A stretch of DNA of 64,000 nt. Origin: Novosphingobium sp. Fuku2-ISO-50. GTDB lineage: Bacteria > Pseudomonadota > Alphaproteobacteria > Sphingomonadales > Sphingomonadaceae. The notes beneath the pieces are model-generated. The model worked only from the letters and a program-made list of their open reading frames with translations, made no database searches and was not told the origin of the DNA. Positions 1 to 64,000 of the stretch are shown one piece after another. Position 1 is the first letter of the stretch. Each line of letters starts with the position of its first letter. Made by a program: the position numbers and the translations under genes. The stretch covers positions 248,001 through 312,000 of the forward strand of contig NZ_KQ954285.1 of assembly GCF_001519055.1 (NCBI RefSeq). The letters run 5' to 3'.

Positions 1-1990
1 GATAGAAATCGTAGACCGTCTGTGCGACAGCCACGCTGACACCGGGCGCGCGTTGCAGGTCTTCGAGGCTGGCCGCGCGGACTTTGCTCGCCGTGCCGAA
101 ATGCAGCAACAGCGCCCGTTTGCGCGCGGGGCCGATGCCGGGGACTTCGTCGAGCGGGCTGGCGGTGATCGCCCGGCTGCGTTTGGCGCGATGCGCGCCG
201 ATGGCAAAGCGGTGCGCCTCATCGCGCAAGAGCTGCAAATGGAACAGCAGGGGCGAATTCAGCGGCAGCAGCTTTTCGCGCCCGTCGGGGAAATGAAAAT
301 GTTCGCGCCCGGCATTGCGGTCGGGACCCTTTGACACCGCGATCAGCGCGACATCCTCGATCCCGAGCTCTTCCAGCGTTTCGCGCACGGCGGTCATCTG
401 CCCCTTGCCGCCGTCGATCAGCACGAGATCGGGCCACATCCCGCGATCGCGGTCGGGGTCTTCTTCTTGCGCACGGGCAAAGCGGCGGCTCATGACTTCG
501 CGCATCATGCCGAAATCGTCGCCCGGCTCGGTCTCGGGCCGCTTGATATTGAACTTGCGGTATTGCCCCTTGCGAAAGCCTTCCGGCCCGGCGACGACCA
601 TCGCGCCGACCGCATTGGAGCCCATGATATGGCTGTTGTCATAGATCTCGATGCGATCGGGCGGATCGCCGAGTTCGAGGAAATCGGCCAGCTCGCGAAA
701 GATCTTCGCCTTTGTCCCGGTCTCGGCCATGCGCCGGTCGAGCGCTTCGTCGGCATTGCGCTGCGCCTGTTCCATCAGGCGGCGGCGATCGCCGCGCTGG
801 GGCACGGAGATTTCGACTTTCCCGCCTGCCGCGCCCTGCAACGCTTCGGCCAGCAGCACCGCTTCGGGCAAGTCGCGGTCGACCAGGATCAGGCGCGGCG
901 GCGGCACGTCTTCATAGAATTGCGCCAGAAACAGCGTCATCACTTCGCCGTCATCGTGCCCTTCGGTGTGGCTGGGGAAAAAGGCGCGATGGCCCCAGTT
1001 TTGCCCGCCCCGGATGAAAAACGCCTGAATCGCGACCTGCCCGCCCTTGATCGCCATGGCAAAGACATCGGCATTGCCGACGCCTTCGGCATTGATCGCC
1101 TGGCTGCCCTGAATGAATGTCGCCGCGCGCAGCCGGTCGCGCATCACCGCCGCGCGTTCGAAATCGAGCGCTTCGGCGGCGGCGGCCATCTGCGTCTCGA
1201 TTTCGCGCTGGACCGCGCTCGATTTGCCGCCAAGGAAATCCTTCGCCTGACGCACCAGTTCGGCATAGTCGGCCTCGCTGATCCGCCCGACGCAAGGCGC
1301 GCTGCATCGCTTGATCTGATAAAGCAGGCAAGGCCGGTCGCGCCGCGCCATGAAGCCGTCGTTGCAACTGCGCAGGAGGAACAGTTTCTGCAAGGCGTTG
1401 ATCGTCGTGTTGACCGACCCGGCGCTGGCAAAGGGGCCATAATAATTGCCCTTGGCCCGGCGCGCGCCGCGATGCTTCATCAGCCGGGGATAGCCATGAT
1501 CGGATCGCAAGAGAATGAAGGGAAACGATTTGTCATCGCGCAGCAGGACATTGTAGGCCGGGCGATAGCGCTTGATCAGCTGCGCTTCGAGCAACAGCGC
1601 CTCGGCCTCGGAATTGGTCGTGACGATCGTCATCGATCGCGTCAGGCTGACCATGCGGCGCAGCCGATTGGGCAGGCGATCGACCTGCACGTAATTGGCG
1701 ACGCGGTTTTTCAAGGCGCGCGCCTTGCCGACATAGAGCACGTCACCGCGTGCATCGATCATGCGATAGACCCCGGGGACCGGCTTCAAGGTCGCGATCA
1801 CATCACGCAGAACTGCGACCCCGCGATCGAGATCGGGCTGATCCGCCCCGCGCAGGACATAAGTCGCCTTGTCTTCGTTAAAGCGTTCCGCGCCATGCGG
1901 CGAGGCCATCGCGCCCGCCGGGGTGCGACCGGCAGGGGCATCGTCGGGCAAAACGGGCGGGGCGGGCGGTCGCGAGGAAGAACGGGCCAT
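1..1990 (-). CDS. uvrC: UvrABC excinuclease subunit C, 3' end cut by window edge
   Basis: UvrC makes both incisions around a lesion in nucleotide-excision repair, together with UvrA and UvrB. The frame opens at ATG 1990 and stays open for about 663 codons to the left edge. After a Pro/Ala-rich N-terminal extension of about 50 residues comes the GIY-YIG nuclease domain (about residues 70-150, with PGVYRMID and VLYVGKARALKNRV). The last 50 residues visible contain the helix-hairpin-helix region (DEVPGIGPARKRALL), which normally closes the family. Only a few codons and the stop should be missing. A second ATG seven bases upstream is out of frame. Confidence 0.96.
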   Translation of the reverse strand, partial: MARSSSRPPAPPVLPDDAPAGRTPAGAMASPHGAERFNEDKATYVLRGADQPDLDRGVAVLRDVIATLKPVPGVYRMIDARGDVLYVGKARALKNRVANYVQVDRLPNRLRRMVSLTRSMTIVTTNSEAEALLLEAQLIKRYRPAYNVLLRDDKSFPFILLRSDHGYPRLMKHRGARRAKGNYYGPFASAGSVNTTINALQKLFLLRSCNDGFMARRDRPCLLYQIKRCSAPCVGRISEADYAELVRQAKDFLGGKSSAVQREIETQMAAAAEALDFERAAVMRDRLRAATFIQGSQAINAEGVGNADVFAMAIKGGQVAIQAFFIRGGQNWGHRAFFPSHTEGHDDGEVMTLFLAQFYEDVPPPRLILVDRDLPEAVLLAEALQGAAGGKVEISVPQRGDRRRLMEQAQRNADEALDRRMAETGTKAKIFRELADFLELGDPPDRIEIYDNSHIMGSNAVGAMVVAGPEGFRKGQYRKFNIKRPETEPGDDFGMMREVMSRRFARAQEEDPDRDRGMWPDLVLIDGGKGQMTAVRETLEELGIEDVALIAVSKGPDRNAGREHFHFPDGREKLLPLNSPLLFHLQLLRDEAHRFAIGAHRAKRSRAITASPLDEVPGIGPARKRALLLHFGTASKVRAASLEDLQRAPGVSVAVAQTVYDFY

Positions 1991-2092
1991 GGGCCATTCC
2001 AGATAGGGACTCCGACCCCGCTTGGCCAGCACCCACGCGAGACCCGCGCTACGCAATAGACCGGATCGGGCGGGCGCGCCGCGCTTAACGAC

Positions 2093-2509
2093 GTGCGGGT
2101 TAACCTCGCGGACGTGACCACGCAAATTTACCAATTCGGGCATGCAACCCGCTCAGCCGGTCGTCGTCAGGCGGCGCGGGTGCGGCTTGGCCTGCCGGGC
2201 AAGGTCATTCTGGTCACCGGGCACGAGCCCTGCCAGCTGGATGACCTGTCGCAAACCGGGGCCTGTGTGACCGTGGCCAAAGAGGCGCCACCGGTTGGCG
2301 ATTCGGCCGTGCTGATGGTCAACGGCGTCGAAGCGTTTGGCACGGTGGTCTGGCGGCGCGGCGCGCGATTCGGGCTGTGTTTCGATGAGCCGGTCGCCAA
2401 GGATGACGTCGTTCGCCTGCGCGCCATCCACGATCATTTCGAATCGCTCGAAAGCGACCGTCAACTGCGCCACGCCCGGGAATTCGTCCAGGGCCGTCGC
2501 GTCTATTGA
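2093..2509 (+). CDS. PilZ-domain protein (putative c-di-GMP receptor)
   Basis: A 138-residue single-domain protein. It shows the two c-di-GMP-binding signatures of PilZ domains: an Arg-rich stretch RRQAARVRL (about residues 24-32) and the D-x-S-x-x-G box DDLSQTGA (about 50-57). The C-terminal 40 residues are a charged helix. The longest frame uses GTG at 2093; a GTG a few codons downstream is also possible, and no strong Shine-Dalgarno decides between them. It is divergent from uvrC and convergent with the TonB receptor, so it looks monocistronic. Its target is not evident. PilZ assignment is by motif; actual nucleotide binding is inferred. Confidence 0.8.
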   Translation: MRVNLADVTTQIYQFGHATRSAGRRQAARVRLGLPGKVILVTGHEPCQLDDLSQTGACVTVAKEAPPVGDSAVLMVNGVEAFGTVVWRRGARFGLCFDEPVAKDDVVRLRAIHDHFESLESDRQLRHAREFVQGRRVY

Positions 2510-2512
2510 TGC

Positions 2513-5026
2513 TCAGAACTGTTTGCGCAGTTCCAGCTTGAGCAGGCGCCCGGTCGGATCCAGATAGCCCGCCTGATACCGCAGCGGCGTCACGCCCGCA
2601 GAATTGGTCACTTTCTGCTGCCCGTCGAACAGATTGTTAACGCCCAGCGACAGGCGCGATCCTTTCAGGAACGCGAATTTTTTCACCACGCCCGGCATCC
2701 GGCCAAGATCGACAAACAGCCGCACATTGAGCGTGGCCAGCGATCCGAAATCGAGCGGCAGATCGCCGGGCTGACCGCTGGAATTGACATGGGTCGGGCT
2801 CGCATAGCTGCCATTGAGGCGCAAGCCAAAGCCGCGATAGAACCCGCCCGCGTCGAGATTGACGGTATGGCGCGCGACCCCGGTTCCGGTCAGCGCATCG
2901 CCGCGCAACTGATCGAGCACCGGGCCGCCCGGGGCCAATTGCGCGGTGTTATAGAATTCATAGCTGTAGGCGAGCGACAGGTTCCACCGCCCGCGCCCGT
3001 CCGATGGCGGCGGACCGCCCGGCGGAGGACCGCCCGGGCCACGCCCGCCCCCGCCAAAGCCCCCGCCCCCGCCTCCACCTCCACCGCCCGGTCCATGGCC
3101 AAACCCGCCACCCGGCGGAGGACCGCCGGGACCACCGGGCCCGCGCATGCCAAAACCGCGCCGCTGCGCCATCGCCGGATCGGGCTTGCCGAAATTTCCC
3201 GCGAGATTGAGCGTGGTGCGGATGCGCGAACTGCGCGTCATCGCCAAAGTCACCGGGGTTTCGTCGATCCACGCGATCTGCCCATCGGCATCGCGCCTGA
3301 TGCGATCGGCATAAGCCGCCTGCACCGCCGCCGTCAGCAAGGGAAACGTGCTCGTCGCATTGTCCGAATGGTTGCGGAAATATTCGACCACCAGCGTATC
3401 GTTGCCGCCGCCAAACGGCAGGGTCCAGTTCCCGGCAAATTTCAGGTCATGCTGATTTTCGCGCAAAAGCCCCGGATTGCCGCCCGAAACGACCGTCGCC
3501 AGCACCGTCTCGCCGCGCACGAAGTCATAGACCGAAACGCCCGGCGTCGCCACGCTGGGCGCGGCCAGATTGGAAAAACCGGGCGCGACCTGGGTGCCGA
3601 TATACGAGCCCGACAATGCCAGGCGCGCAGTCGGCTTCCACGTCAGGCCCGAACCCAGATCGATCAGGTGACCGAAATCCGACAGCGTGTGCGCCTCGAC
3701 ATTCAGATTGAGCGAGAGATCGCCGATCGCTTCGAGCACATGATTCTTGCGGCTGGCAATCGGCACATCGAGGCTGAAACCGGCTTGCAGATCGCCGCGC
3801 CGCAGCCGCGCGTCTGTCGCCTCGTTCGTACCGCTGCCGGCGAAAGACGACCAGACATAGCCGGTTTTCAGCGTCAGCCCGACATCGCCTGCGGCCAAAC
3901 GCGCGGGCATGCCGCTCACCGTCACCAGCGTCGTCGCGGTGTCGGTCGTGGTATCGCTGATTTGCGGCTGGAGCGCGGACGGCAAATCGGTCGAACTGGA
4001 CGAATAGACATGGCTGCCGTCCAGGGTCGCAGACAGCAACCATGTGCCGAGCGGGCGATTGAGCCCCAACCCGATCGAGCCGGTGGTCGTGCGGCTTGAC
4101 GCCAGCAGCCCGAGCAACGGCTCGGTCGCCTTGATCCCGTTGAGCGCGTCGCTCGAATCGCGCTCGATCAGGCCGTTGATCGTCAGCCCCGCGCCCAGCC
4201 CGAGCGGCCGCGCCACGGTGGCATTGAGAGTCGCGGTGCTCGTGCCCGCCTGCAGCGTGCGGAATTTGGCCGGATCGGGCGCGCCCGCGGCGACCGGCGT
4301 CGACTGGATGATGTCGCGCGCGGCCTCGGTCTCGGGCGTCTGGCGGTCATAGGTGCCGGTCACATTGACGCGCGCGCCCTGATCGATGCGCACCCCGGTC
4401 GCTTCGTCGCGCAGATCGGTATAGCCGCCGCGCGCGGGCACATTGAGCTGACCTTCGTCATTGAATCCTTGGAAATGGTCCTTGAGGATGAAATTGACCA
4501 CGCGCTGATCGGGACGAAATCCGTATTTCAGGGCGACTTCTTCGGGCAGTATCTCGACCCGGCGGATCGCTTCGGGCGGAAGCCCGCGAATTTCGCGAAA
4601 ATTCGACACGCGCATGCCGTTGAGCAAAAACACCGGCGTACCATCGCCCCGCCCGCGCCCGGTGCCCGTCTGCGGCACGAGCGCAGCGACGAGTTCCTGA
4701 ATCGACGACACGCCGTAACTGGCGATGTCTTCCTCATCCAGAGTCACGATCGGCGGCTGTTCGGTTTCGACTTGCCCCTTGATGCGGTGCGCGACGACGA
4801 GAATTTCTCCCTTTTTGTCGAGCCCTTGCGCATTGGCCTTGAGGATCTTGTCGCCATTGACCGAAATTTCATCGGTATCGCCGGAATCGGCCGCAGGCGC
4901 CGGAGCAGGTTGGGGTTGGGGTGCAACCGCAGTCGGCGCGTCCGGCGTCTGCTGCGCTTGCGCAGACGGGCCGCCCAAAGCGAGGCCGACGACAACGGCG
5001 GGAAGCAGGATGACGGCGGAGGACAT
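2513..5026 (-). CDS. TonB-dependent outer-membrane receptor with Gly/Pro-rich loop
   Basis: An 837-residue TonB-dependent receptor, taking energy from TonB-ExbBD to import a ligand across the outer membrane. The frame is open further upstream, but ATG 5026 is chosen because it starts a classic signal peptide (hydrophobic core residues 4-20, cleavage near AQAQQ). A Pro/Ala linker leads to a plug domain ([18 protein letters not shown], then [15 protein letters not shown] and [18 protein letters not shown]), followed by a beta-barrel ending in LRKQF, the usual C-terminal aromatic. At about residues 622-675 (nt 3000-3160) there is a strongly Gly/Pro-rich insertion containing a run of about ten glycines. 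The ligand is unknown and no transport operon lies next to it. Confidence 0.9.
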
Positions 5027-5339
5027 AGCTTTCCCGGGGGGCAAGGAGGGCCGTGTGCCCTTGCGAAATGCACCACGAATGGGCAATGGACAATTGGTAA
5101 CATTTTGTCGCCCGTCGGCTCGCCCGGCAATAACGGGGCGTGTTGGACAGGGGCTTGGAAGGGGGCTGGGGCCACGCCGATACGCAGCGGGCTTTCCTTT
5201 TTGCCGCACACGAGTTATGGGCGCCACGCGCGGCGCATCACCTGCACACCGCATCGAACCTCATTTGTCCCATGATTTCGAGTTCCGGTCGATTCTTTCG
5301 CCGGATGCTCAAAACAGAACAAGGCATCGCAAACCGCCG
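5027..5339. other. Divergent intergenic region, TonB receptor / infA
   Basis: 313 bases between the divergently transcribed TonB receptor and infA. It must hold both promoters, but I see no convincing -35/-10 pair, no FNR-type box and no strong hairpin. Nothing else can be supported. Confidence 0.5.
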
Positions 5340-5585
5340 ATGGCGAAAGAAGAACTCCTCGAAATGCGCGGGACGGTGGTCGAACTGCTGCCCAACGCGA
5401 TGTTCCGCGTCCGTCTCGAAAACGACCACGAAATTCTCGGCCACACGGCCGGAAAGATGCGCAAGAACCGCATCCGCGTGCTCGTCGGCGACGAAGTGCT
5501 GGTCGAACTCACCCCCTATGACCTTACCAAGGGTCGTATCACCTATCGCTTCATGCCCGGTCGCGGCGGCCCCGGCTCTTATTGA
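5340..5585 (+). CDS. infA: Translation initiation factor IF-1
   Basis: An 81-residue S1/OB-fold protein that binds the 30S A site during initiation. The sequence is typical for alphaproteobacterial IF-1: [19 protein letters not shown] at the start, [15 protein letters not shown] in the middle and [12 protein letters not shown] near the end, with a Gly-rich C-terminal tail. ATG 5340 gives the family's normal length. The stop overlaps a possible TTG start for maf, so the two are probably co-transcribed. Confidence 0.97.
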
Positions 5586-5596
5586 GCGGCAACCGC

Positions 5597-6223
5597 ATGC
5601 CTCCTGCGGCGCCCCTTGATCCGAAGCAGGATCACGCCGACGCCCCGCGCACGCCGCTGGTGCTGGCTTCGGCCAGCCCGCGTCGTCGCGACCTGCTCGC
5701 GCGCATCGGCGTCGTACCCGATGCCGTCGCGCCCGCCGATATAGACGAAACCCCGCAGCGCAGCGAACGCCCGCGCGCCCATGCCGTGCGCCTCGCCGCC
5801 GAAAAGGCGCGCGCGGCCGCCGCGCTGCGCCCAGATGCGGTGATCCTGGCCGGCGATACCGTGGTCGGCCTCGGCGCGCGTATCCTGCCCAAGGCCGAGG
5901 ACGAGGCCACCGCCCGCCAATGCCTGACGCTGCTGTCGGGCCGCCGCCATCGTGTCTTTTCGGCGATCGCGGTGATCACCCCCGACGGGCACTTGCGCGA
6001 AGCGTTGAGCGAGACCGTGGTCCGTTTCAAACGACTGACTCCGGCCGAAATCGACGCCTATATCGCCAGCGGCGAATGGCACGGCAAAGCGGGCGGCTAT
6101 GCCATCCAGGGCAGCGCCGAAGGCTTTTGCGCCTGGCTCGCGGGAAGCCATTCGGGCGTTGTCGGCCTGCCGCTTTACGAAGCCCGCCGCCTGCTGCTTG
6201 CCGCCGGAGTACGGCTTGCCTGA
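5597..6223 (+). CDS. maf: Maf-family nucleoside triphosphate pyrophosphatase
   Basis: House-cleaning pyrophosphatase that hydrolyses non-canonical or modified NTPs to NMPs. The Maf signature LVLASASPRRRDLL is present at about residues 22-35, followed by the conserved VILAGDTVV and the SGRRHRVFSAIAV segment. ATG 5597 gives 208 residues. A TTG at 5582 overlapping the infA stop would add five residues and cannot be excluded. The 3' end overlaps the RNase E/G-like gene. The order infA-maf-RNase-yacG is common in sphingomonads. Confidence 0.93.
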   Translation: MPPAAPLDPKQDHADAPRTPLVLASASPRRRDLLARIGVVPDAVAPADIDETPQRSERPRAHAVRLAAEKARAAAALRPDAVILAGDTVVGLGARILPKAEDEATARQCLTLLSGRRHRVFSAIAVITPDGHLREALSETVVRFKRLTPAEIDAYIASGEWHGKAGGYAIQGSAEGFCAWLAGSHSGVVGLPLYEARRLLLAAGVRLA

Positions 6224-7226
6224 ACACTCGGGGCCTGAATGGTTTATCGAAACGGGGATCGGCGAAGATCGCGCGATCTGCGTTGACGATCACACCATCC
6301 TCGCCGCGCGCGTGTGCTGGCGCGAACCATGGCGCGCTGGCGCGGTCGCCCCCGCACGGCTCGACCATCGCCATCCCGGTTCACGACGCGGCGCGGTGCG
6401 CTTGCCCGACGGCACGATCGCCACGATCGACGCGCTGCCCCCCGGCCTGACCCACGGCGCCACGCTGATGGTGCGGATCACGCGCGCCGCTCTGGCCGAA
6501 CAGGGCCGCTTCAAATTGATGCAGTGCCGCCCGGCGGGCGACGCAGCGCCCTGCCCCGCACCGTCGCTCGCCGCAACGCTGGCCGATAGCGGCATCCCCG
6601 TGCGCGCGCTCGGCACGCTCGACCGCAGCTTTGACACGGCAGGCTGGGACGACCTGATCGAACAGGCGCAGACCGGGATCGTCGATTTCCCCGGCGGTCT
6701 GCTGACGATCAGCCCGACTCCGGCGATGACGCTGATCGACATCGACGGCCCGCCGCCCTTGCTGCCGCTGGCCCACGCAGCCGTCCCGGCGCTTGCCGCA
6801 TCGCTTGCGCGGTTCGACATCGCCGGATCGGTGGGGATCGATTTCCCCGGGCTCGAATCGCGCGCCGAGCGCCAGGCAGTCGATGCCGCGCTCGATCTGG
6901 CGCTGGCGGCATCGGGCTGGCGCGGCGAACGCACCGGCATGAACGGATTTGGCTTTGTCCAGCTGATCAGCCGACTCGTCCGCCCCTCGCTGATCGCGCG
7001 CATGGCGTTTCATCCCGCACGCGCCGCCGCCTATGCCCTGCTGCGCCGCGCCGAGCGCGTGGCCGAGCCGGGCGCGCTGCTGCTGGTCGCCCATCCTGAC
7101 GTCCTTGCCGCGATCAGCCCCGCGCTGGAGGACGAACTGGCCCGCCGCAGCGGTCGATCGATCCGGCGCGAGGCGCGCGTGGGGCTTGCCCTCCACGGCG
7201 GTTTCGCGCAGGCGATAGCGCCATGA
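6216..7226 (+). CDS. Ribonuclease E/G family protein (short form)
   Basis: A 336-residue relative of RNase E/G, the single-strand endonucleases of RNA processing. Two acidic patches match the metal-binding aspartates of the catalytic domain: LIDIDG (about residue 170) and GSVGIDFPGLESR (about 205). The segment EWFIETGIGEDRAICVDDHT resembles the family's N-terminus, but the protein is well below the usual 450-500 residues, and neither a clear S1 domain nor the C-terminal Zn-link cysteines are visible. The start is taken as TTG 6216, overlapping the maf stop by 8 bases; no better start exists in frame. Its stop overlaps the yacG ATG. Function as an active RNase is inferred. Confidence 0.82.
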   Translation: MPEHSGPEWFIETGIGEDRAICVDDHTILAARVCWREPWRAGAVAPARLDHRHPGSRRGAVRLPDGTIATIDALPPGLTHGATLMVRITRAALAEQGRFKLMQCRPAGDAAPCPAPSLAATLADSGIPVRALGTLDRSFDTAGWDDLIEQAQTGIVDFPGGLLTISPTPAMTLIDIDGPPPLLPLAHAAVPALAASLARFDIAGSVGIDFPGLESRAERQAVDAALDLALAASGWRGERTGMNGFGFVQLISRLVRPSLIARMAFHPARAAAYALLRRAERVAEPGALLLVAHPDVLAAISPALEDELARRSGRSIRREARVGLALHGGFAQAIAP

Positions 7227-7405
7227 GCATTTCTCCAGAACGTCCGCGCGTTTGCCCGATCTGCGGCAAGCCGCGCGCGCCCGACTTCGCCCCGTTCTGT
7301 TCGCCGCGTTGCCGCGACCGCGACCTGCTGCGCTGGCTCGACGAAGGCTACACCATTCCCGGCCCACCCGCCGCCCGCCCGGACGGCGACGAGGACGGCA
7401 TCTGA
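7223..7405 (+). CDS. yacG: DNA gyrase inhibitor YacG (zinc-binding)
   Basis: A 60-residue protein of the YacG family, which in E. coli binds GyrB and inhibits gyrase. Four zinc ligands are visible: CPIC at residues 11-14 and CSPRC at about 27-31, followed by DRDLLRWLDEGYTIP, typical of the family. The ATG overlaps the stop of the RNase E/G-like gene (ATGA), indicating translational coupling. Last gene of the infA operon; tRNA-Phe follows about 100 bases downstream. Confidence 0.95.
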   Translation: MSISPERPRVCPICGKPRAPDFAPFCSPRCRDRDLLRWLDEGYTIPGPPAARPDGDEDGI

Positions 7406-7504
7406 AAAAATCTGTCACGTTGGGGCTGGACAAGCCCCCCGTGCTTCGCCATAGGCGCGCTTCCATCGCGACGGCGCCGCCACAGACCGGCCCTATCGCG
7501 CGAT

Positions 7505-7580
7505 GCCCGGGTAGCTCAGTTGGTAGAGCACGTGACTGAAAATCACGGTGTCGGCGGTTCGATTCCGTCCCCGGGCACCA
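7505..7580 (+). tRNA. tRNA-Phe (GAA)
   Basis: A 76-nt cloverleaf. The acceptor stem GCCCGGG (7505-7511) pairs with CCCGGGC (7570-7576), followed by A73 and an encoded CCA at 7578-7580. The D arm contains AGCTCAGTTGGTAGAGC. The anticodon stem GTGA/TCAC encloses loop CTGAAAA, with anticodon GAA at 7538-7540. The T arm holds GGTTCGATTCC. The 3' part is the integration target of the adjacent element; the element reconstitutes the tRNA end, so the gene stays functional. Confidence 0.98.
7558..7573 (+). repeat. attL core (tRNA-Phe 3' segment)
   Basis: TTCGATTCCGTCCCCG within the T loop, T stem and start of the acceptor strand of tRNA-Phe. An identical copy is at 12013-12028. The identity ends at the next base on both sides. 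Confidence 0.88.
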
Positions 7581-7694
7581 TCGGCCTGTTCGCCGAAGCC
7601 CGCCAAGAGTTGCAAAAACCCCGGAAATCTGCCATTAATGCCACTGGCTTAATCGCCGGTGTTCGCCATTGCTCGCCCACAATCGGGTGATTTT

Positions 7695-7743
7695 GGGGGC
7701 CACAGCGGGGGCCACTTAAATTAGGCAAAAAGGCGTGGCCCCC
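7695..7743. repeat. GGGGGCCA repeats before the integrase (possible Int arm sites)
   Basis: GGGGGCCA occurs at 7695-7702 and 7707-7714, and inverted (TGGCCCCC) at 7736-7743, directly before the integrase ATG at 7745. One more copy is at 11952-11959, just inside the right end. Repeats at both ends of an element are what integrase arm-binding sites look like, but the assignment is inference. Confidence 0.45.
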
Positions 7744-7744
7744 A

Positions 7745-8995
7745 ATGGCGCTTACATCCACTGCAATTCGCAATGCGAAGCCGAAGGCGAAGCCCTATAA
7801 GCTGGCCGATGAAAAAGGGCTGTTCCTGCTCGTGCAGCCATCGGGCGGAATGCTTTGGCGGTTCAAGTTCCGGGTCGATGGCCGGGACGAACAGGGCAAT
7901 CCCAAGAAGGTCGAAAGGAAGCTGGGCCTTGGCACCTATCCCGATGTTAGCCTGAAAGACGCGCGTGCATTGCGAGACGATGCGCGGACATTGCTGGCCA
8001 AGGGTATCGATCCCGCCGAAAAGAAGCGTCGCGATGCCCACATTGCCAAAGTCAGCGCGGCAAACTCGTTCGCCGCCGTGGCCCGGACCTACATCGACAA
8101 GTGCAAGCGCGAGGGACGCGCCGACGCGACCGTGACCAAGCAGGAATGGCTGCTGAAACTGGTCGAACGCGCCATCGGCCAGCGTCCGATTGCCGAAATC
8201 GAACCGTTCGAAATGCTGGAAGCCGTCCGCAAATACGAAACGACCGGACGAACCGAAGCCGCACACCGCGCCATTCAATTTTCCAGTCAGGTATTTCGCT
8301 TCGCCATCGCCAACCAACTGGCCAAATCCGACCCGACGCGCGATCTGCGCGGCGCGTTGACCAGCCACAAAGCCAAGCACCACGCTGCCATCCTTGAACC
8401 GAAGAAGGCGGGCGAGTTGCTGCGTGCGATGGATGGCTATGAAGGCAGTCCGATCACCAAGATCGCGCTGCAACTGTCCGCGCTCGTGTTCGTGCGCCCC
8501 GGCGAACTTCGCCAAGCCGAATGGAGCGAAATCGACGTTGACGCCGCCGTCTGGCGCATCCCGCCGGACAAGATGAAGGGACGGATGGAACACGTTGTTC
8601 CGCTGTCCACGCAATCGCTAGCGCTGCTGGAACAGGCACGCAGCCTGACTGGTGACGGGCGTTATGTTTTCCCGTCGATCCGCACTTACACTCGCCCGAT
8701 GTCCGAAAACACCATCAACGCGGCGCTGCGGCGACTGGGCTATTCCGGCGACGAAATGACCGCGCACGGATTTCGCGCGATGGCCAGTACGCTGCTGAAC
8801 GAATCGGGCAGGTGGTCGCCCGACGCGATCGAACGGGCCTTGGCGCACAAGGACAAGGATGCTGTGCGCGCAGCATACCATCGCGGGGCGCATTGGCAGG
8901 AACGCGTGGACATGGCGCAATGGTGGGGCGACCATCTGGAAACGCTGCGCAAAGGCGCAGATATCATCCCGCTACGCGAGCGTGCGCGAGGCTGA
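7745..8995 (+). CDS. Tyrosine recombinase / tRNA-targeting integrase
   Basis: A 416-residue site-specific recombinase of the P4-type family. An N-terminal DUF4102-like arm-binding domain (about residues 1-95, with LADEKGLFLLV and KKVERKLGLGTYPDVSL) precedes the core-binding domain and the catalytic domain. Catalytic residues are all visible: R251 in RPGELR, a probable Lys near 278, H341 and R344 in HGFRAM, H368 in ALAHKD and Y378 in AAYHRG. ATG 7745 fits the family length. It lies 165 bases after tRNA-Phe and should catalyse integration and excision between the 16-bp repeats. No excisionase gene is recognisable. Confidence 0.95.
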   Translation: MALTSTAIRNAKPKAKPYKLADEKGLFLLVQPSGGMLWRFKFRVDGRDEQGNPKKVERKLGLGTYPDVSLKDARALRDDARTLLAKGIDPAEKKRRDAHIAKVSAANSFAAVARTYIDKCKREGRADATVTKQEWLLKLVERAIGQRPIAEIEPFEMLEAVRKYETTGRTEAAHRAIQFSSQVFRFAIANQLAKSDPTRDLRGALTSHKAKHHAAILEPKKAGELLRAMDGYEGSPITKIALQLSALVFVRPGELRQAEWSEIDVDAAVWRIPPDKMKGRMEHVVPLSTQSLALLEQARSLTGDGRYVFPSIRTYTRPMSENTINAALRRLGYSGDEMTAHGFRAMASTLLNESGRWSPDAIERALAHKDKDAVRAAYHRGAHWQERVDMAQWWGDHLETLRKGADIIPLRERARG

Positions 8996-9001
8996 ACCTG
9001 T

Positions 9002-9095
9002 AAAGCCCATGCCGTGCCCTTGTCGCATCAGGCGCTCGCCGTCATCGAAAGCATGCGTCGGCTTACCGAGATATGTCTTCCCCTCTGTGCGTACC
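9002..9095 (+). pseudogene. Remnant of a second tyrosine integrase
   Basis: Reading 9002 onward gives KAHAVPLSHQALAVIE followed by SMRRLT. After one frame change, 9069-9095 gives RYVFPSVRT. Together these align with residues about 280-313 of the intact integrase (HVVPLSTQSLALLEQ ... RYVFPSIRT) but are clearly diverged from it, so this is a piece of another integrase rather than a recent copy. It has no start and no catalytic motif, and it runs directly into the truncated ArdC. Confidence 0.72.
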
Positions 9096-9594
9096 CGACC
9101 GGTTCCACATCGTGCCAGAACCCATGCCAGAGGTGGAGCGCATCGCAGCCGCCGAGGCATTCTTTGCCAGCATCCCCGCGACTGTAAACCACGGCGGCGA
9201 CCGTGCCTATTATATGCCATCAGTCGATCGCATCCAGCTTCCACCCTTCGCGGCCTTCCACGATGCGCACGGCTATTACAGCACAAGGGGTCATGAGACA
9301 GTCCATTGGACTCGCCACGAGAGCCGCCTTGATCGATCGTTCGGGCGGGAAAAATGGGGCGATGAAGGCTATGCTCGCGAGGAGCTTGTCGCCGAGCTGG
9401 GCGCGGCTTTCCTTGCCGCCGATCTTGGCCTGGCCAACGAGCCACGCCCCGACCATGCCAGCTATATCGCAAGTTGGATCAAGGTGCTGCAAAACGACAC
9501 CCGCGCCATCGTCCAGGCCGCCGCCCATGCGGAGCGGGTCATTGCCTATCTCCACCAATTGGCTAACCCCGACAATGTGCAGGAGGCGGCATAG
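9073..9594 (+). CDS. ArdC-like zincin metallopeptidase domain, N-terminally truncated
   Basis: 173 residues matching only the C-terminal metallopeptidase half of ArdC/TraC-type anti-restriction proteins (normally about 300 residues). The zinc motif is intact (HETVH in GHETVHWTRHESRLDR, about residue 75), as is the downstream glutamate region EELVAELGAAFLAADLG. The N-terminal single-strand DNA-binding domain is missing. The first dozen residues come from out-of-frame integrase remnant, so the ATG at 9073 is fortuitous; a later ATG at 9124 is equally possible. It may still make a folded peptidase domain, but it is better viewed as a decayed gene. A hairpin follows the stop. Confidence 0.75.
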   Translation: MSSPLCVPDRFHIVPEPMPEVERIAAAEAFFASIPATVNHGGDRAYYMPSVDRIQLPPFAAFHDAHGYYSTRGHETVHWTRHESRLDRSFGREKWGDEGYAREELVAELGAAFLAADLGLANEPRPDHASYIASWIKVLQNDTRAIVQAAAHAERVIAYLHQLANPDNVQEAA

Positions 9595-9600
9595 CCAGGC

Positions 9601-9622
9601 GGCCGCCCCTATCTGGGCGGCC
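9601..9622 (+). terminator. Hairpin after the ArdC fragment
   Basis: GGCCGCCC and GGGCGGCC form an 8-bp stem around CTATCT, followed by ATTTCTTT. It begins seven bases after the stop codon, consistent with an intrinsic terminator with a poor T-run. Confidence 0.6.
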
Positions 9623-9834
9623 ATTTCTTTGGCATTTATATCCCTTCGAGGCACTCAGCTGGGCGAAGCTTGATCTCGCCGTACTTTACACTGTTCACTT
9701 GCCGCCCACATTCGGATCGTGCGATAGCTTCACGAGCTCGACCATGCGCTGACCGACGGTACTTCGCACGCAGAATAGGGGGGCTGTCGTCTCCGAGTCC
9801 ATTGGACCGCTTGGGATTGCGCGGAGTTAACTCT

Positions 9835-9879
9835 GATAGTGAACCACATATGTCCTAAGGACATATGTGGTTCACTATC
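9835..9879. promoter_or_regulatory. Perfect 45-bp palindrome 1 upstream of abiEi
   Basis: Two 22-nt arms that pair perfectly around a single central A (9857). The inner part is ATATGTCCT-A-AGGACATAT; the outer part (GATAGTGAACCAC) is unique to this copy. The central 19 bp recur in palindrome 2, 103 bp downstream centre to centre. AbiEi antitoxins are known to repress their own operon by binding upstream inverted repeats, so this is a probable distal operator. Confidence 0.75.
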
Positions 9880-9937
9880 GCATTAGTCAAGCCCCCTTGA
9901 GCACGCCTCCGAATAAAAATTCGCAGGGTTTACATCT

Positions 9938-9982
9938 AGCGCCTAATGATATATGTCCTTAGGACATATATCATTAGGCGCT
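9938..9982. promoter_or_regulatory. Perfect 45-bp palindrome 2 overlapping the abiEi start region
   Basis: Two 22-nt arms around a central T (9960), with inner core ATATGTCCT-T-AGGACATAT and copy-specific outer arms beginning AGCGCCTAATG. It ends two bases before the chosen abiEi ATG (9985), so it covers the translation-initiation region and probably the transcription start. A possible -35 (TTTACA, 9929-9934) lies just upstream. As RNA it could fold into a 22-bp hairpin occluding initiation. Role as AbiEi operator is inferred. Confidence 0.75.
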
Positions 9983-9984
9983 GC

Positions 9985-10866
9985 ATGAACTTCACCGACG
10001 GCCTTGAAAACGCATTGCTCGAACGGGACGCCCCAATCGTCACCGATTATGAGTTTTTTGTCCTAGGCCAGCAGCTTTTTGCCAAGAAGGAATGGAAGGG
10101 CGAGCCCTTAAAAAGGCTTCCATTGGAGTGGGATCGGACCCGTGCGCGAAACGCAATCAATCGTTTGGGCGCGCGCCGAACCATAGCTCCAGACGTAGAT
10201 TTTCGCTCCGGCGTTTGGCGAGTAGTGCAATCAACGCGAGCCGGATCAGCAGAAGAGATCGCATGTATCGCCGATCCGTTCTGCTATGTGTCTCACCTGT
10301 CTGCGATGCAGCGCTATGGGCTTACGGATCGCAGCCCTGAAGCTCTCCACCTAACAACGCCGATCCGATCGATCTGGAACGGGCTTCGTGATCGGAAGTT
10401 ACAAGCGGATTTGGGGGAGCAGCTCCCTACCGAGCACCCTGCCCTGGTAAGGTTGGGGTTCAAAGGAGTGGTTCGCCGCCGCCCCGTCATTGTGCATGAA
10501 TCCAGTCATCCAGCGCAGCCCATCCCGGTCGCCGGTGAGCGCACTCAAATTGCATCGATTGGTCGAACCTTCGTGGATATGCTGGCAGAGCCCGCTCTTT
10601 GCGGAGGCATCCACCATGTGCTCGACATCTGGAACCATGAAGCAGAGCAGTGGGCGCCGCAAATCATCCAGGCAGTCGATTGCTTCGAAGCAAAAATAGT
10701 AAAGGTACGGGCAGGCTATATTCTGACGGAGGTTCTAGAAATAGAGGACGACAGAATTAACGCGTGGCAGCAATATGCCCAGCGCGGCGGGTCGAGAAAA
10801 CTCAATCCGGATGCCCCGTATGGTCCGACCTATTCTGAAAGATGGATGATTTCTCTCAATGTATGA
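9985..10866 (+). CDS. abiEi: AbiEi-type antitoxin / transcriptional regulator
   Basis: 293 residues. The N-terminal 80 residues look like a helical DNA-binding region (TRARNAINRLGA). The C-terminal part carries the AbiEi signature ERTQIASIGRTFVDML followed by EPALCGGIHHVLDIW. AbiEi neutralises the AbiEii nucleotidyltransferase toxin and represses its own promoter. An ATG 13 codons upstream (9946) lies inside palindrome 2 and would encode an odd Arg-rich leader, so ATG 9985 is preferred; neither has a good Shine-Dalgarno. The gene overlaps abiEii by eight bases, as expected for a coupled type IV toxin-antitoxin operon. Confidence 0.85.
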   Translation: MNFTDGLENALLERDAPIVTDYEFFVLGQQLFAKKEWKGEPLKRLPLEWDRTRARNAINRLGARRTIAPDVDFRSGVWRVVQSTRAGSAEEIACIADPFCYVSHLSAMQRYGLTDRSPEALHLTTPIRSIWNGLRDRKLQADLGEQLPTEHPALVRLGFKGVVRRRPVIVHESSHPAQPIPVAGERTQIASIGRTFVDMLAEPALCGGIHHVLDIWNHEAEQWAPQIIQAVDCFEAKIVKVRAGYILTEVLEIEDDRINAWQQYAQRGGSRKLNPDAPYGPTYSERWMISLNV

Positions 10867-11803
10867 CATCGACGAGGCTCCCGATGGTGCAGGAATCGAG
10901 ATTGTCGATGTTGACGTGCGCGCATGGGTTGAGGCGGCGCGTCCCAATCCCGACCGCTATCGCGATCGCCAGGTCACAGAGATTGTGTTGGCGTCGATCG
11001 GTATTGCGCCAGACCTAAAGAAGGCACTGGTCCTCAAGGGTGGCGCGGTGATGGCCTTGGCCTTCAAAAGCGAGCGGGTGACCGGTGATGTTGATTTCAG
11101 CGCCAACGCCGATCCCGAGGCCTTTGCCAAGCTGGTGGTCAACGAGCTGAATGGCTTGCTCCCGAGAACAGCTATAACCCTTGGATATCTTGATTTGCTG
11201 TGCCGGGTGCAATCGGTGAAAAAGATGCCCAAGGCTCGAAACTTTGAGGATCATGATTTTCCGGCGCTGTTGGTTCGGATTGGCTCCGCCCGACGCGGCA
11301 CAGCGGAGGAAAAGCGGTTCGAGGCCGGGCAGGCATCCCGCGTGCTCGATATGGAAATCAGCTTCCGCGACCAGGTTTATGCCTTTCAGGAGTTGAATCT
11401 GGCAGATGCCGGCGTGGCCGTCAGGGCATTCACCCTCCATGAGATCATTGCCGAAAAATTCAGAGCCTTGCTCCAGCAGCCGGTGCGAAACCGCTATCGG
11501 CGCCAGGATGTCTATGACATCGCCTTTCTTGTCGCGGGCAACGCCCTCATGGACGACGACAGGGCGAAGATTCTGGCGACGTTGATCGAGAAGTGCCGCA
11601 CCCGCAGGATCGAGCCAACTGCCACCTCCATCGATGACCCCGAGGTCGTACGCCGCGCCCGCGCGGACTGGGATACCCTCAAGCTGGAATTATCCGACCT
11701 GCCGCCATTCGATGAGAGGTTCGCGATCGTGCAGGAGCTCTATGTGTCGCTGCCTTGGCGCGGCTACCCCAGTCTTGACCGCAGAACCCACGCCCGAGAT
11801 TAG
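10859..11803 (+). CDS. abiEii: AbiEii-type nucleotidyltransferase toxin
   Basis: 314 residues of the AbiEii/MenT nucleotidyltransferase family, whose members stop growth during phage infection by modifying nucleic acids such as tRNA. The polymerase-beta-like motifs are visible: KGGAVMALAF (K60-G62), then VTGDVDFS with the metal-binding pair D77 and D79. A later conserved stretch EKFRALLQQPVRNRYRRQDVYDIAFL is given here in pieces: EKFRALL at about 199 and RRQDVYDIAFL at about 215. ATG 10859 overlaps the antitoxin gene. The catalytic residues look intact, so the toxin is probably active and held in check by AbiEi. Confidence 0.85.
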   Translation: MYDIDEAPDGAGIEIVDVDVRAWVEAARPNPDRYRDRQVTEIVLASIGIAPDLKKALVLKGGAVMALAFKSERVTGDVDFSANADPEAFAKLVVNELNGLLPRTAITLGYLDLLCRVQSVKKMPKARNFEDHDFPALLVRIGSARRGTAEEKRFEAGQASRVLDMEISFRDQVYAFQELNLADAGVAVRAFTLHEIIAEKFRALLQQPVRNRYRRQDVYDIAFLVAGNALMDDDRAKILATLIEKCRTRRIEPTATSIDDPEVVRRARADWDTLKLELSDLPPFDERFAIVQELYVSLPWRGYPSLDRRTHARD

Positions 11804-12121
11804 AGGATCAGTCTGGCAGCCGTCGTCCGGCCATGAGCAAGTGCGGCTTTGGCCAAAAGGTTGGGATGAGGAATATCGTCCTTTTGGACGGACGATAGGC
11901 CAACCATCCGCGATCTTTTGGCTTTCACCCGGCGCACTGGGGGGCTTAATTGGGGGCCAGTTAAAAATGGTTTTTAATTTAAATATTTAAAATCAAAATC
12001 ATAGTGGAATTTTTCGATTCCGTCCCCGCTTCCCAACAGCTTGCAATCACGACAGCGGCGTAACGCCGTGGCGATCAAGCGGTCGTTCCGGTCGGCCGGC
12101 ACGACGGGTAATTCATGGAAC
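11804..12121. other. Right end of the element and junction
   Basis: 318 bases without a gene. Contains an AT-rich tract (11960-12010), one GGGGGCCA copy at 11952-11959, and the right attachment repeat at 12013-12028. The remaining 90 bases are chromosomal and show no clear signal apart from being the 3' side of the next gene. Confidence 0.6.
12013..12028 (+). repeat. attR core
   Basis: TTCGATTCCGTCCCCG, identical to tRNA-Phe positions 7558-7573. The tRNA sequence does not continue beyond it (GGCACCA is absent), so this is the displaced attachment half. Confidence 0.88.
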
Positions 12122-12427
12122 TCAGTCGTTCCTGAGAGTGTCCATCATTTTTTCTTCGAACTGATGCGAAGCGTGCTTTTTGGCTGCCATGCGTTCCATT
12201 CTGTCGATGACGGCCTCGACCGCGACCTCGGCAATGGCGTCCAAATGGTCGCCGATTTTTTGCTCGATCAGCTTCTCCATCTTTTTCTTCAAAACATCAT
12301 GCTTTGCGCATAGAGCAAGATGAAACATCTTGGCCGCAACGTCATGCCCTTCATCGATACGGCAGCCACAACTGCCGCAATGACAAAGCTTGTCGCCGTC
12401 GGTCGATACTGCAGAACATTGGTTCAT
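12122..12427 (-). CDS. Small Cys-rich protein with coiled coil, unknown function
   Basis: A 101-residue protein I do not recognise. The N-terminal third has clustered cysteines and histidines (CHCGSCGCRIDEGHD, then LCAKHD), which could hold a metal. The rest is a highly charged helix with heptad character (VLKKKMEKLIEQKIGDHLD and later AVIDRMERMAAKKH). ATG 12427 is chosen over one two codons upstream because a GGAG lies at ideal spacing seven bases before it. It opens the stress/redox block on the chromosomal side of the element. No function is proposed. Confidence 0.6.
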   Translation of the reverse strand: MNQCSAVSTDGDKLCHCGSCGCRIDEGHDVAAKMFHLALCAKHDVLKKKMEKLIEQKIGDHLDAIAEVAVEAVIDRMERMAAKKHASHQFEEKMMDTLRND

Positions 12428-12671
12428 GATCATTCTCCGTCGGACATCACTCGATGGTGATTTTTACGAAATATATCTCAGATACATTTCAACATACTCC
12501 TGTTCATTATGATACCGATCATCCTGGGCATGCACTCCGTAACTAAACGGATAGAGGTGGCACTGCATTGCGCTAAGCCCGAGAATGGCCCCGTGCATGG
12601 GGTCACATGGAATTCCGGCTGAAAACCGAATGCACCCGACAGGTTGACTCAATTTCGGAGGAAGACGCCCC

Positions 12672-14018
12672 ATGACCGATGCGGGAAAAGGGATGGCACT
12701 CGACGACCCGATGGCCCCCGAACGGGCGGCGCTGATCGGACGATTGCGCGATGCGGCCGAAATTCTGCCGGTTGTCGAGGCGCCGGACTTCGCCGTCCCC
12801 TTCGATCGCTTCGGCGATGCCCGGATCGTCCTGTTGGGCGAGGCAACGCACGGCACGCATGAATTCTACGCAGCCCGCGCGGCGATCACGCGTCGGCTCA
12901 TCGAGCATCACGGCTTCAATATCGTCGCTGTCGAGGGCGACTGGCCCGACATCGGACGAATCGACGACTATGTCCGCCACAATGCCCCGCGTCCGCGCGT
13001 GGGCCAACCCTTCGTGCGGTTTCCGACGTGGATGTGGCGCAATGAAGACGTGCTGGACTTTGCAGACTGGTTGCGCGGGCACAATGCCGCCCTGCCCGAA
13101 GCCGACCGGGCGACCATGCGCGGCCTCGATGTCTACAGCCTGGGCGAATCCATCCATGCCGTCATCGCCTATCTCGATGCGCACGATCCGGCGGCCGCCG
13201 CAGAAGCGCGCCATCGCTATGGCCAGTTGCTGCCGTGGCAGGACGAGCCGCAGCGCTATGGACAAGCGATCGAGCATGGCCACCTCGTCGGTTGTGAAGA
13301 CGCGATCGTGGCCCAATTGCGCGACTTGCTGCACCAGCGGATGCATCTGATCGCGCAAGACGGCGACAGCTATTTCGATGCCGAACAGAACGCGCGGATC
13401 GTACGCGCCGCCGAAAGCTATTACCGCGCCATGTACCGGGGCGGAGCCGCCAGCTGGAACCTGCGCGACCGGCACATGTTCGACACGGTGCAAAGGCTCA
13501 TGGCCTTTCGCAAGGATGCCCGCGCCGTGATCTGGGCGCACAATTCGCATGTCGGCAATGCGTCGGCCACTGCCATGGGGTGGCGCGGAGAATTCAACAT
13601 CGGCGAACTGGTCCGCGCCGCCTATGGCGACGAAGCCGTTCTGATCGGCTTTGGAACCGATCGCGGAACGGTTGCCGCCGCGTCGGACTGGGGCGCGGAG
13701 ATGCGGGTGATGGAGCTTCGCCCGGCACGCCGACACAGTTGGGAAGAAGCGTTTCGCCGCACCGGCCTTGCCCGCAGCCTCACCGACTGGCGCGGCTCCA
13801 AACGGCGGGGGCTGGCCGATGTCCTGTCGCAAAGCCTGCTCGAACGGGCGGTCGGCGTGGTCTATCGGCCGCAATCCGAGCTGTTGAGCCATTATTTCGA
13901 GGCTGTGCTGGCCGACCAGTTCGACGCGTATGTCTGGTTCGAGGAAACCCGCGCGGTCACGCCGCTGGGGCGGGAACGCCCCCATGGCGCGCCCGAGACC
14001 TGGCCGTTCGGGCTATGA
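12672..14018 (+). CDS. Erythromycin esterase family protein
   Basis: 448 residues of the EreA/EreB-like hydrolase superfamily. The family's catalytic signature is present: LLGEATHGTHEFY (about residues 55-67) and VAVEGDWPD (about 97). Later segments include AVIWAHNSHVGNA (about residue 287) and a C-terminal substrate-lid region. Most environmental members have no proven macrolide activity, so the name should not be read as resistance. A strong GGAGGA precedes ATG 12672. The downstream phosphoribosyltransferase is co-directional, about 50 bases away; this pairing recurs in other bacteria and is linked with stress responses. Confidence 0.88.
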   Translation: MTDAGKGMALDDPMAPERAALIGRLRDAAEILPVVEAPDFAVPFDRFGDARIVLLGEATHGTHEFYAARAAITRRLIEHHGFNIVAVEGDWPDIGRIDDYVRHNAPRPRVGQPFVRFPTWMWRNEDVLDFADWLRGHNAALPEADRATMRGLDVYSLGESIHAVIAYLDAHDPAAAAEARHRYGQLLPWQDEPQRYGQAIEHGHLVGCEDAIVAQLRDLLHQRMHLIAQDGDSYFDAEQNARIVRAAESYYRAMYRGGAASWNLRDRHMFDTVQRLMAFRKDARAVIWAHNSHVGNASATAMGWRGEFNIGELVRAAYGDEAVLIGFGTDRGTVAAASDWGAEMRVMELRPARRHSWEEAFRRTGLARSLTDWRGSKRRGLADVLSQSLLERAVGVVYRPQSELLSHYFEAVLADQFDAYVWFEETRAVTPLGRERPHGAPETWPFGL

Positions 14019-14065
14019 CCGGGGCGGGGACGAAGTCGGGGACGGCGCCATCTGGGGGATGAAGC

Positions 14066-14731
14066 ATGACCCGATGGGAAGGATTTGCCGATCGCCGCGA
14101 AGCCGGGCGCGCCTTGGCGCACGCCGTCGCCGCGCTCGAACTCGATGATCCGGTTGTGCTCGCGCTGCCTCGCGGCGGTGTTCCGGTGGCATTCGAAGTC
14201 GCCCGGGAGCTGACCGCGCCGCTCGATGTGCTGCTGGTGCGCAAGATCGGCGCGCCCGGTCATGAAGAATATGGCATCGGCGCATTGGTCGACGGCGCAT
14301 CGCCGCAAGTGGTCATCGACGAACGAGCGGCCCGCGCCGTCGGCGCCAGCCAGGCCTACATCGACGGCGAGATCGCGCGACAATTGGCCGAGATCGAACG
14401 ACGCCGCACGCTCTATCACACAGGGGCACCAGCCGCGCTTGGCGGGCGAACGGCAATCGTGGTCGACGACGGCATTGCGACCGGCGGCACGGTGCGCGCT
14501 GCGCTTCAGGCGCTGGCCAAGGCGGGCCCGGCGCAAATCGTGCTTGCCGTGCCGGTCGCCCCTGCCGATACGCTTGGCGGACTTCGCGGGCTTTGCGACC
14601 GGATCGTGTGCCTTTTGTCACCGACCCCGTTCTATGCGGTCGGTGCACATTACCGCGATTTTACCCAGACGGAAGACGCCGAAGTCATCCGGTTATTGGC
14701 CGAGGCAAAGCGCTGGAGCCATCCAGCGTAA
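14066..14731 (+). CDS. Phosphoribosyltransferase-domain protein
   Basis: A 221-residue type I phosphoribosyltransferase fold. The PRPP-binding loop VVDDGIATGGT is clear at about residues 132-142, preceded by the conserved ALPRGGVPVAFEVA (about 33-46) and LVRKIGAPGHEEYGIGA (about 56-72). The substrate is not evident; members of this group sit beside erythromycin-esterase homologues, dienelactone hydrolases or stress genes, not in a purine-salvage context. ATG 14066 follows the esterase gene and both are probably one transcript. Convergent with the FNR gene. Confidence 0.85.
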   Translation: MTRWEGFADRREAGRALAHAVAALELDDPVVLALPRGGVPVAFEVARELTAPLDVLLVRKIGAPGHEEYGIGALVDGASPQVVIDERAARAVGASQAYIDGEIARQLAEIERRRTLYHTGAPAALGGRTAIVVDDGIATGGTVRAALQALAKAGPAQIVLAVPVAPADTLGGLRGLCDRIVCLLSPTPFYAVGAHYRDFTQTEDAEVIRLLAEAKRWSHPA

Positions 14732-14767
14732 AGGCCGCCTTGTGCCGGGAAGCCGTGGCTGCGGCAC

Positions 14768-15463
14768 TCACCCCATGCCCGCGCATGCGGCCAGGGCGCG
14801 CCGGTCATAAATGACGATCGAGCGTCTGTCCGGCGTGCCGATGATCTGACGCTGGCGCAAGTTGGTGATCTGGCGGCTGACCGTTTCGATCGTGAGGCCG
14901 AGCAAATCGCCCATATCCTGGCGTCCGATCGGCAGTGTGAACCGGATCAGCGCCGTCTCGCTCTCGACATCGGGGCACAGGCGCGCTGCCATTTCGATCA
15001 GGAATACGGCCACGCGCTCCGTCGCCGTCATTTTACCCAGCACCTGCATCCATTTCCGCATCTGGTCGAGCTCGCCGAGCGTCCGCTTCAGCAAGTCGTG
15101 CTCAACATCGGCGTGCCGCCGCGCAAGATCGTCGAAATCCGATCGCCGAAAGGTGCAGACTTCGGCATCGGTCACCGCTGTCACCGAATGCCGGGTTTTC
15201 GTACCGAAAGCGCGCCCGATAAAATCGCTGGGAAATGCGATCCCCAGCATCTGGTCACGCCCGTCCGACAAGGACGCCGTCAACTTCAGGATGCCATCCA
15301 CGACATTGCCGACCAGCAGCGCATCCTCGCCCTCCCACATCAGCGTCTGACCGGCCAGCAAAGTCTGCCGCCGACCGGCCCGGCCAAAGCGGTCGAGCGC
15401 GTCCGCCGACAGCGAGTGGCAGATGGAGCTTTCGCGAACCGGGCATTGAGAACACGTCGCCAT
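14768..15463 (-). CDS. FNR/FixK-type oxygen-responsive regulator
   Basis: 231 residues of the Crp/Fnr superfamily. It has the cysteines expected for an oxygen-labile [4Fe-4S] cluster: C4, C7, C15 (CSQCPVRESSIC) and C103 in EVCTFRR. A cNMP-like beta-barrel, dimer helix and HTH follow (GRQDMGDLLGLTIETVSRQI). ATG 15463 is chosen because AGAGGGG lies at proper spacing; an upstream GTG would add 12 non-conserved residues. An FNR half-site palindrome lies 100 bases upstream, pointing to autoregulation. Together with FixLJ next door it forms an oxygen-sensing circuit. Confidence 0.92.
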   Translation of the reverse strand: MATCSQCPVRESSICHSLSADALDRFGRAGRRQTLLAGQTLMWEGEDALLVGNVVDGILKLTASLSDGRDQMLGIAFPSDFIGRAFGTKTRHSVTAVTDAEVCTFRRSDFDDLARRHADVEHDLLKRTLGELDQMRKWMQVLGKMTATERVAVFLIEMAARLCPDVESETALIRFTLPIGRQDMGDLLGLTIETVSRQITNLRQRQIIGTPDRRSIVIYDRRALAACAGMG

Positions 15464-15797
15464 GACAATCAGCCCCTCTTTCGAGAACGGCTTATGCACC
15501 CCTTGTCACCGGCTACTGGCCACCCGAACGCGCGCGGCGCAGTGGAGTGGGAGCAGTTGTCATTGACTGGGATCAAAAACCAGAGATTTTATCGGACAAT
15601 CCGGGCCCGCCGCCTATCCGTAAGTTACCGGAGCCGACCGACCGCCGCCCCGGCGCGGTATCTGCTCCAGGTCCAGTCGATTGCCCCCCGGTTAATTGCC
15701 CCCCCGCAAACAGAGCGAGGAGGCGGTAAAGCTGGCGCAAGTCGGTGCCGACGCAAAAATATCCCTGCCGGTTGCGCAGCATGGCCCGATGGGTGCC
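15464..15797. other. Upstream region of the FNR gene
   Basis: 334 bases between the FNR gene start and the 3' end of the BLUF gene. Contains the FNR box (15563-15576) and a short direct repeat, ATTGCCCCCC at 15680-15689 and 15695-15704. No credible small gene is seen. Confidence 0.5.
15563..15576. promoter_or_regulatory. FNR/FixK box
   Basis: TTGAC-TGGG-ATCAA fits the TTGAY-N4-RTCAA consensus of FNR and FixK proteins. It is 100 bases upstream of the FNR gene start. The binding protein is most likely the FNR product itself. Confidence 0.72.
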
Positions 15798-16217
15798 TCA
15801 GGATAATGGCCCGCCGATTGCGATGACATCGATCAGCCGTTCGAATCGGGCAATTGCGTCGGCGTCCCCCCTCGCGTGGCAGTCTGCCAACAGCGGATTG
15901 ACTCTGACAGCCCCGAAACTCTCTCCATCGAACCGGGCCATCCGCCAATGCGGAAAACGACGCTCGCTCACGTCCGACCGCCGGATGATGCGCACCTCAT
16001 GATGGCGCGGATCGACCGCGATACGGGCCATCACGGCCTCGACACCGGATTCCGGTCCTTCCAGAATCTGGGCGAAATAGCCGGATGTGCTGATCAACAA
16101 TCCCGTGATGCCCAGATCGGTATTGCGCGCGATCGACACGGCCTGAATATCGTCGAGAACCCTGGCGCGAGCCTCCGGATCAACCAACGGTCGGCTTACG
16201 TAAATCAGCGACAACAT
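15798..16217 (-). CDS. BLUF-domain blue-light sensor protein
   Basis: A 139-residue stand-alone FAD-binding photoreceptor. With ATG 16217 as start, the key BLUF residues are Y6 (LIYVS), N32 (ARNTDLGITG), Q50 (FAQILEGP), W91 and M93 (HWRMA). Their spacing is that of AppA Y21, N45, Q63, W104 and M106 apart from a two-residue difference in the first interval. ATG 16217 has AGGTG in front and gives the usual length; a longer frame exists but is not BLUF-like. The protein has no output domain, so it must signal through a partner. Its neighbours are FixJ/FixL and FNR, suggesting that light and oxygen inputs are combined. Confidence 0.92.
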   Translation of the reverse strand: MLSLIYVSRPLVDPEARARVLDDIQAVSIARNTDLGITGLLISTSGYFAQILEGPESGVEAVMARIAVDPRHHEVRIIRRSDVSERRFPHWRMARFDGESFGAVRVNPLLADCHARGDADAIARFERLIDVIAIGGPLS

Positions 16218-16406
16218 CAGCCCGCACCTATGCATCTTGCCCGTATTCCGGGCAAAAAAGGCGCAGGCACTCAAATGACCAAACGGGGGGCCAGGTTGGC
16301 CACGAGCGCCTGCTGGCGACACAGTGCCTTTGCCCCGCCATGGGTCATATCCGCAATGTACCGGAGCGCGGGGCGCGCGTGACCCGCGCATGGCGAAATC
16401 CGGCTG

Positions 16407-17072
16407 CTATTTGCGGCACACCGGATGATCGTCGCGCCACCGCTGCGCATCCCCGAGACCCGCACCGAAGGCAACGCGCAAGGCGTCGGCGAAATTGGCC
16501 ACCCCGAGCTTCTCCATCACGTTGGCCCGATACACTTCCACGGTGCGCGCGCTGATCCCCAGATCAAAGGCGATGGTCTTGTTGGGATAGCCGCAGGCAA
16601 GGCCGTCCAGCACTTCACGTTCGCGTATCGTCAGCTTGGCGATCTGAACACGGGCCCACCCCTGATGTTCGCGCAAGGCCGCGCGATTGCCAAGCTGTTG
16701 CACCGCAACCGCGATGGAACGCAGCAACGCTTCGCGATCAAACGGCTTTTCCATGAAATCCAGAGCCCCGGCCTGCATCGAGCGCACAGCCAGCGTAATA
16801 TCGCCATGGCCGGTCAGCATGATCACCGGAAAGTCGAGCCCTTGCGCCACCATGCGCTGCTGGACTTCGAGCCCGTCGATACCCGGCATGCGGATGTCGA
16901 GCAGGACACAGGCGGGCACGGTGCGATCCGCCCCTTTCAGGAAATCCTCGCCATTGGGCCAGCGCTCCACGCGATAGCCGGCGGCACGCAACAGGAAATC
17001 GAGCGAGCGGCGAATCGATTCCTCGTCATCGACGACATGAATGACACCCCCGCGAAAAGCGTCTTCAACCAT
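16407..17072 (-). CDS. fixJ: FixJ-type response regulator
   Basis: 221 residues: an N-terminal receiver domain with phospho-acceptor D59 (VLLDIRMPG), acidic pocket DDEE near residue 15 and conserved K in MEKPFD, and a C-terminal LuxR-type HTH ([20 protein letters not shown] ... [17 protein letters not shown]). ATG 17072 is chosen since it overlaps the fixL stop by eight bases and gives the family length; a longer frame lacks homology. Phosphorylated by the adjacent FixL under low oxygen, FixJ normally activates a fixK/FNR-type gene; one lies about 1.3 kb further along the same strand. Confidence 0.94.
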
Positions 17073-18576
17073 TGCCGCGCTCCGCGATCGGCACCGTGAA
17101 ATGAAACGCGCCCCCGCCGCCGGGCGCTGAATCGCACCACAACCGACCTCCGTGCGCTTCGACAATCGTCCGACAGATGGCAAGCCCCAGCCCCATGCCC
17201 GCGGTCTTGCTGCTGACAAACGGCTGAAACACCTCTTCCTGCTGATCGCGGGCAACGCCCGGCCCGTTGTCCGTTACCGACATGCGGATCATGGCGCCAT
17301 CGCGTCGTGCGCTGACAACGATGATCCCGGCGTCGCCGAGCGCTTCAAAGGCATTGCGGATCAGATTGATCAAGACCTGCTGAATCTGGATCCGGTCCAC
17401 CATCAGCAGCGGCAGATCGTCCGGTATCACGACATCGCAGCGAATGCCGAGCGAGGCACCGCCCGTCGCGCCAAGCGCGCAAGCCTCGATCGCGAGCGCG
17501 AGCGGCGCGACGATCGCGCGTTCGGGATCGCCACGCGCAATGAATTCCCGCAGGCGCTGGATGATCGCACCTGCCCGCAATGCCTCGCGCCCGGCCTCTT
17601 CAAGCGCGCCGCGCACCATGGCCACCGTCGTTTCCTGATTGTCGGAAAACAGCGCGGCCGACGTCTGCACATAGTTGGCAATCGCGGCGAGCGGCTGATT
17701 GAGCTCATGCGCCAGCGCGGTCGCCATCGTTCCCACAGCGGAAACGCGGGAAATCCGGATCAATTCGGCTTGTGCCTCGCGCAGTCGGCGGTCGGCCTCT
17801 TCCTCGGCGGTAAGGTCGCGCACAAACCCGGTAAAAACCCGCGATTGCCCTGCGCGCGCTTCGCCGACGTTGAGATCGTGCGGAAAAATCGAACCATCCT
17901 TGCGCCGCCCCAAAACGCGCCGGGTCGTGCCGATGATACGCCGCTCTCCGGTCTCGCGATACCGCGCCAGATAGTCATCATGAGCATGGGCATCGGGTTC
18001 GGGCATGAGCATCGCCACATTCCGCCCGACAACTTCTTCGCACGTATAGCCGAACAGGCGCTCGGCAGCCGCGCTGAACGACTGGATCACGCCTTGTTCG
18101 CTGATCGTGATCATGGCGTCGGGCACAGTGTCGAGAATCGATCGCAGCATGGCCTCAGCCGCATCGGCATCGCCGGCGCGCGCGGTTTCCCCGGCGATGT
18201 CGCGCATCCGGGAAAAGAGAATGGCGCCCCCGATCTCGCCGCCGCGTTGATGCCAAGGCACCATTTTCCATTGCTCCCGAACAGCCGGGCCCATGCCGGA
18301 TTCGGCAGGATCAGCATCGCCGGACAGCGTTTCGCCGGTCATCACCCGGCGATGGATCGCGCGCCAGGCATCACCGGCTTCCGGGAAAATCTCGTCGTGC
18401 GATCGGCCCATGACGTCCGCGCAGGCAAGGCCGCGGTCGCTCAACCACCGGCTGCTGCAATCCAGATAGCGCATGTCTCGATCGACCACCGCCACGCCGA
18501 CCGGCAGATGCTCCATGATCAGGCGAAGAATATCAAAAACCTGAACATCATCCAGCGACGACTTTCGCGACATCAT
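17065..18576 (-). CDS. fixL: FixL-type haem oxygen-sensor histidine kinase
   Basis: 503 residues with two PAS domains (about 12-125 and 140-262), then a HisKA/HATPase kinase. The second PAS is FixL-like: [32 protein letters not shown] and [19 protein letters not shown]. Its H199 matches the proximal haem ligand (His200 of Bradyrhizobium FixL). The phospho-acceptor is H290 in [13 protein letters not shown], and the ATP-binding G boxes lie at the C-terminus ([14 protein letters not shown]). No transmembrane segment is seen, so it is a soluble sensor. Two adjacent ATGs begin the frame. It is coupled to fixJ. Confidence 0.94.
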
Positions 18577-18721
18577 CCCCTTGCCCCGATCATTCCCGTG
18601 CAGACACCTTTGCCATGTAGGGCAGACAATCCGTCTTTTCTCGCGATAGTTGCGGGGTGCGGAAAGACGGCGCCCCCCTTGGCCGGGCGGACAGCGCAGG
18701 CACCTGCCGCTTCGTCAGGCG

Positions 18722-18762
18722 ATGGCGGCGCGCCGCCATGCATGCCATCCGTAATATTACGG
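18722..18762. promoter_or_regulatory. Two perfect palindromes between fixL and the exonuclease gene
   Basis: ATGGCGGCGCGCCGCCAT (18722-18739) and CCGTAATATTACGG (18749-18762) are each exact palindromes. They sit about 150-185 bases before fixL and just after the stop of the exonuclease gene on the same strand. The AT-centred one has the shape of a dimeric repressor site; the GC-rich one may be part of a terminator. No binding protein can be named. Confidence 0.4.
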
Positions 18763-18799
18763 GGCCCGTGTTTTGGCGGATCGGCGAATATCCGCGCCC

Positions 18800-19651
18800 T
18801 CACACCCCCTGCATGAGCCGGTCGCGAAGCGCTTCCTCGGTCAACACGACGATGGGCCGCCCGGCCTCGCGCAGTTCCCGCGCCTTGCGATGCGGCTCGC
18901 TGGATTCGACAAAGCGTCCGTAAGGTTGCCGTTCGGCGATCACCAGCATGGTCGTCGTGGCGCCCACCGCAGCGACAACGCGTCCACCCGCTGCGGCGAC
19001 GTAGCGCGCCAGAGCGCCATCGCGCGGTTCGCCCAGGATGGCGACCCGCTCTCCCTTGAGCGGCCCGGTATCCGCCGGTGCCGGCGACTTGGCGCGCGGC
19101 TGCGCCGGTTTGGCCATCCAGCCCTGCAAGTCGATGCCGGTGTGTTCGATGGCCTTGACGATCACCAGCCCGGCGGCGCGCGCATCGCTCAGCGCGTCAT
19201 GATGGCGATGCTCTATGCCGAGAAAGCGGGACAGCACGTTCAGGCGATGGCTGCCCAACTGGGGCCAAGCCTGCTTGGCAACGCGAACGCTGTCCAGCCA
19301 GTTCGCCTCGATCGCGGGGCATTCGCCGACCCGGCACGCGGCGGCCAGCGCGCCTTTGTCGAACCCCGAATGGGCGACCGTGATACGCCCGCGCAAGTGG
19401 CTGTCGACAACGGCATGGATGTCGCGAAACGTCGGTTGGCCGGCGACCTGCCGCGGGGTGATCCCGTGAATGCCGATATTGAACGAGGAGAATTCGTCGC
19501 ACGGATCGACCAGCGTCTCGTATGCGAAAACTTCCCGTCCGTCCCTGAACCCGACAATGCCGATCTGACAGATACTGCTGACCCGCGCGCAGGCGGTTTC
19601 CACGTCGATGACGACGAAATCGGGATCTTGCGCGGGGTTTGGAGCCATCAT
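18800..19651 (-). CDS. DnaQ-like 3'-5' exonuclease with C-terminal BRCT domain
   Basis: 283 residues. The N-terminal half is a DEDDh exonuclease: FVVIDVETA (ExoI, D16/E18 region), then HSGFDKGAL (ExoII) and HHDALSDARAA (ExoIII), as in the epsilon proofreading subunit. The C-terminal 90 residues (LKGERVAILGEP ... PIVVLTEEALRDRL) look like a BRCT domain, an arrangement known from stand-alone epsilon-like nucleases involved in repair. Probably removes 3' ends during DNA repair; not the replicative DnaQ. It is on the same strand as fixL but separated by a 223-base region with hairpins. Confidence 0.87.
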   Translation of the reverse strand: MMAPNPAQDPDFVVIDVETACARVSSICQIGIVGFRDGREVFAYETLVDPCDEFSSFNIGIHGITPRQVAGQPTFRDIHAVVDSHLRGRITVAHSGFDKGALAAACRVGECPAIEANWLDSVRVAKQAWPQLGSHRLNVLSRFLGIEHRHHDALSDARAAGLVIVKAIEHTGIDLQGWMAKPAQPRAKSPAPADTGPLKGERVAILGEPRDGALARYVAAAGGRVVAAVGATTTMLVIAERQPYGRFVESSEPHRKARELREAGRPIVVLTEEALRDRLMQGV

Positions 19652-19682
19652 GACCGGCCCCTAGCAAGTCTGGACCATAAAT

Positions 19683-20390
19683 TCAAAAACCACGCCATCG
19701 CAACCACGGCAACAGAAACGGCCTGAGCCTTGGCGACAGGCTGTTGGGCATTTCCACGTCGATCCTGCCGCGATGGAATTGCCAATAGAGCATGACACTC
19801 AGGATCGCGGCGTAAAAGCACCAGACCGAGGCGAAGGCAAATTCCCTGACGATCTCCACGATGGTCAGCCCGATGACATTCAGCAGGCCATACCACCGGA
19901 CCACGCGATGCGTCGAAAGCAGCAGCGCGCCGCAGGTGGCGAGAATGTAAAGGCAGGAAATCAGGAAATTGCCGGTCAGCGGATTGCGATAGGCAATCGA
20001 GTGGCACTGAATGAACGTCCGGCTCGGCCAGGCGATCAGCCCGGCGACATCCCAGACACAGACGACCGCACCGATACACGTCAGGATCAGGATCGCGCGG
20101 CGACGCCAGCCAACAGGTTCCATCAAGACGACCGCCAACGGCATCAGCAAGGGCAGGATGCCTTGCGCATACATCATGAACAGGAACGCCACATGGTCGA
20201 ACGCAATCTTGCCGATCCGGCCGTCCAGCCCCAGCCAGACGAAGCCTTCGCACAGCTGATGAACCGCAAACAGCAGCGGCACGGCTGCGAAAAGCAAGGT
20301 CTGCGGCTCACGGACATGCCGCAATGTCGCCAGGCCGATCGTTCCTATCACGCCAGAGGCGACAAAGCTGGCAGTCGCCGAAAAGCACAT
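19683..20390 (-). CDS. DUF6629-type integral membrane protein
   Basis: 235 residues starting MCFSATASFVASGVIGT, the hallmark of an uncharacterised family of polytopic membrane proteins. About six to seven hydrophobic segments span most of the length, with a highly conserved-looking VPLLFAVHQLCEGFVWLGL near residue 40. ATG 20390 is chosen because the signature starts exactly there; the open frame upstream is not homologous. No function is known. Divergent from the SulP transporter. Confidence 0.78.
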   Translation of the reverse strand: MCFSATASFVASGVIGTIGLATLRHVREPQTLLFAAVPLLFAVHQLCEGFVWLGLDGRIGKIAFDHVAFLFMMYAQGILPLLMPLAVVLMEPVGWRRRAILILTCIGAVVCVWDVAGLIAWPSRTFIQCHSIAYRNPLTGNFLISCLYILATCGALLLSTHRVVRWYGLLNVIGLTIVEIVREFAFASVWCFYAAILSVMLYWQFHRGRIDVEMPNSLSPRLRPFLLPWLRWRGF

Positions 20391-20562
20391 GCGGTTCGTT
20401 CTCCGGCGGGCGGGGCGATCCACTTGTGCAGGGTCCGGCCCCACATAGCCAGCCCGAGATGAACCGTCATGGCAAAGACCTCCGTGGCATGGGCGCATGT
20501 CGTCTTGCGCCGGGCGTCTTGCCGCCTATGGTCGCGCGAGTTGGCAGAACGAAGGGCGCCGC

Positions 20563-22188
20563 ATGACCGAAACCGCGTGGCACGCACGATTGGGCGATAT
20601 TCTGGCCGGGCTGTCGGTGGCCGGGCTGCTTGTGCCCGAAGCGGTGGCCTATGCCGGGATCGCGGGGCTGGCGCCGGGGCGCGCGCTGATCGCCGGGGTG
20701 ATCGGCGGGCTGGTCTATGCGCTGGTCGGGCGCAGCCGTTTTGCCGTCGTTTCGGCGACATCCTCGTCGGCATCGATCCTGGCCGCCGCACTGGGCAGCC
20801 TGGCCGCCGCACCGCAAATGCCGGGCGCAGCCAGTCCCGATGCCCTGGCCACGGCGATGACGCTGATGGTCGGGGTGATGTTTACCGGGCTCGGGCTGTT
20901 CCGGCTGGGCGGGCTGGCAGGATTTGTCTCGCGTCCGGTGCTGCGCGGGTTTGCCTTTGGCCTGGCGGCGACGATCATCATCAAGCAATTGCCGCATCTC
21001 TTTCGGCTGTCGCTGCCGGGATCGACCATCGGCCTCGTGCTGGCGGGCGTCGCCTCGCATGCGTCGCAATGGCATGGGCCGAGCCTGGCGCTGGGCTTGT
21101 CCGCGCTGATCGCGCTCGTCCTGTTGCGCCGCATTCCGGGCATACCGGCGACGCTGATCGTCATGGCCACCGGGATTGCGCTGGCCTCGTTCGGGCCGCT
21201 GGCGCATTGCGGGATCGTGCTGGTCGGGCCGACGCCGATCGCCATGCCGCATCTGACGCTGCCCGGCGATCCGGCCGTCTGGGCGCGCATCACGCAATTG
21301 GCGGCGCCGCTGACGCTGATCATCTTTGCCGAAAGCTGGGGCACGATCCGCGGCCTCGCGCTGGCGCATGGGGACGACGTTTCCACAAACCGCGAACTGA
21401 CCGCAATCGGCCTTGCCAACAGCGCCGCCGCGCTGGTTCAGGGCATGCCGGTCGGCGCGGGCTTTTCGATCGGGTCGGCCAATGCCGCGTCGGGCGCGAA
21501 AAGCCGGCTGTCATCGACCGTGGCGAGCCTGGCCACGCTCGCGCTCGTGCTCGTCGCCGGGCCCTTGATCGCGCGCATTCCCGAGCCGGTCCTGGCCGCA
21601 GTGGTCATATCGGCGCTGCTCCATGCGCTGAGCCCCGCGCCGATCGCGCGGCTGTTTCGACTGCACCGCGATCAATGGATTGCCTTTGCCGCAGCGATCG
21701 GCGTGCTCTTGCTCGGCGTGCTCAACGGCATGCTCGCGGCGATCGCGCTGTCGATCGTGCAATTGCTCTATCGCTGGTCGCATCCGGTCACCAGCGAACT
21801 GGGCCGCGTCGGCAACAGCCACGATTTCGTCGACATCAGCCATCATGACGATGCCGCGCGGGTGCCCGGTGTCGCGATATTCCGGCCCAACGCGCCGCTG
21901 TTCTTTGCCAATGCCGAAACCGTTCTGCGCGAAATCGGTCGGGATGCGCGTGGCGCCGGTGCGCGGGTGTTGATCCTCAGCCTCGAAGAAAGCGACGATC
22001 TCGATTCGACCGCGCTCGACGCGCTGGACGAATTTTCCCAAAGCCTCGATCGCGTCGGCTGCCGCCTGATCCTGGCGCGCGCGCATGATCGGGTGCGCGA
22101 TGTGCTGTCTGCCGCCGGTTTCGGCGCGCTGGCGGATGCATCGACGTTCAGCGTCGCCGATGCGGCCGAACGCGCGCGCGCGCCATGA
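20563..22188 (+). CDS. SulP-family anion transporter with STAS domain
   Basis: 541 residues. The first 410 residues form a polytopic SulP domain (LSVAGLLVPEAVAYAGIAGL, QGMPVGAGFSIGSANAASGA), and the last 110 form a cytoplasmic STAS domain (VAIFRPNAPLFFANAE, ILSLEESDDLDSTALDAL). The substrate may be sulfate, bicarbonate or another anion; sequence alone does not decide. ATG 20563 matches the family start and has GAAGGG upstream; an open frame 22 codons longer is not conserved. No sulfate-assimilation gene is nearby. Confidence 0.9.
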   Translation: MTETAWHARLGDILAGLSVAGLLVPEAVAYAGIAGLAPGRALIAGVIGGLVYALVGRSRFAVVSATSSSASILAAALGSLAAAPQMPGAASPDALATAMTLMVGVMFTGLGLFRLGGLAGFVSRPVLRGFAFGLAATIIIKQLPHLFRLSLPGSTIGLVLAGVASHASQWHGPSLALGLSALIALVLLRRIPGIPATLIVMATGIALASFGPLAHCGIVLVGPTPIAMPHLTLPGDPAVWARITQLAAPLTLIIFAESWGTIRGLALAHGDDVSTNRELTAIGLANSAAALVQGMPVGAGFSIGSANAASGAKSRLSSTVASLATLALVLVAGPLIARIPEPVLAAVVISALLHALSPAPIARLFRLHRDQWIAFAAAIGVLLLGVLNGMLAAIALSIVQLLYRWSHPVTSELGRVGNSHDFVDISHHDDAARVPGVAIFRPNAPLFFANAETVLREIGRDARGAGARVLILSLEESDDLDSTALDALDEFSQSLDRVGCRLILARAHDRVRDVLSAAGFGALADASTFSVADAAERARAP

Positions 22189-22214
22189 CCCGCCCTTTAC
22201 GCACGCCCAATTTT

Positions 22215-22240
22215 ATCGAGATCCCAATTTCATCGAGATC
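22215..22240 (+). repeat. Short direct repeat before the ParB-like gene
   Basis: ATCGAGATC occurs at 22215-22223 and 22232-22240, 17 bases apart, in the gap upstream of the ParB-like gene. Could be a regulator site; weak evidence. Confidence 0.25.
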
Positions 22241-22302
22241 AACGATCCCGCGCGCACGCGGCGCTATTCCCTTTCACGCCAACAGCCGGAAGCTTTTGAA
22301 TC

Positions 22303-22932
22303 ATGGCAATGTCGCACCCCGTTCACCCCATTCTCCATCCGGTAAAGATCACCGATCTGCGCCCGACGCAGATGACCGTCGGCTTGCGCGAAGTCGGCGC
22401 CAAGCGCGAAGAGTGGCGCAACCGCCCGCGCAATGCAGAGGGCAAATTCCTGGGGTCGCACATGATCCCGGCGGTGATCGGGCCCGGTGGCACCCCCTGG
22501 ATCGTCGATCACCACCACCTCGCCCTGGCCATGCACAAGGAAGGGGTGGATCAGGTCATGGTCTCGGTCATCGCCAAACTCGACACCCTGCCGAAAAAGC
22601 GCTTTCTGGCTTTCATGGATGCGCACAACTGGCTGCATCCTTATGACGCGCGGGGGCGGCGGCGCGATTTCGACGAATTGCCGCATACGATCGCCGACCT
22701 TGCCGACGATCCCTACCGCTCGCTGGCGGGCGAAGTGCGCCGGTCGGGCGGCTATGCCAAATCACCCACGCCCTATACCGAATTCCTGTGGGCCGATTTC
22801 TTCCGCGACCGGATCAAGGCCGAACGGCTCGACGACCATTTCGACAAATGCGTCATCGAAGCCGTGCCGCTCGCGCGCGGGCCGGAAGCGCGGCACTTGC
22901 CCGGTTGGGCCGGAGTTGACGGCACAGATTAG
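22303..22932 (+). CDS. ParB-like nuclease-domain protein (ParBc_2 type)
   Basis: 209 residues of an uncharacterised ParB-related family. Typical features are LRPTQMTVGLREVGAKREEW near the N-terminus, WIVDHHHLALAMHKEGVD (about residues 66-83) and the C-terminal EFLWADFFRDRI. These proteins are chromosomally scattered and are not part of a parAB segregation locus; a free amino-acid or nucleotide-binding role has been suggested for relatives but nothing is proven. Two Met codons at the start (22303 and 22309) are both usable. Convergent with the HNH gene. Confidence 0.8.
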   Translation: MAMSHPVHPILHPVKITDLRPTQMTVGLREVGAKREEWRNRPRNAEGKFLGSHMIPAVIGPGGTPWIVDHHHLALAMHKEGVDQVMVSVIAKLDTLPKKRFLAFMDAHNWLHPYDARGRRRDFDELPHTIADLADDPYRSLAGEVRRSGGYAKSPTPYTEFLWADFFRDRIKAERLDDHFDKCVIEAVPLARGPEARHLPGWAGVDGTD

Positions 22933-22945
22933 TCGGGGGCGGGGA

Positions 22946-23593
22946 TTAATCGCCGCCAAACGCCGGGCAATCCGCCTCGCTGGCGCAATATTTGCGATAG
23001 GCCGCGACCCAGTCGGTGCGCAGCGCCGTCTGCGCCTCGGTCAGCGGCAGACGCTGCGTGCCCGGCGGCGGATCGCAGACCATGCGATAGAGCCGGAATT
23101 CGAGCCGGTCCTTGGCCCAGGCGTTGAGCCCGTCGCCCGTGCGGCTTTCAGGCCAGAGGTTTTCCTGCACATCGCGCCCGCCAAGCGAAAGCGGGACAAG
23201 ATGATCGATTTCCCACGACTGCCCGCCGTCATGCGGATTGGTCAGATTGTATTCGGCAAAGACCGCATCCTTGACATGGCTTGAGGTGTGTCGCGCCGCT
23301 TTTGAATAGGTCATGTCCCCGCCCTCTTGCGGCGGGTCGCCCGGCGCCCAGTCATGCGCGCAGATCGCGCCATCGCTCACCGCCGGGTCGATCGCGCCGG
23401 GTGTCAGCGCGCGGTTTGGCCAGGTCGTGGCCGGCAGACCGGCTTCGGACGGCGCGACAGGCGCGGCGGGTTTTTGATGCACCACCATCCACACCGCGAT
23501 CAGCGCCAGCGCCAATACGATCAGGATCAGCGCCAAAGTCAGCGGCGACAGCGTTACAGGGCCCGGCGGGCGACGTTTGGGAGCTTCGGTCAT
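22946..23593 (-). CDS. Membrane-anchored HNH-type nuclease
   Basis: 215 residues. One transmembrane helix at about residues 17-37 (LTLALILIVLALALIAVWMVV) anchors a periplasmic or extracytoplasmic C-terminal domain. The core SWEIDHLVPLSLGGRDVQEN followed by LWPES is the betabeta-alpha-metal HNH signature. Conserved cysteine pairs near the end (YCASEADC) may form a disulfide outside the cytoplasm. ATG 23593 is chosen as the last Met before the membrane helix. Such proteins may process extracellular DNA; no toxin or immunity partner is visible beside it. Confidence 0.8.
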   Translation of the reverse strand: MTEAPKRRPPGPVTLSPLTLALILIVLALALIAVWMVVHQKPAAPVAPSEAGLPATTWPNRALTPGAIDPAVSDGAICAHDWAPGDPPQEGGDMTYSKAARHTSSHVKDAVFAEYNLTNPHDGGQSWEIDHLVPLSLGGRDVQENLWPESRTGDGLNAWAKDRLEFRLYRMVCDPPPGTQRLPLTEAQTALRTDWVAAYRKYCASEADCPAFGGD

Positions 23594-23603
23594 CGGCGGG
23601 CCC

Positions 23604-24506
23604 CTACCACGCGCAGGCGCGTTCGGGGACCGTCTCGGCCAGGAAATCCACAAATGCGCGGATCTTGAGCGCGGGACGGCGCGACGGGTGTGTCACGGCG
23701 TAGGCCGCGCCCAGATTCATCAACGGCTGATCGAGCGCAACTTCGACCAGCCGCCCATCGGCCAAAGCATCGGCCGTGATGAAACGCGGGCCATAGACCA
23801 GCCCGAGCCCGGCCACTGCCGCCTCGGCCAGGGCTTCGCCGTTATCGGCATGAAGCGAGCCGCGCACCGGCACGCGGATCTGCGCATCGGCGCCAAACCG
23901 CCATTCGCGCCAACCCGGCTGCGCCAGCGTAAACCCCAGACAATCGTGCGTGGCGAGATCAGCCGTCGTCCGCGGCGTGCCCGCCCGCGCGAGATAGGAC
24001 GGCGCGGCGCAAATCGCCATGCGCATCTGCGCCAGCTTGCGCGCGATCAGGCGGCTGTCGGCAAGGCGACCGATGCGGATTGCCACGTCCCAGCGTTCCT
24101 CGACCAGATCGACGAAGCGATCCGACAAGCCCAGTTCGACCGTGACCCCGGGATGGCGCTGGTTGAACCGGGCGATCAGGGGCGCAATATGCCGCACGCC
24201 GAACGTCGCACCGACGCTGACCCGCAACAGCCCTTCGACCGCCACCGCGCGCGAGGCGGCCTCCGCCTCGGCCTCGCGCAGATCGGCCAGAATGCGCTCC
24301 GCCTTGTCGAAATAGTCCGCCCCCGCCTGCGTCAGCGCCAACCGGCGCGTGGTGCGGTTGACCAGCGTCGTGCCCAATCGCGCTTCCAGGGCATTGAGAT
24401 GTTTGGCCGCCATGGCCGGCGACATGCCCAGATCGCGCGCCGCCGCCGACAATCCGCCCAGCCGCAGGGCGCGGACAAAGACTTCGATGCCGCTGAGCCG
24501 GTCCAT
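23604..24506 (-). CDS. LysR-family transcriptional regulator
   Basis: 300 residues: N-terminal winged HTH (GGLSAAARDLGMSPAMAAKHLNALE given in part: AARDLGMSPAMAAKHL), then a linker helix and the periplasmic-binding-like effector domain (about residues 92-295). Closest in style to the CrgA/DmlR-like group. It is divergent from yceI, and a palindrome lies between them, so it probably controls yceI and itself. The effector is unknown. Confidence 0.9.
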   Translation of the reverse strand: MDRLSGIEVFVRALRLGGLSAAARDLGMSPAMAAKHLNALEARLGTTLVNRTTRRLALTQAGADYFDKAERILADLREAEAEAASRAVAVEGLLRVSVGATFGVRHIAPLIARFNQRHPGVTVELGLSDRFVDLVEERWDVAIRIGRLADSRLIARKLAQMRMAICAAPSYLARAGTPRTTADLATHDCLGFTLAQPGWREWRFGADAQIRVPVRGSLHADNGEALAEAAVAGLGLVYGPRFITADALADGRLVEVALDQPLMNLGAAYAVTHPSRRPALKIRAFVDFLAETVPERACAW

Positions 24507-24511
24507 GGTAT

Positions 24512-24530
24512 TTTCAACTCCTGGTTGAAA
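24512..24530. promoter_or_regulatory. LysR operator candidate
   Basis: TTTCAAC-TCCTG-GTTGAAA: 7-bp inverted arms around five bases, with the T-N11-A spacing used by LysR proteins. It starts six bases before the lysR ATG in the divergent lysR-yceI gap. Confidence 0.65.
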
Positions 24531-24683
24531 GAATAGCGATTTAAACGCTGATTATCATCATGGCGTGTTATGTCTACATCTGCCCCACCATCGCGCCGGA
24601 CCCGCTGCCGGCACGCTGTCGCGTTTCGTTTGGGCCCAGTCCCATCATACCCCTGCCCGATCACATCAAGACAGGATCCCCAC

Positions 24684-25292
24684 ATGACCAAGACCATTGC
24701 TCTCGCGCTGCTTGGCGCTGCGCTCATCCCCGGTGCGGCCCAGGCCCAGATGGGCGGCAGCCCGGCAACCCCGGTTCCCGCCGGCACCTACAAAGTCGAA
24801 AGCCATCACACGCTGGCGATCTTTTCGATCAACCACATGGGTTTCAACGATTTCTATGGCGTGATCCCCAGCGCGACCGGCACGCTGACGCTCGATCCGG
24901 CCAATGCGGCGGCGGACAAGCTGGACGTGACTCTGCCCGTCTCGGCGATTTCGACGACCAACAGCGTGCTTGACGGCGAATTGAAGGATCCGACCTGGCT
25001 CGACGCGGCCAAGTATCCCGAAATTCACTTCACCGCGACCAAAGTGACGCAGACCGGCGCCCACACCGCGCATATCGACGGCAATCTGACGCTGCACGGC
25101 GTGACCAAGGCGATCGCGCTCGATGCCACGTTCGGCGGCGCCGGCACCAACCCGATGAGCAAGGCCTTTACCATCGGCTTTTCCGCCACGGGCTCGATCA
25201 AGCGCTCGGAATTCGGCGTGACCAAGTACGTCCCGCTGATCGGCGATGATGTAAAGCTGACGATCACTGCCGCTTTCGAAAAGCAGGGCTGA
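24684..25292 (+). CDS. yceI: YceI-family periplasmic lipid-binding protein
   Basis: 202 residues with a Sec signal peptide (residues 1-22, cleaved after AQAQ). The mature lipocalin-like barrel carries the YceI signatures: GTYKVESHHTLAIFSINHMG, the ISTTNSVLDGELK segment, PEIHFTATKV, and GNLTLHGVTKAIALDA. Family members bind isoprenoid or amphiphilic ligands in the periplasm. ATG 24684 is selected by the signal peptide. Likely regulated by the divergent LysR gene. Ends at a bidirectional terminator. Confidence 0.93.
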   Translation: MTKTIALALLGAALIPGAAQAQMGGSPATPVPAGTYKVESHHTLAIFSINHMGFNDFYGVIPSATGTLTLDPANAAADKLDVTLPVSAISTTNSVLDGELKDPTWLDAAKYPEIHFTATKVTQTGAHTAHIDGNLTLHGVTKAIALDATFGGAGTNPMSKAFTIGFSATGSIKRSEFGVTKYVPLIGDDVKLTITAAFEKQG

Positions 25293-25300
25293 TCATGACA

Positions 25301-25331
25301 GGCCATGCCCGGACCTGATCCGGGCATGGCC
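25301..25331. terminator. Bidirectional hairpin terminator
   Basis: A 13-bp perfect stem (GGCCATGCCCGGA / TCCGGGCATGGCC) with loop CCTGA, between the convergent yceI and DUF1989 genes. No T-run on either side, so termination strength is uncertain. Hairpins of this GACCTGATCC type recur in related genomes. Confidence 0.65.
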
Positions 25332-25333
25332 GT

Positions 25334-25975
25334 TCATTGCCCGGCGGCGACGATCATCCGGACGGGAGTCGGGTTGAAACCGTTGCACGGATTGTTGATC
25401 TGCGGGCAGTTCGACACGACGACGACCACGTCCATGTCCGCCACCAGATCGACATGCAGGCCGGGCGCCGAAATGCCGTCGACGATGCCGAGCGAACCGT
25501 CGGCTTCGACCGGCACATTCATGAAAAAATTGATGTTCGACACCATGTCGCGCTTGGTCCGGCCATAGTCGGCATTGGCGAGCAGGAAATTGTCGACGCA
25601 CGCGTGCTGTGCCTTGGTGTGATGGCCATAGCGCAAGGTATTGGATTCGCACGAACAGGCCCCGCCGATCGTGTCATGGCGCACGACCGAGGTCGAACCG
25701 ATCGTCATCATCGCTCGCCCTTCGTTGGACAAGAGCTGCGTGCCGGTGGTCAGATAGACATTGCCTTGCGCGGCGATGGTATCCTGCGCGCTATAGCGTT
25801 CGGCATCGTCGGCAGCGGCATAGATCAGGAAATCGACCGCCTGATTGCCTTCCAGATCGACAATGCGCAGCGTTTCGCCCTTTTTGACAAGGTGATGCCA
25901 GGGCGCGCGCGCCGCGACGACTTCGTCATGGACGATCTTGCCGGGCAGATCGGGAACGGGGGTATTGGAAATCAT
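25334..25975 (-). CDS. DUF1989 protein, probable carboxyguanidine deiminase subunit
   Basis: 213 residues of the urea-carboxylase-associated DUF1989 family. In other bacteria two such proteins form the carboxyguanidine deiminase (CgdAB) that converts carboxyguanidine to allophanate. Conserved features: DLEGNQAVDFLIY, TTGTQLLSNEGRAMMTI and a Cys-rich probable metal/active site GGACSCESNTLRYG, then GHHTKAQHACVDNFL. It is the last gene of the TonB receptor-DUF1989-DUF1989 operon, nine bases after its paralogue. The carboxylase and allophanate hydrolase are 6-11 kb upstream on the same strand. Functional name is from family knowledge, not from a test here. Confidence 0.84.
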   Translation of the reverse strand: MISNTPVPDLPGKIVHDEVVAARAPWHHLVKKGETLRIVDLEGNQAVDFLIYAAADDAERYSAQDTIAAQGNVYLTTGTQLLSNEGRAMMTIGSTSVVRHDTIGGACSCESNTLRYGHHTKAQHACVDNFLLANADYGRTKRDMVSNINFFMNVPVEADGSLGIVDGISAPGLHVDLVADMDVVVVVSNCPQINNPCNGFNPTPVRMIVAAGQ

Positions 25976-25984
25976 GGAGTTACC

Positions 25985-26818
25985 TCACCGCCGGTAATAG
26001 TCTTCGACATTTTCAAACGCGCGCAGGCCTTCTGGCGTGGCCAGCCGCACGGGATCGTTTTCGGGCGTGATCACGCCCCGCCATGCCGTCGCGCGCACCG
26101 GGGTCACCGCATAATCGTGACGCGGATCGCGCACATGCGGACAATTGGCGAGCACGACGATCACATCCATTTCCGCGCGCAGCGTCACGTGCTGCCCGGC
26201 GCGATGCGGGCCGACATCCAGCTCGATCGCGCCATCGGCGGCAATCGACACCGGCTTGAACCAGGTGATGCACGGATGAATGTCGCGCCGGTTCATGCCG
26301 TATTTGGCCAGCGCGATGACAAAGCGATCGCGCGCATTGGGATGCGCGCCATGGTTGAACCCGTCGCCATATTTGCGCGCGTTCGACGCCAGGTTCGACG
26401 CGCCGCAAAAGGCGTCATGCCCTTTGGTATCGTCCTCGATCACCGACATCATCACCCGGCCCATGTCGGACAGGAGCAGGCGCCCGGCACCAAGATAAGC
26501 GTTCCACTGCACTTTGACCGTATCGGCGACATTGAGCCGCTCGACCGGGCGTTCGGCATTGAACACCAGCATGGCAACGGCCGCATCGCCATGAACATCG
26601 CTGAGCCGCAGCCGACTGCCGCGCTTCAACAGGCGCGCAGCATAGCCCCCGGCAGCGATCGTTTCGTCCCATACCACTTCGTCGGACGCGATGCCCGGCG
26701 GCAAGTCGGTCGCGGCGGTCGCAGGGATCGTCGGCATGGCTTCGACGCGCGTTCCGGCCATGGCCCGCGCGTGGGCACGGGCACCGGCGGGATCGGCGGT
26801 AGTGCTGGAATCAGTCAC
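25985..26818 (-). CDS. DUF1989 protein, probable carboxyguanidine deiminase second subunit
   Basis: 277 residues, the longer DUF1989 paralogue. After a 35-residue Ala-rich leader come IASDEVVWDETIAAGGYAA, LLSDMGRVMMSVIEDD, the Cys-containing HDAFCGASNLASNARKYG and HPCITWFKPVSI. The core matches its smaller neighbour, which supports a heterodimeric enzyme. ATG 26818 lies 14 bases after the TonB receptor stop. The conserved Cys/His residues are present in both subunits, so neither is obviously inactive. Confidence 0.84.
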   Translation of the reverse strand: MTDSSTTADPAGARAHARAMAGTRVEAMPTIPATAATDLPPGIASDEVVWDETIAAGGYAARLLKRGSRLRLSDVHGDAAVAMLVFNAERPVERLNVADTVKVQWNAYLGAGRLLLSDMGRVMMSVIEDDTKGHDAFCGASNLASNARKYGDGFNHGAHPNARDRFVIALAKYGMNRRDIHPCITWFKPVSIAADGAIELDVGPHRAGQHVTLRAEMDVIVVLANCPHVRDPRHDYAVTPVRATAWRGVITPENDPVRLATPEGLRAFENVEDYYRR

Positions 26819-26832
26819 GGTTTCGCACTCCC

Positions 26833-29283
26833 TCAGTCGACCAGCTTGAGCGTCACGCCGAACGTGCGCGGGTGTACGGTATAGCCTTCGGTGACAGTGT
26901 TGATCTGCGGACGCTGGATGATCGTCTGGTTGTCGAACAGGTTCTTGGCATAGAGCGTGATCTGATGCGGGCCAAAGCGCACACCGATGCTGGCATTCAC
27001 GACGCCATAGGCGGGGTTGTAGTAATTGCTGTCGGTCAGCAGATAGCTGCCGTAGCTATGCCCGGTATAGGCATAGTTGACCAGGGCGACGAGCGCCGCC
27101 GACTGGCTCAGCGGGTGCAGGTAATTGGCGCCCGCCGTCGCGGTGACATTGGGCACATCGATCAGATGCTGACCGACGGCAACGTCGATCGGGTTGTTCG
27201 ACTGCACCACTTTGGCATTGTTGATGCTGGCCGTGCCCGACAGCGACAGGCTGGGCGTCAGCTTGAACGAGGCTTCGGCTTCGGCGCCCCAGATCCGCGC
27301 GTTGCCGATATTGCTGGTGAAATAATAGCCGCAGGTCGGCAGATAGATCTGCTGCTGAATGTTCTTCCAGTTGGTCAGATAGCCCGAGGCGTTGAAGCGG
27401 ATGCGGCGCCCGAGAAATTCGTTCTTCGACCCGACTTCATAGGACCACAGGCTGTCCGAACCGAATTGGGTCGGCTGGCTTTTCTGGCCGATCGTGGCAA
27501 AATCGCCGGCGCAGACCGAGGTCGGGCCAAACACGATCGGGCCGGTCGGTCCGGGCAGGCGAAAACCCTTGGCCGCAGAAGCATAGACCGAACTGGTCGG
27601 CGACAGATCGTGATAGAGCGTCGCCTTGGGCAGGAACGATTGGCTGGTCCCATCCTGCGTATAAGGCGCAGCGGCCGGTTGCCCGGCGGTCTGGTAGCCC
27701 AGATTGCCGATCTGGTAGAACCCGGTTTCGACCGAGACGAAGTCTTCGTGCGCCGCCGAAAAGCGGCCGCCGAGATCGAGCTTCCAACCCTTGGCAAAAG
27801 CGATGCTGACCTGACCGAACACCGCGTATTGCTGCTGCCGATAGGTGCGGTTGTCGCTTTCGTCGATGTCGTTGGGAAACAGCGGGATCGCCGGACCACC
27901 GTTCGGCGTGCCGTAAGCCGGGTTGCCGTAAGTGGTCTGGACCAGCGACTGATCCAGCGGAACACCATAGATCGACTGGAATGTGGAATTGACCCCGTTG
28001 ATCGTCTGGTAATCGGTGTTGTGCACGCTTTGCGTCGCATAATAGGCGCCGACGACCCATTTCAGCCAGCTTGCCGCCGCGCTGGTATCGTTCGATGACA
28101 GGCGCAGTTCCTGGCTGAACTGGCGGTAATGCGTGCGATAATTCACCACCGAGGGCAGATTGGCGATAATGCTGTCGTTCTGCGGTTGATACTGCGCATA
28201 GCTTGGTATCGTGTCGAGAAAGAACAGCGCAAAGGCGGTGCTGTTGAAGTAGGTCCCGTCTTCCTGCCGCGCGGCGACGCGGTCATAGAGCCCCGTGACC
28301 GAGGTCAGGTCGGCAAAACCCATCGCCTTTTTGACCGTCAGGCTGCCCAGCGCGACGGTGTCGTGGCTCGGCTCGGCGACTTCCTTGTTCTGCTGCCACA
28401 ATCCCATATTGGGATAGAACGCGGCGTTATCGGCGTTGTTGGCGCGCTGATAAAAGAACGCCGGGGTAATCGTCAGCGTTGAATCCGGCGTCCAGGTCGC
28501 GCTGACATGCGCGGTCAGGCTGTTGGCGCTGTTGACGCCCTTTTTGTCCAGCGTGCCGTCGGTGTTGTAATGATCGACCCAGCCGCTGTCCTTTTGGTAG
28601 GCGACGGCGGCGTGGAGCGACAGCTTGTCCTTGACCAGCGGCAGGTTGATCATGCCGCTTTCGCTATAATTGACCCCGCCGTGCTTCGTGCCCGAAACAT
28701 CGGCCGTGGCGGTCATGCCCAGCGCATCGGGATTGGCCTGCGTGGTGATATAGCGGATCGTGCCGCCTTCGGAGCTGTCGCCGTAAAGCGTGCCCTGCGG
28801 CCCGCGCAGCACTTCGACACGCTCGATGTCGGGCAGGCGGACTTCGATCGAGCCGTCGCGATAGAGATTGGGCACGGTGATCGACACATCGTCGAGATAG
28901 AGCCCGACGGTCGAGGCGCCCGAGACCGAGCTGACCCCGCGAATGACGATATTGGTGCGCCCTTCCTCGCCCGCCACCGCGTTGAACGCGACACCGGGGA
29001 CCGCGCGGCTGAGATCGTCATAGCTGGCGATCTTCTGATCCTTGAGCGCCGCGCCAGACAGCACCGAAAGGCTGATCGGAACGGTGCGGATGTCTTCGCT
29101 GCGCTTTTGCGCGGTAACGATGATTTCGCCACCGGCGCCCTCGCCCGCCGGGGCTTCGGGCTGAGCCGCAAGGCTCGCCGGCGCGGTCTGGGCGCGGGCA
29201 AGGCCGGGCGCCAGCAAAAGCGCAAAGGCCGATGTTGCGGCGCAAAGCGCGATCCGGCGCGACGACCCACGGCTTACCGTCAT
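26833..29283 (-). CDS. TonB-dependent receptor of the guanidine-type operon
   Basis: 816 residues. A signal peptide (about residues 8-32, ARAQ cleavage) and a TonB-box-like region (GEIIVTAQKRSEDI) lead to a plug domain (VPISLSVLSGAALKDQKI, VERVEVLRGPQGTLYG split across residues 120-145) and a barrel ending VTLKLVD. ATG 29283 is chosen because GGGGA lies at good spacing and the signal peptide follows directly. It heads the operon with the two DUF1989 genes and is preceded by the same operator/promoter module as the ABC-carboxylase operon. It should bring the substrate, or a conjugate of it, through the outer membrane. Guanidine itself passes porins, so the real ligand may be larger. Confidence 0.9.
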   Translation of the reverse strand: MTVSRGSSRRIALCAATSAFALLLAPGLARAQTAPASLAAQPEAPAGEGAGGEIIVTAQKRSEDIRTVPISLSVLSGAALKDQKIASYDDLSRAVPGVAFNAVAGEEGRTNIVIRGVSSVSGASTVGLYLDDVSITVPNLYRDGSIEVRLPDIERVEVLRGPQGTLYGDSSEGGTIRYITTQANPDALGMTATADVSGTKHGGVNYSESGMINLPLVKDKLSLHAAVAYQKDSGWVDHYNTDGTLDKKGVNSANSLTAHVSATWTPDSTLTITPAFFYQRANNADNAAFYPNMGLWQQNKEVAEPSHDTVALGSLTVKKAMGFADLTSVTGLYDRVAARQEDGTYFNSTAFALFFLDTIPSYAQYQPQNDSIIANLPSVVNYRTHYRQFSQELRLSSNDTSAAASWLKWVVGAYYATQSVHNTDYQTINGVNSTFQSIYGVPLDQSLVQTTYGNPAYGTPNGGPAIPLFPNDIDESDNRTYRQQQYAVFGQVSIAFAKGWKLDLGGRFSAAHEDFVSVETGFYQIGNLGYQTAGQPAAAPYTQDGTSQSFLPKATLYHDLSPTSSVYASAAKGFRLPGPTGPIVFGPTSVCAGDFATIGQKSQPTQFGSDSLWSYEVGSKNEFLGRRIRFNASGYLTNWKNIQQQIYLPTCGYYFTSNIGNARIWGAEAEASFKLTPSLSLSGTASINNAKVVQSNNPIDVAVGQHLIDVPNVTATAGANYLHPLSQSAALVALVNYAYTGHSYGSYLLTDSNYYNPAYGVVNASIGVRFGPHQITLYAKNLFDNQTIIQRPQINTVTEGYTVHPRTFGVTLKLVD

Positions 29284-29340
29284 TTCCTGATTCCCCATTG
29301 CTGCTTTGCAGTGCAACAGGAGAATGACCGATCAGCCACC

Positions 29341-29392
29341 CATCATGCTAGACGCCAATTTTCGATGATAGGCATAGATATGATTTATGCCC
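29341..29392 (-). promoter_or_regulatory. Operator/promoter module of the TonB-DUF1989 operon
   Basis: Inverted repeat GGCATAGATATGATTTATGCC (29371-29391, given as arms GGCATA/TATGCC) with LysR-like T-N11-A spacing. On the minus strand it is followed after 18 bases by TCTAGCATGATG (29352-29341), a likely -10 region, 58 bases from the start codon. The same module, with three mismatches in the repeat and identical 18-base spacing, lies at 39671-39722. Confidence 0.78.
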
Positions 29393-29398
29393 GATGGA

Positions 29399-30919
29399 TC
29401 ACGCCGCGAGGCGCGTCCCGATCTGCGGCCCGTTGGTCGAAAAACGCCTGACTGCATCGACCAGCACGTTGGTTTCCTCGGCCAGCGAGCGCAAGGCTGC
29501 ATGACTTTCCTCGACCATCGCGGCGTTCTTCTGAGTCGCGCTGTCGAGCGAACCAAACGTATCGCGCACATGCGCGAGATTTCGCGCCGTATCGCCCACG
29601 GCGCGGGTGATTTCGCCCACGGTCTCGGTAAACGTGGTGACATCATCGACCACTTCGCGCAGCACCTGACCGGTTTGCCCGACAAGCTCGACACCTTCCC
29701 CGACCAGCGCGGTCGACGCGGTAATCAGTGTCTTGATGTCGCGCGCGGCGTCGGCACTGCGCTGCGCCAGCGCGCGCACTTCATTGGCGACCACCGCAAA
29801 ACCACGGCCCGAATCCCCTGCACGCGCGGCTTCGACCCCGGCATTGAGCGCCAGCAGATTGGTCTGAAACGCAATGCCGTCGATCAGGCTGACGATCTGA
29901 CCGATTTCTCCGGAGGAATGCTGGATCTTTTCCATCGTCGCAATGGCGCAGGCGACGACTTCGTGCCCGGCTCTCACGCGTTCGCCGGACTGCACGATCG
30001 CGCCGTTGGCGGCCTGCGCGCGGCCCAGCGTAGCGCCGGCCACGTCGACCAGTTCGACAATCGTGCTCATGGCGTGTTCGACCGTGCCCGCCTGGATCTC
30101 GGTGCGTTGCGCCAGATCCTCCGATGCAGCGCGAATCTCGCCGGCGCCGGTGCGGATCTGGTTCGATGCGCGCACAACGTGCCCGACCAGCGCCTCAAGC
30201 TCGACGAGCGCCTGATTGAAATCGATACGCAGCGGCTCGAACGCGGGGGGAAAAGCCGTCGCAAAGTGGCCGCCAAGGTCGCCTGCGGCAAGACGACGCA
30301 AACCATCGGCAATCGCGGTCACCACGAGATCCTGTTCGGCGCCGCGCTGGGCCCGTTCGCGCGCGGCCTCGCGTTCGGCCTCCAGAGCGGCAGCCTGTGC
30401 GGCGGCGCGAGAGACGAGCAGCACTTCGAACTGCAGCGCGATTTGCACCAGCACGCCCGTTTCGACCACCACGACCACGGCATGCAGCAGCACCCGCCCA
30501 AAATCGCTCGCCGCGCCGAACACCAGCGTCGGAGCAAGAAAGTTGAGCGCAAGGTGATGCACGGCGGTCACTGCCGCGCCGGCCAGCACCGGGCGCCAGT
30601 CGGCCAGCACCGCAAGCACCGCGATCGCGGCAAAAAAAGTCATGTGCAGGTCGATCATCCACGCCCCGCCGCTCCATTGATAGAGCAGCACCGCGCAGAA
30701 CAACGGCATCGTCGCCCCGAGCGCAACGCGCGTCATCGGGTCGGCGGCGCCGCGTAGCGCGGCAAGTGTCGGAAAGACCACGAGCGCCAAAGCCAGCAAG
30801 GGCGCCAAAAACCCCGATCCGGCAAAAGGCGCGGACACGATCACCACCAGCGCGGCGAGCCAGGCAATCCCGGCAAGGATGCGAACGCCCTGAAGGCGCA
30901 ACGTGGCCAGTTCGTTCAT
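29399..30919 (-). CDS. Methyl-accepting chemotaxis protein with polytopic membrane N-terminus
   Basis: 506 residues. The N-terminal 190 residues contain about six hydrophobic segments and no large periplasmic domain. A coiled-coil linker follows (EREAARERAQRG), then the signalling domain with hairpin tip GIAFQTNLLALNAGVEAARAG (core: FQTNLLALNAGVEAAR) and GFAVVANEVRALAQRS. ATG 30919 starts just before the first membrane helix; upstream open frame is non-homologous. It sits between two operons of the putative guanidine regulon, 24 bases after a small membrane-protein gene with which it is probably co-transcribed. The attractant is unknown. Confidence 0.88.
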   Translation of the reverse strand: MNELATLRLQGVRILAGIAWLAALVVIVSAPFAGSGFLAPLLALALVVFPTLAALRGAADPMTRVALGATMPLFCAVLLYQWSGGAWMIDLHMTFFAAIAVLAVLADWRPVLAGAAVTAVHHLALNFLAPTLVFGAASDFGRVLLHAVVVVVETGVLVQIALQFEVLLVSRAAAQAAALEAEREAARERAQRGAEQDLVVTAIADGLRRLAAGDLGGHFATAFPPAFEPLRIDFNQALVELEALVGHVVRASNQIRTGAGEIRAASEDLAQRTEIQAGTVEHAMSTIVELVDVAGATLGRAQAANGAIVQSGERVRAGHEVVACAIATMEKIQHSSGEIGQIVSLIDGIAFQTNLLALNAGVEAARAGDSGRGFAVVANEVRALAQRSADAARDIKTLITASTALVGEGVELVGQTGQVLREVVDDVTTFTETVGEITRAVGDTARNLAHVRDTFGSLDSATQKNAAMVEESHAALRSLAEETNVLVDAVRRFSTNGPQIGTRLAA

Positions 30920-30942
30920 GGCGACAGGTGTCCCTTTTCTCG

Positions 30943-31242
30943 TCAAGGTGTGGTCGGTTCTGCGGATGCGCAGAACAAGGCGGGCGCGCCCAACGGCAGC
31001 ACGCCAGCGCGCAGGAAAGCCCATGCCGGGACGTCGCCATCGATCCGCACCAAAAGGCTGCCGGGTATCCATCCCGAACGCAGCACGGCAATCCGCCCCC
31101 CACCCGCCGCATGCACGGCAGACGCGGTACTCGGCGCGAACAGGGGGATCAGCAGGATCGCACCGCCCGGGCGCGGCAAAGCCAGGCATGCAGCAAGGAT
31201 CGCGAGCACGAGGCACAGTTGAACAACCGCCGCGCGTGCCAT
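30943..31242 (-). CDS. Small membrane-anchored protein upstream of the chemoreceptor, unknown
   Basis: A 99-residue protein with one N-terminal hydrophobic segment (about residues 5-32, VVQLCLVLAILAACLAL) and an exported-looking C-terminal part containing GWIPGSLLVRIDGDVPAWAF and a Cys near the end. ATG 31242 is chosen as the Met immediately before the membrane segment. I do not recognise a named family. The tight spacing to the chemoreceptor gene (24 bases) suggests a shared transcript and perhaps a shared function. Confidence 0.6.
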   Translation of the reverse strand: MARAAVVQLCLVLAILAACLALPRPGGAILLIPLFAPSTASAVHAAGGGRIAVLRSGWIPGSLLVRIDGDVPAWAFLRAGVLPLGAPALFCASAEPTTP

Positions 31243-31464
31243 CCGCCCGCTCACGCGGTGATCTGCAACAGCGATGAAAGGTCCATTGTCCAACAGCGGC
31301 GCGCCCAATCGGTTTTTCAGGCTGCCAGCTTTGTCAGACGGCGCCGAACAATCCCTGCCCGGCCATATCCGTAAAATTGCGCAAACGGCGCCTTTCCACA
31401 CGCGCTTCGCCCGGCCGCATCAGCGGCAGGCGAAGCGCAGGACACGCCGCTCAATGCGGGAAAG

Positions 31465-33222
31465 TCAGGCCTTCGAGGCGATAAAGGCGCGCCAGCCGCC
31501 CAGATCGGTGATGTCGGTGGCGCCGACGATCGCGCGCGGTTCGGCGACGAAGCCCTTGACCGTGCTGCCATCGGCCAGCGTGACCGTGCCGATGGCCAGC
31601 GGCGGCGGGACTTCGGCCACAAAGCTGCCGAAGGCCGCCATGTCGAGCTCATAGACTTCGACCGCGATGGCCGCCCCCGTCGCATCGTGAATCAGCGCAG
31701 GCTTGGGCGGTACGCTGTCGGCCATGGCATAGAGCCGATAGCTCGGCGCGGTCTGGGTCGTGGCGATGTGACGCGCGTTGCGCGAGGTCAGTTGCCAGTG
31801 CAGCGGCATGCCTTCGAGATGCGCGCCGACAACGGCGAGATGCACGGTTTCCACTTTGGTCTCCAGATCGAGCGGGGGATGGGGGTAAGGATCGCCTGCG
31901 CACCAGCGCGCGGCCATGGCGATCAGCGCGCGGTCGGTCCAGGCCGGGCCGATCAGAGTCACGCCAAAGCCGGTGTCATTGCCGCGCCAGCCCGCCGGAA
32001 CCGCAATCGCCGCCATGTCGAGCAGGTTCACGAAATTGGTATAGAGCCCCAGATTGCTGTTGAGCGCGATCGGCGCGGCGCGCATTTCGGCCAGGCGATA
32101 GATCGTCGGCGCGGTCGGCAGACACAGCGCGTCGATATCGCCCCATAGCGCATCGGCCTGTTGTTTCAGCTCGGCCAGGCGATAGATGCCCCGGAACGCC
32201 TCGACCGCGCTGCGCCCAAGACCGCCCTCGACGATCGTGCGCACGGTGGGATCGATGCTGTCGGGATGGTCGGCCAGAAATTCGGCAATCGCCGCCGTGC
32301 GCTCGGCGACCCACGGCCCGTCATACAACAGCCGCGCGGCTTCGGACAACGGCGCCAGGTCGATTGCGACCAGTTCCGCGCCCATCGCGACCAGCCGGTC
32401 GAGCGCCCGGGCATAGAGCCGTTCGGAGGCCGCATCGCCGAAAAACTGGCGCTGATGCGGCAAAGGCACGCCCACGCGCGACAGATCCAGCGCCCGATCC
32501 GCCTTTTCCCGCGACCACGGATCATCCCCGTCATGCCCCGCGACGACCGCATCGACCAGCGCGGCATCGGCGGCATCGTGGGCAAACACCGTGATGCAAT
32601 CGATCGACCGGCAAGCGGGGACCAGCCCGGCGGTGCTCCAGCGCCCTTTGGTGGGCTTGAACCCGATCAGCCCGTTGAAGGCGGCGGGCACCCGGCCCGA
32701 TCCCGCCGTATCGGTGCCCAGCGAAATCGGCACCAACCCCGCCGCGACCGCGACCGCCGAGCCCGAGCTGGACCCGCCACTGACATAGGCGCGGTTGAAC
32801 ACGCAGGCCGGCGCGCCATAAGGGCTGCGCGTGCCGTTGAGCCCGGTGGCAAACTGGTCGAGATTGGTCTTGCCCACGGGCACCGCGCCCGCCGCGATCA
32901 GCCGCGCGACGACACCCGCCGACCGCGCCGGATCATAAGCGAAATCGGGGCAGCCCGCCGTCGTCGGCGCGCCCGCCAGATCGATATTGTCCTTGATCGC
33001 AAAGGGAACGCCCGCCAGCGGCAGGACTTCGCCCGCCGCAATCCGCGCATCGACCGCGCGCGCCATGGCCAGCACGTCGGCTTCGGGCAGGCGGTGAATC
33101 CACACCGCAGGCTGGATCGCGGCATAGGCAGCAATCCGCGCCAGTGCGGCTTCGGCCACGGCTTCGGCGCGCGTCGTGCCGCTCGATACGGCCTCGGCGA
33201 TGGCGGTTGCGGTCTCGGTCAT
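31465..33222 (-). CDS. atzF: Allophanate hydrolase
   Basis: 585 residues; hydrolyses allophanate to ammonia and CO2. The amidase-signature catalytic triad is visible: K77 (FAIKDNIDLAG), the cis-Ser in GGSSSGSAVAVAAG (about 149-162) and nucleophile S175 (DTAGSGRVP). The C-terminal 140 residues form the extra domain present in full-length AtzF/DUR1,2-type enzymes. The ATG (33222) overlaps the carboxylase stop by four bases (ATGA), so translation is coupled. Final step of the guanidine/urea route. Confidence 0.94.
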   Translation of the reverse strand: MTETATAIAEAVSSGTTRAEAVAEAALARIAAYAAIQPAVWIHRLPEADVLAMARAVDARIAAGEVLPLAGVPFAIKDNIDLAGAPTTAGCPDFAYDPARSAGVVARLIAAGAVPVGKTNLDQFATGLNGTRSPYGAPACVFNRAYVSGGSSSGSAVAVAAGLVPISLGTDTAGSGRVPAAFNGLIGFKPTKGRWSTAGLVPACRSIDCITVFAHDAADAALVDAVVAGHDGDDPWSREKADRALDLSRVGVPLPHQRQFFGDAASERLYARALDRLVAMGAELVAIDLAPLSEAARLLYDGPWVAERTAAIAEFLADHPDSIDPTVRTIVEGGLGRSAVEAFRGIYRLAELKQQADALWGDIDALCLPTAPTIYRLAEMRAAPIALNSNLGLYTNFVNLLDMAAIAVPAGWRGNDTGFGVTLIGPAWTDRALIAMAARWCAGDPYPHPPLDLETKVETVHLAVVGAHLEGMPLHWQLTSRNARHIATTQTAPSYRLYAMADSVPPKPALIHDATGAAIAVEVYELDMAAFGSFVAEVPPPLAIGTVTLADGSTVKGFVAEPRAIVGATDITDLGGWRAFIASKA

Positions 33223-36200
33223 GCCGGTTCTATCGCCAGCATGGCGGCACCGGGCTGGATCACTTGCCCCTCGCTGACATAGACGCGGCGCACGACGCCT
33301 GCCGAGGGACTGGCCACGGGACATTCCATTTTCATCGCTTCGATCACCGCAATCGGCTCGCCCGCCGCGACCGCGCGGCCTTCTCCGGCAAGCAGTTTCC
33401 ACACGCTGCCACCGAACGGCGCTTCGACAAGTTCGGACCCTGGCGGCACGTCGATCGCCGCATCGTCCCCGCCCGCGCCGCTGCCCGCTTCGACCAGGGC
33501 GGCAACGCGGTCGAATTCGCCGCTTTCCTGCCAGCGCGCGCGCTCTTCGTCGAAAGCGGCCTGGCGGGTTGTTTCAAACGCGGTGATGCTGTCGGCATGG
33601 GTTTCGCGAAACGCGCGATAATCCGACAGGCGAAACAGGCCTTCCTCGATGTGAATCGCCCGGCGCCCCAGCGGGAAATCGCGGCGCCACTCGGTCAATT
33701 CGTCGTGGCTGACCGGGAAGAACCTGATCCGGTCGAAAAAACGCAGCAGCCAAGGCTTGCCATCCCGAAACGCATCGGCCTGCTTTCCAGAACCGACCCA
33801 CGTATTCCACACCTGAATGGTGCGGCCAAACAACTGGTATCCGCCCGGCCCTTCCATGCCATAGACACACATATAGGCGCCGCCGATGCCCACGACATTG
33901 GGCGGGGTCCAGGTCCGCGCCGGATTGTATTTGGTAGTGACCAGCCGGTGACGCGGATCGACCGGAGTGGCCACCGGCGCGCCGAGATAGACATCGCCGA
34001 GCCCGAGCACGAGGTAATCGGCATCGAACACGATCCGCTTTACATCCTCGATCGTCTCAAGCCCGTTGACGCGGCGGATGAATTCGATGTTGTCGGGGCA
34101 CCACGGCGCATCGTCGCGCACCGCGCAGATATATTTGTCGATGGTCTGATAGATCGCCGGGTCTTGCCATGACAGCGGCAGATGCACCACGCGCGAGGGG
34201 ATGGCGAAATCGTCGAGCCCGCCCAGCCGTTCTTCGGCGGCAATCAGCGCATCCATCAGCGCGCCTTGATTCAACAGACGCGCATCGTAATGGATCTGCA
34301 CCGAGCGCACGCCCGGCGTCACATCGATCACTCCGGGCAGCGCCAGCCGGTCAAGCTCCATCATCAGCGCATGGACGCGCAGGCGCAATTCGAGATCGAG
34401 CACGATCGGCCCATATTCGACCAGCAGATGGCGATCCCCCTGCCGCCGATAGGTCGCCGTGGGCCGCGCGCCATCGGCGGCAATGGTGTGGAGCACGGGC
34501 GATGTCGGCGGTGTGCGCTCGCCTGTAAACGGCGCCGGAGCGGCCAGCGTTGCCACCATGGCATCCTGCGCGCGCTCTGCATCGCGCGCTTCGGCTTCGG
34601 AAACCGGCGCAAAGCGCACGGTATCGCCCGGCGAAAGCTGCCCCACTTTCCACAAGTCGGCCTGGATCACCACAAACGGACAGACAAACCCGCCCAGTGA
34701 CGGCCCGTCGGGGCCGAGGATGATCGGCATGTCGCCGGTAAAATCGACCGCGCCGATGGCATAGGCGTTGTCATGAATGTTCGACGGATGCAGCCCCGCT
34801 TCGCCGCCGTCGCGCCGCGCCCATTCGGGCTTTGGCCCGACCAGCCGCACGCCGGTACGGTTTGAATTGTAATGCACTTTCCATGGCGTTTCGCAGATCA
34901 TCGCCACGTCGCCCGGCGTAAAGAAATCGGGCGCGCCATGCGGACCATAGAGCACGCGCACGCTCCATTCGTGGCCGATGGCCGGCACCAGCGCTGCGGG
35001 CAGCATCGCTTCGGCGCCGGTCGCTTCGCCAAAAAGGTGCAGCATGTCGCCGGTCATCACCGCGCGGCCTGCATGCCCGCCAAATTCGCCCAGGGTAAAT
35101 GCGCTGCGGCTGCCGAGGTAGAGCGGCGCATCGAGCCCGCCCGCAAACAGCAGACACGCGCGCAAGCCCCCGCCCTGCACCCGGCCCACGCGCAAGACCT
35201 GCCCCGCGGCGACCGCCACCGGCGTCCAGCGCGGCACGGCAATGCCGTCGAGCGTCGCCCCGCACTCCGCCCCGGTCAGGCAGATGCGCGCAGCGCCCAG
35301 GAATTGCAGCACCGGCCCGGCAGCGGTGATTTCCAGCCCCGCCGCGCCTTCGGGATTGCCGAGCAGCCGATTGCCCAGCCGGAACGACAGCGCATCCATC
35401 GGGCCCGACGGCGGCACGCCGACATCCCACAGCCCGGTGCGCCCCGGATAATCCTGCACCGTCGTCGCCGCGCCCGCCGTCAACACGCGGATCGACGACG
35501 GCTGCCAGGCAAAATCGGCCAGCGCGCGCGTCGAAACCTGCCCGCTGACAAACACGTCGTCGCGCACCACCGCGCGCAGCCAGCGCAGATTGGTCTCGAT
35601 CCCCGCCAGCCGCGTCGCATCGAGCGCCGATTGCAGCGCGACGATCGCTTCTTCGCGGCTCGGCGCCGTCACGATCAGCTTGGCCAGCATCGGGTCGTAC
35701 CAGGCGGGCACTTCGCTGCCGCTTTCGACCCAGCCATCGACCCGCAACGTCGCGCGATCGCCGTCGGGAAACGCCACTTCGATCAGCCGCCCCGAACTGG
35801 GCTGAAAATCGCGCGACGGGTCTTCGGCATAGAGCCGGACCTGGATCGAATGGCCCTGCGGCTGAGCGACGAAGCCGTCAAGAAACGCAAAGTCCCCCGC
35901 CGCCCCCCGGATCATCCATTCGACCAGATCGACGCCGGTCACTTGCTCGGTAACGCCGTGTTCGACCTGAAGCCGGGTGTTGACTTCCAGAAAGAAGAAA
36001 TCGTCGCGGATCGCATCGTAGAGAAATTCGACCGTCCCGGCCGAGCGGTACTTCGCCCCCGACGTCAGCCGCAGCGCCGCCTCGATCAGCGCCGCGCGCG
36101 TGGCGGCGGGCAAATGCGGCGCCGGGGTTTCCTCGACCACTTTCTGGTTGCGCCGCTGCAGCGAACAATCGCGCTCGCCCAGCGCGACGACATGCCCTTC

Positions 36201-36881
36201 GCCATCGCCGAACACTTGCACTTCGATATGGCGCGCGCGCGCGACATAGCGTTCGAGAAACACCCCGCCATGGCCGAAATTGCCCGCGCCAAGCCGCGCG
36301 ACCATGGCAAAGGCCTCGGCCAGTTCGCTTTCATCGTGGCAGACTTTCATGCCGATCCCGCCGCCGCCTGCCGTGGCCTTGAGGATCACCGGATAGCCGA
36401 TCCGCGCCGCCTCGACCGCCGCCGCTGCGGCATCGGTCAACAGGCCCGAGCCCGGCGCCAGCGGCACGCCATGCGCCTGTGCCAGATCGCGCGCGGTATG
36501 CTTGAGGCCAAAGGCGCGGATATTATCCTGCGTCGGCCCGATGAAGACGATCCCCGCCCTGTCGCACGCTTCGGCAAAGCCGGTGTTTTCCGACAGGAAG
36601 CCATAGCCGGGATGGATCGCCTCGGCCCCGGTCGCTTTCGCTGCGGCCAGGATCGCCTCGACGTTCAGATAGCTCTCGCCCGCCGGAGCCGGGCCGATCG
36701 GCACCGCCTCGTCGGCCAGCGCGACATGGCGCGATCCGGCATCGGCCTCGCTGAACACCGCGACCGAGGCAATGCCCATGGCGCGCAAGGTGCGGATGAT
36801 GCGGCAGGCGATGGCGCCGCGATTGGCGATCAGGACTTTGGCGAACGGCAAGGGAGTCCGGGTCATGGCAATCTGGGTCAT
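33219..36881 (-). CDS. Urea carboxylase family enzyme, probably guanidine carboxylase
   Basis: 1220 residues, ATP- and biotin-dependent. Order: biotin carboxylase domain (about 1-450; KVLIANRGAIACRI, ATP-grasp loop ATAGGGGIGMKV, EVNTRLQVEHGVTE), KipA/KipI-like carboxyltransferase domains (about 465-1090), and a biotinyl domain with the biotin Lys at K1184 (AMKMECP). No urease is near. The presence of two DUF1989 genes under the same promoter type makes guanidine the more likely substrate, as shown for other carboxylases in this context; urea cannot be excluded from the sequence. It starts right after the ABC ATPase stop. Confidence 0.93.
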   Translation of the reverse strand: MTQIAMTRTPLPFAKVLIANRGAIACRIIRTLRAMGIASVAVFSEADAGSRHVALADEAVPIGPAPAGESYLNVEAILAAAKATGAEAIHPGYGFLSENTGFAEACDRAGIVFIGPTQDNIRAFGLKHTARDLAQAHGVPLAPGSGLLTDAAAAAVEAARIGYPVILKATAGGGGIGMKVCHDESELAEAFAMVARLGAGNFGHGGVFLERYVARARHIEVQVFGDGEGHVVALGERDCSLQRRNQKVVEETPAPHLPAATRAALIEAALRLTSGAKYRSAGTVEFLYDAIRDDFFFLEVNTRLQVEHGVTEQVTGVDLVEWMIRGAAGDFAFLDGFVAQPQGHSIQVRLYAEDPSRDFQPSSGRLIEVAFPDGDRATLRVDGWVESGSEVPAWYDPMLAKLIVTAPSREEAIVALQSALDATRLAGIETNLRWLRAVVRDDVFVSGQVSTRALADFAWQPSSIRVLTAGAATTVQDYPGRTGLWDVGVPPSGPMDALSFRLGNRLLGNPEGAAGLEITAAGPVLQFLGAARICLTGAECGATLDGIAVPRWTPVAVAAGQVLRVGRVQGGGLRACLLFAGGLDAPLYLGSRSAFTLGEFGGHAGRAVMTGDMLHLFGEATGAEAMLPAALVPAIGHEWSVRVLYGPHGAPDFFTPGDVAMICETPWKVHYNSNRTGVRLVGPKPEWARRDGGEAGLHPSNIHDNAYAIGAVDFTGDMPIILGPDGPSLGGFVCPFVVIQADLWKVGQLSPGDTVRFAPVSEAEARDAERAQDAMVATLAAPAPFTGERTPPTSPVLHTIAADGARPTATYRRQGDRHLLVEYGPIVLDLELRLRVHALMMELDRLALPGVIDVTPGVRSVQIHYDARLLNQGALMDALIAAEERLGGLDDFAIPSRVVHLPLSWQDPAIYQTIDKYICAVRDDAPWCPDNIEFIRRVNGLETIEDVKRIVFDADYLVLGLGDVYLGAPVATPVDPRHRLVTTKYNPARTWTPPNVVGIGGAYMCVYGMEGPGGYQLFGRTIQVWNTWVGSGKQADAFRDGKPWLLRFFDRIRFFPVSHDELTEWRRDFPLGRRAIHIEEGLFRLSDYRAFRETHADSITAFETTRQAAFDEERARWQESGEFDRVAALVEAGSGAGGDDAAIDVPPGSELVEAPFGGSVWKLLAGEGRAVAAGEPIAVIEAMKMECPVASPSAGVVRRVYVSEGQVIQPGAAMLAIEPA

Positions 36882-37652
36882 TCAGGCGCTCTTCGCATGG
36901 GGTTCCGCGCTGACCTTGCGCAACAAGGGCACGTCGTAGGTCGCGGTGGCACCGTAGCGGTGCGGGGCATGGGGATCGTGGCGCCGCTTGTCGAAAGCGA
37001 GCACGCGCGTACCGAGCTTGAACGCCTCGGTAATGTCATGCGTGACCATGATCACGGTCAGCCCGTGTTCGCGCCACAGGCGGCTGACGAGTTCGTGCAT
37101 GTCGGCGCGAATGCCGGGATCGAGCGCGCCGAACGGTTCGTCGAGCAAGAGCACGCGCGGATGCTTGACCAGCGCCTGCGCCAGCGCCAGCCGCTGTTGC
37201 ATGCCGCCCGACAACTGCGCCGGATACTGATCGCGCGCATGGGTGAGGCCGACGGCTTCGAGCATGGCTTCGGCCTCGGCCAGCGCGGCACGGCGGCGCG
37301 CGCCAAACAGGCGCCCCATGATCGGCGCGGCGGCGCATTCGAGCCCGAACAGCACATTGCCGATCACCGTCAGATGCGGAAACACCGAATAGCGTTGAAA
37401 CACCACCCCGCGATCGGGGCCGCATTCGGCGCGCATCGGCTCTCCATTCAGCAGGATCTGCCCCCGACTGGGCGCTTCCTGCCCGAGGATCAGCCGCAGG
37501 AATGTGCTCTTGCCCGCGCCCGAAGGCCCCACGACAGAGACGAACGCGCCTTCGGCAATGGTCAGATCGACGCGTTCGAGCACGACTTTGTCGCCGTATT
37601 CGACCCAGACATTGCGCATTTCGAGCAGCGGCGGCTTTCCGGTCTCGCTCAT
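36882..37652 (-). CDS. ABC transporter ATP-binding protein
   Basis: 256 residues of the nitrate/sulfonate/taurine-type ABC ATPases. Walker A GPSGAGKST (about residue 42), Q-loop VVFQRYSVFPHLTV, signature LSGGMQQRLALAQAL, Walker B VLLLDEPFGALD, and H-loop MVTHDITEA are all present. The start ATG overlaps the permease stop by four bases. Energises uptake by the adjacent permease and lipoprotein. Last transporter gene before the carboxylase, matching the usual urea-carboxylase-associated ABC cassette. Confidence 0.93.
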   Translation of the reverse strand: MSETGKPPLLEMRNVWVEYGDKVVLERVDLTIAEGAFVSVVGPSGAGKSTFLRLILGQEAPSRGQILLNGEPMRAECGPDRGVVFQRYSVFPHLTVIGNVLFGLECAAAPIMGRLFGARRRAALAEAEAMLEAVGLTHARDQYPAQLSGGMQQRLALAQALVKHPRVLLLDEPFGALDPGIRADMHELVSRLWREHGLTVIMVTHDITEAFKLGTRVLAFDKRRHDPHAPHRYGATATYDVPLLRKVSAEPHAKSA

Positions 37653-38467
37653 CGTGCGCCTCCCCCGGCCCAGGGAAAGGCTCGGCGCGACAGCATCTGC
37701 AACAGCGCATCGGCGGCAATCGCCAGCAGCGAAATCCACGCCACATAAGGCAGGATGATGTCCATCGCGAGATAGCGCCGCACAAGGAAGATGCGATAGC
37801 CGAGCCCGACATCCGATGCGATCGCCTCTGCCGCGATCAGGAACACCCAGGCCGGGCCCATCGACAGCCGCAGCGTTTCGATCAGGCGCGGCATCATCTG
37901 CGGCAAGGCGACCCGGATCGCCACGACCCACGAATTGGCGCCCAGCGTTTCCGCCTTGATGAACTGTTCGGCGGGCAGCCCCGCGACATACGACGCCAGA
38001 TCGCGAGTCATGTAAGGCGCGATACCGATCGCGATCAGCGCGATCTTGGCCGTTTCGCCCAGCCCCAGCGCGATGAACAGGATCGGCAGCACCGCGATCG
38101 GCGGGATCACCGCGATCACCGTGATCATCGGCCCGAGAATCGCGCGCGCGAGCGGCATGACCCCCAGCAAAAGGCCGATCACCAGCGCCGACACCGTCGC
38201 CAGCGCCAGCCCCGCGCCCAGCCGGGACAGGCTGGCCAGCGTATCGGCGAGCAGCGTGATCTGGCCGGTGACCGGATCGACTTGCGCCGCCATGTGCCAG
38301 ATCGCCGCGCCCATCGCGCCCAGCGTCGGCAGGACTTTGTCCGCCGGATTGTCGGCATGGCGCAGCGCGGCGGCCAGCGCATAGGCCAGACACAGCAGCA
38401 GGATCGGGATGGCCCCGGCCACGATGCGTCCGCGTCGGCTGGGCCGCAGATTGATGAGGCGGGTCAT
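37649..38467 (-). CDS. ABC transporter permease
   Basis: 272 residues with about six transmembrane helices. The EAA loop is visible (KAETLGANSWVVAIRVALPQ). Belongs to the SsuC/TauC/NrtB-type permeases. ATG 38467 is preferred because AGGAG precedes it; an ATG 12 codons upstream would add a polar leader. Overlaps the ATPase gene. Together with the lipoprotein and ATPase it forms an importer probably dedicated to the carboxylase substrate. Confidence 0.92.
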   Translation of the reverse strand: MTRLINLRPSRRGRIVAGAIPILLLCLAYALAAALRHADNPADKVLPTLGAMGAAIWHMAAQVDPVTGQITLLADTLASLSRLGAGLALATVSALVIGLLLGVMPLARAILGPMITVIAVIPPIAVLPILFIALGLGETAKIALIAIGIAPYMTRDLASYVAGLPAEQFIKAETLGANSWVVAIRVALPQMMPRLIETLRLSMGPAWVFLIAAEAIASDVGLGYRIFLVRRYLAMDIILPYVAWISLLAIAADALLQMLSRRAFPWAGGGAR

Positions 38468-38509
38468 CGCGGCGTCACTCCTTGTCGCAGGGTGCGATTG
38501 CAAACGGGC

Positions 38510-39619
38510 TCAGAGCTTTCCGTCGGCGGCGAGCTGCATATAGGTCGCATCGTAGCGCAGCTTGACATTGGCCGGATCGCCCAGCGTCTTGCCGCCGGGA
38601 AAGGCAATCCCGATCGCATCGACCGTAGTCGCGCCCGGTCCGAACTGCCCCTTGGCAAAGGCAAACTGGCGCACGCGGTCGGTAACGGTCATCAACTCGG
38701 CGCTCTTGGCCAAAGCGGTCGCGTCGGCGGCGGTGTAATAGAGGTGCGTCGTCTTGAGCTGCGCATCAAAGCCGTCGGGCGTGCTGCCCGCATCATGCGC
38801 CATCTGTGCGCGCGCTGCCTTTCCGGCGGCATCGTCCTTGTGCATCAGGGCCATCGTTTCATACCAGATTCCGGCGAGCGCCTTGCCCAGCGCGGGATTG
38901 GCCTTGAGCGTCGCGCTGCTGACCGCGAGACAGTCAAGAATCTCGTTGGGGATCTGGTGGCTGTCGAACACCAAAGTCGCGCCCGGCGCCTTTTTCACTT
39001 CGGACAATTGCGGGTTCCAGGCGACCACGGCATTGACCGTCGGCGAGGCAAAGGCGCCGACGATGTCGGCATCGCCGGTGTTGACGAGCTTCACATCCGA
39101 CAGCTTGAGCCCGGCCTTTTCGAGCCCGCGCGCCAAGAGATATTGCGACACCGACAGCTCGACCAGATTGACCGAGCGGCCCTTGATGTCGGCCATCGAA
39201 TGCGCATTCTTCAGCACGACGCCGTCGTTGCCGTCGGAATAGTCGCCCAAAATCACCACCGAGGTATCCTTGCCCCCGGCGGCGGGAATGGTCAGCGTGT
39301 CCATCGATGTCGCGACCACGCCGTCAAGCTTGCCTGCGGTATACTGATTGACCGATTCGACGTAGTCGTTGACTTGCACCAGCTTGATCGAAATGCCGTA
39401 TTTATCGGCCCATTTCTTCACGATCCCGGCCTCTTGCGCATAAGGCCAGGGCATCCATCCGGCATAGATCGACCAGCCGATGGTAAAGTCCTTCTTCGGC
39501 GCCTCGCTCGCGATCCCGTCAGCCCCGGCGGCGGGCCCGCTTTTCGAATGCCCGCAGGCAGCCAGTGCGAACAGACCGGCAAGAGCGAGCGAGCGGACAA
39601 GGCGGGAAGAGCGGATCAC
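38510..39619 (-). CDS. ABC transporter substrate-binding lipoprotein
   Basis: 369 residues. The start is GTG 39619 with AAAGGA nine bases upstream, giving a lipoprotein signal peptide with lipobox LAAC (Cys22); the longer open frame upstream runs through the promoter and is rejected. The mature protein is a NrtA/SsuA/TauA-like binding protein (FTIGWSIYAGWMPWPYAQEA, ATSMDTLTIPAAGGKDTSVV). First gene of the operon, 52 bases from the shared -10-like box. In related clusters these are annotated as urea-carboxylase-related transporters; the true ligand is unproven. Confidence 0.92.
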   Translation of the reverse strand: MIRSSRLVRSLALAGLFALAACGHSKSGPAAGADGIASEAPKKDFTIGWSIYAGWMPWPYAQEAGIVKKWADKYGISIKLVQVNDYVESVNQYTAGKLDGVVATSMDTLTIPAAGGKDTSVVILGDYSDGNDGVVLKNAHSMADIKGRSVNLVELSVSQYLLARGLEKAGLKLSDVKLVNTGDADIVGAFASPTVNAVVAWNPQLSEVKKAPGATLVFDSHQIPNEILDCLAVSSATLKANPALGKALAGIWYETMALMHKDDAAGKAARAQMAHDAGSTPDGFDAQLKTTHLYYTAADATALAKSAELMTVTDRVRQFAFAKGQFGPGATTVDAIGIAFPGGKTLGDPANVKLRYDATYMQLAADGKL

Positions 39620-39670
39620 GGCAGAGAATCCTTTTGTCGTGGTTGATCGAGAGGTGCCCCATCGGCAGGC

Positions 39671-39722
39671 CATCACGCTAGAGCCTGATTTGTGATTGGG
39701 GGCATAGAAATCATCTATGCCC
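39671..39722 (-). promoter_or_regulatory. Operator/promoter module of the ABC-carboxylase operon
   Basis: Inverted repeat with 9-bp arms (GGGCATAGA at 39700-39708 and TCTATGCCC at 39714-39722) around AATCA. On the minus strand TCTAGCGTGATG (39682-39671) follows after 18 bases. It lies just after the stop of the LysR gene, whose product is the obvious candidate to bind here and at 29371-29391. Confidence 0.78.
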
Positions 39723-39729
39723 TGCATCC

Positions 39730-40668
39730 TCATGGATGAGGTCGCGCACGCAGGCGGCGCAGGATCTCTTCAAGGAACAATTGCGTCGGCGTGTCGCGCG
39801 TCGGAATCTGCCGCGAGAGGAGATAGATGTCATAGGCCGGTTCTGCATCGCGCGGCAAAAGCGGCCAGAGCCGATCGCGCGCGACAAGGTCTTCGGCCGC
39901 AAGCACCGGCAGAAACCCGATCCCCACCCCCAGGCTGATCAGGCGCTTGGCCTCGTGCACGTCTTCGGCCAGGCCGTTGACCACCGTGCCCAGGCCATAG
40001 CGCTGGCGCAGGCGGGTGATCGTGTCGAGCTCGTCGGTGCCGGTCAGCACGAAGCCCTGATCGCGCAAGTCGTTCAGGCGAGAGATCCGCTGGCCATAGA
40101 GCGGGTGATTGCGGTCGCAATAGAGCTGCTGCACTTCGACGAACAGCGGTTCGTAATTGAGCCCGACGCGCACCCCGCTGTCACAGCCGACGCCGATTTC
40201 GACTTCGCCGCGTTCGAGCGCTTCGAGCACGTCGCGCCAGGGCGATACGCGCAGTTCGATCTGGATCGCGGGATGACGACGGCGAAACGTGGCAATCGCT
40301 TCATCGAATTCGGGCGAGACGATCGACGAGATCATCTGGATGCGGACCAGCCCCTGGACCTGCTTCATCGCCTGCGCGACCTGATGCGGCACCATCCGCG
40401 CCGCTTCGAACATGTCTTCGCAAATCAGCAGGAGCGCGCGGCCCGCAACGGTCAATTCGACCCCGCCCGCCGACCGGCGCAGCAATTGCGTGCCGACATG
40501 ATCTTCCAGCCGCTTCAACGCGACACTGATCGTCGGTTGCTGACGATTGAGCTTGCGCGCGGCGGCGCCGATCCCGCCCGCGCGGACGATCTCGACAAAT
40601 GTGCGCAACAGGTTCCAGTCGACACGCGCGGCGAAATTGCGGTCGATACGGGCAGCAGGATCGGACAT
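39730..40668 (-). CDS. LysR-family regulator of the putative guanidine regulon
   Basis: 312 residues: winged HTH (AARKLNRQQPTISVALKRLE, about residues 30-50) and a LysR effector domain (EIGVGCDSGVRVGLNYEPLF, ISLGVGIGFLPVLAAEDL). ATG 40668 is chosen; a GTG three codons earlier is possible. It lies directly upstream of the ABC-carboxylase operon on the same strand, eight bases from the operator palindrome. Because the same palindrome precedes the TonB-DUF1989 operon, this protein is inferred to control both. Confidence 0.9.
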   Translation of the reverse strand: MSDPAARIDRNFAARVDWNLLRTFVEIVRAGGIGAAARKLNRQQPTISVALKRLEDHVGTQLLRRSAGGVELTVAGRALLLICEDMFEAARMVPHQVAQAMKQVQGLVRIQMISSIVSPEFDEAIATFRRRHPAIQIELRVSPWRDVLEALERGEVEIGVGCDSGVRVGLNYEPLFVEVQQLYCDRNHPLYGQRISRLNDLRDQGFVLTGTDELDTITRLRQRYGLGTVVNGLAEDVHEAKRLISLGVGIGFLPVLAAEDLVARDRLWPLLPRDAEPAYDIYLLSRQIPTRDTPTQLFLEEILRRLRARPHP

Positions 40669-40715
40669 GGCGCCCACTCTGGCGCATCGGGAGCGAACGC
40701 GCCAGAGGCTGGCGG

Positions 40716-40740
40716 AAGGGGGCCGCTTTCAGCCCCCCTC
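40716..40740 (-). terminator. Hairpin after the carnitine dehydrogenase gene
   Basis: GGGGGC and GCCCCC pair around eight bases, followed on the minus strand by TTCC. It lies about 30 bases beyond the stop of the carnitine dehydrogenase gene and before the LysR gene, so it would end the upstream transcript. Confidence 0.5.
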
Positions 40741-40766
40741 CTTCTGCGCCTTCAGGCTTTGGGCAT

Positions 40767-42257
40767 TCAGGCTGCGGGCAGGCCGACGCTGCGCCCCGCC
40801 GCTGCCGGACGCTCAAGCCCGGCATGCGCCGCCGCCAGCGCGGCAACCGCCTCGGCCACTGCGGGCAGCATCGCCGCGCTGCGTTCGGCAGCGGCATCGA
40901 CATGGACCAGCATCTGTTCGGCGGTGGCGATCACGGCGCCGTCCGCGCCGGTCATGGCGTGAAAGATATGCAGCCGCTTGGCATCGGCACCAAGGATTTG
41001 CGTGGTCACGCGCACCGCTTCGCCCAGCCGCGCCTGCCCGAGATGGCGCAAATGGGTTTCGACGGTGTAGAACGAATGCCCCGCTGCAACATAGTCGAGC
41101 CCGGCCCCGATCCGCGCCAGCAGCGCATCGGTGGTATCGCCAAACAGCTTCAAATAGGCCCATTCGGTCATGTGGCCGTTGTAATCGATCCACGCCGCAT
41201 CGACATGCGTGGACAAGAGCGGCAGCGGCCCCTCGCCCGTGGTTTCGGGCACAGCCTGACGCGCCGCCAGCCGTTCGGCATGGGCCTTGAGCGTCGCGCC
41301 CGAGGCAAAGTCATTGGCCTTGAGCGCGGTCATGACATCGACCAGACAGTCGTCGCGCTTCTGCTCGTAGGCGCGCAAGCCGATTCCGGCGGCCTGTTCG
41401 TCGGACTGCGCGGCGACCCGGTCGGTCAGCTCGTCGGTCAGTTCGCACGCGACCAGCTTGGTCCAGGGCAGTTTCAGCGCCGGGCCGAACTGCGCGAGGA
41501 AATGCCGCATGCCCGCTTCGCCACCGGCCAGCCGATAGGTCAGGAACGTGCCCATGAACGACCAGCGCAGCCCCGCGCCATAGCGGATCGCATCGTCGAT
41601 TTCCGCCGTCGTCGCCACGCCGTCATTGACCAGCCACAGCGCCTCGCGCCACAGCGCTTCGAGCAGGCGGTCGGCAATGAACCCGTCGATTTCGACGCGC
41701 ACCTGCAAGGGCTGCATCCCGCACGACGTATAAAGCGCGGTAGCCAGATCCTTGGTCGCCTGGCTGGTCGCTTCGCCGCCGCAGATTTCGACGAGCGGCA
41801 AAAGGTAGACCGGATTGAACGGATGGCCGACGACAAAACGTTCGGGATGCGCCATCCCCGATTGCAGGCGGCTGGGCAACAGGCCGGACGTCGACGAGCC
41901 GATCACCACCCCGGGGCGCGCCGCCGCTTCGATCTGCGCCAGTACGCGCTGCTTCAGCTCTTCGACTTCGGGCAGGCTTTCCTGAATGAAATCGGCGCTT
42001 TCGACCGCATCGGCAAGGCTCGTGGCGATATGCACGGCGCCTTCGGGCGGAAGCAGGGCGCCCAGCAACCGCTGCTGCGCACGGCGCGCGTTGCCGAGCA
42101 CGGCGTCGACCTTGCGGCCGATTTCGGGATCGGGATCGAACATGCGCACGTCATAACCGGCCAGTGCAAAACGCGCGGCCCAGCCCGCGCCAATGACGCC
42201 GCCGCCAACGAGCCCGATCGTGCGGATCGTGGAAATATCGTTCATGGTCTCGTTCAT
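40767..42257 (-). CDS. L-carnitine dehydrogenase fused to betainyl-CoA thioesterase
   Basis: 496 residues with two parts. Residues 1-320 form a 3-hydroxyacyl-CoA-dehydrogenase-like NAD enzyme (GLVGGGVIGAGWAARFALAG, then GHPFNPVYLLPLVEI) that oxidises L-carnitine to 3-dehydrocarnitine. Residues about 345-480 form a hotdog thioesterase (WIDYNGHMTEWAYLKLFGDT) that releases glycine betaine from betainyl-CoA. This fusion is known from carnitine-degrading rhizobia and pseudomonads. The start is ATG 42257, two bases after the cleavage-enzyme gene; ATG 42245 is an alternative. Operates with the adjacent BKACE. Confidence 0.92.
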   Translation of the reverse strand: MNETMNDISTIRTIGLVGGGVIGAGWAARFALAGYDVRMFDPDPEIGRKVDAVLGNARRAQQRLLGALLPPEGAVHIATSLADAVESADFIQESLPEVEELKQRVLAQIEAAARPGVVIGSSTSGLLPSRLQSGMAHPERFVVGHPFNPVYLLPLVEICGGEATSQATKDLATALYTSCGMQPLQVRVEIDGFIADRLLEALWREALWLVNDGVATTAEIDDAIRYGAGLRWSFMGTFLTYRLAGGEAGMRHFLAQFGPALKLPWTKLVACELTDELTDRVAAQSDEQAAGIGLRAYEQKRDDCLVDVMTALKANDFASGATLKAHAERLAARQAVPETTGEGPLPLLSTHVDAAWIDYNGHMTEWAYLKLFGDTTDALLARIGAGLDYVAAGHSFYTVETHLRHLGQARLGEAVRVTTQILGADAKRLHIFHAMTGADGAVIATAEQMLVHVDAAAERSAAMLPAVAEAVAALAAAHAGLERPAAAGRSVGLPAA

Positions 42258-42259
42258 GG

Positions 42260-43156
42260 TCAGGCCCACCGCTTGGTCAGCTTGAGCTTTTCGCGCACTT
42301 CGGCCGGGCCGAGCAGGCGCGCGCCCATGCCTTCGAGAATCTGCCGCGCACGCGACACGAGATCGCCGTTGCTGGCCAGCTGCCCGCGCCCGAGATAGAG
42401 ATTGTCTTCCAGCCCGACACGCACGTTGCCCCCCGCCAGCGCCGCCATCGCCACATAGGGCAACTGCATCCGGCCGATCGAAAAGCCGCTGAAAATCGCG
42501 CCCGCAGGCATGCGGTGCACCATCGCCATCGTCGTCAGCGGATCGTCGGGCGCGCCATAGGGGATGCCCATGCACAACTGGATCATCACCGGATCGTCGA
42601 GCAGGCCTTCCTTGATCAGCTGCTTGACGAACACGAGATGGCCCGTGTCAAACACTTCGAGTTCGGGCCGCACGCCCAGTTCCTGCACCCGCTGGGCCAT
42701 CGCGCGCAGCATGCCCGGCGTGTTGGTCATGACATAGTCGCCTGCGGCAAAGTTCATCGTGCCGCAATCGATCGTGCAGATTTCGGGAAGCAGTTCCTCG
42801 ACATGGATCAGCCGTTCGAGCGGCCCGACCATGTCGGTGCCTTCCGGATTGAGCGGCAGCGGAGTCTCGCCCGGGCCGAACACGATGTCGCCGCCCATCC
42901 CGGCGGTCAGGTTGATGATGACATCCTTGCCCGAATCACGGATGCGCTCGACCACTTCGCGATAGAGTTTCGGATCGCGCGCGCCCTTGCCCGTTTCGGG
43001 ATCGCGCACATGGATATGCGCGATCGCCGCGCCCGCATCGGCGGCCTCGATCGCGGCGGCGGCGATCTGTTTCGGCGTGATCGGCAGGCCGGGATGCTTG
43101 TCGGCGGTTTCGCCCGACCCGGTCACCGCGCACGTAATGAAGGGTTCGTAATTCAT
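42260..43156 (-). CDS. 3-dehydrocarnitine cleavage enzyme (BKACE, DUF849)
   Basis: 298-residue zinc TIM-barrel of the beta-keto acid cleavage family. Condenses 3-dehydrocarnitine with acetyl-CoA to yield betainyl-CoA and acetoacetate. Motifs: [20 protein letters not shown], the metal-binding [13 protein letters not shown] and the [13 protein letters not shown] strand. ATG 43156 matches the family start. Placed before the carnitine dehydrogenase-thioesterase gene with a 2-base gap, which fixes the substrate assignment within this otherwise diverse family. Confidence 0.92.
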
Positions 43157-43249
43157 GGGTTCTGTCCGTCCGTTGCTCTTGTGCCGAGGATACCGCGCGC
43201 CCCGCATCAAGGGCCACGTTTTACGATCAGGCGCACACAATTTGCGACA

Positions 43250-46200
43250 TCAGCGCGCCTGGATCGGTTCCTCGCCCACCGCGCGCGACGGCACCCCCTG
43301 ATAGCGCAGGCCGGGAAGCAGGTGTTCGCGTTTCATCACCACGCTGTTGGCGCCCAGATGCGTGCGCTCGTCGATCATCGCGCCATAAAGCGGCACCGTG
43401 CCGCGCGACAGCGTTGCCCCCGCACCGATCCGCACCCGATCGACTTTCAACACCCGGTCTTCAAAAGTATGCGCCTGAAACATCGCGCTGACCGTGGCAT
43501 GATCGCCGATCTCGATCATGTCGGGATCGACCACTTGCGCAAAGGGCGGCCCCAGCACTGCGCGACGCCCGATTTTCAGCCCCATCGCGCGCAGATAGAC
43601 CGGCAACAGGAATGTGCCTTCGAGCCGACGCAGGATCGTCGCGGCATAGCGCGCCCAAGCGACATAGACATAGTCCCACCGGCTGCACCAGCATGACCAC
43701 AACGCATGCTGCCCCGGCTTGACCCGCCCGATCAGCAGCCATTTGAGCGCCAGCACGGCGAGGCACAAGGCGACAAGCGGCATCAGCGTCACCGCCGGGA
43801 TCACCAGCGCAGCGTAGGCCAGCGGCGAGACCGTGCCCCGCGCCGCGCTCAACGCCATGAACCATTCCGCCGTCAGCACCATCGGCAGCACCGGCAGGGC
43901 AAAGCGCAAGGCTTCCCAGAACACCCGGTTGGCATAGCGGATCGGCGAGGGATCGAACGTCAGCCGTCGGTCGACTTCGATCACTTCGCGGCGCGGCAGG
44001 TCGAAACTGGGATGGCCGAACCTCGCCTCGCCCGACGCGATCTCGGTGGCGCGGGCGGGCGTGGCAATCCCGATCAGAATGTCATCGGGAAGCTGTTCGC
44101 CGGGCGGAATGACCACATGGTTGCCCAGAAACGTAAGGCGCCCGATCCGGGTATGGCCCAGCCGCACCGTGCCCTGGCGAACGATCCCGCCGCCAAGATA
44201 GATTCCGTCGGCAAAGAAGGTTTCGGCGCCGATCGCGACCAATTCGGGCACGACATCGGTGATCGTGCTGATTTCGCACTTTTCGCCGATGTCCATCCCC
44301 GCCAGCCGCAGCCAGCGCGGCCAGAACACGGTCCCGGTCAGCCATTCGCCGGCCAGAGTCAGCATCCCCGCCTTGAGCCAGGCCCGCAGATAGGCAAGGC
44401 TCCAGCGCGACACCAGACCGGGCCGCACCGGCCCCATCGCCCGCATCAGCACCGCCGTCCACACCAGCGTCAGCGGCAGCGACAGCACGGTCACGATCAG
44501 CACGACGGCCCCTGCCCGCGTGGCAAACGTCGGATGCCAGGCCCAGCGCCACAGATCGGCCGCACGCGTGCCCGTCACCACACAGATCAGCAGCGCCAGC
44601 CCTTGCGCCGGCAGCGCGGCTGCAAAGGCAAGCCCCGCTTCGGCGCCCATCGCCAGGACGTCCCACACAGCATGCGGCAGGCCATCGGATACCGGCGCGG
44701 GCGACGCTGGCGACGGGCCGACCGATTTTGCCGGCACCCCGTCCCAGATCTCGCCGTCGGGAATGGCCATGCCCGGATTGAGCACCGACAGCGCGGTCAA
44801 CACACTGTCCCGCCCCATCCGGCACCAGCCGCCGATCCCCGATCGGGTCAGCATGGTCGCCCCCGCTTCGAGCACGATCGGCCCGATGACGACATCGCCC
44901 CGGTCGAGATCGGCCAGCCCGATCATCGCGTCCTGTCCGATCGCCACGCCATCGCCGATGTCGAGCAAATCCCACCCGCCGCGCACCAGATCGACGCCGC
45001 GATGGATATGCACCCCGCGCCCGATCCGCGCGCCGAGCGCACGCAGGATCCCCTGTTGCAGCCCCGACCCCTGCAGCAGCGGCCAGGGGATCAGCCGCGC
45101 GGCCTGCACCACGATCCAGTGGCGCAGATACCACCCGCTCCACACCCGCGCACGGATCGGCCGATAGCGCCCGATCAGCACGCGTTTGACAAGCACCGCA
45201 AAGATCACCGAAAACGGGAGATACAGCGCCAGCGACAGCGCCGCGATCAACGGCATCACAGCCACGAGACCGATCGGCCCCAGCTCACCGTAGACCGCCG
45301 GAAACACCCGGAATGCCATCAGCCAGCCGAGCCAGCCCGACAGGCACAGCTCTGATGCCAGCCAGCCGATCTGCACCGCATTGGCCAGCCCCACGCGCAC
45401 CGTGCCGACGCGCGGCTGATCCAGCTCGGCAGGCGGCGCCAGCCCGCCCTCGCACAGGGCATGCGCCTGCCGCGCCAGCGCACGCACGGTGCGCGCCTCG
45501 TAAATGTCGCTGACTGTGGCCCAATTGGTGCGGCTGTCGTCGCGCAACAGCGTGACCAGCAGCGCGGCGCTGAGCGAATCCCCGCCCAGGTCGGCAAAGA
45601 AATCGTCCTCGACCGAAACGCCGCCATCGCGGCGCAGCACATCGGCGACAGCCGCAGCGATCAGCCCCTCCATCTCGCCGACCGGCGCAATCATCGGGCG
45701 CGACCCGGCATTGAGGGCCAAAGTCAGCAAGGGCAGGCGTGCGCGGTCGAGCTTGCCCCCGACACTGGTCGGCAAATCGGTGATCACGCCGATCTGCACC
45801 GGCACCATATAGCCGGGCAGATTGCGCGCCAGCGCGGCGCGCAACAGATCGGGCTCTGGCGGGCGCGACAGATCGTCGGGCACGACAAAGCCGACCAGCT
45901 CGCTTCCCCTGCCGCTCGGCTGCATCCGGCACGCCGCCGCACGCACGCCTGCCAGCGCGCCCAGCCGCGCCTCGATCTCGCCCAGTTCGACGCGATAGCC
46001 GCGAATCTTGACCTGGGCGTCGATCCGCCCGTGATAGAAGACCGTGCCGGCTTCATCGCGATCGACCAGATCGCCGGTGCGATAGATCCGCCCCAGCCGG
46101 GGATGATCGACAAATTTTTCGGCCGTCAGGTCGTCGCGATGGCGATAGCCGCGCGCCACACCCGCGCCGCCGATGCACAATTCGCCCTGCCTGCCCGGTT

Positions 46201-47329
46201 CGCTCTGCCCGCCCGGTTTACCATGCGCGCCCGCCGGCACTTCGTTCAGCGCCTCGTCAAGCACCCAGGCCACCATGCCCGGCACCGGCCGCCCGATCCC
46301 CACCGGCTGCCCCGGCACGACATCGCAGCGCAGGCACGTCACCGCGCATTCGGTCGGGCCATAGCCATTGACCATGCGCCGCCCGGCAGACCACAGATCG
46401 GCCAGATCCTGCGGCAAGGCCTCGCCCCCGACATAGAGCAGGCGCAGATCGGGCAAGGCCGATTGCGGATCGGCACAGCCCGATGCGCGCAGCAAAGTCG
46501 GCGGCGGGCAGAACACGGTAACGCGTTCGTCCTGCAACCAGCCGACCACATCGGGGCCAAGCCGCGCCGTCGCGTCGTCCATCACCACCAGCGTCGCGCC
46601 CGAAGCGAGCGCCAGCCACATTTCCTCCAGCGAGGAATCATATGCGGCAGACGACCCCTGCACCACGCGGTCGCCCGGCCCGAGGCCGAATTCGGCAAGG
46701 TCCGAGGCGATGAGATTGGCGATATGGCGGTGTTCGACCTCCACCCCCTTGGGCTTGCCGGTCGTGCCCGAGGTATAGATCACATAAGCCAGCCGCGAGG
46801 GCGCCAGATCGTCGGGCAAGGCCACATCGGGCGCCGCCGCGCGCGCCAGCGCCGCAGCATCGAGCACCAGCCCCGGCGCAAGCCCCAGGCGATCGAGCCG
46901 TTCGAGCCCGTCCGCATCGGCCAGCACCGCCACCGGCGCGGCATCGTCGAGAATTTCGCCCATGCGCTCGTCGGGAAACGCGGCATCGAGGCAGGTAAAT
47001 GCGCACCCTGCGCGCAAAACCCCGATCTGTGCCGCATAAAGCAGCGGCGAAGTCCGCCCGATCAACAGCGCGACAATCGGCTCGCTCCCGGCCCGCCCCG
47101 CCATGGGCCCGGCCATGCGCCCGGCCATGCGCCCGACCAGATGCTGCGCGATCCGCGTCGCCAGCGCGTCAAGCTCGCCATAAGACAGGACTTGCCGCTC
47201 CGCCCGATCGCGCCCCGGCGGCACGTCGATCGCCGGTGCAAGGCGATCGCGCGCCAACGGTCCGCCCAAAAAGGCGTGCAGCAGGCCGCGCAGCGACCCG
47301 CGCGCGTTCAGACGCTCGACTGTATTCAT
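43250..47329 (-). CDS. Pls/PosA-type single-module NRPS (poly-amino-acid synthetase family)
   Basis: 1359 residues. An adenylation domain (about 45-535; AYVIYTSGTTGKPKGVEVEH, NGYGPTE, YRTGDLV, GGKLDRARLP with K526) is followed by a carrier domain with phosphopantetheine Ser585 (LGGDSLSA). The remaining 700 residues alternate pairs of membrane helices (about 655-713, 890-962, 1140-1198) with three left-handed-beta-helix-like soluble domains (about 765-870, 1010-1100, 1245-1345). This A-T-(TM2-C)x3 plan is that of epsilon-poly-lysine synthetase Pls and relatives, which polymerise one amino acid without a condensation or thioesterase domain. Monomer unknown. Divergent from an NCS1 permease. Confidence 0.9.
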   Translation of the reverse strand: MNTVERLNARGSLRGLLHAFLGGPLARDRLAPAIDVPPGRDRAERQVLSYGELDALATRIAQHLVGRMAGRMAGPMAGRAGSEPIVALLIGRTSPLLYAAQIGVLRAGCAFTCLDAAFPDERMGEILDDAAPVAVLADADGLERLDRLGLAPGLVLDAAALARAAAPDVALPDDLAPSRLAYVIYTSGTTGKPKGVEVEHRHIANLIASDLAEFGLGPGDRVVQGSSAAYDSSLEEMWLALASGATLVVMDDATARLGPDVVGWLQDERVTVFCPPPTLLRASGCADPQSALPDLRLLYVGGEALPQDLADLWSAGRRMVNGYGPTECAVTCLRCDVVPGQPVGIGRPVPGMVAWVLDEALNEVPAGAHGKPGGQSEPGRQGELCIGGAGVARGYRHRDDLTAEKFVDHPRLGRIYRTGDLVDRDEAGTVFYHGRIDAQVKIRGYRVELGEIEARLGALAGVRAAACRMQPSGRGSELVGFVVPDDLSRPPEPDLLRAALARNLPGYMVPVQIGVITDLPTSVGGKLDRARLPLLTLALNAGSRPMIAPVGEMEGLIAAAVADVLRRDGGVSVEDDFFADLGGDSLSAALLVTLLRDDSRTNWATVSDIYEARTVRALARQAHALCEGGLAPPAELDQPRVGTVRVGLANAVQIGWLASELCLSGWLGWLMAFRVFPAVYGELGPIGLVAVMPLIAALSLALYLPFSVIFAVLVKRVLIGRYRPIRARVWSGWYLRHWIVVQAARLIPWPLLQGSGLQQGILRALGARIGRGVHIHRGVDLVRGGWDLLDIGDGVAIGQDAMIGLADLDRGDVVIGPIVLEAGATMLTRSGIGGWCRMGRDSVLTALSVLNPGMAIPDGEIWDGVPAKSVGPSPASPAPVSDGLPHAVWDVLAMGAEAGLAFAAALPAQGLALLICVVTGTRAADLWRWAWHPTFATRAGAVVLIVTVLSLPLTLVWTAVLMRAMGPVRPGLVSRWSLAYLRAWLKAGMLTLAGEWLTGTVFWPRWLRLAGMDIGEKCEISTITDVVPELVAIGAETFFADGIYLGGGIVRQGTVRLGHTRIGRLTFLGNHVVIPPGEQLPDDILIGIATPARATEIASGEARFGHPSFDLPRREVIEVDRRLTFDPSPIRYANRVFWEALRFALPVLPMVLTAEWFMALSAARGTVSPLAYAALVIPAVTLMPLVALCLAVLALKWLLIGRVKPGQHALWSCWCSRWDYVYVAWARYAATILRRLEGTFLLPVYLRAMGLKIGRRAVLGPPFAQVVDPDMIEIGDHATVSAMFQAHTFEDRVLKVDRVRIGAGATLSRGTVPLYGAMIDERTHLGANSVVMKREHLLPGLRYQGVPSRAVGEEPIQAR

Positions 47330-47552
47330 ATGACCCTAGCTTTTCGCCTATCACCCGGCGTTCGTTCGGAACCGGGCGTTTGTCAACCCGACGCCCATGC
47401 ACCACCGGCGGCCAGGGCGCGATGCGCGCGCGTCCCGCCTTTTTCCCGCACAATACACCTGCCCCCTTTCGCCTGCGATCGCAGTCGGGCATGCATTGCG
47501 TTTGGGGCGCATTTTTGCGCCCCTGCGATCCCGCTTGCGCCAAAGGCTCCCG

Positions 47553-48974
47553 ATGAAGCTCGTTGAAAGCCATTCGATCGATTACGTTCCACTCAGCGAA
47601 CGCCACGGCAAAGTGTGGCACCTCTGGCCGATCTGGTTCAGCGGCGATGCCCATCTGGCGACACTGGCGACCGGCGCGATCGGCATGGCGATGGGGTTGG
47701 GGTTCGGCTGGTCGGTGCTGGCGATCCTGACCGGGTGCGCGATGGGCACGCTGTTCATGGCCTCGCACTCCAGCCAGGGGCCCGAGCTTGGCCTGCCGCA
47801 GATGATCCAGTCGCGGCCGCAGTTCGGCTATCGCGGCGCGCTGCTGGTCTGGTGCTTCGCGCTGGTGACGTATGTCGGCTATACCGTGTTCAACGAAGTG
47901 GTGTTCGGCGTTGCGGTACAGGATCTGACCGGCACGCATCTGTCGCAAGGCGCTCTGGTCGGCGTATTCGGCGCGTTCACCCTGGCGGCGCTGGCCTTTG
48001 CCGTGGCGGGCTATGACATGATCCATATCGCGCAACGGACACTGGCGGCGGCGGTGATCGTGGCGCTGCTGATCTATACGGTCGGGGTGGCGATCCTCGG
48101 GCACGGCATGGCGCAACTGGGCATGGGCAAATGGGCGACGATCCCCTTCCTCGTGCAGTTCTTTGCCGTTGCCGGGTATCAGCTGTCATGGTCGATCTAT
48201 GTCTCGGACTATTCGCGCTATCTGCCGCGCGATGTGGGCGTGGCGGCCTCGTTCTGGTGGACGTTCATCGGCGCGTTCATCGGCGGGGCGTGGATGATGC
48301 TGGTCGGCGATGTCGCGGTCGCGATCTTCCCCGGGCACGAGATCGTCGGCGCCGTGCTGGAAACCGGCAATCTGGTCCGGCCCGGCTTTGGCGCCGTGCT
48401 GATCGTGCTGTCATCGCTCTCGCTGGTCACGATCACCACGCTCAATCTCTATGGCGGGTCGCTGACGCTGCTGTCGATCCTCGACAGTTTTCACCATATT
48501 GCCAATCCGGGGCGCGCGCGGCTGATCGCGCTGGCGCTGCTGGGCGTGGCTTCGACCTGGCTGTCGGCGATCGCCGGGGCGAATGTGCGCGAATTGATCG
48601 AAAACCTGCTGTCGGTGCTGATCTATCTGTTCACCCCATGGACCGCGATCAATCTGGTGGACTTTTTCTTCGTCCGCCACGGGCACTATTCGGTGCGCGA
48701 AATCTTCAATCCCGACGGGATCTACGGGCGTTGGAACTGGCGCGGGATTTCGGCCTATTTCATCGGTTTTGCGGCAATGGTGCCCTGTTTTTCGACGCCG
48801 GTCTTCGTCGGCCCGGTGGCGCGCATGCTGGGCGGGGCAGACGTGTCGATGCTGGTCGGTCTGCCGGTGTCGGGGCTGTTCTACTATCTCGTCTGCCGCT
48901 CGATCGACCTTGTCGCCGAGCGCGCGCATATCGCGATCGCCGATGCGGGGATCGAGGACGGCGCGGCGGCCTGA
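47553..48974 (+). CDS. NCS1-family permease (purine/cytosine permease type)
   Basis: 473 residues with about 12 hydrophobic segments. Family features include the N-terminal IDYVPLSERHGKVWHLWPIW and QFGYRGALLVWCFALVTYVGY. NCS1 carriers import nucleobases, hydantoins, allantoin, thiamine or related N-compounds with H+ or Na+. ATG 47553 is chosen because the conserved N-terminus begins there; the upstream open frame is not homologous. Divergent from the Pls-like gene over a 223-base gap. The substrate may be a nitrogen compound feeding the neighbouring pathways; not determinable here. Confidence 0.87.
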   Translation: MKLVESHSIDYVPLSERHGKVWHLWPIWFSGDAHLATLATGAIGMAMGLGFGWSVLAILTGCAMGTLFMASHSSQGPELGLPQMIQSRPQFGYRGALLVWCFALVTYVGYTVFNEVVFGVAVQDLTGTHLSQGALVGVFGAFTLAALAFAVAGYDMIHIAQRTLAAAVIVALLIYTVGVAILGHGMAQLGMGKWATIPFLVQFFAVAGYQLSWSIYVSDYSRYLPRDVGVAASFWWTFIGAFIGGAWMMLVGDVAVAIFPGHEIVGAVLETGNLVRPGFGAVLIVLSSLSLVTITTLNLYGGSLTLLSILDSFHHIANPGRARLIALALLGVASTWLSAIAGANVRELIENLLSVLIYLFTPWTAINLVDFFFVRHGHYSVREIFNPDGIYGRWNWRGISAYFIGFAAMVPCFSTPVFVGPVARMLGGADVSMLVGLPVSGLFYYLVCRSIDLVAERAHIAIADAGIEDGAAA

Positions 48975-48981
48975 TCACCCC

Positions 48982-50190
48982 TCAATGTGAAGGCAGGGGG
49001 GCGCGCATGGTCTGCGCGCGCTTGCCCGCCTGAAACCGGATGACGATGACGACCGCCATGGCGCACGTGCCCATGCCGAGACAGCCGACCACGCCATAGC
49101 CCGATGTCGCCTGCGCCACGAACCCGGCGGCCAGCGATCCGCCCGATTGCGCCACCAGCCATGTCCCCGTGGTCCTGACCGCCAGCCGCCCGTGCGGATC
49201 GTGCGCGTAGGCAAGGCCGAGGAGCAAGGGATACGTGATGTACCAGCTGACATCATAGAGCACGAGCGCAGCGGCAAAGACCCAATGGCTGCCGACCGTG
49301 GTCAACACCGCGCACGTGATCCCGCACGTCAATAGCGCGACTTCGAGCAAGCCGCGCCGATTGCCCCGCGCGAGCACCATGGTCAGCGCGAAATTGCCCC
49401 CCGAACTCAGCAGCGTCCCCAGGCTCTGATACCGGCCGAATTCGGTCGCGGGCAGGCCGATGGCATGGGCCGCACGCTCCATGAACGGCCAGATCGCCAT
49501 CGTGCCGAATGCAAACAGCGCCATCGCCGCCAGCACCGGCCAGCCGCCCGGCGCCATCGGCGGCACAATCGGCGCGGCGCCTTGCGCGCCCCGGCTGCCT
49601 GATTCCGTCTTGTCCGAGAGCGGCAGCATGCCCAGCGCCAAAGTGCCCGAAATCATCGCCAGCGCGATGAACATCGCCCCCACGCCGCCCGCCGCACCGA
49701 TCATCGGGATGGTCACGTTCATCACGGCAAACAGCAAGACCTGAAGCGAAATGCCGACCGAAATCGCCCGCGCGGGCTGACTGGTGCGCCCGGCGGCGAC
49801 ATTGACCGCCGTGTTGAGCATGCCATAGCCAAACCCGGTCGCCACGCGCCCCGCGATCAGCAGCGGCAGGAACCCGGTCAGCGCCGAAACCGCCTGCACC
49901 GCAGCGATCAGCGCGCTGGCGGCCAGGGCCATGCGCCGGGGACGAAACCCTTGCGCGCGCGGGGCAAACAGGAACATGGCGCAAGCAAACGACAGCGTTT
50001 CGGCAGTGGCAAACACGCCCATCTGCGCCGGGCCAAAGCCATAGCGATCGATCAGCCCACCGACCAGAAACGGCGTATAGTTGATCCCGAGATGCGCCGC
50101 CCCGCTGGCAGCGGCAATGCCGAGACAGACGGCAAGGGGAATCTTCGCATCGTCGCGGATCGGGTTCGCGCTGGCGGATGTGACGGCCAT
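48982..50190 (-). CDS. Major facilitator superfamily transporter
   Basis: 402 residues with 12 predicted membrane segments, a central loop rich in Gly/Pro (about residues 195-215), and MFS-like RVATGFGYGMLNTAVNVAAG. I do not recognise the subfamily. It lies 22 bases... the stop of the AraC-type gene precedes its ATG closely on the same strand, so the two are probably co-transcribed. A role in uptake or export of the quaternary amine handled nearby is plausible but inferred. Confidence 0.85.
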   Translation of the reverse strand: MAVTSASANPIRDDAKIPLAVCLGIAAASGAAHLGINYTPFLVGGLIDRYGFGPAQMGVFATAETLSFACAMFLFAPRAQGFRPRRMALAASALIAAVQAVSALTGFLPLLIAGRVATGFGYGMLNTAVNVAAGRTSQPARAISVGISLQVLLFAVMNVTIPMIGAAGGVGAMFIALAMISGTLALGMLPLSDKTESGSRGAQGAAPIVPPMAPGGWPVLAAMALFAFGTMAIWPFMERAAHAIGLPATEFGRYQSLGTLLSSGGNFALTMVLARGNRRGLLEVALLTCGITCAVLTTVGSHWVFAAALVLYDVSWYITYPLLLGLAYAHDPHGRLAVRTTGTWLVAQSGGSLAAGFVAQATSGYGVVGCLGMGTCAMAVVIVIRFQAGKRAQTMRAPLPSH

Positions 50191-50211
50191 GGGGATCCTT
50201 CTGGTGGTCTT

Positions 50212-51195
50212 TCAGGCGTTTGCGAGCGGCGGCGTTTTCCACCGGCCCCGTTCTGCGCCGGGCGGGCGGCCAAATTTCTGGACATAGGCGCGGGCCATTG
50301 CGCTCTTTGACGAAAAGCCGGTGGCCACCGCGACCTCGATCAGCGACAGGCTCGTTTCGGCAAGGAAACTGCGCGCGCGCTCCAGCCGGATGGCGCGGTA
50401 ATAGGCCGCCGGGCCCGTGCCGAAATGGCCCATGAACAACCGTTCGAGCTGTCGCCGGGTGACCCCTGCCTCGGCGGCGAGGTCTTCGAGCCGACAGGGG
50501 CTTTCGATTTCCGCCTCCATCCGCGCGATCACCGCGACCAGACGCGGATCGCGCGTACCGATGCGCGCGCCCAGATCGAGCCGCTGCCGCTCTTCACGGC
50601 TGCGGATGCGGCTGTGAATGAACTGTTCCGACACCGCGCGCGCAAGGCCCGGCCCCTGTCGCAGCGCGATGCGTTCGAGCATCATGTCGATCGCCGCCGT
50701 CCCCCCGGCGCACGTAAACAGCCGTTCGCCAAGGCAGAACAATTCCTCGGTCACGCGCACCTCGGGATAGTCCTCGCGAAAGGCAGGGACCGCTTCCCAA
50801 TGCAGCGTCACCGGCTGATCGCGGATCAACCCCGCCTCGGCCAGGACATAGGCCCCGGTGTCGAGCGCACCGAGCGCGACACCGCGCCGCGCCATGCGCC
50901 GCAAGGCCGCGACCAGCGAGCGGCTGATTCCCCGGCGCGGTTCGAACCCGGCGCACAGGATCAGCGTCTGCGTATTTTCATCAAGCGGGCCGTCGACGGC
51001 GACTTTCAACCCGCACGAGGCTTCGACCGGCTGACCGTCGGCGGAAAACAACCGCCAGGCGAAAACCGGCCGCTGCGCCAGTCGGTTGGCCACGCGCAAG
51101 GGTTCCATCGCCGCGACGAAGCCCATCGCGGAAAAGCCCGGCACGAGGTAAAAGCTGTAGGTTTCCTGCTCCAGCGGAGCGAATGCGACATTCAT
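50212..51195 (-). CDS. GlxA/CdhR-type AraC-family regulator with DJ-1/PfpI domain
   Basis: 327 residues. The N-terminal 190 residues are a DJ-1/PfpI (GATase-1-like) effector domain (FSAMGFVAAMEPLRVANRLA, LILCAGFEP). The C-terminal 100 residues are two AraC HTH motifs (LEDLAAEAGVTRRQLERLF, ... VAVATGFSSKSAMARAY). CdhR and GbdR, the carnitine and glycine-betaine regulators of pseudomonads, have this architecture, matching the genes around. ATG 51195 is the first Met of the conserved domain. Divergent from the oxygenase operon; repeats in the gap are likely its sites. Confidence 0.9.
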   Translation of the reverse strand: MNVAFAPLEQETYSFYLVPGFSAMGFVAAMEPLRVANRLAQRPVFAWRLFSADGQPVEASCGLKVAVDGPLDENTQTLILCAGFEPRRGISRSLVAALRRMARRGVALGALDTGAYVLAEAGLIRDQPVTLHWEAVPAFREDYPEVRVTEELFCLGERLFTCAGGTAAIDMMLERIALRQGPGLARAVSEQFIHSRIRSREERQRLDLGARIGTRDPRLVAVIARMEAEIESPCRLEDLAAEAGVTRRQLERLFMGHFGTGPAAYYRAIRLERARSFLAETSLSLIEVAVATGFSSKSAMARAYVQKFGRPPGAERGRWKTPPLANA

Positions 51196-51248
51196 GGATC
51201 GGGAGACAAACACAGATTCGCGTGAGCGCAAAACCCGTTTTGGCCTGT

Positions 51249-51304
51249 GGCAAGGTATATTTGCCGAAGTCGCAAAATACGCGCATCATGTCGCAAAGCT
51301 GCGA
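51249..51304. promoter_or_regulatory. Repeats in the regulator-oxygenase gap (candidate AraC-type operators)
   Basis: GGCAA-N7-TTGCC (51249-51265); direct repeat GTCGCAAA at 51269-51276 and 51290-51297, exactly 21 bases apart (two helical turns); and the inverted repeat TCGCA-AAGC-TGCGA (51291-51304). A further direct repeat GCTCGAATCAA lies at 51346-51356 and 51362-51372. Helical phasing is typical for AraC-family sites. Assignment to the adjacent regulator is inferred. Confidence 0.5.
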
Positions 51305-51386
51305 TAGCAGAGCGGTTTCAGAGTTAGACTACCCGCCATCATACAGCTCGAATCAATCAGGGCTCGAATCAACTGGGGATTGCGGC

Positions 51387-52496
51387 ATGGATCTACAGGT
51401 CACCGAGCAGGGTCGATTGCAGGTCACCAGCAGCGGGGCAGAGCCCTTGGTGCTGCATCCGATCTGGCTGCGCGAGCGCCTGCCCGATGCGGCGGTGCTC
51501 GATCCGCGCACCGGGCAACGGCTGGAAGAAGCCGCCGAAACCCCGACCGATCTGCGCGTCACGGCCGCCGAACTCGATGGCACGATCACCTTTTCCGACG
51601 GGTTTGCGACCCGCCTGCCCGCCGCCTGGCTGGCCGGGGCGATCATCGGCGAACCGGCGCATGGCGGCCATGTACATTGGGACGGCACGCTCGATCATGC
51701 CGCTTTCCCGGCGGCCGATCTTGCCGACTTGCGCCGCGATCCGGCAACGCTCGGGCGCTTGCTCGACGGGCTCGATGCCTATGGCTTTGCCGTGGTGCGC
51801 GGCGTTCCGCTCGACATGGACGGGGGGCTGGAATTTGCCGACCTGATCGGCCCGATCCGCCGCACCAACTGGGGCGGTGTGGCCGATGTCAAGGCGATCC
51901 CCAATGCCTATGACCTGACCATGACGCCGCGTCATCTCGAACCGCACAGCGACAATCCCTATCGCGAGCCGGTGCCCGGCTATATCCTGCTGCATTGCCT
52001 GACCAACGACGCCGATGGCGGGGATTCGACGCTGGTCGACGGATTTCATGCCGCCGCGATCCTGCGTCGCGACAATCCGGCGGCGTTCGAAACGCTGGTC
52101 ACCACCGATGTCACTTTCCGCTATCACGACGAGACCGCGTTTCTGGAAAACCACGGTCCGCTGATCGAATGCAACGGCGCGGGCGAAGTCGTGCAGATCC
52201 GCTATTCCAACCGCACCGAGATGATCGGGCGACTGCCGGTCGAACGGCTGGAGGCCTATTACGCCGCGCGCGCCGCGTTCTGGCGGCTGATCGCGCCGTC
52301 ATCGCCGCTCACGCTCCAATTCCGGCTGCAACCGGGCGAGCTGTTGATGATGGACAATTACCGCCTGTTGCACGGTCGCACCGGCTATACGCTGGCCACC
52401 GGGTCGCGCCACATGCGCCAATGCTATCTCGACCGCGACAGCGTCGGCAGCCGCCGCCGCCTGTTGCAGCCCGCCTGCCTGTTGCAGCCTGCCTGA
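51387..52496 (+). CDS. Fe(II)/2-oxoglutarate oxygenase, TmpA-like / gamma-butyrobetaine hydroxylase family
   Basis: 369 residues. The double-stranded beta-helix core carries the iron triad H187-x-D189 (EPHSDNP) and H329 (YRLLHGRTGY), with the 2-oxoglutarate Arg region GSRHMRQCYLD. The N-terminal 90-residue domain has the fold of gamma-butyrobetaine hydroxylases but lacks the zinc-binding cysteines that the paralogue at 53083 keeps. It is followed 14 bases later by an HD-type oxygenase gene, the exact order of tmpA-tmpB, whose products cleave 2-(trimethylammonio)ethylphosphonate to glycine betaine and phosphate. The C-terminus ends in a tandem LLQPA duplication. Confidence 0.85.
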   Translation: MDLQVTEQGRLQVTSSGAEPLVLHPIWLRERLPDAAVLDPRTGQRLEEAAETPTDLRVTAAELDGTITFSDGFATRLPAAWLAGAIIGEPAHGGHVHWDGTLDHAAFPAADLADLRRDPATLGRLLDGLDAYGFAVVRGVPLDMDGGLEFADLIGPIRRTNWGGVADVKAIPNAYDLTMTPRHLEPHSDNPYREPVPGYILLHCLTNDADGGDSTLVDGFHAAAILRRDNPAAFETLVTTDVTFRYHDETAFLENHGPLIECNGAGEVVQIRYSNRTEMIGRLPVERLEAYYAARAAFWRLIAPSSPLTLQFRLQPGELLMMDNYRLLHGRTGYTLATGSRHMRQCYLDRDSVGSRRRLLQPACLLQPA

Positions 52497-52510
52497 AGGA
52501 GCGCCGGTTC

Positions 52511-53077
52511 ATGTTCCGCCATTTCGACGAAGCCACCGCCGAGGACTGGAAGCCGATCGGCGAAAAGTTCGATGCGTTCCAGACCGGGCTGGTCGGCCAG
52601 TTGGTCACGCATCTGCGCCTGCTCGCCACGCACGACCTCGGCTATCCGGTCGATCGCTATATCCATTCGCTGCAGACCGCGACGCTGGCGCTGCGCGACG
52701 GGGCAGACGATGAAATGGTCGTCTGCGCCTTGCTGCACGACATCGGCGACACGCTCGCCCCGGTCAATCACGGGGCGATGGCTGCCGCGATCATGGCGCC
52801 CTACATTTCCCCGCTCAATGCCTGGATGATCGAACATCACGAGGAATTTCAAGGCTTTTTCTACGCCGAGTATTTCGGCGGCGACAAGCATGCGCGCGAC
52901 AAATACCGCGATCACCCCGCCTTTGCCCGCACCGCGCGGTTTACCGACGCATGGGATCAAAAGGCGTTCGATCCCGATTACGACACCCTGCCGATCGAGG
53001 CGTTCCTGCCGGCGCTGGAAACGATCTTTTCCCGCAAGCCCTGGGGCGACCATACGCGCGCCAATCAAGAGGACTGA
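52511..53077 (+). CDS. HD-domain protein, TmpB/PhnZ-like mixed-valent diiron oxygenase
   Basis: 188 residues. HD-fold metal ligands: H52 (YIHSLQTATLA), H76-D77 (LLHDIGD), H87 (VNHG), H110 (EHHEEFQG) and D146 (FTDAWDQ). The HSLQTA motif and the 24-residue spacing of the first two ligands match PhnZ-type carbon-phosphorus-cleaving diiron oxygenases rather than ordinary HD phosphohydrolases. The gene starts at ATG 52511 with AAGGAG upstream. Paired with the TmpA-like gene, it likely cleaves a hydroxylated product, such as 1-hydroxy-trimethylaminoethylphosphonate. The alternative is myo-inositol-oxygenase-like cleavage of another hydroxylated amine. Confidence 0.83.
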   Translation: MFRHFDEATAEDWKPIGEKFDAFQTGLVGQLVTHLRLLATHDLGYPVDRYIHSLQTATLALRDGADDEMVVCALLHDIGDTLAPVNHGAMAAAIMAPYISPLNAWMIEHHEEFQGFFYAEYFGGDKHARDKYRDHPAFARTARFTDAWDQKAFDPDYDTLPIEAFLPALETIFSRKPWGDHTRANQED

Positions 53078-53082
53078 CGCCC

Positions 53083-54273
53083 ATGACTATCGAGCTTGAA
53101 ATCGTTCAGGACTGGCGCGTGTTTGCCACCGACCACAGCCTTGCCGGCGTTGCGCTGAGCGGCGACGATACCGTGGTGAGCTGGAGCGACGGCCGCGAAA
53201 CCGCGTTTCACCGCTTTTTCCTGCGCGACAATTGCCCCTGTTCGCAATGCTACCTGCCGCTGACGCGCGAACAACTGTTCGAAGTGACCGACGCGCCCGC
53301 CGATCTTGCCGTGCACAGCGCCGCGATCAGCGCCGCCGGCGATCTGATCATCGGCTGGACCGACGGTCATGCCAGCCGCTACGCCCCCGGCTGGCTGCGC
53401 GCCCATGCACCCGACGCACAAAGCCGCGCCGAGCGCCACGCCGCACGCGCGCAGCCGTTCATCTGGGGCCGCGAATATGCCGATGCGCTGCAATCGTTCG
53501 ACTATGGCGACATCATGGCCGACGACGGCGCGCTCTGGACCTGGCTCAGCGCGCTCAAGTCGTCGGGGCTGACTCTGATCCGCAACGTGCCGGTCGAAGA
53601 AGAAGCGCTGCTCGGCCCGATTGCGCGAATTTCGCACTTGCGCGAAACCAATTTCGGCCGCGTGTTCGATGTGAAGTCGAAACCGCGCGCCGACAGCGCC
53701 GCCTATACCAGCGTCAACCTGCCCGCGCATACCGACTTGCCCACGCGCGAATTGCAGCCGGGGGTACAATTCCTGCACTGCCTGCAAAACGAAGCGACTG
53801 GCGGCGAAAGCGTGTTTGTCGACGGCTTTGCCATCGGCGAAGCGATGCGCAAGCACCATCCGGGCGAATTCGCCACGATCACCACCACGCCGATGGCCTT
53901 CTGGAACCGCGACGATCGCACCGATTACCGCTGGAGCGCACCGGCCATCGCGCTGAATGACGAAGGCGATCTCGACGAAGTGCGCTTTGCCAATTTCCTG
54001 CGCGGGCCGATCGACGCCCCGGCGGAAAAAATGGGCGATATTTATGCCGCGCTGCGCCTGTTTCAGGCGATGACGCGCGATCCGAAGTATTTCATCGAAC
54101 GCCGTCTGGCGCCCGGCGATATGTGGGCGTTTGACAACCGCCGCGTGATGCATGCACGACGCGAATTCGACCCGCAGACCGGCTCGCGCCATCTGCAGGG
54201 TGCCTATGTCGATCGCGACGAAATCAATTCGCGCTGGCGCGTGCTGTCGCGCCAGTTGGGAGAACCCTGCTGA
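53083..54273 (+). CDS. Gamma-butyrobetaine hydroxylase-like 2-oxoglutarate oxygenase
   Basis: 396 residues. The N-terminal domain has the zinc site of bona fide gamma-butyrobetaine hydroxylases (C51, C53, C56 in LRDNCPCSQC, plus a downstream His near residue 96). The catalytic domain has H216-x-D218 (PAHTDLP), H357 (NRRVMHARREF) and the 2-oxoglutarate Arg region GSRHLQGAY. It could convert gamma-butyrobetaine to L-carnitine, feeding the carnitine genes at 40.8-43.2 kb; trimethyllysine is another option. Five bases after the HD gene, with AGAGGA as ribosome site; overlaps the aldolase start by one base. Confidence 0.86.
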   Translation: MTIELEIVQDWRVFATDHSLAGVALSGDDTVVSWSDGRETAFHRFFLRDNCPCSQCYLPLTREQLFEVTDAPADLAVHSAAISAAGDLIIGWTDGHASRYAPGWLRAHAPDAQSRAERHAARAQPFIWGREYADALQSFDYGDIMADDGALWTWLSALKSSGLTLIRNVPVEEEALLGPIARISHLRETNFGRVFDVKSKPRADSAAYTSVNLPAHTDLPTRELQPGVQFLHCLQNEATGGESVFVDGFAIGEAMRKHHPGEFATITTTPMAFWNRDDRTDYRWSAPAIALNDEGDLDEVRFANFLRGPIDAPAEKMGDIYAALRLFQAMTRDPKYFIERRLAPGDMWAFDNRRVMHARREFDPQTGSRHLQGAYVDRDEINSRWRVLSRQLGEPC

Positions 54274-55016
54274 TGGCCTCGCTTCCTGCCGCAAAGTTCG
54301 ACAACGCCGAGCGCCAGACCCGCTATGACCTCGCCGCGTGCTATCGCCTTGCGGCAAAGTTCGGCATGACCGACGTGATCTATACGCATATCTCGGCGCG
54401 GATTCCCGGCACGGAAGATTTGCTGATCAATCGTTTTGGCGATCAGTTTCACGAAGTCACTGCCAGCAGCCTCGTCAAGTTCCGCATCGACGAGGAACCA
54501 TCGGAGCGCGATGTCAATCCGGCGGGCTATGTCATCCATTCGGCCGTCCACGGCGCGCGCCACGATGTCGGCTGCGTCATGCATACGCACACGGTGGCCG
54601 GGGTCGCGGTCGCGTGTCAGGCGCAGGGACTGCTGCCGATCAGCCAGTATTCGCTGCAATTCCATAACCGCATTGCCTACCACGATTACGAAGGGATCGC
54701 GCTGCTCGAAGACGAAAAGCCCCGGCTGGTGCGCGATATGGGCACGCATGGCGCGCTGATCCTGCGCAACCATGGTCTTTTGACCGCATACCCGACGATC
54801 GCCGAGACGTTTTCGGCGATGTACAATCTCGAACGCGCCTGCCAGGTGCAGATCGCGGCGATGAGCGGCGGCGCGGCGCTCTACCCGGTGCCCGAACATG
54901 TCCGCGAATTGACCGCGCGCCAGACCGAAAACTTCGGCGGCCAGGAAACCGGCGTCCCCGAATGGACCGCGCTGGTGCGCGAACTCGAACGCACCGATCC
55001 CGGCTTCGCGGATTGA
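54273..55016 (+). CDS. Class II aldolase/adducin-domain protein
   Basis: 247 residues. Zinc-binding HTH motif in CVMHTHTVAGVAVAC (about residues 101-115), a preceding NRFGDQFHEVTASSLVK loop, and NHGLL with a third His region (about 167). Members act as retro-aldolases or decarboxylases on phosphorylated or free sugar-like acids. In this operon it may cut a hydroxylated product of the oxygenases, though the substrate is not known. ATG overlaps the preceding stop (TGATG), so it is translationally coupled. Confidence 0.86.
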   Translation: MASLPAAKFDNAERQTRYDLAACYRLAAKFGMTDVIYTHISARIPGTEDLLINRFGDQFHEVTASSLVKFRIDEEPSERDVNPAGYVIHSAVHGARHDVGCVMHTHTVAGVAVACQAQGLLPISQYSLQFHNRIAYHDYEGIALLEDEKPRLVRDMGTHGALILRNHGLLTAYPTIAETFSAMYNLERACQVQIAAMSGGAALYPVPEHVRELTARQTENFGGQETGVPEWTALVRELERTDPGFAD

Positions 55017-55030
55017 GCGAGAGCACGCCC

Positions 55031-55954
55031 ATGACCACCGCTTTCGCAGTTGTTGCCGATTCCACCGACTTGCTGGTCGAGGCCTTTGCGCGCGCCGGTG
55101 CCGATGACAGCCTCGTCGCGCACCATATCGGCCAGCCCGACGAGGCGACGATGATCGCGCGCGTCGCCGGCTATCCGGTGATCGTCGTCAACGAAAGCCG
55201 AATCAGCGCGGCGGTGATGGATTCGAGCGCCGCGCTCAGACAGATCCTGTTTCTGGGCACGGGCGCGGCCAATTTCGTCGATCTGGAGGCGGCGGTGGCG
55301 CGCGGCATTCCGGTCCACACGATCAAGGGCTATGGCGACCGCGCCGTCGCCGAACACACCATCGCGCTGCTGTTTGCGGTCTATCGCGACATCGCCGCGC
55401 AAGATGCCTCGATCCGCGCCGGGCACTGGACCGGTGCGCCGCTCGGCGAATTGTCGGGCAAGACCATCGGCCTGATCGGTGTCGGCGCGATCGGCGGCGA
55501 AGTCGCGCGGATCGCCCAGGCGCTCGGCCTCAAAGTGCTGGTCTGGGCGCGCCGCCCGGTCGACATTCCGGGCGTCGAACACGTCGATCTCGACACGCTG
55601 CTCGCCCGCGCCGACATTGTCTCGCCCCACCTTGCCTACACGGCCGAAACCGCAGGCTTCCTCGATGCCGCTCGCTTGCGCCGGATGAAGCGCGGCGCGG
55701 TCTTCATCAACACCGCCCGCGCCGAACTGACCGACGAAGCCGAAGTCATCGCCATGCTCGAAGACGGCCATCTCGCCGGTGCCGGGCTCGATGTCTTCAG
55801 CACCGAGCCGCTGCCCGCCGATCATCCGATGCGCCGCGCAGCCCACGCCGTGCTGACCGCGCACACCGGCTGGCAAAGCCCTGAAGCGATCGCCCGCCTG
55901 ATCGGCACCGGCGTCGATATTCTCAAGCGCGAGCGCGCGGCGTTGGGCCTGTAG
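55031..55954 (+). CDS. D-isomer-specific 2-hydroxyacid dehydrogenase
   Basis: 307 residues with the NAD-binding GLIGVGAIGGEVARIAQALG (about residues 152-171), the conserved HTIALLFAVYRDI helix, NTARAELTDEAEVIAML (catalytic Glu region about 240) and HTGWQSPEA with the catalytic His near 281. Reduces a 2-keto acid or oxidises a D-2-hydroxy acid. ATG 55031 lies 14 bases after the aldolase stop with GAGCACG upstream. Probably handles an intermediate of the same operon. Confidence 0.88.
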   Translation: MTTAFAVVADSTDLLVEAFARAGADDSLVAHHIGQPDEATMIARVAGYPVIVVNESRISAAVMDSSAALRQILFLGTGAANFVDLEAAVARGIPVHTIKGYGDRAVAEHTIALLFAVYRDIAAQDASIRAGHWTGAPLGELSGKTIGLIGVGAIGGEVARIAQALGLKVLVWARRPVDIPGVEHVDLDTLLARADIVSPHLAYTAETAGFLDAARLRRMKRGAVFINTARAELTDEAEVIAMLEDGHLAGAGLDVFSTEPLPADHPMRRAAHAVLTAHTGWQSPEAIARLIGTGVDILKRERAALGL

Positions 55955-55962
55955 CCCGCCCC

Positions 55963-56958
55963 ATGCCCAAAAATCGCTATTACGACGGGCCGTTCAGCGA
56001 CCATTTCGACGGTCGCTTTTTCAACAACGCGCCGGAAACCACCGACAAGACGCTCGCCGACATCCGCCGCTGGCGCCGCACCTCGCGCCGCGCACCCTGG
56101 CCCGGCCATCTGCCCGTCCACCCCTGTGTGCCGCCCGAACGTGCCGAGGGCACGCGCATCACGCTGGTCGGCCATGCCACCGTGCTGATCCAGACCGGCG
56201 GGCTCAACCTGCTGACCGACCCGGTCTGGTCGCAGCGGTGCAGCCCGGTCCGGTTCGCCGGGCCCAAACGCGTCTGCGCCCCCGGCGTGCGCTTCGAAGA
56301 CCTGCCGCCGATCGACGCCGTGCTGCTCAGCCACAATCACTATGACCATCTCGACATCGCCACCATGCGACGGCTGGTCCGGCACCACGATCCGCTGATC
56401 CTGACCCCGCTCGGCAATGACACGATCATCCGCCGCGCCATCCCCAAGGCACGGATCGCCACCGGCGACTGGTGGCACACGCACGCCCTCGATCACGCCG
56501 TCGAGGTGACCATCGTCCCCGCGCAACACTGGTCGGCGCGCGGGTTTTACGACCGGCGCATGGCGCTATGGTGCGGCTTTCACATCCGCGCGGGCGATGC
56601 CACGGTCTATTTCGCCGGCGACACCGGCTATGGCGACGGCAGCCTGTTTGCCGCGATCCGCGAACGACTGGGATCGCCCGATGTCGCGCTGCTGCCGATC
56701 GGCGCCTATGCCCCGCGCTGGTTCATGCGCGATCAGCACACCAACCCCGCCGAAGCCGTGCGCGTGATGCGCGACCTCGATGCGGGACAAGCGCTCGCCA
56801 TCCATTGGGGCGTCTTTCCGCTCAGCGACGAAAGCCGCGACGAGCCGGTCCACTTGCTCGCCCGTGCCCTTGCCGAACGCGGCATCCCCCCGGCCCGCTT
56901 TCGCCATGACGAGCCGGGGGGCGTGTTCGTTCTGGACCGGTCAATCAGCCCTTTTTGA
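55963..56958 (+). CDS. Metallo-beta-lactamase-fold hydrolase, NAPE-PLD/UlaG-like
   Basis: 331 residues. The dinuclear zinc motif SHNHYDHLD (about residues 122-130), a preceding VGHATVLIQTGGLNLLTDPVW, and YFAGDTGYG mark the NAPE-hydrolysing phospholipase D / L-ascorbate-6-phosphate lactonase group. Another His is at IPAQHW... region (VPAQHWSARG, about 187) and HWGVFP near 281. Substrate unknown. Starts eight bases after the dehydrogenase, so it may be the last gene of the oxygenase operon. It overlaps asd tail to tail by 14 bases. Confidence 0.87.
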   Translation: MPKNRYYDGPFSDHFDGRFFNNAPETTDKTLADIRRWRRTSRRAPWPGHLPVHPCVPPERAEGTRITLVGHATVLIQTGGLNLLTDPVWSQRCSPVRFAGPKRVCAPGVRFEDLPPIDAVLLSHNHYDHLDIATMRRLVRHHDPLILTPLGNDTIIRRAIPKARIATGDWWHTHALDHAVEVTIVPAQHWSARGFYDRRMALWCGFHIRAGDATVYFAGDTGYGDGSLFAAIRERLGSPDVALLPIGAYAPRWFMRDQHTNPAEAVRVMRDLDAGQALAIHWGVFPLSDESRDEPVHLLARALAERGIPPARFRHDEPGGVFVLDRSISPF

Positions 56959-57970
56959 GGTGACGGCGGCCCAGGAGTTCGGCGATCTGGACGGCGTTGA
57001 GCGCGGCGCCCTTGCGCAAGTTGTCCGACACGCACCACAGTGTCAGGCCGTTTTCGACGGTCGAGTCTTCGCGCACGCGGCTGACATAGGTCGCATAATC
57101 GCCGACGCATTCGACCGGGGTGACGTATCCACCGTCTTCGCGCTTGTCGACGAGCATCACGCCGGGGGCTTCGCGCAGCACGTCCTGTGCTTCGGTCGCG
57201 CTGATTTCGTTTTCGAATTCGATGTTGACCGCTTCGGAATGGCCGACGAACACCGGCACGCGCACGCACGTCGCCACGACCTTGATCTTGGGATCGAGGA
57301 TCTTCTTGGTTTCGACCACCATTTTCCATTCTTCCTTGGTCGAACCATCGTCGAGGAAGACATCGATGTGCGGGATCACGTTAAAGGCGATCTGCTTGGT
57401 GAACTTCTTCGGATCGACCGAATCGCCGACAAAGATGCCCCGGCTCTGCTCGAACAGTTCGTCCATGCCTTCCTTGCCCGCGCCCGACACCGACTGATAG
57501 GTCGCGACGACCACGCGCTTGATCTTGGCGAGATCGTGCAAGGGCTTCAACGCCACGACGAGCTGTGCGGTCGAACAGTTGGGGTTGGCGATGATCATGC
57601 GCGCCTTGTAGCCGTCGATCGCATCGGGATTCACTTCGGGCACGACCAGCGGCACATCGGGGTCCATGCGATAGAGCGACGAATTGTCGATCACCACGCA
57701 GCCCTGCGCGGCGGCCTTGGGCGCATAGATCTTCGTCGGGCCGGAGCCTGCGGCAAACAGTGCCATGTCCCAGCCGGTGAAGTCGAAATGTTCGACATTC
57801 TGGACTTTGAGCATCTTGCCGGTTTCGCCGAATTCGATCTCGGTCCCTTGCGAGCGCGATGACGCCAGCGCGGCGATCTCGTCGATCGGAAACTGGCGCT
57901 CGGCCAGGATGTTGAGCATTTCGCGGCCGACATTACCCGTCGCACCCACGACCGCTACGCGATAACCCAT
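56945..57970 (-). CDS. asd: Aspartate-semialdehyde dehydrogenase
   Basis: 341 residues; NADPH-dependent reduction of aspartyl phosphate on the way to lysine, diaminopimelate, methionine and threonine. VAVVGATGNVGREMLNIL at the N-terminus binds NADP; the catalytic Cys is in ANPNCSTAQL (about residue 131) and a conserved SVSGAGKEGMDEL and HIDVFLDDGSTKEEWK follow. ATG 57970 has a strong AGGAGG upstream. Converges on the metallo-hydrolase gene with a 14-base 3' overlap. Confidence 0.97.
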   Translation of the reverse strand: MGYRVAVVGATGNVGREMLNILAERQFPIDEIAALASSRSQGTEIEFGETGKMLKVQNVEHFDFTGWDMALFAAGSGPTKIYAPKAAAQGCVVIDNSSLYRMDPDVPLVVPEVNPDAIDGYKARMIIANPNCSTAQLVVALKPLHDLAKIKRVVVATYQSVSGAGKEGMDELFEQSRGIFVGDSVDPKKFTKQIAFNVIPHIDVFLDDGSTKEEWKMVVETKKILDPKIKVVATCVRVPVFVGHSEAVNIEFENEISATEAQDVLREAPGVMLVDKREDGGYVTPVECVGDYATYVSRVREDSTVENGLTLWCVSDNLRKGAALNAVQIAELLGRRHLKKG

Positions 57971-58011
57971 CGTTGTACCTCCTCTGGCCCCGGCCTGCGC
58001 CGGGACGAATG

Positions 58012-60297
58012 TTACTGGCCGCCCGCGACGACACCGTGACGGGCAAGGAAATCGAACACCCGGTCATAGAGGTGCACGCTGATCTTCGGCCCCCCGATAC
58101 CATGCGTCTGCCCCGGATAGAGCATCATCTCGAACGGCACGGCATGCGCCTGCAACGTCGCGGCGAGCGCAGTCGTGTTGTCGAGCACGACATTGTCATC
58201 GGCCATGCCATGGATCACCAACAGCGGATCGGCGATCTTCGGCGCGTCGATCAGCGCCCCGGCGCGATCGTAGACCCCGCCCGGCGCATGCGGATCGCCG
58301 AGATAGCGCTCGGTATAGGCGGTGTCATACAGTTCCCACCGGGTCACCGGCGCGACCGCAATGCCCGCCGCCCATTCGCCGGGGTGCTCTTCCAGCATTT
58401 TCAGCGTCATATAGCCGCCATAGGACCAGCCGAACGTGGCGATCCGCGCCGGATCGACGAACGGTTGCGCCTTGAGCCAGCGCGTACCCGCCAGCTGATC
58501 GGCGACTTCGACCGTGCCCATTGCATGCCAGATCGGGCTTTCGAAAGCGACGCCGCGATTGGCCGAGCCGCGATTGTCGATGGCAAACCAGATATAGCCC
58601 TTGGCCACGACCGCTTGCGCCAGCGCGCCCTGCCAGCCGCGCCGCACGACTTGCGCCGAAGGGCCGCCATAGTGATAGGTAAACACCGGATAGCGCTTGC
58701 CCGGCTCCAGCGGCGGAGTGATCATCATCCAGTGCAGATCGGTGCCGTCATCGGCCTTGATCGTGCCGAACTGCGCCGGGCGGTGCGCGGCGAGATAGGG
58801 CGCATAAGGATGATGCCCCTCGACGCGGTTTTCCTCGATCCATGCCAGGCGTTCGCCCTTGGCATCGGCAAGATAGGATTGCGGCGGCTGTGCATCGGCA
58901 TTGCGCGTCACGATCAGCGTGTGCCCGGCGGCATCGGCGCTGGCGCTGTTGTCATAGGCCGGATCGCCCAGCGGGGTCAGCGTGTCGGGATGCGCAAGAT
59001 CAAGCGCATAGACCTGCCCCGACAGGACATCGTCGCGATTGCCCGTCAGGATCAGGCGCCCGGCCTTTTCATCGACCGCGACCAGCGCGGTGACTTCCCA
59101 GTCGCCCTGAGTCAGCCGCTGCCACTGGCCGCCCTTGAAGCGATAGAGATGCCCATGGCCATCGCGTTCGGACCACCAGATCAGGCTGCCATCGGCAAGG
59201 AAGCGATAGGCGGTGGACAGGTTGATCCAGCTTTTGGGCGCGGCATGTTCGGTAAACAGCACGCGCGAGGCGCCCGACCCGGGATCGACCGCCAGCATGT
59301 CGAGCCGGTCCTGCGCGCGGTTGAGCCGCTGTACAAAGAGCGTTTTGCCATCGCGCGCCCAATCGACGCGGGCGAGATAGATGTCCTTGTCCGCTCCCAG
59401 ATCGACATCGACGCGGGTTTCGCCGTCGGTCGACAGGATCGCCAGCGACACCACCGCATTGGCCGCGCCCGCCGCCGGATAGCGCTGCTGCGTCACGCTG
59501 GTCGCGCCGGCGCCGATCGCCGCGCGGGTGACCAGGCCAACGCCGCTTTCGTCATAGCGTTCGACCGCCAGCCGCGTTTCGTCGGGCGCCCACCATGTCC
59601 CGGCCATGCGGTGCAGTTCTTCCTGCGCGATGAATTCGGCTTCGCCCCAATGCACGTCGGGGCTGGTTTCAGCCGGGCTTACCGCAATCGCGTTGCCCGC
59701 CAACGGGGCGACCCACAGCCGCCGGTCGCGGACAAAGGCGATATGCCCGCCTTTGGGCCCCAGCGTCGGATTGAGCACTTCACCGCCTTGCGCAGCGGCA
59801 ATCGGCACGACTGTCCCGGCCTCTTTGCCCGCGACATGGGCGAGGAACAGGCGCCCGTCGACCGGGACCAGCACGCTTTGCGAATCGGGGGCCCAGTCAT
59901 AGCTGACAATGCCTTTCAGCTCGCCGATGCGTTCGCGCTCGCGCTGCATCTTGGCGGCTTCGGACAAGTCCTTGCCGCTGGCGAGCCGGGCCGAATCGAC
60001 CAGCATGCGCCACGTGCCGCTGTGTCGGTCAAAGCCCCACAAGTCATAGCGCGTGCGATCGTCGGGCCGGTTTTTCAGCATGGTCAGGAAACGCCCATCG
60101 GGCGACAGGCGCACCCCGCGCGGCACGGCCCCGGCGATGCCCGGACTGGCAAAGACGCGTTCGAGGCTGATCTGTGTGGGCGCGGCAGATTGGGACACGG
60201 CATTCTCCCGGGCGGCAAGCGAGGCAGGCACGAGGCCGACCATCAGCGCAGCAATCATCAACAGCGGGGCAGGCATCAAAAGCGGGGCAGGACGCAT
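58012..60297 (-). CDS. Dipeptidyl-peptidase-IV-like S9 serine protease
   Basis: 761 residues with a signal peptide (about residues 1-28; LLMIAALMVGLVPASLAA). An eight-bladed propeller (about 40-480) contains the EE pair of DPP4-type aminopeptidases in AEFIAQEELHRMAGTWW, and the alpha/beta-hydrolase domain has the nucleophile in FGWSYGGYMT (about residue 610), Asp in HGMADDNV and His in GQTHGIGG. Removes N-terminal dipeptides from periplasmic peptides. ATG 60297 is chosen as start; one 11 codons upstream is possible and would overlap the rplS terminator. Common in sphingomonads. Confidence 0.92.
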   Translation of the reverse strand: MRPAPLLMPAPLLMIAALMVGLVPASLAARENAVSQSAAPTQISLERVFASPGIAGAVPRGVRLSPDGRFLTMLKNRPDDRTRYDLWGFDRHSGTWRMLVDSARLASGKDLSEAAKMQRERERIGELKGIVSYDWAPDSQSVLVPVDGRLFLAHVAGKEAGTVVPIAAAQGGEVLNPTLGPKGGHIAFVRDRRLWVAPLAGNAIAVSPAETSPDVHWGEAEFIAQEELHRMAGTWWAPDETRLAVERYDESGVGLVTRAAIGAGATSVTQQRYPAAGAANAVVSLAILSTDGETRVDVDLGADKDIYLARVDWARDGKTLFVQRLNRAQDRLDMLAVDPGSGASRVLFTEHAAPKSWINLSTAYRFLADGSLIWWSERDGHGHLYRFKGGQWQRLTQGDWEVTALVAVDEKAGRLILTGNRDDVLSGQVYALDLAHPDTLTPLGDPAYDNSASADAAGHTLIVTRNADAQPPQSYLADAKGERLAWIEENRVEGHHPYAPYLAAHRPAQFGTIKADDGTDLHWMMITPPLEPGKRYPVFTYHYGGPSAQVVRRGWQGALAQAVVAKGYIWFAIDNRGSANRGVAFESPIWHAMGTVEVADQLAGTRWLKAQPFVDPARIATFGWSYGGYMTLKMLEEHPGEWAAGIAVAPVTRWELYDTAYTERYLGDPHAPGGVYDRAGALIDAPKIADPLLVIHGMADDNVVLDNTTALAATLQAHAVPFEMMLYPGQTHGIGGPKISVHLYDRVFDFLARHGVVAGGQ

Positions 60298-60329
60298 CTG
60301 TGGTCTCGCAAGATCGATGCAGGACAGCA

Positions 60330-60365
60330 AAAAGGCGCCCCGGCTGGTGTGCCAGGACGCCTTTT
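60330..60365 (-). terminator. Rho-independent terminator of trmD-rplS
   Basis: On the minus strand, AAAAGGCG and CGCCTTTT form an 8-bp stem with inner pairing CCTGG/CCAGC-like, ending in a run of five T. It lies about 50 bases after the rplS stop. Confidence 0.8.
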
Positions 60366-60414
60366 CACGTTTGTCTCGTGGTCGGCAATGGGCCGCCTTA
60401 ACGGCCCATCCTGG

Positions 60415-60795
60415 TCAACCCTCGGCGCTGGGCCGGGGATCGCGACGTTCGGCAATACGCGCCGACTTGCCGCGACGACCGCGCAGATAATAGAGCTTCG
60501 CACGGCGCACGACGCCGCGACGGACCACGGTGATCGAATCGATGTTGGGCGAATAGAGCGGGAACACACGTTCCACACCTTCGCCGAACGAGATCTTGCG
60601 CACGGTGAAGTTCGAGCCGAGGCCACGGTTCGAACGCGCGATCACCACACCTTCATAGGCCTGAACGCGGGTGCGTTCGCCTTCAACAACGCGCACGCCC
60701 ACGCGCACGGTATCACCGGCGCGGAAAGCGGGAATGTCCTTCTTTGCCTTGAACTCGGCAATGGCTTCAGCTTCAAGCTGCTGAATCAGGTTCAT
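60415..60795 (-). CDS. rplS: 50S ribosomal protein L19
   Basis: 126 residues. Typical L19 sequence: the N-terminal [31 protein letters not shown] and [38 protein letters not shown], and a basic C-terminus [18 protein letters not shown] 60795 overlaps the trmD stop (ATGA), giving translational coupling. Confidence 0.97.
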
Positions 60796-61538
60796 TTTTT
60801 GTCGTCCGTCGTTCCATGCTGCGCACCAGAGGCAGACTGGACCCGAACGCCGCCATGGCGTTCCCAAAGGTCCGGCCTGCGTAGCCGGGTATCGACCTCT
60901 GCCATGGCATGACGCCATGCAGCGATCTTCGCATGATCCCCCGATCGCAGCACTTCAGGGATCGTGCGCCCTTCCCAAAGATTGGGTCGGGTATAGTGGG
61001 GGTATTCGAGAAGACCGTTTTCAAACGATTCCTCGTGCCCACTGGAAGCCGCGCCCATTACGCCGGGAAGCAGCCGAATGCAAGCATCGAGCAGGATCAG
61101 CGCCCCACATTCCCCGCCCGACAGCACGACATCGCCCACCGCGATCTCTTCGACATCGCGCCCGGCAAAGATCCGCTCGTCAAACCCTTCAAACCGCCCG
61201 CACAGCACGGTCACCCCCGGCCCTGCCGCCAGCTCGCGCACGCGTGCCTGGGTCAGCGGGTGCCCGCGTGGCGTCATCGCCACGACAGGCGCGTCCGGAT
61301 GCAAGGCGCGCGCATGATCGATGGCCCGCGCCAGCACATCGACCTTGAGCACCATACCCGCCCCGCCGCCTGCGGGCGTGTCATCGACGGTACGATGCTT
61401 GTCAGTGGCAAAATCGCGGATCTGCACAGTATCGAGTGACCACGTCCCCTCGGCCAGGGCACGCCCGGCAAGACTGTGGCCCAGCGGCCCCGGAAACATG
61501 TCGGGATAGAGGGTGAGGATGGTGGCAGCGAATGTCAT
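60792..61538 (-). CDS. trmD: tRNA (guanine-37-N1) methyltransferase
   Basis: 248-residue SPOUT methyltransferase making m1G37 to prevent frameshifting. Trefoil-knot signatures: [14 protein letters not shown] (about residues 108-121), the [19 protein letters not shown] loop and [15 protein letters not shown] near residue 50. ATG 61538 gives [17 protein letters not shown], the family start; ATG 61550 four codons upstream is possible. Normally rimM precedes trmD; here vapBC does. Confidence 0.96.
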
Positions 61539-61581
61539 GGCCGCGCTCATGCCCCGTGTGGAGCGGACTGTCGAGCGCCGG

Positions 61582-61959
61582 TCACCGGGTCCAGTCCTCG
61601 ACCGCCAACCCCGGAACGTCAGTGAAATCCGCAAGGTTTGCCGTGATCACCGTCGCCCCGATGCTCAACGCATGGGCGGCCAGCAAGCGATCGAAACGCG
61701 CCCGTTTGAACGGCAGTCGCGCGTAGGCGCGCGCCGCAGCTTCGTCGAACGCGATCAACGGTATGGCATCGATAAATGCGTCCAGCACCTCGGGCGACGG
61801 GGGTTTGCCGACATAAGTACCATAGGCGACTTCGGCAAAGCTGATCGTGGAAATGCCGATTTCGCCCGCCGCGCACTCCGCGATACGGGCGGTCAACCGC
61901 TCGTACCCCACATCCATGGCATAGACTGCGGCATTCGCATCGATCAGGTATCGAATCAC
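61582..61959 (-). CDS. vapC: VapC-type PIN-domain ribonuclease toxin
   Basis: 125 residues. PIN-domain acidic residues: D7 ([10 protein letters not shown]), E43 (SFAEVAYG), D90 ([13 protein letters not shown]) and the C-terminal [17 protein letters not shown]. Cleaves RNA, commonly initiator tRNA or other tRNAs. The GTG start overlaps the vapB stop (GTGA), so toxin translation is coupled to antitoxin. Acidic residues are intact, so probably active. Confidence 0.9.
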
Positions 61960-62225
61960 TCGAACCCTGCAGCCTTGCGCGCGGCGATCACGCTCGGCCG
62001 TTCCTCGAAATCCTCACGCGGCGCAAGCCGGATACCCGGCGCCTTTCCGGCAAAGCCGCTGACATCGATCTTGCGCTTCGGCGCGTCCTTGCGGCGCAAT
62101 ACCAGACCGTCCGCCTGTTCGACCACGATCCAGTCGGCGCCGGGCTCGATGCCCAAGGCAGCGGGCATGCGGATTGCCACCGAATTGCCCGAGCGAAAGC
62201 TTTTGGCGTTGTATTCCTGGCCCAT
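61956..62225 (-). CDS. vapB: VapB-type AbrB/SpoVT antitoxin
   Basis: 89 residues. A swapped-hairpin AbrB DNA-binding domain at the N-terminus (AKSFRSGNSVAIRMPAALG) and a flexible C-terminal toxin-binding tail (PREDFEERPSVIAARKAAG). ATG 62225 is chosen because the domain begins there; an upstream ATG lies inside the operator repeat. Represses its own promoter through the repeats just upstream. Confidence 0.9.
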   Translation of the reverse strand: MGQEYNAKSFRSGNSVAIRMPAALGIEPGADWIVVEQADGLVLRRKDAPKRKIDVSGFAGKAPGIRLAPREDFEERPSVIAARKAAGFE

Positions 62226-62236
62226 AGCCGACTCCC

Positions 62237-62257
62237 GTATATACGCCATGTATATAC
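62237..62257. promoter_or_regulatory. vapBC operator
   Basis: Two identical palindromic octamers GTATATAC (62237-62244 and 62250-62257) separated by GCCAT, 12 bases upstream of vapB. This is the usual form of a VapB binding site. Confidence 0.78.
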
Positions 62258-62279
62258 AGCCTGGGCAATTTGTCCAGAG

Positions 62280-63797
62280 TCAGGGGCGATCAACGGGCAC
62301 GAAGGCAAAGCGCAGCGCCTGAAGCGTGATCGGGCGAGTCGGCGCGAGCAGGACGGTGCCTTCGATCCGGCCGCGCGCGCATTCCCAGGCGAACGTGCCC
62401 GACAGCGCGCTGTCAGGGCGGAGCGGCGCTGCGGTCTCGCAACGGCCTGCCCCGACCTTTGTTTCGGCGAGGAATTTTGCCCAGTTCGCATCGCTGCGAT
62501 CCATGGCGAAATTGACCGCGACTTTGCCCGACAGCGCCGCGACACTGCCATCGGCCCAGACATCGCGCGCGGCGGCGTAAAATCTGGCGAGATCGGGCGA
62601 GACTTGCGCCACGGGGCGCTTGAGCAGGCCTTTTTGCAACAGGAGCACCGCGCTGTCCCACACCGGCGCCGACGGGCCGGAATATGTCCGGTTGGTCAGC
62701 GCAAACAGCGCGACGCCAAATTCGGGCAGCATCAGGACATGACTGCCATAGCCGGGAAAGCCGCCGCCATGATTGAGAGTCAGGCCAAGCTCGCAATCGC
62801 TGACCACCCGCCAGCCCATGCCATAGGCCAGCGCGCCGGGGCAGGCGCTCGCCCCGCTGGCGCCGTAGCGATGAAACACCGACTGGAAATTGAGCCCTTC
62901 GGCAATCTGGCGCACCGTGCCGCGCCGCACCGGGCCGGCGTCGGGATCATCGCGCGGCGGCCAAGCCGACAGCAGAAAGCCAAGCCATTTGGCATAGTCG
63001 CGCGCGCTGACTTCAAGCCCGCCCATCGCGTTGAAGGCCCCATCGGCCATGGTCGGCTCCTGCGCCCAGGTCTCGTTTTCCCAGCGATAGCCGATCGCGC
63101 GTCGATCGCGCGGATGGGCAAACACGTCATAGCCGCTGGCGGTCATGCCGAGCGGGGTCAGCAGCGTGTTTTCGACATAGGTGCGATAGGGCGCATGCGT
63201 GACATTGGCGATCACCCGGCCCAGGATCGCATAGCCGAGATTGGCATATTCGTGGCGCATTTCCGGCGCCCGCGCAAACGGCACCCCGGCGGCAAGCAGG
63301 CGGGTGAAATCCTCTTGCGGCAAAGGCTGTTGCCGGTCGCCCCAGGGATCGTCGGTGACGAAGCCGGCGACATGGTGCAGCAGATCGCGAATGGTGATCC
63401 GGGGCGAATCCGCCGTCGCATTGCCCCATCCGCGCATTTCGGGGACATACTTTTCCGCCGGATCGTCAAGGCTGAGCAGCCCCTTGTCGCGCAACGACAG
63501 GATCGACAGCGCGGTAAACGCCTTGGTCATCGAGGCGATGCGGAACAGCGTGTCGCCATCGACCGGACGCCGCACCACGATGTCCTGCACGCCCATGCCG
63601 CGGACATAGGCGAGATGTCCGTCGGCAACGATACCAAAGACCATGCCCGGCACGTGATTGTCCGCCATCCAGCGCGCAAAGATCGCATCGATCGCCGGTT
63701 CGACGCTTTCGAGCGCGGCGGGGGCAGGCTGGGCCGAGGCGGGCGATACCGCCATGATGGCCGCCGCGAATGCCGCGATCATTGGTCTTGCGCGCAC
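62280..63797 (-). CDS. Serine beta-lactamase-like hydrolase (class C / esterase family)
   Basis: 505 residues. Signal peptide (about residues 5-22). Catalytic motifs: S89-x-x-K92 (SMTK), Y-x-N (YANLG, about 185) and HGGGF (about 330). Most members of this large group are esterases or D-amino-acid peptidases rather than beta-lactamases. The start is GTG 63797, with GGAGG seven bases upstream; ATG 63782 is an alternative. It precedes vapBC on the same strand but has a separate promoter. The C-terminal 110 residues form an extra domain. Confidence 0.9.
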   Translation of the reverse strand: MRARPMIAAFAAAIMAVSPASAQPAPAALESVEPAIDAIFARWMADNHVPGMVFGIVADGHLAYVRGMGVQDIVVRRPVDGDTLFRIASMTKAFTALSILSLRDKGLLSLDDPAEKYVPEMRGWGNATADSPRITIRDLLHHVAGFVTDDPWGDRQQPLPQEDFTRLLAAGVPFARAPEMRHEYANLGYAILGRVIANVTHAPYRTYVENTLLTPLGMTASGYDVFAHPRDRRAIGYRWENETWAQEPTMADGAFNAMGGLEVSARDYAKWLGFLLSAWPPRDDPDAGPVRRGTVRQIAEGLNFQSVFHRYGASGASACPGALAYGMGWRVVSDCELGLTLNHGGGFPGYGSHVLMLPEFGVALFALTNRTYSGPSAPVWDSAVLLLQKGLLKRPVAQVSPDLARFYAAARDVWADGSVAALSGKVAVNFAMDRSDANWAKFLAETKVGAGRCETAAPLRPDSALSGTFAWECARGRIEGTVLLAPTRPITLQALRFAFVPVDRP

Positions 63798-63828
63798 GAC
63801 TGGCCCTCCGTCCTTACCCCAAGCGCGC

Positions 63829-63926
63829 ATCCTGACCCTGTCGCAGGGCGCGCGTCAACGCCCGCGCCGCACGGGGTTGGTGCGCCAGGCCGCAAGGTCG
63901 CGCGCATCCTTCGACAGGGTCAGGAT
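63829..63926. repeat. Inverted copies of a dispersed intergenic repeat
   Basis: A 15-bp arm ATCCTGACCCTGTCG (63829-63843) is mirrored by CGACAGGGTCAGGAT (63912-63926). The right copy extends to CTTCGACAGGGTCAGGATGAAC, a sequence type familiar as a frequent intergenic element in sphingomonads (recalled, not searched). Together they could form a stem or a small REP/MITE-like unit. Confidence 0.55.
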
Positions 63927-63946
63927 GAACGGTGTTTTTAATTTCA

Positions 63947-64000
63947 TGAATACAATGGGTTATGAGCAAGAAGCCCGCCCGACCCCTTTTTGGGGATGCG
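63947..64000 (+). CDS. Start of an unidentified gene, cut by window edge
   Basis: Three in-frame ATGs (63947, 63956, 63962) open a frame that runs to the window end; the last gives MSKKPARPLFGDA. Too short to identify. No strong ribosome site decides the start. Divergent from the serine hydrolase. Confidence 0.4.

Follow-up and report, generated by a model that had tools for sequence, protein, structure and literature searches.

Background

The characterised products of the homopolymer synthetase group are few and are built from diamino acids (Patel & Gulick 2023, PMC10522769). Among the described enzymes, the delta-poly-L-ornithine synthetase PosA of Acinetobacter baumannii (A-domain structures 8G95-8G98) and the epsilon-poly-L-lysine synthetase (A-domain structure 7WEW) have a layout in common with the protein studied here, which is encoded in a stretch of 64,000 nucleotides (the window, by which we mean the whole stretch). 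According to the same paper, the glutamate at the third position of the specificity code binds the side-chain amine and is conserved throughout these synthetases, T304 of PosA contacts the side-chain amine, and the size rule for the second position and the role of E221 derive from PosA mutants. PosA also has a low activity with arginine (PMC10522769).

Another member of the same A-T-terminal-domain family, from a different lineage, is the Bdellovibrionales CHPA homologue OFZ39577.1 (Bdello_A), which has the same ten code letters as the window protein, DSECYGGVTK (PMC10522769). The A domain alone was assayed and had modest L-arginine activity; the known diamino substrates were not activated, none of the four diamino acids lying above arginine, and the authors propose that its real substrate is a larger analogue. 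The pocket is already in print; the novelty here lies in the clade, in the hosts that carry it and in its gene context, whereas the idea itself is not new. The window enzyme belongs to a known family, as an unusual branch of it, and is not a novel type of machine.

Gene and domain layout

The synthetase gene and its parts are located as follows.

43250..47329, minus strand: synthetase coding sequence, ATG start, 1359 residues in one frame; A-T-(TM pair + beta module)x3, DSECYGGVTK clade
45734..47200, minus strand: adenylation (A) domain, residues ~44-532; PF00501 and PF13193, with TIGR01733 above its cut-off
46337..46639, minus strand: nine code residues D231, S232, E235, C274, Y299, G301, G322, V330 and T331, by alignment
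45752..45754, minus strand: tenth code residue, lysine K526, by alignment
45470..45661, minus strand: carrier (T) domain, residues 557-620; PF00550, with S585 (codon 45575-45577) for phosphopantetheine
43289..45331, minus strand: putative C-terminal polymerisation domain, residues 667-1347; from the TIGR02353 stretch, hydropathy, the model and the fold comparison of module 1
43445..43477, minus strand: QAHTFEDRVLK, residues 1285-1295; Q1285, H1287, E1290 and K1295 conserved across clades

The frame has zero internal stops, and at this base composition the chance of so long a stop-free run is about 10^-12.7. In a Pfam scan we found AMP-binding (209 bits), PP-binding (34.6) and AMP-binding_C (26.1) as well as a sub-threshold Hexapep match; as in Pls/PosA, the A and T domains stand in a single chain, and no classical condensation or thioesterase domain was found at E <= 0.001. 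The strong hydropathy peaks form three pairs (661-722, 888-966 and 1136-1205). Note that four weak peaks (1.43-1.48), barely above the same threshold, lie within the A and T domains.

The NCBIfam profile of the Pls/PosA terminal domain, TIGR02353, aligns with residues 667-1347 over profile positions 16-694 of 695 (E 6.6e-110). The score, 368.5 bits, is below the curated cut-off of 423.1, which leaves the protein outside the equivalog. Three further clade members score 358.7, 361.7 and 363.5, that is, all four clade members tested are below the cut-off, whereas four of four other-code Pls tested are above it (538.8-854.2 bits). For relatives whose codes are PosA-like (DMEH), identity to the window protein is 34-39%, and both of the two tested pass the cut-off.

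An AlphaFold2 model of residues 632-1359, built with 10 sequences, is of modest confidence (mean pLDDT 66.3, pTM 0.71) and consists of three repeats. Each repeat runs from long helices through a strand and short helices into a beta region, and confidence is lowest in these beta parts. With this model Foldseek gave no match below E 0.001. VIA-align, applied to the first beta module only, matched hexapeptide-repeat acyltransferases (best Z 11.1, 104 residues, rmsd 3.4). The Pls/PosA-type arrangement that the first-pass annotation had proposed, with three membrane-helix pairs and three beta-helix modules behind the A and T domains, is borne out by Pfam, the TIGR02353 alignment, hydropathy and this modest-confidence model, with the beta-helix fold itself matched for the first module only.

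Potentially, the C-terminal domain could make a single transfer of the activated amino acid to a lipid or another acceptor instead of polymerising it. The acyltransferase-like first beta module would fit such a role, as would the divergence of the domain (below the equivalog cut-off; the stem branch of the DSECYGGVTK clade in the tree described below measures 2.07 changes per column). On the other hand, the architecture and many Pls-fixed residues are retained and no recurring acceptor-specific gene was seen among the annotated neighbours, and we consider a single transfer improbable.

Specificity code and conserved residues

The nine code residues listed above and K526 read DSECYGGVTK, and all ten positions had been assigned correctly in the first-pass annotation. 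The positions were mapped by the usual NRPS numbering. The same columns in the rows with the code DMEHNGTVSK agree with the PosA residues as printed by Patel & Gulick (PMC10522769), which supports the mapping.

As expected for Pls/PosA, Asp and Glu are found at code positions 1 and 3 (D231 and E235). PosA shares these two residues; its pocket is D217 M218 E221 H260 N280 T304 V312 S313, compared with D-S-E-C-Y-G-G-V-T in the window protein (PMC10522769). The earlier remark that a Glu at the third position also occurs in some codes for basic amino acids finds support in the same paper. Ser occupies the second position in the window enzyme, against Met in the ornithine enzyme and Ala in the lysine enzyme; the Ala-code (DAES) relatives fall into a different branch of the tree. 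Since there is Ser for Met or Ala, Gly for Thr304 of PosA, and a Tyr at 299, the end of the monomer is probably bulkier than that of ornithine.

The window A domain scores 177 bits against the A domain of PosA and 220.8 bits against 7WEW, one of its nearer counterparts of solved structure (37% identity by Foldseek). The A-domain model has a mean pLDDT of 80.6, falling below 50 at pocket residues 227-232, and Foldseek matched it to 8www, 1amu and 7wew.

A number of columns are fixed to 95% or more in each of two sets, 38 other-code Pls rows and the 22 clade rows. They include the A-domain motifs, K526 and S585. In the C-terminal domain they include Q1285, H1287, E1290, K1295, K1333 and E1335, and furthermore D1041, N1070, R1247, R736 and W738. 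The stretch QAHTFEDRVLK is a candidate for the catalytic site. The clade also departs from residues that are fixed in other Pls. In the C-terminal domain it has D for E at 1219 and 1268, V for T at 1267 and Y for W at 1343, and it lacks the P of 1093 and 1240; in the A domain it has Y for F at 230 (adjoining D231), G for S at 524 and further changes at 68, 83, 109 and 113.

Distribution of the clade

In a tree of the quick kind, midpoint-rooted and with warnings for long branches and uneven composition, all 22 full-length DSECYGGVTK-type rows form one long-stemmed branch of sphingomonads and Streptomyces plasmids. The tree omits near copies, L084, which has unread letters, and the rows of fewer than 1250 residues (L021/L059, L022, L023/L060, L043 and L073). 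The code is identical in 21 of the 22 rows; the remaining one has T for C at the fourth position. Going by its code, Bdello_A may belong to this clade too.

The genome had been described as sphingomonad-like, rightly so, because the relatives from a named genus are Novosphingobium sp. FSW06-99, MD-1 and SCN 66-18 (78, 64 and 63% identity in the best segment). One code is kept across Novosphingobium, a second Sphingomonadaceae genus (G253) and, at 52-53% identity, Streptomyces plasmids, which argues for the retention of one specificity. The Streptomyces proteins (WP_331748278.1, WP_331723638.1; 92% of the query, four plasmids) have DSECYGGVTK in three of three cases read and a sub-cut-off TIGR02353 score in the one tested. 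Their genes lie on linear plasmids of about 220 kb and are annotated only as "amino acid adenylation domain-containing protein". In 396 Actinomycetota genomes we found no clade match at E <= 1e-150, in a search that scored at most two candidates per genome; as it was run without a known positive, this empty result says nothing about absence. Our large-sample counts are lower bounds, since this limit of two candidates per genome applied.

Among 19 Novosphingobium genomes with the gene, the code is fully readable in 17, as DSECYGGVTK in 16 and as DSETYGGVTK in one. This count and the intact window copy with its conserved motifs make it scarcely credible that the window gene is a decaying or non-functional copy, even though, of the 19 genus matches, two were reported to contain a single TGA within the match and two extend over more than one contig of a draft genome. 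In one of the two TGA cases, G041, the stop is close to the C-terminal end and could be the genuine stop codon of the gene.

One genome, G090, holds a clade-type (DSET) enzyme as well as a PosA-type (DMEHNGTVTK) enzyme. The presence of both types in a single genome suggests that they make different products.

Carnitine genes beside the synthetase

Next to the synthetase gene the window has the following features.

43157..43249: gap between the synthetase and BKACE genes, holding a GATGTCGCAAAATGTG ... TTCGCAAAACG-type motif
42260..43156, minus strand: BKACE (beta-keto acid cleavage enzyme), PF05853; start set to match a 298-residue orthologue
40767..42257, minus strand: carnitine 3-dehydrogenase fused to a thioesterase, NF005716 with 669.8 bits against a cut-off of 592

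The role of BKACE in carnitine catabolism is taken from established knowledge and from its neighbour, not from its own profile match. On account of the carnitine and quaternary-amine genes, the first-pass annotation had raised an unusual amine monomer. A quaternary amine tied to carnitine metabolism, for example trimethyllysine, would be such a monomer. We followed the link in 21 further sphingomonad clade loci, two loci with PosA-like codes, one Streptomyces locus, 99 genus genomes and seven carnitine-gene regions.

In favour of such a monomer, BKACE and carnitine dehydrogenase adjoin the gene in the window and in four of the 21 further sphingomonad loci (the closest subclade; some contigs are short). 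Furthermore, carnitine dehydrogenase is present in 10 of the 19 genus genomes with the synthetase compared with 4 of the 80 without it (Fisher p 4e-6, shared descent being ignored). Proteins that are GbcA-like, BetI-like and butyrobetaine-dioxygenase-like, all of them below curated cut-offs, are found near the gene in a second subclade.

On the other hand, the two genes are not the constant company that a carnitine-catabolic operon would provide, and most orthologues examined lie outside a carnitine-gene neighbourhood. Nine of the 19 genomes have the synthetase without carnitine dehydrogenase (some are incomplete assemblies), and in the second subclade the dehydrogenase, where present (six genomes), is always on contigs other than that of the synthetase. 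Within 34 kb around one Streptomyces gene (L105) there was no match to the carnitine genes of the window. The Novosphingobium genome G014 has the carnitine block without the synthetase, with NCS1 directly beside BKACE; the block runs TauD, AraC, MFS, NCS1, then BKACE, carnitine dehydrogenase/thioesterase, LysR, ABC transporter, urea carboxylase and amidase. BKACE keeps its own upstream motif in the window, and a GATGTCGCAAAATGTG ... TTCGCAAAACG-type motif is also found upstream of BKACE in a genome without the synthetase. Finally, D231 leads us to expect an alpha-amino acid. The neighbourhood says little about the monomer and, despite the contrary co-occurrence, we did not accept it as good evidence; a quaternary amine is very improbable.

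Proposed substrate and product

On balance, we lean towards reading the window gene as a complete membrane-bound single-module synthetase that works like the epsilon-poly-lysine and delta-poly-ornithine synthetases, with an arginine-like monomer as the leading candidate. The A domain would activate one cationic alpha-amino acid as the adenylate, D231 gripping the alpha-amine and E235 the side-chain cation, by homology. The activated monomer would be loaded onto the phosphopantetheine of S585, and the C-terminal domain, with its three membrane-helix pairs and three beta modules, would join monomers repeatedly to give a homo-oligomer at the membrane. The only tested enzyme with these ten letters turned over L-arginine, which puts this amino acid, or a relative that has a guanidino group or is otherwise enlarged, in first place. 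Among the annotated neighbours of the orthologues (some neighbours were left unannotated) we saw no pathway genes for diaminopropionate, diaminobutyrate or beta-lysine. No dedicated precursor gene was found beside the synthetase among them either, so that an ordinary cellular amino acid fits; a class I/II aminotransferase about 13 kb from the Streptomyces gene was counted against this.

Alternatively, the enzyme might link one of the known types of diamino acid (lysine, a hydroxylysine or beta-lysine) as an ordinary isopeptide synthetase whose pocket happens to be unusual, and the activity of Bdello_A with arginine would then be off-target. Such products are those of the characterised group, PosA itself accepts arginine at a low level (PMC10522769), and Ser at the second position is close in size to the Ala of the lysine enzymes. 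However, Bdello_A with the same letters had no higher activity with the four known diamino substrates, and with G322 the window enzyme lacks the Thr through which PosA contacts the side-chain amine (PMC10522769). We regard this explanation as rather unlikely.

The cationic homopolymer proposed in the first-pass annotation, with a monomer that is none of the established ones, remains our preferred reading; it is not undescribed in every respect, as the pocket has been published for Bdello_A (PMC10522769). We counted against an arginine-like homopolymer the sub-cut-off TIGR02353 scores, the modest activity of Bdello_A (PMC10522769), the changes at Pls-fixed residues and the modest C-terminal model. 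Arginine is without the primary side-chain amine that the characterised enzymes of the group use, and its linkage would therefore be through the alpha-amine or the guanidine, or else the monomer is another one.

The idea of a natural, non-ribosomal bacterial poly-arginine as the product of the clade, with arginine or a different guanidino amino acid as its only building block, is tentative and, if anything, unlikely. If true, alpha-amine linkage would make it a natural cell-penetrating peptide, and guanidine linkage would be a new polymer linkage. Literature searches for polylysine synthetase with Novosphingobium found no paper, and those for nonribosomal poly-L-arginine homopolymer biosynthesis nothing related. 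The clade has a different, strictly kept pocket, its tested members do not reach the cut-off of the curated profile by which the family is named, and it supplies several protein sources for asking whether bacteria make a poly-arginine-like polymer.

Other neighbours

An S51 (cyanophycinase-like) peptidase gene is divergent beside the synthetase in three loci (L052, L054 and L056). Relatives of this peptidase are present in 22 of 99 genus genomes, 13 of which are without the synthetase (p 0.011, uncorrected), and in the window genome there are none at E <= 1e-30. In view of the synthetase-free genomes and of the window genome, we set the peptidase aside as a polymer-degrading partner and keep it solely as a lead. 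Likewise, a permease resembling basic amino acid/polyamine antiporters was set aside as proof of arginine, its scores being far below the curated cut-offs. It adjoins the synthetase in L049, and a protein from the same cluster is found two genes from the synthetase in L058.

Domain architecture and specificity pocket

The synthetase is encoded by a single open frame of 1359 residues (window 43250-47329, reverse strand). Pfam places the following domains in it:

Residues 44-395, AMP-binding domain
Residues 451-526, C-terminal part of the AMP-binding domain
Residues 557-620, carrier domain

Residues 667-1347 align to nearly the entire NCBIfam model of the Pls/PosA terminal domain (TIGR02353, E 6.6e-110), at a score of 368.5 bits, which is below the curated cut-off of 423.1. 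Three synthetases of the same clade, that is, with the same or nearly the same ten specificity residues, score 358.7-363.5, and four Pls whose codes differ reach 538.8-854.2. The synthetase is homologous to the Pls/PosA synthetases and probably functions like them; by the letter of the NCBI cut-off we call it a member of a diverged clade of this superfamily and not a TIGR02353 equivalog.

In the hydropathy profile, strong membrane segments form three pairs in the C-terminal part, and the rest of the protein has four weak peaks. An AlphaFold2 model of this part, built from ten sequences (mean pLDDT 66.3), repeats three times a helix pair, a strand, short helices and a beta region. Foldseek alone found no match to this model below E 0.001. 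With VIA-align, the first of the three beta modules (model residues 117-237) matches hexapeptide-repeat acyltransferases, with a best Z of 11.1 across 104 residues.

The first-pass annotation had taken the gene for a Pls/PosA-type synthetase of a cationic polymer and had read its specificity residues by eye. This observation is borne out down to the residues: position and alignment give the identical ten, namely D231, S232, E235, C274, Y299, G301, G322, V330, T331 and K526. The same ten letters are printed for a Bdellovibrionales homologue (OFZ39577.1) in section 10 of Patel & Gulick 2023 (PMC10522769), who expressed its adenylation domain and saw modest L-arginine activity. Judged by their assay of this single enzyme that shares the code, the monomer is most likely an arginine-like cationic amino acid. 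According to the same article, the third-position Glu of PosA binds the side-chain amine, assisted by Thr304 and Ser313, and the second code position is a proposed determinant of chain length. In the window synthetase the position of Thr304 is Gly and the second code position is Ser. Polymerisation by the synthetase, and its linkage, product and role, are matters that we infer. The exact pocket has been reported once before; new in this analysis are the extent of the clade, the hosts that carry it, the finding that its C-terminal domain is largely conserved, and its place below the curated profile cut-off (four of four members tested).

Extent of the clade

Synthetases of this type occur in 19 of the 99 genomes of the genus, Novosphingobium by its named loci, with the window's genome included and at least 58% identity. 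One TGA lies inside each of two of these matches; two are split across contigs. The code is fully readable in 17 genomes, as DSECYGGVTK in 16 and DSETYGGVTK in one. The latter genome (G090) has two homopolymer synthetases with different pocket types, DSETYGGVTK and DMEHNGTVTK (loci L057 and L062).

One more genus of the family has this type of synthetase (genome G253). An even sample of the phylum (398 genomes) gave 27 genomes with at least one match at E <= 1e-100. The code was read in every one of them, and DSECYGGVTK was found in genomes G000 and G253 only. Of the 385 genomes sampled from the class, 10 have a match, and among the nine readable ones the code is confined to the window's own genome. 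A 52-53% identical protein is found on four Streptomyces plasmids, with the same code in the three read in the alignment; the four annotated genes viewed are named no further than "amino acid adenylation domain-containing protein".

In a tree of 60 full-length sequences, made by a quick method with an arbitrary root and flagged for long branches and uneven composition, all 22 DSEC/DSET sequences lie beyond a single branch (support 100, length 2.07), with every other code outside. Other alphaproteobacterial Pls (loci L077, L078, L080, L083, L085 and L087-L094) have the codes DLEDLGTVVK or DLEDIGSVVK and form a well-supported branch of their own in the tree, apart from the others. A similar code is given as unassigned by Patel & Gulick (PMC10522769).

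Conserved columns

We considered a column fixed in a group if it was conserved in at least 95% of its sequences. Among the columns fixed both in the 38 other-code and in the 22 clade sequences are adenylation-domain motifs as well as K526 and S585. Those of the C-terminal domain include Q653, K715, R736, W738, D1041, N1070, R1247, Q1285, H1287, E1290, K1295, K1333 and E1335. In the C-terminal domain, positions 1219 and 1268 (E to D), 1267 (T to V) and 1343 (W to Y) and the prolines 1093 and 1240 are fixed elsewhere and changed in the clade, as are positions 230 (F to Y), 524 (S to G), 68, 83, 109 and 113 of the adenylation domain; a few more are changed in part of the clade. We read this pattern as that of a working enzyme, in which some of the conserved residues are putatively catalytic.

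The carnitine genes

In the window the synthetase is followed by the beta-keto acid cleavage enzyme (BKACE) and the carnitine 3-dehydrogenase/thioesterase, then by LysR, an ABC transporter of the urea-carboxylase type, urea carboxylase and an allophanate hydrolase-like amidase; the last three form a run that adjoins the carnitine genes. On its other side are an NCS1 permease, MFS, AraC and two TauD-family dioxygenases.

31465-39733, minus strand, one run: ABC transporter (TIGR03427 substrate-binding protein), urea carboxylase (1798 bits), amidase with an allophanate-hydrolase C-terminal domain
43157-43249 (and locus L130, 11650-11830): motif GATGTCGCAAAATGTG with a second, TTCGCAAAACG-like half, upstream of BKACE in five of six loci compared
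47497-47521: inverted repeat TGCGTTTGGGGCGCA, then TTTTTGCGCC, in the divergent region between synthetase and NCS1 permease
51183-52496: first dioxygenase, at 355.6 bits below the cut-off of 400 for trimethylaminoethylphosphonate dioxygenase TmpA
52951-54273: second dioxygenase, by Pfam only

The BKACE side is retained in four other loci (L045, L065, L067, L069), and L064 retains the NCS1 gene, its contig stopping just past the synthetase. The comparison covered 21 sphingomonad loci, and in the remaining 16, some of them on short contigs, neither BKACE nor the dehydrogenase was found. Genome G014 has the entire block, with BKACE adjoining NCS1, without a synthetase match. In the window and in L045, L065 and L069, though not in L067, the gap that separates the synthetase from BKACE has the same motif as the region upstream of BKACE in G014. 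BKACE is therefore probably still under separate control, with the synthetase gene having come to adjoin it, by either gain there or loss in G014. The motif is possibly an operator of the carnitine genes.

The dehydrogenase is present in 10 of the 19 genus genomes with the synthetase and in 4 of the 80 without, a co-occurrence that exceeds chance in a count uncorrected for shared descent. The first-pass annotation had considered an unusual amine monomer from the adjacent carnitine genes; a further point added here is that this neighbourhood is weakened as evidence for the monomer.

Neighbours in other subclades

The neighbours in other subclades are quite unlike those in the window. One subclade has an S51 peptidase, a Rieske oxygenase, a permease and a butyrobetaine-dioxygenase-like protein, though some members lack one or another of these. 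Another has pirin, PhoD and ribonucleotide reductase. Two loci that form a third group have a TonB receptor and a sulfotransferase, together with a permease that in L049 is similar to basic amino acid/polyamine antiporters. No precursor-making gene was seen among the annotated neighbours, which are part of all neighbours and for some loci come from heuristic gene calls. In three genomes the S51 peptidase gene is divergent from the synthetase and adjoins it:

L052, 6825-8141, minus strand
L054, 12068-13114, plus strand
L056, 12103-13143, plus strand

The nearest solved structures to the one compared are cyanophycinases, and the peptidase is possibly a polymer-degrading enzyme. At the Streptomyces plasmid locus L105, a run of uncharacterised proteins without a Pfam match lies downstream of the synthetase (19072-26333), and four of them are alike by eye.
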